This document shows positions 1 to 32,071 of a stretch of 32,071 nt of DNA, piece after piece. The notes under the pieces are model-generated. The model had not been told where the DNA came from, searched no databases, and saw only the letters and a list, made by a program, of their open reading frames with translations. Position 1 is the first letter of the stretch, and each line of letters starts with the position of its first letter. Position numbers and translations under genes: made by a program. The DNA is from Verrucomicrobiota bacterium (GTDB taxonomy: Bacteria; Verrucomicrobiota; Verrucomicrobiia; Limisphaerales; SIBE01): positions 1 through 32,071 of the forward strand of contig JAIPJX010000047.1 of the NCBI GenBank assembly GCA_021733945.1. Direction: 5' to 3'.

Positions 1-29
1 CACCGGGACGGTTCGCGCGAATGGCAGTG
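1..29. repeat. Edge copy of dispersed intergenic repeat (A + B modules)
   Basis: The first 18 bases (CACCGGGACGGTTCGCGC) match the A module found at 20443-20460, and the next bases (GAATGGCAGTG) match the left arm of the B hairpin at 20579-20588. The two modules are adjacent here, whereas about 25 bases separate them near 20553-20577. The element is probably cut by the window edge. Confidence 0.6.
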
Positions 30-230
30 CGGTTCGTGCCACCTTTTCAGATCTTCAACCGACGTGGTGCTTGGAGGTCAGATACTTTTTCCAAATAAGC
101 CAATGGAAGCAACGGTTCGAAGAATTCTGTCTTGCACCCCAAGCCCGCCTCGACGAGATTGAAGTGGACACTTTTTTAATTTCTGATAATTGGACCAAGG
201 TCAACAACCTTGGAAAAACAGAGTATTCTT
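30..230. other. Non-coding leader region before the cytochrome c'-like gene
   Basis: No convincing gene is seen between the edge repeat and the start at 231. The stretch becomes AT-rich around 170-190, as expected for a promoter region, and holds a TGATAAT sequence (184-190), but no -35 hexamer sits at an accepted spacing. A short perfect hairpin (195-213) is listed separately. Confidence 0.4.
195..213 (+). promoter_or_regulatory. Short perfect inverted repeat in the 5' leader
   Basis: CCAAGGT (195-201) and ACCTTGG (207-213) form a perfect 7-bp stem with a 5-base loop (CAACA). The right arm ends 17 bases before the ATG at 231. It could be an mRNA hairpin or a protein-binding operator. There is no T-run after it, so it is not a terminator. 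Confidence 0.35.
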
Positions 231-671
231 ATGAAAGCATCATTCACACTACGCGTCTGCCTGGGCACCTGCACCCTGCTGATCGCGGCAGCCACCCTCG
301 CCACCGCAACCGCCCAGGTCGAAAAAGGCAAGAGTCGCCCCATGCTCACCGAGCAATTCATGGAAGGTTCCATCAAACCACACACCACCGGCATCAAGAA
401 GGGACTGGAAGCCGGCCCCAGCACCGATGAAGCCTGGAAGGAACTTGCGGTGCATGCCGCCATCCTCAACGAAGGCAGCTATGTACTGATGGAAGATGGT
501 CGTTGCCCCGATTCCGTCTGGGCCAATGCAGCCACAAAAACAATGCGCAACGGAAGTGAATCGTTGCTCAAGGCAATCGATCACAAGGATCTGGAAGCCG
601 CCCGCAAGGCTTTTGGCGAACTCTCCAAATCCTGCAAGGAGTGCCACGAAAAGCACAAAAAGAAACACTAG
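231..671 (+). CDS. Secreted cytochrome c'-like (class II) protein
   Basis: A 146-residue protein counted from the ATG at 231. An in-frame start at 210 would add seven residues ahead of the signal peptide and is less likely. Residues 1 to about 29 form a signal peptide (basic start, long Leu/Ala/Thr core, TATAQ end). The mature part is helical, and its only haem motif, CKECH, lies about ten residues from the C-terminus. This is the layout of class II cytochromes (cytochrome c', PF01322), which are periplasmic four-helix bundles that bind haem near their end. The role could be electron transfer or NO/CO binding; the sequence does not decide. The gene stands alone and is closed by the terminator at 726-764. 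No clear Shine-Dalgarno sequence precedes the start. Confidence 0.75.
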   Translation: MKASFTLRVCLGTCTLLIAAATLATATAQVEKGKSRPMLTEQFMEGSIKPHTTGIKKGLEAGPSTDEAWKELAVHAAILNEGSYVLMEDGRCPDSVWANAATKTMRNGSESLLKAIDHKDLEAARKAFGELSKSCKECHEKHKKKH

Positions 672-725
672 CCCATTTCGACTTTTCGGACCGAACGTCT
701 GAAAGGGCGCACGGCATCCCTTCCC

Positions 726-764
726 TGCGGCCGGGTGAACCCATTCCCCGGCCGCATTTTTATT
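726..764 (+). terminator. Rho-independent terminator after the cytochrome c'-like gene
   Basis: A perfect 10-bp GC-rich stem (TGCGGCCGGG at 726-735 with CCCGGCCGCA at 747-756) with an 11-base loop is followed at once by TTTTTATT (757-764). It begins 54 bases after the stop codon at 671. This is the clearest intrinsic terminator in the window. Confidence 0.85.
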
Positions 765-952
765 CTCCCGTCGGGCAGTCGTCGAACCCGGGGGGAAAGC
801 GAGCCACCCGGCACTTCGGTTGCCACTCAAAAAGGTGCGCCCAGCGTCATGCTGAGCCGGTCTGATCCCTGCCGCCCTTCCGACACCTGCCGAGCCGGGA
901 CCGATTTCCCACCTTCCCGGACGCCCCAATCCCTCGACCCAATGGCATCGGT
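765..952. other. Gene-free part of the 672-987 intergenic region
   Basis: The 316-bp gap between the cytochrome c'-like gene and the multiheme gene holds the terminator (726-764) and a palindrome (953-979). Between these I see no convincing gene. Short open frames here overlap each other and have no recognisable product. The promoter of the multiheme gene should lie here, but no good -35/-10 pair was found. Confidence 0.4.
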
Positions 953-979
953 TTGACTTTGAAGCCAGCTTCAGGTCAA
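953..979 (+). promoter_or_regulatory. Imperfect palindrome directly ahead of the multiheme gene
   Basis: Arms TTGAC (953-957) and TGAAGC (960-965) are mirrored by GCTTCA (968-973) and GTCAA (975-979), giving eleven base pairs around a 2-base centre with a small internal loop (TT against G). It ends 8 bases before the ATG at 988, and an AGGT at 973-976 that could act as a weak ribosome site lies inside the right arm. It may be a repressor operator or an mRNA hairpin that controls translation. Confidence 0.45.
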
Positions 980-987
980 GTCTGCCG

Positions 988-3804
988 ATGCACATTCGGA
1001 AAAGAAGAATTCAGAGTTTTCAGATCGGCCTTCTGTTGATCCTGAACACAGCCGTTTCCCCGCTTCTGGCTCAGGCGCCCGTGGTCCCCGGATTCGATCG
1101 ACCGGCCCCATCCAGCAAGGCCACCGACCTTGGCGAACTGCTCCTGGGAGAACTGAACTGCCTTTCCTGCCACACCGCCAGCGACGAAGTGGCGGCCCGG
1201 ATCTGGACCAAACAGGCCCCCGACCTTTCCGAAGCCGGTAAACGCCTGACTCCGCAGTATCTCCAGAAATACCTGTCGGACCCCGACTCCGTAAAACCGG
1301 GCACCACAATGCCCGACGTCTTCCATGCCTCTGAGCCGCGTGCCAGGCAGGGGGCCGTCGAGTTTCTGGTCCATTTCCTGGCTTCCCGCGGAGGTCCCAT
1401 CCCGCCCTCACGCGCCGGAGGCACAGCAAAACAGGTCGAAACCGGCAAAAAACTTTTCCATCAGATCGGGTGCGTCGCCTGTCACGGACCGGAGGAAGGG
1501 GATTCCACCCTTCCCAGAACCCCACTGGGCAACCTTGCGCTCAAAACCACCGTCGACGCCCTCACGGAATTCCTTTTGGATCCACATCGCATCCGTCTCT
1601 CCGGCCGGATGCCCAACCTCTGGTTGAGCAGGGACGAGGCCGCGGCGATCGCCGTTTACCTGCTTCGTGAGCAACTGGACAACCCGCTCTCACAGGCTGG
1701 GAAAAAGCCGCGAACCCAGGGTCTGGACTACGCCTATTACGAACTGGAGGCACCACAGAAACTGCCCGATTTCGCTTCCCTGACTCCCACGGCAACGGGC
1801 GGCGTCCCCGAAATCACCCTGGATCTGCCGACCGGCCACCGGGCCGACGACTATGCCGTTCATTACTCGGGCCAACTCGAGATCACCACCGCCGGGCGTT
1901 ACACCTTTGAGACCCGCTCGGACGACGGCTCCCGTTTGTGGATCGACGGCAATCTGGTCGTCGACAACGATGGAATCCACGGTTCCCAACCGCGCTCCGG
2001 TCGCGTTGAGCTGACCGAGGGCGAACACCGCCTGGAGGTCGGCTTTTTCGAAAGGGGGAACGATGAAGTCCTTCAGGTGCGTTGGAAGGGACCGGGCATC
2101 CAGGGAGGGCTCCAGCCCATTCCGCCCGGCTCTCTTTGGCGTTCGGGCGGCGATCCGATGATCCCGCTGGAGCACGGTGATTTTGTCGTCGACCAGGCCA
2201 AGGCACAGATGGGAGCACGCATGTTCTCGGCGCTGCGATGCGTCTCCTGCCATGCGCTGGACAACCTCAAGCCGATGGTGCCGGCCCCGGCGTTGGCCGG
2301 GCTCAACCCGGACTCACCCACGGGTTGTCTTGGCACCGAGATCCGCAAGGGCCTTCCCAAATACGATTTGTCCGACGGGCAACGCACCGCCCTCAAAGCC
2401 GCTCTCAATAATCGCGCCGCTATGGCCGAAGCGCTCTCTCCAAAGGAGACGGTTCACAAGACTCTGACGACGTTCAACTGCTACGCATGCCATCAGCGCG
2501 ACGGGTTTGGCGGCCCCGACGATGCACTTGCTTCGACTTATTTCGGAGTGCTGAACGCAATCGATCTGGGCGAAGAAGGCAAGATCCCGCCCCGCCTCGA
2601 CGGAGTCGGCTCCAAACTCAAACCCGAAGCTTTGGAGAGCATTCTCAGTTCCCGGCAACTCCACATCCGCAGCCACTACATGGCGACCCGGATGCCGGGC
2701 TTCGGACTCGAGAACCTCGCGCCGTTCACCCGATCCGTTGGCCTTGCCGATCAGATTTCAAGCAAGAGACCCGAACACCCCTTCAGTGTGGAAGCAGCCA
2801 CGGCGGGGCGCCAATTCGTCGGAGCCAGGGGCCTCTCCTGCATCGCCTGTCACCGGATCGCGGGGCAGAACGGGGTGGGCATTCAAGGCATCGATCTCGC
2901 GACAACATTCGACCGACTCACGCCCGACTGGTTCGAGCGGTACCTGCTGAATCCCTCGATTTTTAAACCGGGCACGCGGATGCCGTCCTTCTGGCCCGAT
3001 GGAATGTCGCTTTTCCCCGATCTCCTCGGGGGCGACACCGACAGACAGATCGCCGCCATCTGGGCCTATCTTTCCCTGAAGGACTCGATGCCGTTCCCGG
3101 AAGGAATCGTTCCGGAGGGCCCCGTCGCTATGGAGCTGGTGCCTTCCGATGCTCCGATCGTACACCGCACCTTCATGAAGGACGTCGGTCCCAGGACCGT
3201 GCTCGCCGGCTATCCTGAGAAGCTCAACATCGCATTCGATGCGAACCAGGTCCGACTGGCCAAGGCATGGCGCGGGCGGTTCTTCGATCAGTCCGGTGCC
3301 GCCAGCGGCCGAACCGACGCCTTCCTGGAACCGCTGGGCGAAGCGATCCTGGATCTTCCACCCGGGCCGGCATTCGCCATTCTAACCAGCGACGACCAAC
3401 CCTGGCCCATCGGCGACAAGTCCAGCCGCGACCTCGGCGGCCATTTCTCCGGATACACATTGGACGCGGAACGACGTCCCATCCTCGCCTACGAACTCCA
3501 GGGCGTGAGAATCGAGGAAACGCCCAGACCAATCCTCCAACCGGGTGGATCGATTCTTGCCCGACAGTTCCGGCTGCATCCCGGTGGAGACACCCGCACG
3601 CTCACCTTCCTGGCTGCAGCGGGCGAAACCATCGAGAAGACACCCTCCGGTTCGTATCGCGTCAACGGAACCCTTGAAACAACCTTGAAGCTGCCACACG
3701 GAATCACTCCGAGCATTCGGCGTCAGAACGGCCGAACGGAACTTCTGGTGCCGATCGCCCTGAACCAGGCGACCGTGGAATTCGAACAAATCATTCGCTG
3801 GTAG
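988..3804 (+). CDS. Secreted pentaheme c-type cytochrome with PA14 domain
   Basis: A 938-residue exported protein. Residues 1 to about 29 are a signal peptide (MHIRKRR start, Leu-rich core, LLAQA end). Five CxxCH haem sites are visible: C58-H62 (CLSCH), C162-H166 (CVACH), C418-H422 (CVSCH), C498-H502 (CYACH) and C618-H622 (CIACH). A PA14-like segment lies between the second and third sites (about 255-370; TRSDDGSRLWIDG is diagnostic), a fold often used for carbohydrate binding. The last 250 residues have no haem site and look like beta-rich repeats; I cannot name them. Large cytochromes of this type are common in Planctomycetota and Verrucomicrobiota, and few have been tested. The beta-propeller gene starts 19 bp downstream, so the two are probably cotranscribed and may form an electron-transfer pair. 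Confidence 0.85.
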   Translation: MHIRKRRIQSFQIGLLLILNTAVSPLLAQAPVVPGFDRPAPSSKATDLGELLLGELNCLSCHTASDEVAARIWTKQAPDLSEAGKRLTPQYLQKYLSDPDSVKPGTTMPDVFHASEPRARQGAVEFLVHFLASRGGPIPPSRAGGTAKQVETGKKLFHQIGCVACHGPEEGDSTLPRTPLGNLALKTTVDALTEFLLDPHRIRLSGRMPNLWLSRDEAAAIAVYLLREQLDNPLSQAGKKPRTQGLDYAYYELEAPQKLPDFASLTPTATGGVPEITLDLPTGHRADDYAVHYSGQLEITTAGRYTFETRSDDGSRLWIDGNLVVDNDGIHGSQPRSGRVELTEGEHRLEVGFFERGNDEVLQVRWKGPGIQGGLQPIPPGSLWRSGGDPMIPLEHGDFVVDQAKAQMGARMFSALRCVSCHALDNLKPMVPAPALAGLNPDSPTGCLGTEIRKGLPKYDLSDGQRTALKAALNNRAAMAEALSPKETVHKTLTTFNCYACHQRDGFGGPDDALASTYFGVLNAIDLGEEGKIPPRLDGVGSKLKPEALESILSSRQLHIRSHYMATRMPGFGLENLAPFTRSVGLADQISSKRPEHPFSVEAATAGRQFVGARGLSCIACHRIAGQNGVGIQGIDLATTFDRLTPDWFERYLLNPSIFKPGTRMPSFWPDGMSLFPDLLGGDTDRQIAAIWAYLSLKDSMPFPEGIVPEGPVAMELVPSDAPIVHRTFMKDVGPRTVLAGYPEKLNIAFDANQVRLAKAWRGRFFDQSGAASGRTDAFLEPLGEAILDLPPGPAFAILTSDDQPWPIGDKSSRDLGGHFSGYTLDAERRPILAYELQGVRIEETPRPILQPGGSILARQFRLHPGGDTRTLTFLAAAGETIEKTPSGSYRVNGTLETTLKLPHGITPSIRRQNGRTELLVPIALNQATVEFEQIIRW

Positions 3805-3823
3805 CCCTGGTCCACGCATTATT

Positions 3824-5302
3824 ATGAAAACTTCAACACTTCTGTTCGCCCTCACCGCGCTCCTCGTCGCAGGTGGCACGCGCGCGGCCGCGCCTCGGGA
3901 ATCGGACTACTACTCCATAGAAACTTTTCCCACCGAGACCACCCCGATGGAAGTCAGCGGGATGATGCTCCGGAGTGACGGCCGGATGATGGTGGCAACC
4001 CGGCTGGGCGACATCTTTATTGTCGAAGGAGCCTACGGCGACCCCTCCCAGGTCCGGTTCCACCGCTGGGCCAGCGGCCTGGCACAACCCCTCGGATTGC
4101 TCGAACACGAGGGCTGGATCTACTGCGCACAGCGCGGGGAACTCACCCGCCTCAAGGACGTCGATGGAGACGGCCAATGCGACGTGTTCGAAACCGTGTG
4201 CGACGACTGGCAGATCAGCGGCAACTACCACGAATACAACTTCGGCCCTCGGCTCGATCGCGAAGGCTATCTCTGGGTCACCTTGAACAAACCCTTCGGC
4301 GAAGGTCCCTACGGCCAGGCCGACTGGCGGGGTTGGGCCGTGCGCGTCGATCCCAAAACCGGCACCATGCAGCCCATGAGCGTCGGACTGCGTTCCCCGG
4401 CCGGCATCGAAACCAGCCCCTGGGGCGACATGTTTTACACCGACAACCAGGGTGAATGGTGCAACGCCTCCAAGCTTTCCGTCCTTGAGTTCGGGGATTA
4501 CCACGGCCATCCCTGGGGGCTCGCCAGCCAGCAAAAGGCCGGTGCTCCGTTCGACGGAATGCCCCAGCCCATTTCGGGCACCTGGATGAAGGACATGCAC
4601 AAGCAGATTCCGCAGTTCAAAATGCCCGCCGTCTGGTTCCCCTACGACAAAATGGGCAACAGCCCCAGCGGAATGAAATGGGACCTCACCGAGGGCCGCT
4701 TCGGTCCTTTCGCCGGCCAGCTCTTCGTGGGCGACCAGCATCATTCCTGGATCATGCGCGTCTGCCTCGAAAAAGTGGAGGGCCACTGGCAGGGGGCCTG
4801 CTTTAATTTCATGGAGAACTTCCAGTCCGGCATCATCCGTCTGGCTTTTGGAAAGGATTCCTCCCTGTTTGTCGGCATGTCCAACGCAGGCTGGGGCAGC
4901 CGGGGCAACAGTCCCTGGGGACTTCAACGAGTGCGTTGGACCGGTACGACAGCCTTTGAAATCGAGCGCATGTCAGCCCGACCGGACGGATTCGAGCTCA
5001 CGTTCACCCAACCCGCCGATGCCGCCGCCGCCGCCAATCCCCTCAACTACAAGATGGAAAGCTACACCTACCGGCTCGAAAGCCGTTACGGCGGTCCCGA
5101 GGACGACAAGAAGAATGTCCAGATCCTTTCGGCCACCGTGTTGGATGGCGGGAAACGCGTGCGCCTGATCATCGACCCCATTCGCGCCGGGTATGTACAC
5201 GAACTGCACCTGTCCAACATCCCGGCAGCCGATGGCACCGGACTGCTCCATTCGGTCGGTTACTACTCCCTGATCAACATCCCGAAAAACGTTGCCCTCT
5301 GA
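3824..5302 (+). CDS. Secreted beta-propeller protein, sugar dehydrogenase-like (PVC type)
   Basis: A 492-residue protein with a signal peptide (MKTSTLLFALTALLVAGGTRAAA). The body is a run of propeller-like blades with repeated patterns such as GMMLRSDGRMMVATRLGDIF, LAQPLGLLEHEGWIYCAQRGEL and LRSPAGIETSPWGDMFYTDN, resembling soluble PQQ-type glucose/sorbosone dehydrogenases and the membrane-bound dehydrogenase domain of PVC bacteria. DVDGDGQCD (near residue 113) looks like a calcium loop. A beta-rich C-terminal part (about 380-492) follows. In many PVC relatives this domain is joined to a CxxCH haem domain; here there is no CxxCH, and the hemes are in the gene just upstream. Oxidation of a sugar or polyol with electron delivery to that cytochrome is inference. 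Cofactor and substrate are unknown. Confidence 0.75.
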   Translation: MKTSTLLFALTALLVAGGTRAAAPRESDYYSIETFPTETTPMEVSGMMLRSDGRMMVATRLGDIFIVEGAYGDPSQVRFHRWASGLAQPLGLLEHEGWIYCAQRGELTRLKDVDGDGQCDVFETVCDDWQISGNYHEYNFGPRLDREGYLWVTLNKPFGEGPYGQADWRGWAVRVDPKTGTMQPMSVGLRSPAGIETSPWGDMFYTDNQGEWCNASKLSVLEFGDYHGHPWGLASQQKAGAPFDGMPQPISGTWMKDMHKQIPQFKMPAVWFPYDKMGNSPSGMKWDLTEGRFGPFAGQLFVGDQHHSWIMRVCLEKVEGHWQGACFNFMENFQSGIIRLAFGKDSSLFVGMSNAGWGSRGNSPWGLQRVRWTGTTAFEIERMSARPDGFELTFTQPADAAAAANPLNYKMESYTYRLESRYGGPEDDKKNVQILSATVLDGGKRVRLIIDPIRAGYVHELHLSNIPAADGTGLLHSVGYYSLINIPKNVAL

Positions 5303-5312
5303 CTCCCTGGCT

Positions 5313-5337
5313 CGGACCGCCAGCATCCGGCGGTCCG
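5313..5337. terminator. Stem-loop between convergent genes, possible terminator
   Basis: CGGACCGCC (5313-5321) and GGCGGTCCG (5329-5337) form a perfect 9-bp stem with a 7-base loop, 10 bases after the stop at 5302. No T-run follows in either direction. It is placed where a terminator is needed, between the dehydrogenase-like gene and the convergent sulfatase gene. Confidence 0.45.
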
Positions 5338-5380
5338 GAGTTCCTGCCGCCGAATCCACGAAAATCCAAAAAGTCAAACC

Positions 5381-5401
5381 GCTCGCCGGGACGGTTCACG
5401 C
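5381..5401. repeat. Copy of dispersed repeat module A
   Basis: GCTCGCCGGGACGGTTCACGC differs at only two of 21 positions from the A module at 20440-20460. It reaches the first base of the sulfatase stop codon (minus strand, 5401-5403), so the repeat fills the end of the convergent intergenic gap. Confidence 0.6.
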
Positions 5402-7116
5402 TAACGCGACCGTTCGTAGGCTGGTTTCCAAATCCACGGGAGCACGCCCACCCGAACGGCCCACGCCTCCCACAAGGATACCAGCCGTTTTGTAACATCG
5501 GGAAGTTCACGGGCTCGGTCGATCAGCTCCGATCGGTCCTCTTCGATATCATACAATTCCCACGGCCCCGCCGCTTCTTTTGCAACCAGTTTCCATCGCC
5601 CGTCGCGCACCGCCCGGTTGCCCTCATGCTCCCAGAAGATCGGTTCCCGCCTCGCCACGGATCGGCCGCTGAACGCCGGTCGAAGGCTAACCCCTTCCAT
5701 TGGGTGGATCGTTTGGCCGTTGAATTCGCGCGGATAATCCGCTCCAGACACATCCACACAGGTCGCCATCAGATCGATCAAATGCGCGGGCTGGGACTCC
5801 AGACGGCCATGCTTTTCCCGATCGATGCCCCGGGGCCAGTGCACGATCAGGGGACTTGAAATGCCGCCTTCGTGAACCCAGTGTTTGTATTCGCGGAACG
5901 GCGTATTGGAGGCATTGGCCCAGGACACTCCGTATCCCAGGTAGGTGTCTGCCGGGCCGGCCATGACCCCCCTGCCCCGCCGCACCGGATATCCGTCGCG
6001 GGTGAATTCCGGAATCATTTTCTTCTGCAGTTCCGTGGCCGCCATCGGTCGCACGGGCCGATCCGGGCGCGCCTCGAACTCACGCCCCCGCCCCATTCCC
6101 TCCGCGCACCCTCCGTTGTCCGCCAGGAACAGAAGCAGGGTGTTGTCCCATTGACCGGACTCCGTCAAAGCCTGCACGATCCTCCCAATACCCTGGTCCA
6201 TCGAATCGATCATTGCGGCGTACACCTCCATCAAACGGGATTCCCACTCCTTGAGCGGCGCATCCTCCCAGGCGGGAGACCGGGGATCCCTCGGAGACAA
6301 GGGCCACCGGGGATTGATCACCCCAAGCTTCACCATGCGTTCGCGGCGTTCCTCACGCAGCACGTCCCAGCCGGAATCGTAGCGCCCCTTGTATTGATCC
6401 ATGTCGGCGGGCTTGGCATGCATCGGCCAATGCGGTGCGGTGAACGCCACATATAGGAAAAACGGCTGCTTCGTTTTTCTTTCCCCATGGTCTCGAATGT
6501 AGGTCGCGGCATGATCGGCAATTGCATCGGTATAATAAAACCCTTCACCGGGCGGCACCTGGGTATTGCCATCGGTCAGCGAATTCGGGTCATAGAAACT
6601 ACCCGCCCCATGGATGGTTCCGAAAAACCGGTCAAACCCACGCTCAAGAGGCCAATTGTGTTTCGGCCCCTCCGGCGCGATATATCGCGTCACGTGCCAT
6701 TTTCCAGACATGAAGGTGGCGTAACCACCTTGTTTCAATACTTCAGCGATGGTAAGAGATTTGCGGTTCAGATCCCCCCGGTAGCTCTCCAAGCCGCGAT
6801 CCTCCATCATGTGTCCAACCCCGGCCTGATGAGGGTAGAGCCCGGTGATCAGGGAGGCGCGCGTGGGGCAACACCGGGAGGTGTTATAGAACTGCGTGAA
6901 CCGGACCCCGTGAGCAGCCAGGCGATCAAGGTTTGGAGTCTGGATCTCACCTCCATAGCAGCCAATGTCGCTGAAACCCATGTCATCGGCCATCACGATG
7001 ACTATGTTCGGGCGCTCCGGTTCCAACGATGCAGCTCCATCGAATTGGGGGAGCAGCAGACTCCAGAGCGCCCACGTGAACACCGTGTTCCACCAGAGTT
7101 TCGGCAATATTCTCAT
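5401..7116 (-). CDS. Secreted sulfatase (formylglycine type), canonical active site
   Basis: A 571-residue sulfatase of the alkaline-phosphatase superfamily, which hydrolyses sulfate esters using a formylglycine made from a cysteine. Residues 1 to about 30 look like a signal peptide (WALWSLLLPQFDGAAS). Metal-binding aspartates are in MADDMGFSDIGCYGG (D44, D45). The catalytic site reads RCCPTRASLITG with C82 as the residue to be modified, a proper C-x-P-x-R. The GKWH motif follows, and RDGRWKLVAKE near the C-terminus is a usual family signature. The substrate cannot be told; PVC bacteria use many such enzymes on sulfated polysaccharides. It is divergent from the Pel operon and convergent with the dehydrogenase-like gene. 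A paralogue lies at 30330-32021. A formylglycine-generating enzyme is not encoded in the window. Confidence 0.9.
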   Translation of the reverse strand: MRILPKLWWNTVFTWALWSLLLPQFDGAASLEPERPNIVIVMADDMGFSDIGCYGGEIQTPNLDRLAAHGVRFTQFYNTSRCCPTRASLITGLYPHQAGVGHMMEDRGLESYRGDLNRKSLTIAEVLKQGGYATFMSGKWHVTRYIAPEGPKHNWPLERGFDRFFGTIHGAGSFYDPNSLTDGNTQVPPGEGFYYTDAIADHAATYIRDHGERKTKQPFFLYVAFTAPHWPMHAKPADMDQYKGRYDSGWDVLREERRERMVKLGVINPRWPLSPRDPRSPAWEDAPLKEWESRLMEVYAAMIDSMDQGIGRIVQALTESGQWDNTLLLFLADNGGCAEGMGRGREFEARPDRPVRPMAATELQKKMIPEFTRDGYPVRRGRGVMAGPADTYLGYGVSWANASNTPFREYKHWVHEGGISSPLIVHWPRGIDREKHGRLESQPAHLIDLMATCVDVSGADYPREFNGQTIHPMEGVSLRPAFSGRSVARREPIFWEHEGNRAVRDGRWKLVAKEAAGPWELYDIEEDRSELIDRARELPDVTKRLVSLWEAWAVRVGVLPWIWKPAYERSR

Positions 7117-7291
7117 ACCCGCATTCTATCTCAAACCGCGACCGCTGACGACACCTGGTTCTCATGGAACGAATCCGTGTCCACACAATGTCCGCCCCCG
7201 CCGATTCACCCCTTTACTAGGTCGAACACCACCGATATGGTCTGGTGATGGTAAGTAGCGAAACCAATCCCTTCAGGCCGGGCAGCACCGA
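7117..7291. promoter_or_regulatory. Divergent intergenic region between the sulfatase gene and the Pel operon
   Basis: These 175 bases separate two genes read away from each other, so the pelA promoter and a sulfatase promoter are expected here. I found no convincing -35/-10 pair and no cyclic-di-GMP riboswitch core. The call rests on position only. Confidence 0.4.
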
Positions 7292-10165
7292 ATGAGAACC
7301 TGCGGAGTCACGTTCCAGAAACTCTGTTGCATCCTGCTTCTTTGCCTGTCGATGCAAATCGCGACACCGGCTGAACCCTTGAATTTTTACATCGATTACT
7401 CCCTCATTCCGGACGAAGCGGCGATGCGGGCGCACGACCTTTCGATCGTCAGCCCGCAGGCACGCTTCGACATGACCCGGGTCCACAAGACCGGACAGGA
7501 AATCTACGCGTACATCAGCGTGGTGGAAGTGGCGTCCGACGCTCCGTACCGACCCAAACTCGAGCCGAGCGGCATCCGCCTCATGGGGACCAACGAACTT
7601 TGGAAGAGCGATTTCGCCGATATCGCCGCTCCGGAATGGACCCGGTTCGTGCTCAAGGAACTGGCCGCACCCATTGTCGAACAAGGGTTCGATGGCTTTT
7701 TTCTGGATACGGTCGACAGTCACGAACTTCTCGCCAAAGGTTTCCCCGACCGCGCCGAGGAATTCCGAAAAGGCATCATCTCCCTGATCAAAGCCCTCAA
7801 ATCGGCACACCCCACCAGGAAAATCATCCTCAACCGGGGATTCCCCATCTGGGAGGAACTCAAGGAAAGCATCGACGGAGTGCTCGTGGAATCGGTGTTC
7901 CAGACATTCGAGGGATTGGGTGGCAAATACAAGCCCGTGACGAACTCCGACTCCGATTGGTTGATCGGTCATATCCGGAGAATCCAGGCTGCCAACCTGC
8001 CCGTGTACGTGGTCGACTACTCGGATCCCAGCCGTGCCGACCTGGCCATGGCCACGGCAAAACGAATTCAGGACCTGGGCTGCCATGCCTTCGTGACCAC
8101 CCCGCAACTCAACGGCGTCACCCTGGCCCCCATCCACGAAAAGCCCCGACGCCTGCTCGTGCTCTTCGGCAATCAGGACACGGAAGCCCTCCGCGTTGAA
8201 TGGGCGACCGACAGCGAACTCAAGACCACTTCACAGTCGCCCCTCGAATGGCTTGGATTTGAGATGGATTTCCTCAACCTGTCCCGGGATCCGCTCCCGG
8301 AAACGCTCGGGGGAAAATACCTGGGAGTCGTCATTGACCGGAGTCTCCGGATTCCCGTGGAACAGGAACTCAAAACGGTGGACTGGCTCATCGCCCAAAA
8401 AGACGCTGGAAAAAAAATCCTGTTCCTCAGCCAGTTCCCCACTCTCGAACCCGCCACACAAGCAAAACTCTTCCGGGCCTTTGGCATCGGAGGCACCGGA
8501 GACTCGATCTTTCCCGTGACCCAGCTGACCTCACCCATCATTTCCCCGATGATGAATTTCGAGGCCAAAGTAAATCTTCTCCCGACCCGCTATCGGGACG
8601 TGCAGGCACCAGCCGGATCCAAGGTCCATCTGTCGGTGCGCGGCATCGACGGCAGGGGAGCCAACCGAACCTTCGATGCCGTGTTCACGACGCCCTGGGG
8701 CGGCGCGGCGATTGAGCCCTACATTTTTTTCAGTCGCCCCGACACCGTGCCCTTCTGGTTGCTGAACCCGTTTGACTTTTTCACCGAAGCCCTGATCTCC
8801 GAACCCTTCCCCGTTCCCGACACCACCACACGCGATGGACAGCGGGTGTTTTACGCGCACATTGACGGTGACGGTTTCCGCCACCAGACCACCGTGGAAA
8901 AGGGCAAAACCTCGGCGGAGATCATTCTTGAACAGGTCGTTCAAAAGTATCCCCTCCCGTTCACCTGCTCGGTGATTGAATCCGAAATCCGCGGCCTGAT
9001 CACCGATCAAAAACCAGGGGACGAAGCACGAATGACGGCCATCGCCCGGGAGATGTTCGCGCTGGACAACGTCCAGGCCGCGTCCCACGCATTCACCCAC
9101 CCCTTTTATTGGAACGACACGGACCGCGAATCCGCTTTGTACGAAAAACCCTTCCTCGATCTGATCCCGCCATTCACGATGAAGGAAATTGATGTCGAAC
9201 GCGAGGTCGTGGGATCCGTGAAGTTTATTCAGGAAAGACTCCTGCCGCCAGGCAAACAGGTGGAGATTTTTCTGTGGTCGGGAAACTGCCGCCCCTTTCC
9301 GGAGGCCATTCGGCTGACCCGCGAACTGGGCATCGAGAACATGAACGGCGGCGACACCACCCTTTCGCGCCGCAACCCCACACTCACCCAGGTCTCTCCG
9401 CGCGCCATTCCCTGGGGTGATGAACTTCAGATCCACGCAGCCAATCAGAACGAGAACGTATACCGGGACCGCTGGAAACCCTATGGCCAAAGTGACATTC
9501 CGTTCTACGGAGGATATATTCACGCCATCGAATCGTTCCAGCAGACCGGGTCCCCACGGCGGCTCAAACCGGTGAACGTCTATTTCCACTTCTACAGCGG
9601 CGACTCGCTCATGGCGCTCAAAGCGCTCACCAAAGCACTCGACTGGTCGGTGGAACAGCCCCTGCATTCCCTCACCGCCAGACAGTATGCCCAAACCGTC
9701 CGCGACTGCCGCAACACCAGACTCTTCAGGGCTCCCGACAAACGCTGGATCCTGGTGAACGACGGCAACCTCAGAACCTTTCGGATCGACCGCCCGACCG
9801 GTTTGCCGGACATCTCCCAATGCGAGGGGGTCACCGGATACGCGGTCTCCGGGGAGCACCTCTATATTCACACCGACGGCTCGCCGCGCGTCACACTGCG
9901 ATTCTCATACCAGCCGAGCGCCCATATCTACCTGATCTCCAGCAGCGCCGAAATTGAGTTCACAAACCTCGATCCCGAATCGGCCGAGTTTTCCGTCTCC
10001 GATCTCCGCCCCTGCCGGGTCACTCTGGGCGGCGCCTTCGCCGGCGCCCAGTACGAGGTCCGCATCAACGAGCAACCCACGACCCTCAGGGCCGACTCGA
10101 AGGGACACCTGGCGCTGACCCTGCCAAACACGGCACGCGTCGCGCTCAAATCGCTCAACCGCTGA
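7292..10165 (+). CDS. pelA: PelA: periplasmic Pel polysaccharide hydrolase/deacetylase
   Basis: A 957-residue protein, close to the 948 residues of Pseudomonas aeruginosa PelA. A signal peptide (residues 1 to about 27) leads into an endo-alpha-1,4-N-acetylgalactosaminidase-like barrel (about 28-280; starts LNFYIDYS). GFDGFFLDTVDS and DGVLVES hold barrel-end acidic residues; E200 is in the place of the known PelA catalytic glutamate (E218). A middle Rossmann-like part follows (about 290-500). The deacetylase domain begins with HIDGDG, giving D525 and D527, and the metal histidines are H599 and H603 (SHAFTHPF), matching D528/D530/H600/H604 of the Pseudomonas enzyme. The C-terminal 200 residues are beta-rich. 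PelA trims and partly deacetylates the polymer so it can be exported. It is the first gene of the operon, 13 bp before pelB. Both active sites look intact. Confidence 0.92.
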   Translation: MRTCGVTFQKLCCILLLCLSMQIATPAEPLNFYIDYSLIPDEAAMRAHDLSIVSPQARFDMTRVHKTGQEIYAYISVVEVASDAPYRPKLEPSGIRLMGTNELWKSDFADIAAPEWTRFVLKELAAPIVEQGFDGFFLDTVDSHELLAKGFPDRAEEFRKGIISLIKALKSAHPTRKIILNRGFPIWEELKESIDGVLVESVFQTFEGLGGKYKPVTNSDSDWLIGHIRRIQAANLPVYVVDYSDPSRADLAMATAKRIQDLGCHAFVTTPQLNGVTLAPIHEKPRRLLVLFGNQDTEALRVEWATDSELKTTSQSPLEWLGFEMDFLNLSRDPLPETLGGKYLGVVIDRSLRIPVEQELKTVDWLIAQKDAGKKILFLSQFPTLEPATQAKLFRAFGIGGTGDSIFPVTQLTSPIISPMMNFEAKVNLLPTRYRDVQAPAGSKVHLSVRGIDGRGANRTFDAVFTTPWGGAAIEPYIFFSRPDTVPFWLLNPFDFFTEALISEPFPVPDTTTRDGQRVFYAHIDGDGFRHQTTVEKGKTSAEIILEQVVQKYPLPFTCSVIESEIRGLITDQKPGDEARMTAIAREMFALDNVQAASHAFTHPFYWNDTDRESALYEKPFLDLIPPFTMKEIDVEREVVGSVKFIQERLLPPGKQVEIFLWSGNCRPFPEAIRLTRELGIENMNGGDTTLSRRNPTLTQVSPRAIPWGDELQIHAANQNENVYRDRWKPYGQSDIPFYGGYIHAIESFQQTGSPRRLKPVNVYFHFYSGDSLMALKALTKALDWSVEQPLHSLTARQYAQTVRDCRNTRLFRAPDKRWILVNDGNLRTFRIDRPTGLPDISQCEGVTGYAVSGEHLYIHTDGSPRVTLRFSYQPSAHIYLISSSAEIEFTNLDPESAEFSVSDLRPCRVTLGGAFAGAQYEVRINEQPTTLRADSKGHLALTLPNTARVALKSLNR

Positions 10166-10178
10166 TCCACGCCGCCTC

Positions 10179-12521
10179 ATGCGCCCCGGACTGAAATGGC
10201 TCCCGTTTCTGAACAGAGACCAGGGCAAGGCCTTTCGCCCTGTCCCCCTTCGGATGCTCGCGGGTCTGATCATCGTCTCGCTCACCCTCGCTTATTATCT
10301 TCTGCCCTCCAGTCGCAAACTTCTGGAGCGGCAACTCGAGGACGGGCAACTGCCACAGGCTCTCTCCACCCTGCGTGACATCCCGTTGAGCGAACGGGAA
10401 ACCGACCCCGCCTTTTTCGATCTGCTCGAGCTTCAGCTCGTTCGGCAACTGCTCGACCCGACCGAACCGCGCATGGTGATCCGCCAGCTTCTCGAAGCGG
10501 CGCATGGGTATGAAGCCCACGGGTTCCGTGACGCATTTCTTGTGGAAATCCTCACGATGATCCGAAAGGCACCCAACATCGAGCAGGCCCACACCCTGCT
10601 CAGACCCGCCATCACGCGCATGCCACAGCGGGGGCAGCAGCGGATTTATCTCTACCTCGCCAACGCAGCCCTTTCCGCCGATCAACCCGTCTTGGCCCCC
10701 CAACTCTATGTTCAGTTCTGGCAGAGTTCGCCCCGGGCCGAGGAGACCACCCACGAGATGGCCAAACTCTGGCGTTCGGCCGGCCACGCCCAGAAGGCAC
10801 TCGACACCATCGAAACGTATCTCGCCGACACCGGGGTTCTGCCTGTAAAACTCACCTTTCCGCTCGCCCGGCTCCGCATCGATCTGTTCCGCGAAACAGC
10901 CCAACCCGGCCTGGCTTTCGAAGCCCTCCGCGAACTCTTCCCAACAGTCACCCCCGACCATCAGGCCGAGGTGTTCGACCTGCTGATCTCCACCGCACTG
11001 GAATCAAGCCGGACTCCCGAAGTCCTTCCGATCGTTCAGGCGCGAGCCGAAAAATCGCCGGAGGACGCGGCACTTTGGAAACGGCTGGGTGAACTGGCCG
11101 TCTCCGGAGGCGACATTCCGGCGGCCATCCAGGCGTATCAGCGGCTGACCCGGCTCCAGCCTGCTTCGGCCGAAAACTGGGGAAAGATCGGGCAGTTGAG
11201 CGAATGGAACACTCAGCCCAACCAGGCATTTGACGCATACCTCAAGGCCCTCGAACTCCGGGACACGGCGGGCATTGAACGTTTGGCCGACCTGAGTCAG
11301 GGCCTGTATCGGGACGCAGAACTGGCCCTCAAACTGGAGGAACTCGGCGACCTGATCGATCCCAGCCGGTTTCCCCGACAGTTCGCCCGTCTGTACGGAC
11401 GTGTGGGGGACTTCGACAAAGCGCGAAAACTTTACACAGACCTTCTCAAGGCACCCGATGCGAGTGCGGAGCTCCTGATTGAATACGGATCCTTCCTACA
11501 GGCACTTTCCGAGTTCGAACCCGCCTACGAAGCCTTCCGAAGGGCCTCTCTGCTGAAACCCGGAGACCAGGGCATCCTCAAGGCGCTGGCCGAAATTCAA
11601 TTCCGGCTCGGCGACTATTCCCGTTCGCTCCTCGACTATCAGGCCCTGCTCAAATCCAGCGACGAAATCGAGGTGTTCGAAACCTACCTGCGACTGGCCG
11701 AGTCACTCGGCAATCTCGAGGGAATCATTCAAGGGTTGCGCATCAAGATCGCCGGGGAAGTCGAGGTGTCCGACTACGACTACGAACGACTGGCCCTGTT
11801 CCTCAACATCCAGGGCAAACGGACCGAGTACCTTCAGACTCTCGAACAGGCACTGGAACGGTTTCCGGACCGCAAGAACCTTCGGGAAACCACCGCCTAC
11901 GCGTATTCAGACGGCGGGCAACTCAAGGAGGCCCTGCGGCATCTGGAACAACATCCGGACCTGAGAACCCACCCCAGGCTGGTCCGGTTCTACGTCAGTG
12001 TGCTCGCCCAGATGCGTGAGTTCGAAAAGGCTCTGGCGTTTTTTAATTCCGTTCCCGCGAAACGGGTTGCCTCGGCACCGCTCATGGAGCTGCGCGCTTA
12101 CGTCAACGAAGCGGCGGGAAACATCGATGAAGCGACCCGGGTCTACTCTCAGCTCTACGAGGCGGAGCCCAGGAACGCCCGGTACGCGCTGAATTATGGC
12201 CGACTCTTGAGCAGCATTGGCAAGGCCCGGCAGGCCGAAACCCTGATTGCCCCATTCCTCAAGGACGCAACCCCGGAAACCTCCCGGTTGGCCGCTCAAG
12301 TGTACTCCGCTCTGGGCGATTTCCAGGAGGCCGAACAACTCCAGTTCCGGTTCCTGAAATCGGGCCCACAAGCCGCCGAGGCTCCGCAGGCCTGGGGGTT
12401 CCTTGGCGATCTCCGACTGGTGCAGGGAGACCGCAGGGGTGCCAAACGGGCCTACCAGACGGGGCTCAACGAGATGTTTAAAGACTTCGCCCCGGGAAAC
12501 CGCTCTCTCAGCGCACGGTAA
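10179..12521 (+). CDS. pelB: PelB, TPR scaffold part: inner-membrane-anchored
   Basis: A 780-residue protein with one N-terminal membrane helix (about residues 27-46, LAGLIIVSLTLAYYLLPSS) and then almost entirely helical TPR-type repeats to the end, for example GDIPAAIQAYQRLTRLQPASAENWGKIGQL and FEPAYEAFRRASLLKPGDQGILKALAEIQ. This matches the N-terminal two thirds of Pseudomonas PelB (1193 residues), whose periplasmic repeats bind PelA and guide the polymer. It stops with TAA at 12519-12521 with no beta-barrel. The barrel is in the next gene, whose ATG is 11 bp downstream. I read this as a true split and not a broken gene, because the next protein has its own export signal. Start chosen at the ATG 13 bp after pelA; no Shine-Dalgarno sequence is seen. 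Confidence 0.85.
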   Translation: MRPGLKWLPFLNRDQGKAFRPVPLRMLAGLIIVSLTLAYYLLPSSRKLLERQLEDGQLPQALSTLRDIPLSERETDPAFFDLLELQLVRQLLDPTEPRMVIRQLLEAAHGYEAHGFRDAFLVEILTMIRKAPNIEQAHTLLRPAITRMPQRGQQRIYLYLANAALSADQPVLAPQLYVQFWQSSPRAEETTHEMAKLWRSAGHAQKALDTIETYLADTGVLPVKLTFPLARLRIDLFRETAQPGLAFEALRELFPTVTPDHQAEVFDLLISTALESSRTPEVLPIVQARAEKSPEDAALWKRLGELAVSGGDIPAAIQAYQRLTRLQPASAENWGKIGQLSEWNTQPNQAFDAYLKALELRDTAGIERLADLSQGLYRDAELALKLEELGDLIDPSRFPRQFARLYGRVGDFDKARKLYTDLLKAPDASAELLIEYGSFLQALSEFEPAYEAFRRASLLKPGDQGILKALAEIQFRLGDYSRSLLDYQALLKSSDEIEVFETYLRLAESLGNLEGIIQGLRIKIAGEVEVSDYDYERLALFLNIQGKRTEYLQTLEQALERFPDRKNLRETTAYAYSDGGQLKEALRHLEQHPDLRTHPRLVRFYVSVLAQMREFEKALAFFNSVPAKRVASAPLMELRAYVNEAAGNIDEATRVYSQLYEAEPRNARYALNYGRLLSSIGKARQAETLIAPFLKDATPETSRLAAQVYSALGDFQEAEQLQFRFLKSGPQAAEAPQAWGFLGDLRLVQGDRRGAKRAYQTGLNEMFKDFAPGNRSLSAR

Positions 12522-12532
12522 ACTCGCCGCCC

Positions 12533-14200
12533 ATGGCTTCTCTCGCTTCACCCGCTCAAACCCGACCCCGAACGCTCCGGGTTCGCGAACTTGCAGTCCG
12601 GGCACCCGCGGATCAGGCGGATCCGGCGGGCTCAACCATCAGGAAACTCCCCAGCTACTCGCGATGGATTCCTTTGGCGTGCGCCCTCCTGCTGCCCTTC
12701 CGGGGTTCCGCTCAGCAAACCAACGCTCCACAGCCAGACTCCCCCGAAGCTCGGGAAGATGTCGCCGACGCACGGGCTCTGGAACTCTTCGGTCAACTGG
12801 GCATCGAACACCGCCGTTACCTCGTCTACCTGTATTCCAGGCTGAACAAACCGAGGATCGCGTCCGTTCTGGCCGACCGCATCCTGTCCGAGTTGCCCGG
12901 CGACAAGCAGACTCTTCTGACCTTGGCTTCGATGCACATTGATCAGAAGAACGTCGATGCAGCGCTCTACTACGGGCACAAGCTGACCGAGCTCTTTCCC
13001 GGAGACGAACAGGCCCGATATTATCTGGGTGCCGCCCTGTATCTCGCGGGTCGGTTCGCTGAATCCAGGGACACCCTTCAGGGCATCAAGCAGGAACGTT
13101 ACAAGAACAGGCTCTATCCCTACCAGGGCGACCTGGCCTCCGCGACTCTCCTTGCCGAAGACTGGCACAGGGCGCTGATCGCCTATCAGGAACTTCTCCA
13201 GCGCCACCCCCTCACCCAGGAGGTCCGGTTGAGCGCACGGCGCCTGGTCGAACGACTCTACCGTCTGCACCTCCCCCAAATCTCGTTCGATGCAACCGCC
13301 AACCTCATCAACTCCGGCAGCTTCTATCGAACCCGCCTCGATTACCAACGCCATGTCACAGACGCCAGCCTGCTGTTGGTGGAGGTGAGCCGGGACGACA
13401 CCGAAGTGCTGGAGCGCCCCCTGCTTCGCAACCGACGGACGGACCGGACGGATCTCCTGATCGGCCTGCAAACCGTGTTGAATCCGAAATGGACCTCGCG
13501 CCTGTCCCTCGGCGGATCCTCCGGCTCGGGCCCGGTCGGCAGCGCCAGCCTCATACGCTCGTTCGGAGAACGAAAAATCATGACGCTCGAAATAGACGGC
13601 AACGAACCGTCCCTCGAAGGGCTCCTGTTCCAATCCCTCGACGGCCGGAGAGACCGGGCCGTGTGGTCGACGGACTATGCACTTGGAAAAAACTGGGTGA
13701 TTCTCTCCGAAATCTACGGCTGGGAATCGGTCATCGAACGAAACCGGATCGGGACGGGTTACGGCGGCAACTGGAATCTCGAACGAATCCTGATCCACAA
13801 CCGACCGGATCTCCGCGTTGGCTACCGGGGCATCTGGACCCGATTCTCCCGGGACACCCGAGACACCCGCCTCATTGCTCCAGCCGCGGAACCCGGTCTG
13901 GACCTGACCGGACGCACCACGCTTCTCCAAGGTCTTCTGCTCCCCGAATTCCACAGGCACGGACTCTACGCCAGCTGGCGCGGGCAACTCTCCAGCGCGC
14001 TCTCCTACAGCGCCTCCGCCGGCATGGACTATGACATCACGCTTGGAATCTTCGCCAAGAACGGGACTCTTGGCATCGACTACTTCCCCACTCGCCGGAT
14101 TGAGCTGAAAGCCGAGACCCGTTACGCAAGCAGCGCGAGGACGGCGGACGCCGCCTCGAGCCTCTGGCAGATAAATGTTGCCTTTAAATACTGGTTCTAA
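12533..14200 (+). CDS. pelB: PelB, outer-membrane beta-barrel part with short TPR segment
   Basis: A 555-residue protein. A hydrophobic export signal sits unusually late (about residues 46-60, WIPLACALLLPFRGSAQQ), after 43 polar residues. No ATG, GTG or TTG lies in frame between the ATG at 12533 and the hydrophobic core, so the start is uncertain. Residues about 80-230 carry three or four TPR-like units (DAALYYGHKLTELFPGDEQARYYLGAALYLAGRF is typical). From about 250 to the end there are alternating beta strands, and the last residue is Phe (NVAFKYWF), the usual C-terminal signal of outer-membrane barrels. This corresponds to the C-terminal third of Pseudomonas PelB, the pore through which Pel leaves the cell. 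It lies 14 bp before pelC. Confidence 0.82.
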   Translation: MASLASPAQTRPRTLRVRELAVRAPADQADPAGSTIRKLPSYSRWIPLACALLLPFRGSAQQTNAPQPDSPEAREDVADARALELFGQLGIEHRRYLVYLYSRLNKPRIASVLADRILSELPGDKQTLLTLASMHIDQKNVDAALYYGHKLTELFPGDEQARYYLGAALYLAGRFAESRDTLQGIKQERYKNRLYPYQGDLASATLLAEDWHRALIAYQELLQRHPLTQEVRLSARRLVERLYRLHLPQISFDATANLINSGSFYRTRLDYQRHVTDASLLLVEVSRDDTEVLERPLLRNRRTDRTDLLIGLQTVLNPKWTSRLSLGGSSGSGPVGSASLIRSFGERKIMTLEIDGNEPSLEGLLFQSLDGRRDRAVWSTDYALGKNWVILSEIYGWESVIERNRIGTGYGGNWNLERILIHNRPDLRVGYRGIWTRFSRDTRDTRLIAPAAEPGLDLTGRTTLLQGLLLPEFHRHGLYASWRGQLSSALSYSASAGMDYDITLGIFAKNGTLGIDYFPTRRIELKAETRYASSARTADAASSLWQINVAFKYWF

Positions 14201-14214
14201 CTAACCTGCTGATT

Positions 14215-14733
14215 GTGGCGAAATTCAATGCTTTCATAGCCCTGGTCCTGCTGGGAGCGCTCGCCGGATGCGCTTCCTTTTCCAACTCCCTGAGCCGGAC
14301 CACCGGTGAAGCAGGAGCCATGCGCCTCTTCGTACCCCCGTTCTTCAATGCAACCGGAGACGAACATGCAGGACGCGCTCTCACGGAACTGACGGTCACC
14401 GCCCTGCTCCACCGCGGAATTCCGGTTGCACAAACCGAAGCCGCTCTCGCAAAGACCCGGGTCGAGGACGCCCCGGACAAACCAACCCTCTTTCTCGAAA
14501 CCGCCAAATCGCTCGAAGCCACACATCTCTTGGTTGGTACCGTGCACGAGTATCGGTACAAAACCGATCTGGACGGAAATCCAGCCGTGGGAGTCACGCT
14601 CCGGTTGGTGGACGCCACCGACGGCCGCACCGTGTGGCAGGACAGCGAGTCTGGAGTGGGCATGCTGGCCGCCTCGCTGAGTTCGGTGGCCCAGCGCTCG
14701 ATCCGAAAGCTCGTCAACAAGATCCCATTTTGA
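14215..14733 (+). CDS. pelC: PelC: outer-membrane lipoprotein of Pel export
   Basis: A 172-residue lipoprotein starting with GTG. The signal peptide ends in a lipobox (LAGC, C19), with Ala after the cysteine, as for lipoproteins sent to the outer membrane under the rule known from E. coli. The length equals that of Pseudomonas PelC (172 residues). The mature part reads as alternating strands and helices (ALTELTVTALLHRGIPVAQTEAAL; RLVDATDGRTVWQDSES), in keeping with the known PelC fold, which assembles into a periplasmic 12-subunit ring around the PelB exit. Position in the operon supports the call. A 109-bp gap to pelD follows, one of only two real gaps in the operon. Confidence 0.85.
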   Translation: MAKFNAFIALVLLGALAGCASFSNSLSRTTGEAGAMRLFVPPFFNATGDEHAGRALTELTVTALLHRGIPVAQTEAALAKTRVEDAPDKPTLFLETAKSLEATHLLVGTVHEYRYKTDLDGNPAVGVTLRLVDATDGRTVWQDSESGVGMLAASLSSVAQRSIRKLVNKIPF

Positions 14734-14842
14734 ACCCGGGCACCGGAGGGGGAATCCCTCAACCAACCTGCCGTTCCCGGACACCCATCCACAGAATTGC
14801 CAGCCGCTTCCAACCGGCCCGGGCTGCAGGTCCCACAGCCCC

Positions 14843-16204
14843 GTGAAACCGTCCTTCATCAAATCCACATTCGCCCATCTGCCGCACCGCAGTGCCGCGA
14901 TCGATGCGGGCATGATCCTCGGTTTCCTGTTCTTTCTGAACGGCCTGTTCTCCCCACTCGACCTCGGGTGGCTCACCCTGCATCCGTCCCCCTATTTCCT
15001 ACTGCCCCTCCTGATGGGTTCCCGCTACGGCTTTGCCGCCGGGTCCCTGTCCGGGCTTATGGCTGCCGGCACAATCGCCTCGGGCCTGATGTTCCTGGAA
15101 GCAATGCCGTTTGCGACCCTTTTCAAGCTCCACGGAGCACTCCTGGGGAACTTCATCTTCGTCGGCGGCATCTGCGGCGAGCTTCGTCGCGGATTCCGCA
15201 ACAAGGAAGTCCAGCTCACACAACGCAACGAAGTCCTCCACAAACAACTCAGGGACCTGGATGTCGATCTGGCCCTGCTGCGCGAATCCAAAGCCGAACT
15301 CGAAGAAATGTTGGCCACGGAAAACTCCGAACTCTCCACCCTGGACAGTGAACTGCGCCAGCTCTTTGACGCCGACGAAGAGGAAATATTCCCAAGCCTG
15401 CTCCTGCTTCTCAACCGGCAACTGCGCATCACCGACGGGGCCATCTACACCGTTGCCGAGGACGACTCGCTCAAAAGACGCGCCTGTTTCGGGCAAACCG
15501 ATCACCTTCCGGAAAAGATCGATCCCGGGGAAATCGAAATCATCGATCTGGCCGTTCGCAACAAGACAACGGTGACCCTGCCGGAGATATGGAAGGATGC
15601 CACACCGCACCACGCCGATTATCTCATCGTCGTGCCTCTCCTCAACTCCGAGGAAAAGGTCATGGGCCTGGTGGCCGTCACCAACATGCCTTTCATCGCA
15701 CTGAACCGGAAAGCGGTCAGCCTGGCCTCCCTGATCTGTCGCTGGGCGTCGCGCATTGTGGAAAAACGAATCCTCACCCACACCTCGTCACAACCGGAGC
15801 AAGGCAGGCTCTTTGACACCGCGTTTTTCCGGGAACACACCGAGCTGGCCCTTGATTCCTACCGATCCCACGGTTTGCCCGCCTCCATCGTGCTCTTCAC
15901 CGTGCCTCCCGATTGCGGGATCAGTCAAAACCATCTCGAACGGGCGATCATGGCCAGCGTCCGCAGCGGGGACTGCCCCGCCGTGCTTGATCTGCCCTCC
16001 ACCCACCTGACCGTGCTCCTTCCGCTCACCGGAGAACGCGGCGTGAGCATTTTCATCAACCGAATCCTGATCAACTGCCGCAAGGACCCGAAGCTGGCCA
16101 AACACATCCGCTCCCGGTGGATCCGGTTTGAATCTCATCAAAACCTCGACTCCATTTGGACCGAGCTGACCCGCGATGTGGAAGAACCTGCTCTCGACGC
16201 TTAG
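14843..16204 (+). CDS. pelD: PelD: inner-membrane cyclic-di-GMP receptor
   Basis: A 453-residue protein (Pseudomonas PelD: 455), starting with GTG. Residues about 18-110 contain four membrane segments (GMILGFLFFLNGLF and others). A coiled-coil-like stretch follows (about 120-175, EVQLTQRNEVLHKQLRDLD), then a GAF-type domain (about 175-310) and a degenerate GGDEF-type domain (about 320-450) without the GGDEF signature. The inhibitory-site motif is kept as RSGD (R374, D377), with another arginine at R407. In Pseudomonas, R367, D370 and R402 hold the cyclic-di-GMP dimer, with nearly the same spacing. Binding switches on polymer synthesis by PelF. The end overlaps the start of pelE by 29 bases. 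Confidence 0.9.
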   Translation: MKPSFIKSTFAHLPHRSAAIDAGMILGFLFFLNGLFSPLDLGWLTLHPSPYFLLPLLMGSRYGFAAGSLSGLMAAGTIASGLMFLEAMPFATLFKLHGALLGNFIFVGGICGELRRGFRNKEVQLTQRNEVLHKQLRDLDVDLALLRESKAELEEMLATENSELSTLDSELRQLFDADEEEIFPSLLLLLNRQLRITDGAIYTVAEDDSLKRRACFGQTDHLPEKIDPGEIEIIDLAVRNKTTVTLPEIWKDATPHHADYLIVVPLLNSEEKVMGLVAVTNMPFIALNRKAVSLASLICRWASRIVEKRILTHTSSQPEQGRLFDTAFFREHTELALDSYRSHGLPASIVLFTVPPDCGISQNHLERAIMASVRSGDCPAVLDLPSTHLTVLLPLTGERGVSIFINRILINCRKDPKLAKHIRSRWIRFESHQNLDSIWTELTRDVEEPALDA

Positions 16205-17198
16205 CCTCGCGCTGGCCGCTCTTCTCGAGGCGTGGACCCTGGGAGTGTTGATCCAGGGTGCCTCCGATCCCGCTTCGCTGGAATGGCGCCCCGCGACGTT
16301 CCATGCCTTGGGGATCGCGCTGGGAGCATTCGGATTCCACCTCACCTGGCCTCAGTCCCAGCGCCGGAACCGATTCGCGTTGACCCTGTTCTTCACCGCC
16401 CTCTCCCTCCCGCTGCCGCTGATAGGACTCATACTCATGGGTGCCTTCCGACTCGTGCTCCGCCTGCGCCCCAGGCACATGCGGAACACCCAGTATGTGT
16501 TCGGGGAAAAACCGTTTCTCACCCTGGAAAAGCCCGAGGACTTCCAATTGCAGTCCGTCCGCTCCGTTCTGGAGATTCTCAGCAGCAAGGACGAAAACCT
16601 CCGCCGGACCGCCATCATCGGGTTGCGCTCTGCCGACCCCAAGAAATCACTTCCCCTCCTGCGCAAGGCCATCCAGGACAGCGACGAACAGGTGCGTCTG
16701 CTCGCTCAAACCCAGTTCAACCGGATCCTTGCCAAACTCGAGACCGCCGTCAAACGCATGGAAGCGGGCCTGCCCGACTCCACCCACCGGGCCTCCGATC
16801 TGGTCGTGCTCGCAGAGCATTATCACGAACTGGTCTATCTCGCCGTCAGCAGCCAGGAGACCGAGTCCATCTACCTCGAGCGGGCCACCCAGCTGTTGAC
16901 CGAAGCACTCGACCTCAGCCCCGATCTCACCGCAGCCCGTTTTCTCCTGCTCCGCTGCCAGGTCAAAACCCCCGACATTGCAGGCGCCAAAGCATCCGTG
17001 CAAACCCTCTTGGCCTCGGGGTTCCCTGAGAATTCCCTCCTGCCGTGGATGGCTGAAATCTGTTTCGTCGAACGGGACTGGAACACCTTTCTCAAAACCC
17101 TTCGCAAAATGGATGCTTCGCCATCCTGCGATTCGAGACTCGCCGACCGCCTCGCCTTCTGGCTTCGCCCGGCCAACCGCACGGAGGTGCCAGCGTGA
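16176..17198 (+). CDS. pelE: PelE: inner-membrane TPR/HEAT-like partner protein
   Basis: A 340-residue protein (Pseudomonas PelE: about 330). The first 100 residues hold three or four hydrophobic segments (LLSTLSLALAALLEAWTLGVLI; ALTLFFTALSLPLPLIGLIL). The rest is helical: a HEAT-like part (about 130-190, RRTAIIGLRSADPKKSLPLL) and a TPR-like part (about 205-335, ERATQLLTEALDLSPDLTAA). In Pseudomonas, PelE joins PelD, PelF and PelG in the inner-membrane synthase complex. The gene begins inside the 3' end of pelD and its stop overlaps the pelF start by 4 bases, so the three are translationally coupled. The identification rests more on position and layout than on motifs. Confidence 0.82.
   Translation: MWKNLLSTLSLALAALLEAWTLGVLIQGASDPASLEWRPATFHALGIALGAFGFHLTWPQSQRRNRFALTLFFTALSLPLPLIGLILMGAFRLVLRLRPRHMRNTQYVFGEKPFLTLEKPEDFQLQSVRSVLEILSSKDENLRRTAIIGLRSADPKKSLPLLRKAIQDSDEQVRLLAQTQFNRILAKLETAVKRMEAGLPDSTHRASDLVVLAEHYHELVYLAVSSQETESIYLERATQLLTEALDLSPDLTAARFLLLRCQVKTPDIAGAKASVQTLLASGFPENSLLPWMAEICFVERDWNTFLKTLRKMDASPSCDSRLADRLAFWLRPANRTEVPA
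17183..17188 (+). promoter_or_regulatory. Strong ribosome binding site of pelF
   Basis: GGAGGT lies 6 bases before the GTG at 17195, inside the end of pelE. It fixes the pelF start. It is one of only two strong Shine-Dalgarno sequences noticed in the window. Confidence 0.75.
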
Positions 17199-18745
17199 CC
17201 CCGTCCACCAGCGAACAAGTGGCGGATGTGGCCCTCTTCCTCGAGGGCACCTATCCCTATGTTCTGGGAGGCGTTTCCTCCTGGGTCGACCAGATCATCC
17301 GCGGCCTGCCCGAACTGACCTTCGCGCTCTTTTACCTCGGAAGCGAAAAAAAGCCCGACCAGGAAGTCCAATACTCCCTGCCCTCCAATGTGCTTTCCCT
17401 CTCCGAGGTCTACCTGCACGACCGCATCCCGGAGAAGGATCTGAAGCCCGGACGCCTGCCCGAGCACCTGCGGGCACAGGGATACGAGTGTTGGAGCAAG
17501 TTTTACCTCGCTGAAACCCAGGAGGAACAACTGGCCGCATTCTGGACCATGATCGACGGCCTGGAGGCGATGGAGGGACATATCACCTTCGGGAACCTCA
17601 CCCAGGATCGGGCACCCTGGGAAATCCTCATGGCCGCCTACGAACGGTTTGCGCCGGACGAATCGTTCATCGATTTTTTCTGGACCCTGCGATTCCTCCA
17701 CATGCCGCTGTGGACCCTCTGGAAGGCCCGCACCCTTGTGCCCCGCGCCCGCATCTACCACAGTGTGTCAGCCGGATACGCCGGTTTTCTGGGAGCCATC
17801 AGCGCCCGACGGCACGGGGTCCCCTTCTTGCTCACCGAACACGGGATTTACACCAAGGAACGCATCGCCGAGATCAGCCAGGCGGACTGGATCTACGAAC
17901 AGGAGAATTATCGCGTGACCTTCGCCGAGGGACTGGGCCCGCTCAAACAACTTTGGATCGGGCTCTTCGCGTTCCTTGGCAGAATCGCGTACGAACAGGC
18001 CGGCAGCATCATCACGCTTTACGAGGGAAACGCCCTGACCCAGGTTGAATTCGGTGCCGACCGGGCCCGCATCGAAATCATTCCCAACGGAATCGAACCT
18101 TCGAAATTCGACGGGATCCGCGACCGGATCCTGAGCCGGTGGAACCCGGAACCCGCCATGAAATGCGTTGGTTTTGTCGGGCGCGTGGTGCCGATCAAGG
18201 ACGTAAAAACACTGCTGCGCGCCGCCCGTCTCCTGATCGAACGGCGCGATGACGTTGAGTTCCTGATCGCCGGACCCTATTCGGAGGATCCGGATTACTT
18301 TGAAGAATGCCAGAAAATCGTCCGCCTGCTGCATCTTGAAAACAAGGTGACGTTCCTGGGAAAACAGAAACTGACCGATGTGATTCCCCGCATCGATGTC
18401 ATGGTCCTGACCAGCATCAGCGAGGGACTTCCCCTCGTCGTGCTCGAAGCCATGGCGGCAGGCATTCCCACCGTGGCCACCGATGTGGGGGCGTGCCGCG
18501 AACTCATCTTCGGACGAACCCCGGAGGACAAGGCACTGGGGCGCGCCGGCCGATTGACCAAGATCCTTTCCCCCCAGGAAACGGCCCTGGCACTCGCCAC
18601 CACCCTTGAAAACCCGGACCAATGGCGCAGCATGGGCACCTCGGGTCGATTGCGGGTCGAACAATGTTACACCATGACGCTGATGCTCGACAGTTACCGG
18701 GAACTCTACCGGGAGGCGTCCACAGCGCCCGCCCCGAAATCATGA
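17195..18745 (+). CDS. pelF: PelF: cytosolic GT4 glycosyltransferase, Pel synthase
   Basis: A 516-residue glycosyltransferase of family GT4 with the GT-B fold (Pseudomonas PelF: 507). It begins with the PelF signature EGTYPYVLGGVSSWV (about residues 15-29). The C-terminal half has IPNGIEPSKF, GFVGRVVPIKDVKTLLRA and the E-x7-E nucleotide-sugar motif in SEGLPLVVLEAM (E410, E418). PelF has no membrane segment and uses UDP-activated amino sugars to make the polymer. The GTG start is backed by a strong ribosome site and by the 4-base overlap with pelE. An 85-bp gap precedes pelG. Confidence 0.93.
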   Translation: MTPSTSEQVADVALFLEGTYPYVLGGVSSWVDQIIRGLPELTFALFYLGSEKKPDQEVQYSLPSNVLSLSEVYLHDRIPEKDLKPGRLPEHLRAQGYECWSKFYLAETQEEQLAAFWTMIDGLEAMEGHITFGNLTQDRAPWEILMAAYERFAPDESFIDFFWTLRFLHMPLWTLWKARTLVPRARIYHSVSAGYAGFLGAISARRHGVPFLLTEHGIYTKERIAEISQADWIYEQENYRVTFAEGLGPLKQLWIGLFAFLGRIAYEQAGSIITLYEGNALTQVEFGADRARIEIIPNGIEPSKFDGIRDRILSRWNPEPAMKCVGFVGRVVPIKDVKTLLRAARLLIERRDDVEFLIAGPYSEDPDYFEECQKIVRLLHLENKVTFLGKQKLTDVIPRIDVMVLTSISEGLPLVVLEAMAAGIPTVATDVGACRELIFGRTPEDKALGRAGRLTKILSPQETALALATTLENPDQWRSMGTSGRLRVEQCYTMTLMLDSYRELYREASTAPAPKS

Positions 18746-18830
18746 CACTCGAAAGACCAACCGACGCAGCCCGCCGGAGCGCGCGGACGCGGTGCCGGCC
18801 CTCCGGCCCCACCCTTTTCCCGTATTCACC

Positions 18831-20294
18831 ATGGCAGGCATAGGATTTGAACTGAACAAAATCCTTTCACGCCAGGGCTACCTGTCCGTGTTTAAGGCGT
18901 ATGCCTACGCCGGCGTCATTGGAAGCGGGCCCTGGCTGATCGCGGTGATCTCGCTCGGCCTCCTGGGCACGGCCATGAACACCCTCGACATGACGGCGGA
19001 CACCCGTGTCTTCTTCGTCTCCGTCTCGGTGGTTTACGGGTTCACGCTGGTCCTCACAGGCCCCATCCAGGTCGTGCTCACCCGTCATGTGGCCGACCAG
19101 GAGTATGCCGAACGGCGGGACACCATCTTCCCCATTTACATCAAGTGTGTGAGCTGGGTCTCGCTTCTGTTTGCGGTCCTGGGCTCCCTGTTCTTCGGCC
19201 TGCTCGTCCCGGCCCCCCTCCTGTTCAAGGGAGCGGCCGCCCTCCTGACCGCTCTGGTGGCCGCCATCTGGATCAGCGCCATATTTCTATCCGCACTCAA
19301 GAACTATTACGCCGTCCTGATCAGTTTCGCGGTCGGGTGCACCGTCAGCTGCCTGGCCGCCTGGCAATTCGCCATCTCTCTGGGATTGGCCGGTGCCATG
19401 CTGGGCTTCGCCATCGGACACGGCGTTCTGCTCACGATCCTGGCCTCGGTGATCTACAAGGAACTCGGACTCTCCGACGCCAAGGCAGGCCCCCTGCTCG
19501 GCAGCTTTGTCAAATACTGGGACCTGGCGCTGGCGGGATTGTTTTACAACCTGGGAGTCTGGATGGACAAGTTCCTCTACTGGTGGGTCGATCCAAAGGC
19601 CGATGTCGTTGCGGGCATCCTCAGGGCCTCCCCGGTGTTTGACCGCGTGGTCTACTTCTCCTTTCTGACCATCCTGCCCGGAATGGCGGTTTTCCTGCTG
19701 AAACTCGAAACCGAATTCGCAACCCAGAACCTTCAGTTCTGCCAGCACGTGCTCAAGAAGGGCACCCTGAACCAGATCCGCACCATCAAGCACCAGATGG
19801 TCGATTCCCTCAGGGAAGGCATTTTCCTTCTCGTGAAGGTTCAGGGCCTGTTCACGGGCCTCCTGATCCTGGGGGCCGACCGCGTCATGCGCATCCTCGA
19901 ATTGGGTGCCGTGCAGTCCGGCGTGCTCCAGATCTCGTTGATTGGACTGTTCCTGCTCGTGATCTTCCTCGCCCTGCAGACCATTCTCTTCTACCTGGAC
20001 AAACGATTGGATGCCATGCTCTGCTGCATCCTCTTCACCGCGATCAACGGTTCGGTCACGGCGTTGTGCCTCCCGATGGGCGAAAAACTATACGGCGTTG
20101 GATTCCTGGCCGCCGCCGCTTCCGCCGTCATCATGGCCTCCTTCATGGTCAACCATCACCTCAAGGACCTCGAATACGACACCTTTGCCATGCAACCCGT
20201 TTACAGCGGCCCCGAAGCTCCTGACATAACAAACAAACCTTCGGCCTTCCCCTCCTCCGTAGCCAAACCACCTGGTTTCCCCCCGAAAGCCTAG
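18831..20294 (+). CDS. pelG: PelG: Wzx-like inner-membrane Pel transport protein
   Basis: A 487-residue polytopic membrane protein with about 12 hydrophobic segments, of the polysaccharide transporter (MOP/Wzx-like) kind; Pseudomonas PelG has 456 residues. I chose the ATG at 18831 because MAGIGFELNKIL is the usual PelG N-terminus; an in-frame GTG at 18792 would only add a proline-rich leader. Conserved stretches include AYAGVIGSGPWLIAVISLG and FYNLGVWMDKFLYWW. The C-terminal 35 residues are a hydrophilic, proline-rich tail with no membrane segment, longer than I expect for this protein. It is the last gene of the Pel operon; the repeat-filled gap starts right after its stop. Confidence 0.9.
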   Translation: MAGIGFELNKILSRQGYLSVFKAYAYAGVIGSGPWLIAVISLGLLGTAMNTLDMTADTRVFFVSVSVVYGFTLVLTGPIQVVLTRHVADQEYAERRDTIFPIYIKCVSWVSLLFAVLGSLFFGLLVPAPLLFKGAAALLTALVAAIWISAIFLSALKNYYAVLISFAVGCTVSCLAAWQFAISLGLAGAMLGFAIGHGVLLTILASVIYKELGLSDAKAGPLLGSFVKYWDLALAGLFYNLGVWMDKFLYWWVDPKADVVAGILRASPVFDRVVYFSFLTILPGMAVFLLKLETEFATQNLQFCQHVLKKGTLNQIRTIKHQMVDSLREGIFLLVKVQGLFTGLLILGADRVMRILELGAVQSGVLQISLIGLFLLVIFLALQTILFYLDKRLDAMLCCILFTAINGSVTALCLPMGEKLYGVGFLAAAASAVIMASFMVNHHLKDLEYDTFAMQPVYSGPEAPDITNKPSAFPSSVAKPPGFPPKA

Positions 20295-20493
20295 CACTGC
20301 CGGCATACCGGGACGATTCACCGAAGCGCCCCTCCCTTCCGGGAGTCCTCGCCCCACTGCCATTCGTTTAAGAACTGAAATGGCAGGGCGAAGCGTCCCC
20401 GCTGAGCCGCCTGGCCACACCAGATCCACACCCCCACTCGCTCACCGGGACGGTTCGCGCCACCTTTCCCCCTCTCCCATTCCAATCCCGGTA

Positions 20494-20553
20494 GGGCGAA
20501 GCGTCCTCGCTGAGCCGCTCAACCGCTTGTCGGCTCACCGGGACGGATTCGCC
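20494..20553. repeat. C-A hairpin within the repeat cluster
   Basis: The left arm (20494-20516, begins GGCGAAGCG, ends GAGCCG) pairs with the right arm (20531-20553, begins CGGCTCACC, ends TTCGCC) over about 23 positions, with a few mismatches in the middle and a 14-base loop. Both ends of the stem (GGCGAA/TTCGCC and GAGCCG/CGGCTC) are perfect. Confidence 0.6.
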
Positions 20554-20572
20554 ATCTACCCTCCGAATAGCT

Positions 20573-20614
20573 TAAACGAATGGCAGTGGTCCTCGACCCA
20601 CTGCCATTCGTTTA
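20573..20614. repeat. Perfect 17-bp hairpin (B module)
   Basis: TAAACGAATGGCAGTGG (20573-20589) and its exact reverse complement (20598-20614) flank an 8-base loop (TCCTCGAC). The right arm with its preceding TCCTCG is repeated at about 20346-20371, and part of the left arm recurs at 19-29. The lack of a T-run argues against an ordinary terminator. Confidence 0.8.
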
Positions 20615-20766
20615 TCAGTAGTCCTTGGCACTCCAGGCATGCGTGGGACAGCGGGTTCCGCAAGCCCGGCCCGGCCCCGTTTCGGATCGCCATAAAAAGA
20701 CCGGACCAGCCTCCCGGGTCACAACACATTTGCCAACCGCGGAATTCTCCTCTAGCGTGAACCCGG

Positions 20767-22644
20767 ATGTCGATCGCGCCGAAGCTTATGGAAGAAGATA
20801 ATCAAAATCGCAAAACCCTCGAAGAACGCAACAAAATGGGGGATTTGGACCGCATGCGCCATTCGTGCGCGCACGTCATGGCCACGGCGATTCTCAGGCT
20901 CTGGCCCGACGCCCAGTTTGCCGCCGGCCCTCCCGTCGAAAACGGCTTCTACTACGACGTGGATCTCAAGCATCGCATTTCCCCCGAAGACTTCCCGAAA
21001 ATCGAGGAGGAGATGAAGAAGGAGATCAAGGCCAACCACACTTTCGAGCGGATCGAGGTCACGCGCGAACAAGCTCTTGCGGACGCAAAGACCGGCCGGT
21101 TGGGCGGATTGACCGAACGTCCCGACAACCCCAGCGCGTTCAAGATCGGCAACCTCGAGGACATCCCCGAGGGTGAAACCATCACCTACTTCAAGAACGG
21201 CGATTTTGTCGACTTGTGCGCGGGCCCCCACGTGATGCGCACCGGAAACATCGGTGCCTACAAACTGACCAGCGTCGCCAGCGCCTACTACAAGGGAGAC
21301 GAAAAAAACCCGCAGCTCCAACGCATCTACGGCACCGCTTTCAAGAACAAGACCGAGCTTCAGGCCTACTTCACCATGGTCGAAGAAGCCAGGAAACGCG
21401 ATCACCGCAAGATCGGCCAGGAGATGGGGTTGTTCGCGATCGACACCGATTTCGTGGGACCCGGCCTGCCGCTCTGGCTGCCCAGGGGTGCGGCGATCGT
21501 GGAGGAACTCGAGCGTCTGGCCAAGGAGACCGAATTTGCAGCCGGATATGTGCGGGTCAAAACTCCGCACATCGCCAAGGAACGCATGTACCTCACCTCG
21601 GGCCACCTGCCCAAGTTGTATGCCGATTCCATGTTCCCCCCCATGGAACTGTCCGAGTCCGGAGGGGCCGAGGGAACCCCGGAACGGTACTACCTCAAGG
21701 CGATGAACTGCCCTCATCATCACCGGGTATTCGCGGCGGAACCGCACAGCTACCGGGATCTGCCACTGCGGTTTGCCGAATACGGGACCAACTACCGGTA
21801 TGAACAATCCGGGGAGTTGTTCGGTCTCATGCGCGTGCGCTCGCTCAACATGAACGACGCCCACATCTACTGCACCGCCGAACAGTTCGCCGAGGAGTTC
21901 AACGCCGTCAACGAGCTTTACCTCAAGTATTTCAAGATCTTCGGGCTCGAGAAATACGTCATGCGCTTCAGCACCCACGACCCGGCGCGTCTGGGCGAAA
22001 AATACGTCAACGAACCGGAGCTCTGGCTGCAGACGGAAAACATGGTCCGCGATGTTCTCAAAAACAGCGGAATCCATTACATCGAAGTCCCCAACGAAGC
22101 CGCGTTCTATGGTCCGAAGATCGATGTCCAGGTCTGGAGCGCCATCGGCCGTGAATTCACGATTGCCACCAACCAGGTCGATTTCGCGGTTCCCAAAAAA
22201 TTCGGTCTGGTCTACCGGGATCGTGACAATGTGGACAAAACCCCGCTCTGCATCCATCGCGCTCCCCTGGGCACGCACGAACGGTTCATCGGTTTTCTGA
22301 TCGAACATTATGCCGGCAACTTCCCGCTCTGGCTCGCACCGGATCAGGTGCAGGTGCTCACCGTGGGCGACGAACCATCGCTGGTCCAGTATGCCAGGGG
22401 AATTGTCGCCGACCTCAGGGCGGGGATGGTCCGGTGTCAGGGCGATTTCGGGAGCGACAAGATCAACGGGAAAATCCTCCGCGCCGAGCAAGCCAAGGTG
22501 CACACCATGCTGGTCGTCGGCCCCCGCGACATGGAAGCCGGAAACGTCTCGGTCCGATTGCACGGCATGGGCAACGTGGGCGCAAAACCCCACGCCGAGG
22601 TTGTCGCCGACATCCTGGCCGCCATTCGCGAACGACGCAGCTAG
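20767..22644 (+). CDS. thrS: Threonyl-tRNA synthetase lacking the TGS domain
   Basis: A 625-residue class II synthetase that charges tRNA-Thr in the cytosol. The editing domain is intact: HSCAH gives H32 and H36, and CAGPH gives C151 and H155. The catalytic core has MNCPHHH (C315), NDAHIYC (H366) and CIHRAPLGTHERF (H497), matching the zinc ligands C334, H385 and H511 of the E. coli enzyme; the usual MNCPGH is MNCPHHH here. The anticodon-binding domain fills about 525-625. Only about 30 residues precede the editing domain, where E. coli has about 70, including the TGS domain. An in-frame TGA at 20758-20760 shows that no longer N-terminus exists. An ATG at 20788 is an alternative start. No Shine-Dalgarno sequence is seen. 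Confidence 0.95.
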   Translation: MSIAPKLMEEDNQNRKTLEERNKMGDLDRMRHSCAHVMATAILRLWPDAQFAAGPPVENGFYYDVDLKHRISPEDFPKIEEEMKKEIKANHTFERIEVTREQALADAKTGRLGGLTERPDNPSAFKIGNLEDIPEGETITYFKNGDFVDLCAGPHVMRTGNIGAYKLTSVASAYYKGDEKNPQLQRIYGTAFKNKTELQAYFTMVEEARKRDHRKIGQEMGLFAIDTDFVGPGLPLWLPRGAAIVEELERLAKETEFAAGYVRVKTPHIAKERMYLTSGHLPKLYADSMFPPMELSESGGAEGTPERYYLKAMNCPHHHRVFAAEPHSYRDLPLRFAEYGTNYRYEQSGELFGLMRVRSLNMNDAHIYCTAEQFAEEFNAVNELYLKYFKIFGLEKYVMRFSTHDPARLGEKYVNEPELWLQTENMVRDVLKNSGIHYIEVPNEAAFYGPKIDVQVWSAIGREFTIATNQVDFAVPKKFGLVYRDRDNVDKTPLCIHRAPLGTHERFIGFLIEHYAGNFPLWLAPDQVQVLTVGDEPSLVQYARGIVADLRAGMVRCQGDFGSDKINGKILRAEQAKVHTMLVVGPRDMEAGNVSVRLHGMGNVGAKPHAEVVADILAAIRERRS

Positions 22645-22660
22645 AGGATCGAGGGCCGTC

Positions 22661-22690
22661 AGCGCGAATTCTCCCGGGGGAATGCGCGCT
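22661..22690. terminator. Hairpin between convergent thrS and pseudopilin genes
   Basis: AGCGCGAATTC (22661-22671) pairs with GAATGCGCGCT (22680-22690) over 11 positions with one mismatch, and the loop is TCCCGGGG. It sits inside the 62-bp gap between the two stop codons, as a two-way terminator would. No T-run is present. Confidence 0.45.
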
Positions 22691-22706
22691 GCCCATTCGG
22701 CTCCCG

Positions 22707-23594
22707 TTATTGCACGGGACTGGTCGTGTGCTCCCTCAGCCAGAAGAGGTCCGGGTTGTCGGGAGATTTCTCCCAATGCACCAGGATGTCCGAGGACTTG
22801 ACCCGTCGCGCCGTCCGGGGATCCTTCCAGCGTCGACTGTCGACGTGACCGTCCGCAAACGCCTGCACCCCGGAGCCGTCGTGGTGCGAAGCCGGGTAAT
22901 GAAAAAAACCTTCGGTGCCGCTTCCCGGCATGCGCACCACAAACGCGGGAAAACAAATATTCGCCGGGTTCACATCCTGAAACACAAACGTATCCGACGG
23001 CGCCAGCGCCACCAGGTCAGAGCTCTTGAGCAGGATGCGATAGCCCGGAGTGATGTAATCCTCGGCGGACTGCATCCCGGAGGACGTCCCCAAATACCCG
23101 TTCATCGAATAACTCCGGTTCCGCGGTGCCAACTGCCGCCCCGAAAGAGCCGAGCCCCCAAGAACATGCAGTTTCCCGTCGTCGGAGGGGCACCGATACA
23201 CGCCCGCGGAAGTCAGGTACGGTGCAAACAACGCCACTTCCGGATTCAACAACGAGGCGTTGTTGGTGAAAGCCGGCACATTGGGATGTTCCCCGCCAAA
23301 GACCCAGAACGGCCCTCCGCCACTGGTTCCTTCCTCGCCGTTGATCACCAACCGTTCGTCATGGTCCCCGGCATACATCAGCCACGTGAGCCCGAGCTGC
23401 TTCTGGTTGCCCAGGCATTGGGCTCGCAGAGCCCTGCTTTTCGCCTTACCCAGCGCAGGCAGGAGCAGCGATGCCAGGATGGCGATGATGGCTATCACCA
23501 CCAGAAGCTCGATGAGCGTAAACCCGGGCGCTCCCCCGCCCGGCATCCCCCCCGGGCTGCCATGCGCATTCAGTTTCCTACAATCCAACTCCAT
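22707..23594 (-). CDS. Type II secretion-like pseudopilin with H-X9-DG C-terminal motif
   Basis: A 295-residue protein counted from the ATG at 23592-23594. A TTG 42 bases further upstream would extend it, but a good ribosome site fits only the ATG. A prepilin leader ends at GAPG, followed by [22 protein letters not shown], the classic type IV pilin/pseudopilin cleavage site and membrane helix. The rest is a globular domain ending with [13 protein letters not shown], which fits H-X9-DG exactly; this motif marks the large PVC families of prepilin-type N-terminal cleavage proteins. Such proteins occur in dozens of copies per genome and stand alone; their job is mostly unknown. No prepilin peptidase or secretion gene lies nearby. 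An apparent promoter (23677-23704) drives the gene. Confidence 0.85.
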
Positions 23595-23604
23595 TGACCC
23601 ATTG

Positions 23605-23612
23605 CCTTCCTC
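23605..23612 (-). promoter_or_regulatory. Ribosome binding site of the pseudopilin gene
   Basis: Read on the minus strand, GAGGAAGG lies 10 bases before the ATG at 23594. It decides the start in favour of this ATG over the upstream TTG at 23636. Confidence 0.65.
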
Positions 23613-23676
23613 TTGCCTGCGTTTCACTCCACTCAACCGGGGTTCCCCCCCGGTGATCCACCGCCCAACGTGGCTT

Positions 23677-23704
23677 ACTATACGACTCCAAACAACGATT
23701 CAAA
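23677..23704 (-). promoter_or_regulatory. Sigma-70-type promoter candidate for the pseudopilin gene
   Basis: On the minus strand, TTGAAA (23699-23704, five of six bases of the -35 consensus) and TATAGT (23677-23682, five of six of the -10 consensus) are 16 bases apart. The transcript would start near 23670 and have a leader of about 75 bases. This is the best promoter match seen in the window. Confidence 0.5.
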
Positions 23705-23830
23705 GGCGCATTTGAAAGCACAGTCCATACCACCAGTTCCGGAAATCCAGAGCCACGCCATCGCCAGGGCACCCGGAGATTTTGGCATTTCTCCATTTTC
23801 AAACCCAATCAACGCACTAGTATTGGGGAC

Positions 23831-26800
23831 GTGACGCCTCACCCTTTTGTCATCCGATTCCTGAGAACCGCCATCGCCGCCGCAGTCCTCCCGGCGACTC
23901 TCGCTTCCGCAGCGAACAGCGACGCCAAGCCCGATTTCTCGCGCGATGTGCGGCCGATTCTCTCGAAGAACTGTTTTCAATGCCATGGCCCCGACTCCAA
24001 GGCACTCAAGGGCAAACTCCGTCTCGACACCGCCGAGCACGCTTTGGACGCTCGGGACGGCGGCATGGCCGCAATCACGCCGGGTGCTCCGGACAAAAGC
24101 GCCCTCATCCTCAGAATCTTCGCTTCGGATCCGGATGACATCATGCCCCCTCCCGAAACGAAGAAAGAACTCACCGCCGCGGAAAAGGAAACCCTCCGCC
24201 AGTGGATTGCCTCCGGCGCGGAATATGAACCCCACTGGGCGTTCGAACCCCCGCAACAGCCCCCCCTCCCCGCGATCACCCTCAAGGACTGGCCGCGCAA
24301 CAGCATCGACCATTTCATCCTGGCACGCCTGGAGTCTCAGGGCCTGTCCCCCTCGCCGCGTGCCGATCGGGACATCCTGATCCGGCGGCTCTATCTGGAT
24401 CTGATCGGTCTGCCCCCCACCCCGGAGGAACTGGCTGAACTCCAGATCGACTCGAGCCCGGCCTCCTACGAACGTCTGGTGGACCACCTCCTGGCGTTGC
24501 CCCAATACGGGGAACGCTGGGCGCGCCGCTGGCTCGATCTGGCCCGATACGCGGACACCAACGGGTACGAAAAGGATCGTCCGCGATCCATCTGGCCCTA
24601 CCGGGACTGGGTCATCAACGCCTTGAACCGGGACATGCCCTTCGACCGGTTCACGATCGCACAAATCGCAGGAGACATGCTCCCGGGCGCATCCGTCGAA
24701 ACTCGAATCGCCACGGGTTTCCACCGAAACACCATGCTCAACGAGGAGGGAGGCATCGACCCTCTCGAGTTCCGGTTCCATGCAATGACCGACCGGGTCG
24801 CCACCACCGGCAAAACCTGGCTCGGCCTGACGATTGGATGCGCCCAATGCCACACCCACAAGTTCGACCCCATTCCCCAGCGGGAATACTATCAGTTCAT
24901 GGCCTTCCTCAACAACGCGAACGAACCGGACCTCGATGTGCCCGATCCCGCAATCGCCGAGAAGCGGAACGTGATCCAGACCCAAATCAGGGGATTGATC
25001 CGGGATCTCCCAAACCGATTCCCCGTGCACACCATGCTGTGGCAACCCCTTGAAACCACCTCCGCCCGAAACCGCGCGGGCACCGCGGCCGAATCCCTGG
25101 AGGATCATTCCCTCCGTTTCCCCAAGGACACCCCGACCGATGTTTACTCGCTCGAATTTGACCTGGACCTCGAACGTATCGATCAAATCCAGCTCGAAGC
25201 GTTGATCGACGATGCGTTGCCGGGCAAGGGACCCGGCCGTTCCTCAGGTGGAAATTTTGTCCTGAGCGAAATCTCATTGACCGCGGCTCCCAGGAACCGC
25301 CCCGAAGAAGCCCGCGCTCTCCGGTTCAAATCCGCCACATCCGATTTCTCACAGAACGGCTACGAGATAGCCCATGCGATTGACGGCAAACCGGAGACCG
25401 GTTGGGCCATCCACGGCCCGGACAAGCCCAATGTCGACCGCACCGCGACGTTCACCCTCGAACAACCCCTCCTGCTCCCGGGTGGCATCCACCTGAAAAT
25501 CGAACTCAGCCAACTCCACGGCGATCACCACACTCTGGGTCGCATTCGCATGGCTGCCGGACGAATCATCGAGGATCCCCGCCCCATCGAAACCCGCCGG
25601 CGCGAACGCCTGGACCGGAGCTTCATACAATGGCTCGCGGAGAAATCAAAACAGTCGGTCGACTGGACCGTGTTGCACCCGGAGGAAGCCACGTCGAACT
25701 TGCCGCTCCTGACCGTGCTCGAGGATGACTCGGTGCTGGCCAGCGGCGACCAGACCAAGAGCGACACCTACCATTTGCGATTCAAGACTGATGTGGAGGG
25801 CATTCGCGCGATTCGGCTCGAAGCCATGGCCGATGATCGCCTTCCCCGCCACGGCCCCGGCCGGGTCTATTATGAAGGACCCATAGGCGATTTTACCCTG
25901 TGCGAATTCAACGTGCGCACCGACGGTCACCCAGCCCCGATCGGCACGGCACGGCACAGCTTTGCGTCCGGCAACTTCACCGCTCAAGCCGCCATCGACG
26001 CCAACCCCCAGACCGGTTGGTCGATCAACGGCGGGCAGGGGCGCTCCCATGCCGCCCTCTTCGAACTGGCTTCACCCGTTCCCAAGGCAGGCGTCCTGGA
26101 GATCGACATGCTTTTCGAACGTCACTTCTCGGCCGGCCTCGGCCGGTTCCGAATCTCCGTCACCACGGGATCCAGACCTGCCGACGCACAGGTCCTGGAC
26201 CCGGAGATTGAACGGTTGTCAAGAGTCCCGGAGGACCAGCTCACCGAAGCCCAGCAGGAGACCTTGTTCCAGGCTTTCCTCCTGGAAACACCGGAACTCG
26301 CAGCCGAACACGCACGGCTGGCGGAACTCAAAAATCAGCTTCCCGATTTTCCAACCACACTTGTCATGGAGGAACGCCCGGACGGCAACCCCCGCCCCAC
26401 GTTCATTCACAATCGCGGCGAGTTTTTGCAGCCGACCGAACAGGTGCACCCCGGCGTTCTCTCCGTGCTTCAGCCGCTTCCGCCGGACGAAAAACCCTCG
26501 CGCCTCGCGTTCGCCCGCTGGCTGGTTTCCCCCTCGAACCCGCTGGTCGCCCGCGTGACAGTGAACCGGCAGTGGTCCGCCCTGTTCGGCAGCGGAATCG
26601 TCACCACCGAGGAGGATTTTGGGTATCAGGGAAACCTGCCCTCGCATCCCAAACTGCTCGACTGGCTGTCCGTCGAGTTCATCAATCAGGCATGGTCCCT
26701 CAAGAAACTCCACAAACTGATCGTCATGAGCGCCACCTACCAGCAGGCGTCCCGGGTCTCCGATGCACTCCTGAAAGTGGACCCGGACAACCGGCTCCTG

Positions 26801-27412
26801 GCACGCGGCCCGCGCGTCCGCCTCGAAGCCGAACTCATCCGCGATTCGCTCCTCACCATGGCCGGGCTGCTGTCCCCCAGGTTGGGTGGCCCGAGCGTCT
26901 TCCCTCCCCAACCCGCCAACATCACGACGGAGGGGGCCTACGGTCGGCTCGCATGGAAAACGAGTCCGGGTGCAGATCGCTACCGTCGGGGACTCTATAC
27001 CTTCAGCAAACGGACCGCGCCCTACGCCATGTTCTCAACTTTCGATGGCCCGAGCGGTGAAGCGTGCATCGCCATTCGGGAAACGTCCAACACCCCCCTG
27101 CAGGCACTCACACTCCTGAACGACGAAGTCCTCACCGAAGCAGCCCGCGCCACGGGCCGCATGATGACTGCGAGGTCCGGTTCGATCGCCCAGCGATTGC
27201 ATTACCTTTTCCAACGCTGCCTGACCCGGCATCCGCAGCCGGATGAACTCAAGGCGTTGGAAGGATTCTACACAATCCAGGAGGAACGTTTCCGCTCGGG
27301 ATCCCTCGACGCCGGAGAATTTGCGGGTGAAGGAGCCTCCCATGAGACGGCAGCGTGGACGGCCGTCGCACGGGCTCTGTTTAACCTGGATGAAACCATT
27401 ACCAAGGGCTGA
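23831..27412 (+). CDS. PSCyt1-DUF1549-DUF1553 cytochrome protein, secreted
   Basis: A 1193-residue exported protein beginning with GTG and a signal peptide (FLRTAIAAAVLPATLASAA). A planctomycete-type cytochrome c domain (PSCyt1) comes first, with CFQCH at C48-H52 in DFSRDVRPILSKNCFQCHG. DUF1549 (PSCyt2) follows at about 150-360 (QYGERWARRWLDLARYADTNG) with a second CxxCH at C337-H341. Two similar beta-rich segments are inserted at about 425-590 and 633-780; both run from a V/T-Y-x-L-x-F start through LPxxGPGR to an AIDxxPxTGW motif. DUF1553 (PSD1) fills about 885-1170 (SRLAFARWLVSPSNPLVARV). These proteins are abundant in PVC bacteria next to DUF1501 genes, as here; they are thought to act in extracytoplasmic polysaccharide breakdown, but no reaction is proven to my knowledge. 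Confidence 0.9.
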   Translation: MTPHPFVIRFLRTAIAAAVLPATLASAANSDAKPDFSRDVRPILSKNCFQCHGPDSKALKGKLRLDTAEHALDARDGGMAAITPGAPDKSALILRIFASDPDDIMPPPETKKELTAAEKETLRQWIASGAEYEPHWAFEPPQQPPLPAITLKDWPRNSIDHFILARLESQGLSPSPRADRDILIRRLYLDLIGLPPTPEELAELQIDSSPASYERLVDHLLALPQYGERWARRWLDLARYADTNGYEKDRPRSIWPYRDWVINALNRDMPFDRFTIAQIAGDMLPGASVETRIATGFHRNTMLNEEGGIDPLEFRFHAMTDRVATTGKTWLGLTIGCAQCHTHKFDPIPQREYYQFMAFLNNANEPDLDVPDPAIAEKRNVIQTQIRGLIRDLPNRFPVHTMLWQPLETTSARNRAGTAAESLEDHSLRFPKDTPTDVYSLEFDLDLERIDQIQLEALIDDALPGKGPGRSSGGNFVLSEISLTAAPRNRPEEARALRFKSATSDFSQNGYEIAHAIDGKPETGWAIHGPDKPNVDRTATFTLEQPLLLPGGIHLKIELSQLHGDHHTLGRIRMAAGRIIEDPRPIETRRRERLDRSFIQWLAEKSKQSVDWTVLHPEEATSNLPLLTVLEDDSVLASGDQTKSDTYHLRFKTDVEGIRAIRLEAMADDRLPRHGPGRVYYEGPIGDFTLCEFNVRTDGHPAPIGTARHSFASGNFTAQAAIDANPQTGWSINGGQGRSHAALFELASPVPKAGVLEIDMLFERHFSAGLGRFRISVTTGSRPADAQVLDPEIERLSRVPEDQLTEAQQETLFQAFLLETPELAAEHARLAELKNQLPDFPTTLVMEERPDGNPRPTFIHNRGEFLQPTEQVHPGVLSVLQPLPPDEKPSRLAFARWLVSPSNPLVARVTVNRQWSALFGSGIVTTEEDFGYQGNLPSHPKLLDWLSVEFINQAWSLKKLHKLIVMSATYQQASRVSDALLKVDPDNRLLARGPRVRLEAELIRDSLLTMAGLLSPRLGGPSVFPPQPANITTEGAYGRLAWKTSPGADRYRRGLYTFSKRTAPYAMFSTFDGPSGEACIAIRETSNTPLQALTLLNDEVLTEAARATGRMMTARSGSIAQRLHYLFQRCLTRHPQPDELKALEGFYTIQEERFRSGSLDAGEFAGEGASHETAAWTAVARALFNLDETITKG

Positions 27413-27470
27413 CCCTCCCATGATGCAATTCGAGAACCACAACCGACCAAACCTCCCCTGCCGATAGTTT

Positions 27471-28916
27471 ATGGAACCAAACCACAATCCCGGGTTGGGC
27501 ATCACACGCCGCCATTTTTTCCAGGACTGCGGCGTCGGCGTCGGAAAGATCGCACTGGCCTCACTCCTCTCCAACGCTCTCTCGCCCTGGTCCTCCCTGG
27601 CCGCCCCACGCCCGGACGACCCGCTCCTGCCAAGGGCACCCCATTTTAAGCCGAAGGTCAAACGGGTGATCCACCTCTTCATGGCGGGCGCCCCGAGTCA
27701 GCTCGATTTGTTTGATTACAAACAACAACTCGTCCGGTTCGAAGGCAAACCGATCCCCCCGGAGATCATCGGCGGCCAGCGCTACGCCTTCATTCGCTCG
27801 GACGCCGCCGCTCTGGGGCCGCGGTTCAAATTCTCACGCTACGGCCAATGCGGTGCCGAATTATCCGAAATGCTTCCCCATCTGGGTGGCGTGGCCGACG
27901 ACATCTGCCTCATCAAATCGGTTCACACCGATCAGTTCAACCACGCCCCAGCCCAGATCTTTCTCAACACCGGTTTCTCCCAGCCCGGACGGCCGAGTCT
28001 CGGCTCCTGGGTGCTCTATGGTCTGGGGGCCGAAACCACCGAACTGCCCGCGTTCGTCGTCATGTCCACCGGTGCCGGAATCAGCGGCGGTTCAGCCAAC
28101 TGGTCCAGCGGCTTCATGCCCACGCTCTACACCGGCGTGCGATTGCGCAATCAGGGCGATCCCATCCTGAACGTCTCGAGCCCCGCCGGCGTCGACTCCC
28201 GGCTCCAGAAGGATTCCCTCAACCTCATCCGCACTCTCAACCAAAAACGCCTGGATCAAGTGCGTGACCCCGAAATTGCCACGCGCATCGCTTCCTACGA
28301 AATGGCGTTCCGCCTGCAGAGCTCCGCGCCCGAACTGATGGATCTCAAGAGCGAACACCAATCGACCCTCGATCTCTACGGAGCGGATCCGGACAAACCG
28401 TCCTTCGCCCGAGCCTGCCTGCTCGCCCGGCGCATGGTCGAACGCGGCGTCCGGTTCGTGAACATCTACCACGAAGGTTGGGACGCCCACTCGGACGTGG
28501 AAGGCAACCTTCGCAGCAATTGCGGGGCAACCGATCAGGCGGCGGCGGCACTGGTCAGGGACCTCAAACAACGAGGACTGCTCGAGGACACGCTGGTGAT
28601 CTGGGGCGGCGAATTTGGGCGTACGCCCATGGTGGAAACCAACCCGGCACTGGGTCGCAAACTCGGGCGCGACCACCATCCCCAGGCCTTCACCATGTGG
28701 CTCGCCGGCGGAGGCATCAAACCCGGACTCACCTACGGGGCCACGGATGAGCTCGGATTTAACGTGGCCGAAAACCCGGTTCACGTGCACGACCTTCAGG
28801 CCACCATCCTGCAGCTGCTTGGATTCGACCACGAGCGGCTCACCTACCACAACGCCGGACGCGATTACCGCCTCACCGATGTGCACGGAAAAGTAGTCAA
28901 CGGCATTCTCGCGTAA
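27471..28916 (+). CDS. DUF1501 protein, probable Tat-exported sulfatase-fold protein
   Basis: A 481-residue protein of the DUF1501 family, which is distantly related to the alkaline phosphatase/sulfatase fold. The N-terminus has a twin-arginine-like signal, ITRRHFFQDC, followed by a hydrophobic stretch (KIALASLLSNAL), so folded export by Tat is likely. Family hallmarks are visible: VKRVIHLFMAGAPSQLDLFDYK, IYHEGWDAHSD, LVIWGGEFGRTPM and GRDHHPQAFTMWLAGGGIKPG. The histidines and aspartates of the last three could bind metal. The reaction is not known. It starts 58 bp after the PSCyt gene on the same strand, the standard pairing of these families, so the two are probably one transcript. Confidence 0.9.
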   Translation: MEPNHNPGLGITRRHFFQDCGVGVGKIALASLLSNALSPWSSLAAPRPDDPLLPRAPHFKPKVKRVIHLFMAGAPSQLDLFDYKQQLVRFEGKPIPPEIIGGQRYAFIRSDAAALGPRFKFSRYGQCGAELSEMLPHLGGVADDICLIKSVHTDQFNHAPAQIFLNTGFSQPGRPSLGSWVLYGLGAETTELPAFVVMSTGAGISGGSANWSSGFMPTLYTGVRLRNQGDPILNVSSPAGVDSRLQKDSLNLIRTLNQKRLDQVRDPEIATRIASYEMAFRLQSSAPELMDLKSEHQSTLDLYGADPDKPSFARACLLARRMVERGVRFVNIYHEGWDAHSDVEGNLRSNCGATDQAAAALVRDLKQRGLLEDTLVIWGGEFGRTPMVETNPALGRKLGRDHHPQAFTMWLAGGGIKPGLTYGATDELGFNVAENPVHVHDLQATILQLLGFDHERLTYHNAGRDYRLTDVHGKVVNGILA

Positions 28917-28917
28917 A

Positions 28918-28946
28918 CCTGCCGGGCACGCAGCCCAACCGGCGGG
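28918..28946. terminator. Hairpin after the DUF1501 gene, weak terminator candidate
   Basis: CCTGCCGG (28918-28925) and CCGGCGGG (28939-28946) make an 8-bp stem including one G-T pair, with a 13-base loop, directly after the stop at 28916. No T-run follows. The remaining 245 bases up to 29191, between convergent genes, hold nothing else that I recognise. Confidence 0.35.
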
Positions 28947-29191
28947 AAGAAGCCCTCCACCCTGTCGAGGGCGCACCAAAGCGCAGCGCCGACGCCGCCT
29001 TGCGCAGGCTCAATCCCACAACCCGATCTCGATGCTCGCAGGAGACGGCCTGTGCGACGGCACCCTTTCGCTCGGTCCCCGAATCTCAAAAAAACTCGAG
29101 GCCTCGGTCATGCCTCCAGCATTTTAAACGGCATCTGGATGGAGCCAATCCTCGGACGCATTTCCCCGCTTCACCATCAACGGTCCCGGCA

Positions 29192-30262
29192 TCATTCCGC
29201 CGGCTGTGTGACCTGTTCGCGCAGCACATTCATCTGGAGCCTTACCAAACCGCGCACCATGGCGCTTTCGGCCACCGACAAACCTCCCTCTCCAGCATTG
29301 ATTGTGACCGCCGAAAACCAGGTCTCGCTCTCGCGCCGCATCGTGAATTGAGCTGTCAGCCGCTTCTCGAAATCGGCCATGTGCGCGGCCCCATAGAAAA
29401 CTGCGATGGAATCCGGCGGCGATTCCGTTTCCATCGATTTACGGACATCCTCCACCACCACCTTGTTTCGCGACTGAATCAGGACACGCATCAACTCCTG
29501 CAAATCCGGAGGCACTCCCTGCAGCTGGGCGATGTCCCCTTCAATCTGCCCGAGCATTTCCACCAGCATCAGCCGCGCCATCGCTTTTAATTTCGGATTC
29601 GCCCCCAGGAACTTGATCCCCATGTGCAGCAGCTTTCCCGTCCAGGAACTGCCGTCCATGGCTTCGAGCAATGCCACAAACTCCGGATTCGTCTCCCCTC
29701 CACCACCCGGATCTCCGGACACGCTCCCCTCCGTTGGCACCGGAGTCAGCAACCGTTCCAGATCCCGCAACGAAATGTCACTGTTCCGGAAATTCGAACG
29801 ATCGTAATCTATGGCTTCCAGCTGAAACGCGAGCCCCAGGGAATTCGCCAGCGTCGCCTGCAAACCCGCTGATCCGGAGTCTTCCGAATCCTTCGGAGCC
29901 TTGAAGCCCACGCGCGGGTCGTAACCCACCCCTTCGAACAATACGAGCGCTTGTTTATCCAAAAACTTCTGGAGCATTCGGTAATAATTGGTTTCCCCCA
30001 CATGCGACACCCCCACCAGCCAGACCACGGGAGCGATGCGGCCGGGCACCACAAACTTCCGCGCCGCGATCTGTAGCGCCACTTCCCCGTTGTCCGAACG
30101 CTCCACCCGCATGTAGGGACGCGGCACGTCCGTTTCGGATCCGCGCGTTTCCTTGGGTTCGGTCAGTTCGGCGGAAGACAACCCAAGAACGGGGACGAAG
30201 ATGGAGAGCGTTTTAGCAAGTTTCGCGAATGCCTCCCACACGATCCATAAACTCACATTCAT
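29192..30262 (-). CDS. TraB/TIKI-superfamily protein, probably exported
   Basis: A 356-residue protein from the ATG at 30260-30262; an in-frame TTG at 30271 would add three residues. A hydrophobic stretch near the N-terminus (LSIFVPVLGLSSAE) may be a signal peptide or anchor. The core carries the two Gly-x-x-His motifs of the TraB/PrgY/TIKI group: GVSHVGE (followed by LVLFEG with a conserved acidic residue) near residues 85-110, and FYGAAHM near residue 290. Eukaryotic TIKI members are metalloproteases; the function of most bacterial ones is not known, so I do not assign a reaction. A poorly conserved helical middle separates the motifs. The gene lies 67 bp downstream of the second sulfatase gene on the same strand and may share its transcript. 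Confidence 0.65.
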   Translation of the reverse strand: MNVSLWIVWEAFAKLAKTLSIFVPVLGLSSAELTEPKETRGSETDVPRPYMRVERSDNGEVALQIAARKFVVPGRIAPVVWLVGVSHVGETNYYRMLQKFLDKQALVLFEGVGYDPRVGFKAPKDSEDSGSAGLQATLANSLGLAFQLEAIDYDRSNFRNSDISLRDLERLLTPVPTEGSVSGDPGGGGETNPEFVALLEAMDGSSWTGKLLHMGIKFLGANPKLKAMARLMLVEMLGQIEGDIAQLQGVPPDLQELMRVLIQSRNKVVVEDVRKSMETESPPDSIAVFYGAAHMADFEKRLTAQFTMRRESETWFSAVTINAGEGGLSVAESAMVRGLVRLQMNVLREQVTQPAE

Positions 30263-30329
30263 GTGCCCCAATCTACGGCCTTCCCGCGCTTAAGCCAGAA
30301 AACTTTGCCGGCCCTTCCGAAGCCCGACC

Positions 30330-32021
30330 TCACGGCTTCTCGACCGGGAGTTTCAATTCCATCCGTTTGGCCCAGTCAAAATAATCGCTTCGAAGCCGGG
30401 CAACACGCTCCGGATGCCGCCCTGCCAGATCCTCCGTTTCGCAGCGGTCCACAGCCAAATCGTAGAGCTCCCATTTCCCGACCAATTTGTCCCAAACCAA
30501 TTTCCAATCGCCTTCACGGATCGCCCGATTACCAGCCCAGAACCAGGCCAGTTGCTGGTGCGGATCCCGGCCCCGCCCCTCGAGCAGCGGCGTCAGGCTC
30601 AATCCCTCGCACGGAAGAATCGTGTGCCCGCGGTACTCGCGCGGATAGTCACTCCCGGCCAGCTCCAGAAACGTCGGCATCAGATCAATGATGTGCGCCG
30701 GTGCCCGGTTCAGGGTCCCCGCCGGCACGCGTCCGGGCCACCAGGCTATGAACGGCGTGGTAATGCCTCCTTCGTGCAGCCACGATTTATAACGCCGGAA
30801 GGGTGCATTCTGAGCCCACCCCCAGGCCGGCCCCACCGCGACGTAATCGTTTCCGGGGCCGGGCGTTCGCTTCGCGGGATTCCTCCCGCCGGGTTCTTCG
30901 GAGCAGCCGCCGTTGTCGGACAAAAACAAAACCAGCGTATTGTCCGCCTGCCCGGTTGTCCTGAGCGCTTGCAGCAACCGGCCAATGTTCTGATCCATCG
31001 AATCGATCATCGCGGCGTAAACCGCCATGCGCAGATCTTCAAACTCCTGATCGGCCGCATCCCACGAATAAGCCTCCGAATCGGTGCCGGTCAATCGCCA
31101 CGCCTCCGTGCTCAACCCCATCGCCCGCTGCCGTTGCCACCGATCCCGGCGCATCTGCTCCCAACCCATTCGAAAACGTCCAACGTACCTGGCAATGTCC
31201 TCCGCCTTCGCATGCAGGGGGTAGTGCGGCGCGGTGTAGGTCACATGAACAAAGAACGGCTTGTTCCCGCCGGAAAAACGGCGGATCGATTCAATCGCAT
31301 GATCCGTGAACGCGTCTGTTGTGTAATATCCCTTCGGAAACTCCGTCACTGCTTCTCCGTCCCTGCCGAAATCCCGAACCCGGCCCCCTTTGTAATCGGG
31401 ATCGGGCTGCACCGGGTTGAAAAAATTACTGCACCCGTCCAGCAACCCATAGAACGTGTCAAACCCACGATGAAACGGGTGCGTTACCGGATCGAAGCGA
31501 TCGACCCAACTGCCCGCAGCACTGCCCTTCCCACTCCTTCCCTGCGTCATCAAATGCCACTTGCCGGACAACGAAGTCTGATAGCCCGCCCGTTGCATCG
31601 CTTCCCCCAGGGTCACCATGGTTTCCCTCAAATGTCCGGGATTGCCGAACCTCGGGTACAACCCCGTCAAAAGCGACGCCCGGGTCGTGGTGCATTTGGC
31701 GTTGTTGTAAAACTGCGTGAACCGCATGCCCTCGGCCGCCAACCGATCCAGGTTCGGCGTTTGCACCTCGCCCCCGTAACATCCAATGTCCGAAAAGCCC
31801 ATGTCATCGCACATGATCAGCACAATGTTCGGCCTGGCGCCCTCCGCCGCCACCTCGCCCCGGCTTGGCAGAAACCAAGCCCCCACCACGACAGCCAGGA
31901 GAATTGCCCGGCCGGCAATTCTCCATAAAAAACCGATCGGAACGGCACCGTTCTTCAGGCTCTGTCCATCGAGAGAAATCCTGGTGAGGCGGACGAATGT
32001 CTCGGGTGTCATGCGGGGCAT
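30330..32021 (-). CDS. Secreted sulfatase paralogue with a variant active-site motif
   Basis: A 563-residue sulfatase from the ATG at 32019-32021; an ATG at 32012 is also possible. A hydrophobic export signal lies at about 37-56 (AGRAILLAVVVGAWFLPS). MCDDMGFSDIGCYGG supplies the metal aspartates D72 and D73, GKWH is present, and the C-terminal part has REGDWKLVWDK. Overall layout matches the sulfatase at 5401-7116. The modification motif reads KCTTTRASLLTG: C110 is kept and so is the arginine, but the proline two residues after the cysteine is Thr. Whether it is still converted to formylglycine is open. The TraB-like gene follows after 67 bp. A G-rich stretch lies about 12-20 bases before the start. 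Confidence 0.88.
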   Translation of the reverse strand: MPRMTPETFVRLTRISLDGQSLKNGAVPIGFLWRIAGRAILLAVVVGAWFLPSRGEVAAEGARPNIVLIMCDDMGFSDIGCYGGEVQTPNLDRLAAEGMRFTQFYNNAKCTTTRASLLTGLYPRFGNPGHLRETMVTLGEAMQRAGYQTSLSGKWHLMTQGRSGKGSAAGSWVDRFDPVTHPFHRGFDTFYGLLDGCSNFFNPVQPDPDYKGGRVRDFGRDGEAVTEFPKGYYTTDAFTDHAIESIRRFSGGNKPFFVHVTYTAPHYPLHAKAEDIARYVGRFRMGWEQMRRDRWQRQRAMGLSTEAWRLTGTDSEAYSWDAADQEFEDLRMAVYAAMIDSMDQNIGRLLQALRTTGQADNTLVLFLSDNGGCSEEPGGRNPAKRTPGPGNDYVAVGPAWGWAQNAPFRRYKSWLHEGGITTPFIAWWPGRVPAGTLNRAPAHIIDLMPTFLELAGSDYPREYRGHTILPCEGLSLTPLLEGRGRDPHQQLAWFWAGNRAIREGDWKLVWDKLVGKWELYDLAVDRCETEDLAGRHPERVARLRSDYFDWAKRMELKLPVEKP

Positions 32022-32071
32022 TCTGCCGTGTTCACCCCCCCCCGTTCAAGCACGCACAATGGGCCTTGCCC

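Follow-up and report, generated by a model that had tools for sequence, protein, structure and literature searches.

A probable Pel biofilm operon with a putative two-gene PelB in an uncultured Verrucomicrobiota lineage

The window, i.e., the whole stretch of 32,071 nucleotides that was analysed, very probably carries a genuine Gram-negative Pel operon, and judging from sequence its product would be Pel, a sticky sugar polymer by which biofilms are held together, made through the PelA–G machinery with a PelB composed of two proteins. Eight consecutive ORFs, each open from end to end, occupy positions 7292-20294 of the forward strand in the order pelA, pelB1, pelB2, pelC, pelD, pelE, pelF, pelG, and the set is apparently complete and intact. 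The genes are as follows:

pelA, 7292..10165, + strand: 957 aa with a signal peptide; periplasmic protein combining an alpha-1,4-galactosaminidase (GH114/GH166-like) and a deacetylase (CE21-like)
pelB1, 10179..12521, + strand: 780 aa; N-terminal membrane helix (21-45) and long TPR array; first PelB part
pelB2, 12533..14200, + strand: 555 aa; few TPRs and a probable outer-membrane beta-barrel; second PelB part
pelC, 14215..14733, + strand: 172 aa lipoprotein with lipobox LAGC at 16-19
pelD, 14843..16204, + strand: 453 aa; membrane part, GAF and degenerate GGDEF; predicted c-di-GMP receptor
pelE, 16176..17198, + strand: 340 aa; N-terminal membrane helices followed by helical repeats
pelF, 17195..18745, + strand: 516 aa GT4 glycosyltransferase (synthase) with an EX7E motif at 410
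pelG, 18792..20294, + strand: 500 aa as listed; polytopic inner-membrane exporter with many hydrophobic segments

The spacing within the locus ranges from a 29 bp overlap (pelD/pelE) to a 109 bp gap (pelC/pelD), with a further overlap of 4 bp between pelE and pelF; therefore, the eight genes are likely to be expressed as a single transcript. A scan of the window for Rfam families, c-di-GMP riboswitches among them, gave no match. The host genome contains matches to GGDEF (four) and to EAL (two), as well as a single galE that scores over its cut-off, and it is therefore plausible that the c-di-GMP signal is available and that the UDP-sugar precursor can be made.

The two proteins central to synthesis and inner-membrane export are identified most directly by their families. 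PelF matches the NCBIfam PelF equivalog NF038011 with 542 bits (cut-off 100, 1.3e-162), as well as DUF3492 (1.7e-79), and PelG matches Pfam PelG (PF16933) over the model's full length with 390 bits (cut-off 29, 1.9e-116). Since the relatives of PelG begin MAGIGFEL, its start is probably the ATG at 18831 instead of the listed GTG at 18792.

Residues 59-922 of PelA align with the sequence of 9cgy_A, a full-length PelA solved by crystallography (1.5e-108). It has been reported that the hydrolase residues of PelA are D160 and E218, and that those of the deacetylase are H526, D528, D530, H600, H604 and H761 (PMC12022489). At the aligned positions, the window PelA has D139 and E200 in the hydrolase and H523, D525, D527, H599, H603 and H766 in the deacetylase, that is, both domains are present with both active sites kept. 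PelC matches the PDB PelC chain 9h80_C (3.1e-17), with further matches to 5t10, 5t11 and 5t0z. For PelD, the match to solved PelD structures (4euv and others) reaches 1.4e-8, and Pfam PelD_GGDEF gives 17.5 bits, which is under its cut-off of 27 bits. In Pseudomonas aeruginosa PelD, R367, D370 and R402 are required for c-di-GMP binding (PMC8461298); R374, D377 and R407 of the window protein align with them, R374 and D377 recur in nine or more of ten aligned PelD proteins, and the c-di-GMP site is thus predicted to be kept. PelE has no relative among solved PelE structures by sequence. It can be aligned along its entire length with proteobacterial PelE. In a phmmer search of a small test set it matched PelE proteins from operons in Pseudoalteromonas (2.7e-16) and in Caballeronia (6.1e-16), and the HEAT-like stretch that Pfam recognises in it falls in a segment common to other PelE proteins. 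An earlier note on this DNA had read the locus as a complete, probably functional pelABCDEFG in a Verrucomicrobiota host, a reading upheld in all respects tested (family and PDB matches, key residues, relatives); by sequence, PelD, PelE and PelG lead to PelD structures, proteobacterial PelE and PF16933, respectively, and not to unrelated families.

At the PelB position there are two ORFs, which are read in different frames. PelB1 belongs to TPR families, and its profile matches the TPR region of PelB from proteobacteria (97.7%, 1.6e-12), a value to be read with the ease with which TPRs cross-match. In profile comparison, residues 252-555 of PelB2 match the final 300 positions of a one-piece PelB, with the C-terminus shared (93.4%, 2.5e-7). 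The likeness of both parts to one-piece PelB is weak, and this profile comparison supports the reading of pelB1 and pelB2 as a putative two-gene PelB. An AlphaFold2 model of PelB2 from the single sequence (pLDDT 39) was uninformative on the predicted barrel. The split recurs in a genome of the same genus (G388), in a single-contig genome of the same class (G272) and in one of the same order (G502), and because of this recurrence it is not a sequencing error. Fission of pelB has also been described for some other bacteria (PMC7112194).

Among these relatives, the genus-mate G388, titled Verrucomicrobia bacterium, has the same pel genes spread over two contigs at 56-78% identity, and G272, a 5.9 Mb genome, has the identical eight-gene order. 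A genome contig scan with one protein yielded one relative only. PelG was above the cut-off in 7 of the 388 genomes sampled across the phylum, and a full-length PelG match, a count that leaves out weak or partial matches, was obtained in 14 of the 293 genomes of the order, the window genome being included in both figures. The distribution of Pel in Verrucomicrobiota is therefore patchy. Some loci are partial or unusual. In G423 a lone PelG starts 283 bases from the contig end, so the absence of pel neighbours there says little. G235 has a pelD-(E)-F-G cluster (L013, 12250-17176) with no recognisable pelA, B or C adjoining; PelA-like hydrolase and deacetylase parts lie on its contigs C57, C3 and C14, with a weak PelB2 match on C57. 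In the divergent Verrucomicrobiota pel cluster of G321, an unassigned ORF of 648 aa (L014, 8371-10317) stands between pelE and pelF.

A different arrangement is seen in g227, a related genus within the order, in which pelC-D-E-F form one cluster (L069-L073), pelG lies apart (L049, L050, L052-L054, L056, L057), and pelA and pelB2, a few kilobases from each other, occupy a third site that is mostly on a different contig. In searches for these proteins, PelA, PelB2, PelC-F and PelG co-occurred in every g227 genome checked despite the lack of linkage, and this persistence supports a joint function of the pel parts. The idea of a PelG-only system in g227 was dropped, as PelA, PelB2 and PelC-F were found elsewhere in the same genomes.

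Trees of PelF and PelG, which the earlier note had proposed, were built with small sampling and with roots for drawing only. In the PelG tree, the window and its genus-mate stand together with G423, G272 and G235, separate from the beta/gammaproteobacterial clade, and the PelF tree is consistent with this as far as its genomes go. The window thus falls among other Verrucomicrobiota genomes. A second lineage in the phylum (G368, G215, G335) joins Azospirillum (100/100), so that the Pel of the phylum does not form a single clade here. The window lineage with the two-piece PelB is near beta/gammaproteobacterial Pel, and the second lineage is Azospirillum-like. In G368, a 600 aa ORF lies between pelB2 and pelD, at the place expected for pelC (L016, 5812-7614). 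The presence of two or more distinct Pel lineages within Verrucomicrobiota suggests horizontal transfer, and transfer between phyla, in either direction, is the likely reason for them.

The host itself has to be considered, since the window is the entire contig (C221) of a draft genome (5.4 Mb, 90% complete, 0.7% contamination), and a proteobacterial contig could have been binned with a Verrucomicrobiota genome by mistake. This is hardly credible, because the genus-mate and the one-contig G272 carry the same genes, PelG and PelF group with other Verrucomicrobiota genomes, and genes typical of the PVC group share the contig. These lie at 988-7116 and 23831-28916 (PSCyt1/PSCyt2/PSD1, DUF1501, a cytochrome c/PA14 protein and a sulfatase) and support the assignment to a Verrucomicrobiota host. 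The division of PelB might also be taken as a mark of a decaying, non-functional operon; with all eight frames open, the key residues retained and the same split shared by G388, G272 and G502, such decay is very improbable.

A further matter is the polymer, for the same machinery may make a chemically different product with another sugar or linkage. The sugar that is polymerised is not readable from sequence, the window PelG shares only some 33% identity with its proteobacterial counterparts, and it has been cautioned that divergent pel operons may make another polymer (PMC7112194). On the other side, PelA keeps both its galactosaminidase and its deacetylase active sites, with which an alpha-1,4-GalNAc chain fits, and a different polymer is considered unlikely.

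If the product is Pel, the pathway can be proposed by homology. PelF would polymerise UDP-GalNAc at an inner-membrane PelD-PelE-PelG complex, which c-di-GMP would turn on through PelD; periplasmic PelA would trim the chain and remove part of its acetyl groups, and export through the PelC ring and the PelB porin would yield a cationic polymer of the biofilm matrix. In this export step, PelB1 would be the membrane-anchored periplasmic TPR protein and PelB2 the TPR-barrel porin, the two presumably assembling with each other. We see an even chance that these loci represent a distinct Verrucomicrobiota Pel lineage, in which two proteins share the export role of PelB, one a TPR scaffold anchored in the inner membrane and the other a porin with a short stalk, and in which some genera retain all pel genes but scatter them over the chromosome. 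A natural two-piece PelB could help to tell the scaffold role of PelB from its porin role.

The earlier note had also taken the locus as a new extension of Pel to Verrucomicrobiota, which does not hold. Full-length PelA homologues have been reported in 16 phyla, with Verrucomicrobiota among the commoner ones outside Proteobacteria (PMC12022489, J Biol Chem 2025), and Pel operons in many phyla (PMC7112194). Since Pel genes were already reported from Verrucomicrobiota, a Pel operon here is an expected kind of find; a literature text search for Verrucomicrobiota together with pelABCDEFG returned no paper besides PMC12022489 in the collection searched. The present analysis adds the lineage with a two-piece PelB, the second, Azospirillum-like lineage, the patchy distribution and the related genus with dispersed pel genes, and it documents a complete Pel operon of an uncultured Verrucomicrobiota lineage together with the surrounding genes and the related loci.

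Compared with known systems, the Gram-positive pelDEADAFG of Bacillus cereus shares PelD, E, F and G with the window, as well as regulation by c-di-GMP (PMC7112168), but it is without the outer-membrane PelB and PelC. The plasmid pel operon of Azospirillum thermophilum (L028) has pelB split likewise and the same order B1-B2-C-D-E-F-G; however, its pelA is also split, and its PelF and PelG belong to the other lineage, shared with Verrucomicrobiota G368, G215 and G335. The pelABCDEFG of Pseudomonas aeruginosa and other beta/gammaproteobacteria resembles the window in gene order, in the seven functions and in the key residues of PelA and PelD, whereas its pelB is one gene instead of two, and the window PelF and PelG stand in a separate Verrucomicrobiota clade.

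Follow-up and report, generated by a model that had tools for sequence, protein, structure and literature searches.

A predicted Pel exporter of Verrucomicrobiota in which PelB is encoded by two genes, a TPR rod and an outer membrane porin

Background

PelB of Pseudomonas aeruginosa (PaPelB; structures 9h80 and 5wft) is a single chain of 1193 residues in which a membrane helix is followed by TPRs, an alpha-rich region and a 16-strand porin. The PelA-binding repeats are TPR9-14 and TPR19 ends at residue 726 (PMC12022489), and the alpha-rich region sits in the PelC ring (PMC12141448, PMC12022489). A PaPelB 762-1193 fragment made without the remaining rod assembled with PelC; a barrel-only variant failed to hold PelC (PMC12141448). 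Current models treat PelB of P. aeruginosa and its homologs as a rod that possibly bridges both membranes physically (PMC12141448). BcsC and PgaA share the combination of a TPR array with a 16-strand porin, but are single chains that belong to other pathways. In the alginate system a TPR/Sel1-like scaffold, AlgK, and an outer membrane porin, AlgE, are separate proteins, with the modifying enzyme bound by AlgK (PMC9384988, PMC9734138).

That a pel operon can hold pelB as two or more genes has been reported already: a "pelB fission" in aquatic thermophilic species is given in the legend to Fig. 5iii of Bundalovic-Torma 2020 (PMC7112194), although that legend names the fission only, without break position, signals or function, and mentions no Verrucomicrobia. 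The two-gene form of Verrucomicrobiota described here is a further variant; a verrucomicrobial or Alcanivoracaceae pelB split is not in print as far as the literature was searched.

The pel operon and its two pelB genes

The window, i.e. the whole 32,071-nucleotide stretch of Verrucomicrobiota DNA that was analysed, carries a pel operon at 7292-20294 in the order pelA, TPR gene, barrel gene, pelC, pelD, pelE, pelF, pelG:

7292..10165, + strand: pelA, 957 aa, first in the operon, putative periplasmic Pel deacetylase/hydrolase (Pfam Glyco_hydro_114, residues 60-273)
10179..12521, + strand: pelB TPR gene, 780 aa, predicted inner-membrane-anchored TPR rod (ORF, Pfam TPR, structure model, hhalign to fused PelB)
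12522..12532, + strand: gap of 11 nt separating the two pelB genes (ORF coordinates)
12533..14200, + strand: pelB barrel gene, 555 aa, predicted outer membrane porin half (ORF, model, structural matches; PF24604, 39.4 bits at 13322-14017)
14215..14733, + strand: pelC, 172 aa, GTG start, putative ring lipoprotein (LAGC lipobox; in relatives adjoins the barrel gene or pelD, conserved)
14843..16204, + strand: pelD, 453 aa (GAF_3 and position)
16176..17198, + strand: pelE, 340 aa (position and TPR_19)
17195..18745, + strand: pelF, 516 aa, glycosyltransferase (NF038011 PelF, 542 bits)
18792..20294, + strand: pelG, 500 aa (PF16933, 390 bits)

The PelF and PelG matches together with the gene order identify a pel operon with pelA, pelC and pelD-G, the same operon partners as in P. 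aeruginosa; pelC had no match in a Pfam search of the window proteins. On sequence, the window and its relatives encode a predicted Pel exporter, with PelA binding and Pel export as predicted properties.

The two pelB genes lie in different reading frames and, as the original prediction held, their products exceed the single chain by 142 residues (780 + 555 - 1193). Jointly they cover PelB in the same order of parts, with the break at the end of TPR19 (PaPelB residue ~727), just ahead of the alpha-rich region that PelC encloses. Since two genes take the place of one polypeptide bridging both membranes, the pair is classed as a two-chain variant of PelB and not as single-chain PelB. The halves overlap in sequence by ~60 residues of the fused protein and in structure hardly at all. 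The excess consists mostly of a ~70-residue leader/linker on the barrel protein and of a TPR part that exceeds PelB 1-727 by ~40 residues, and the proposal that it is an added docking module was rejected. Both ORFs are under coding constraint relative to a genome of the same genus (TPR protein 59% identical, barrel protein 56%), the differences being.62-.63 at third codon positions and.24-.35 at positions 1 and 2.

The inner membrane TPR rod

10248..10301, + strand: N-terminal membrane helix, residues 24-41 (model helix; KD19 1.91)
11196..11858, + strand: TPRs matching those that bind PelA in PaPelB, approximately residues 340-560 (hhalign register in PaPelB numbering, TPR9-14)
12339..12482, + strand: final TPR, residues 721-768, counterpart of TPR19 (conserved motif WG-LGD-GD-A-RAY)

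Structure prediction covered the window proteins and those of related loci, the G001 and G328 proteins being left out. The model of the TPR protein has the helix at 24-41 followed by helical pairs and TPRs up to residue 768, and in a profile match (hhalign) residues 16-768 align with residues 11-728 of the fused PelB at locus L040 (E 2.6e-38; L040 numbering is PaPelB + 1), i.e. an N-terminal inner membrane helix and a long TPR array as in PelB. By this alignment the PelA-binding repeats, TPR9-14 of PaPelB, map to the inner membrane half. Conservation of the rod peaks at residues 331-390, at the PelA-binding TPRs, and in the last TPR (0.378 vs a rod mean of 0.281). AlgK, an outer membrane lipoprotein of Sel1-like repeats, is much shorter, whereas the scaffold here has Pfam TPR matches, is predicted to be anchored in the inner membrane and is a PelB homologue; the likeness to AlgK-AlgE is one of working principle only. 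Structural matches to the rod were generic TPR proteins, with nothing specific among them.

The outer membrane barrel protein

12533..12718, + strand: leader and export signal, residues 1-62, exact start uncertain (hydrophobic segment 45-56; pLDDT <50; no coding constraint)
12743..13270, + strand: predicted periplasmic alpha-rich/TPR-like region, residues 71-246 (ten model helices)
13277..14197, + strand: predicted 16-strand beta-barrel, residues 249-555 (model strands 249 to 554; top structural matches PelB, BcsC and PgaA porins)

The barrel model (pLDDT 85.2) consists of ten helices and 16 strands and superposes on PelB of the PelBC cryo-EM structure (chain 9h80_M) with Z 30.0 and rmsd 3.1 over 371 residues, 161-555 on 803-1191, the BcsC and PgaA porins being the next-best matches. 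The predicted fold is therefore that of a 16-strand porin following a helical region, and residues 161 onward superpose on PelB from 803 onward, within the PelC ring of 9h80. A profile match aligns residues 97-550 with 668-1195 of the L040 fused PelB (E 3.9e-18). The Pfam PelB barrel family PF24604 was matched above its cut-off of 31 bits in the genome search and was absent from the hmmscan listing for this protein, which places the barrel near the limit of that search. On the model, the alpha-rich region with its predicted PelC binding and the porin map to the outer membrane half. The helical repeats that had been noted as a TPR segment and possible docking site are present, but they are the counterpart of the alpha-rich region of PelB in the PelC ring. 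A separate porin half resembles the truncated construct behind the PelBC structure.

Unlike the corresponding part of P. aeruginosa PelB, the porin half has an N-terminal hydrophobic export segment of its own at residues 45-56 (KD12 2.04), as the original prediction proposed. Codon-position differences from the same-genus relative are.32/.24/.61 for residues 63-555 and.69/.52/.74 for residues 1-62 (42 codons), the latter showing no coding constraint. The leader that results from a start at the ATG of 12533 is unusually long, and the true start, with it the exact signal peptide, is uncertain. The hydrophobic core of the leader is modest, and that of the single-contig genome G328 is weak (KD12 1.39, within the fused-junction range of 0.92-1.86).

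The two-gene arrangement in relatives

The proposed survey of Verrucomicrobiota pel loci found two intact pelB genes in 13 of 14 genomes (those with both halves readable), including G328, where the break lies at the same place and the frames are intact; the barrel proteins of split-gene relatives have a hydrophobic N-terminus. Fused pelB in close relatives, which would have marked the split as a local mutation or error, was sought in these 14 genomes and none was found. The only candidate, a 1307-aa ORF of genome G455 (locus L130), was rejected as a one-base frame slip: the rod C-terminus runs on in the +1 frame after a seven-G run, a TGA stop overlaps the barrel ATG, and the internal signal peptide of the barrel is intact. 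In one genome, that of L030, pelA and the rod lie in one gene cluster and the barrel in another, so scaffold and channel are separable, as had been anticipated.

Two-piece PelB is also seen in Desulfovibrio-type genomes and in genome G423, and four Nitrosospira loci have PelB without a barrel. Another break lies on the N-terminal side of the PelA-binding TPRs (PaPelB ~283); it is kept across the Alcanivoracaceae and is found in some betaproteobacteria, or a beta/gamma group. One genome search matched 26 genomes, of which the 10 with E <= 4e-18 were followed and the other 16 (8e-8 to 8e-4) look TPR-only; in a second search, from G675, 73 of 247 genomes match, beyond 1e-10 only G675 itself and G876. 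An iterated barrel HMM recovered no new loci and missed divergent barrels; the barrels at L018 and L078 were assigned by eye, with TPR Pfam matches (and SPOR at L078), and are less certain.

Probable function of a two-piece exporter

Most probably the locus encodes all of a Pel export machine, with PelB made as two gene products, a rod and a porin, that would dock end to end. The rod would be a periplasmic TPR array held in the inner membrane by its N-terminal helix and bearing the PelA-binding repeats; the porin would be exported separately to the outer membrane, with its short helical vestibule surrounded by the PelC ring. PelA-processed polymer would pass from rod to porin through non-covalent end-to-end docking, for which the last rod TPR may contact the helices with which the vestibule begins, either within the PelC ring or at its opening. 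Such docking is plausible and, if it occurs, a covalent tie between the membranes would not be needed for Pel export; retention of the two-piece arrangement by relatives suggests that the membranes need not be joined by one protein chain.

That the split is due to sequencing error, a frameshift or a decaying gene is highly improbable. The two frames differ, the barrel leader is unconstrained, and the one-base slip of G455 falls at the same junction, though it gives a false fusion; against these stand the coding constraint on both genes, the hydrophobic barrel N-terminus and the intact frames with the same break in 13 of the 14 genomes, so that two-gene PelB is, on the sequences compared, neither error nor local mutation. 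It is unlikely that the porin functions independently of a rod that never docks and serves only to present PelA to polymer close to the inner membrane. Such an exporter would accommodate the separate clusters of L030, the Nitrosospira PelBs and, by analogy with PaPelB 762-1193, a porin half that alone should assemble with PelC, but few stretches of the rod are as well conserved as its last TPR and the break leaves both ends adjacent in the single-chain frame. A rod broken after the PelA-binding repeats in Verrucomicrobiota, or before them in Alcanivoracaceae, makes the need for a bridge, or for either half, testable for Pel modification and export.

Fission or fusion

Although both genes are real and conserved, calling them a split presumes that the Pseudomonas form is ancestral, and the PelF tree allows the reverse. 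Fused PelB occurs in this unrooted tree only among Pseudomonadota and Myxococcota, and roots placed by midpoint and by an outgroup both fall outside the fused clade. The outgroup rooting was rejected as unreliable: glycosyltransferase paralogs from the window's genome (13 loci, 8 usable ORFs) had long branches, from 5 to the limit of 10, and one paralog fell inside the ingroup. The two-piece exporter may well, if tentatively, be taken as ancestral, with single-chain PelB of Pseudomonas the product of a fusion that arose later and only in Pseudomonadota and Myxococcota, and the bridge since re-broken at PaPelB ~283 in Alcanivoracaceae and the beta/gamma group; given two-piece PelB in the Desulfovibrio-type genomes and G423, a single fusion in the Pseudomonadota and Myxococcota branch suffices. 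PelA would then accompany the inner membrane half in the one case and the outer membrane half in the other. It is possible, if somewhat doubtful, that PelB instead began as a single chain and underwent fission in the lineage of Verrucomicrobiota, and that Alcanivoracaceae and some betaproteobacteria broke it anew at another point along its length, an alternative that concerns history and not mechanism. The early breaks of the Alcanivoracaceae type do lie clearly inside the fused clade, and the unrooted tree, with outgroup branches at the length limit, allows a root there, whereas both roots obtained and the two-piece forms of Desulfovibrio-type genomes and G423 argue against such a cut. Fused pelB genes at two loci, L057 and L096, lie beneath longer antisense ORFs and were seen by tblastn.

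The pel operon and the integrity of its divided pelB

The window, contig C221 of a 225-contig, 5.4-Mb genome, contains a complete pel operon with all genes on the + strand.

Genes of the pel operon in the window
7292-10165, + strand, pelA, GH114-type hydrolase match
10179-12521, + strand, TPR gene (rod), 780 aa
12533-14200, + strand, barrel gene, 555 aa
14215-14733, + strand, pelC
14843-16204, + strand, pelD
16176-17198, + strand, pelE
17195-18745, + strand, pelF, NF038011, 542 bits
18792-20294, + strand, pelG, PF16933, 390 bits

Judged by the family matches NF038011 and PF16933, the identities of PelF and PelG are unambiguous. The flanks (988-7116 and 20767-28916) hold cytochrome c/PA14 protein, sulfatase, PSD1/PSCyt and DUF1501 genes, and a threonyl-type tRNA synthetase gene lies downstream of pelG.

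An 11-nt gap follows the end of the TPR gene at 12521, after which the barrel gene opens in a different frame. Against the same-genus relative G001, differences at the three codon positions indicate coding constraint in both the TPR gene (.313/.236/.627) and the barrel gene (.352/.260/.620); barrel residues 1-62 are without such constraint (.69/.52/.74 over 42 codons), so that the true start of the barrel protein is uncertain. Both halves were read in 14 Verrucomicrobiota genomes: the window, G001, G328, L024, L025 (the same contig as G449), L030, G458, G634, G513, G640, G291, G685 (the genome of L022), G687 (the genome of L023) and G455. The original check, a look through Verrucomicrobiota pel loci for the same split with intact frames, came out in favour, two intact genes being present in 13 of the 14. 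The remaining genome, G455, has one 1307-aa frame, but after seven consecutive G the homology to the rod C-terminus shifts to the +1 frame, where it stops at a TGA that shares bases with the barrel gene's ATG; the signal peptide encoded by this barrel gene is intact, and G455 is counted as split with a frame slip. The 14 do not include G662, whose barrel contains a stop, or G686, whose barrel runs off its contig; pelC-E of the former (L134) look intact beside the in-frame stop that breaks its barrel gene. G423, also of the Verrucomicrobiota, has a two-piece PelB with the rod cut at the contig start.

N-terminal hydrophobicity maxima of the split barrels are 1.39-3.36 (15 loci, including G423 and the Desulfovibrio locus L078) whereas 22 fused PelB give 0.92-1.86 at their junction, a range within which the G328 split barrel (1.39) falls. 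The barrel proteins of L022 and L023, the window's closest relatives by PelF, and of G640 are 886-931 aa long (L129:6700-9495, L144:4675-7335, L145:5382-8147), with a long Pro/Arg-rich stretch, perhaps a flexible linker, separating the signal from the TPR-like region.

Position of the break and predicted folds

In profile-profile alignments to the single-chain PelB of the Pseudomonas locus L040, TPR residues 16-768 match 11-728 (E 2.6e-38) and barrel residues 97-550 match 668-1195 (E 3.9e-18), L040 numbering being that of P. aeruginosa PelB (PaPelB) plus 1 (phmmer to 9h80). The PaPelB layout described in PMC12022489 places an inner-membrane helix at 1-36, TPR1-19 at 69-726, an alpha-rich region from 727 to ~875-910 and the porin from 876, with TPR9-14 required by PelA. 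Combined with these domain limits, the alignments place the break at the border between TPR19 and the alpha-rich region. The PelA-binding repeats thereby map to the inner-membrane half and the PelC-enclosed region to the porin half; the halves overlap on the fused protein by ~60 residues in sequence and hardly at all in structure.

AlphaFold2 models built from alignments of related loci were confident for both halves. The TPR protein (pLDDT 89.7) is predicted to have an N-terminal helix at 24-41 and helical pairs up to 768, and the barrel protein (pLDDT 85.2) a leader disordered to ~66, ten helices (71-246) and 16 strands (249-554). The top solved-structure match of the latter (Foldseek, E 1.4e-20) is 9h80_M, PelB of the PelBC complex; model residues 161-555 superpose on PelB 803-1191 (Z 30.0, rmsd 3.1, 371 residues). 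A genome search placed PF24604, the PelB C-terminal barrel, at 13322-14017 (39.4 bits, cut-off 31), unlike hmmscan of the window barrel protein, whose matches lacked it.

The rod, anchored in the inner membrane, would probably receive Pel from PelDEFG and bring it to PelA, docked on the middle repeats of the rod, and its last TPR would then probably meet the helical vestibule of the porin within or at the PelC ring. Within the rod, whose mean conservation score is 0.281, the highest values belong to the last TPR (0.378 for 721-750) and to the repeats at 331-390 (0.38-0.445), and the helical region of the porin surpasses most of the barrel in conservation. This pattern, obtained from 12 sequences for each half with L030, G291, G423 and L078 excluded and the G455 rod truncated at residue 768, fits such a hand-over. 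When given a foreign signal peptide, PaPelB 762-1193 assembles with PelC, whereas a variant reduced to the barrel does not hold it (PMC12141448).

PelB forms in other phyla and the direction of change

A PelF-profile scan of genome contigs kept 80 loci, 61 with a barrel within the flanks: 51 fused, all in Pseudomonadota or Myxococcota, three split late, as in the window (L024, L025, L030), six split early and one truncated where its contig stops (L034). The early split produces an inner-membrane piece of 291-335 aa and, after it, one of 920-1099 aa that holds TPRs and the barrel. In each of the two groups of three loci the break maps to L040 282-285, on the N-terminal side of the PelA-binding repeats. 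At L027, L082, L090, L036, L091, L100, L180 and L181 the large piece is separately exported, and the pieces overlap by 4 nt in most. A full-length large piece occurs in 23 of 46 Alcanivoracaceae genomes (25 places, open frames of 923-1017 aa), the small piece being read beside it in L027, L082, L090 (= L182), L180 and L181.

Two-piece PelBs also occur in Desulfovibrio sp. UBA2564 (L078; rod 942 aa, barrel-like protein 623 aa) and, with proteins of 872 and 498 aa, in G876, which belongs to that phylum too. The L078 barrel protein has a SPOR domain, and pelA there (L078:3-2781) likewise appears as two genes, one for a hydrolase-like piece that is incomplete at the contig edge and one for a protein of 699 aa that has a signal of its own. 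Four Nitrosospira loci (L037, L056, L083, L089) have a 900-915-aa PelB that covers L040 8-825 without the barrel, with pelD directly after it and no pelC in between; no PelB-type barrel turned up in a genome search of Nitrosospira Nl5 (G688). The Myxococcales genome of L033 has a second ORF for a PelB-type barrel, 813 aa long (L147:3049-5490), at a distance from pelF and among unrelated genes.

A quick, midpoint-rooted PelF tree has 89 rows; L024 was removed because its match contains a stop, and L057 and L096 carry no label. The 50 fused-labelled rows, L034 included, lie within one 65-row group (SH-aLRT 100) that also contains all six early-split rows, and a branch with support 100 separates the ten late-split rows from the rest; the early split requires two changes. 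A second tree with paralog outgroups, whose branches are saturated, agrees in outline, the late split there requiring two changes. That the single-chain PelB is a derived fusion is a tentative reading, a little short of an even chance.

A "pelB fission" in aquatic thermophiles is named in a figure legend of PMC7112194, and the scaffold AlgK and porin AlgE of the alginate system are likewise separate proteins (PMC9384988, PMC9734138). New here are the clade-wide Verrucomicrobial two-piece form with its exact break position, the second pelB break in Alcanivoracaceae, and a case that fused PelB may be the derived form.

Separation of the two halves

The rod and barrel genes can part, as in the Verrucomicrobiia locus L030 (JAUICH010000016.1), where the barrel gene (5613-7553) is upstream of pelD, apart from pelA and the rod gene (14943-20042), which are found on the downstream side of pelG. 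In G291, G685 and G687, pelA-rod-barrel is on a different contig from pelDEFG (L015, L022 and L023), and in L023 pelC adjoins pelD.
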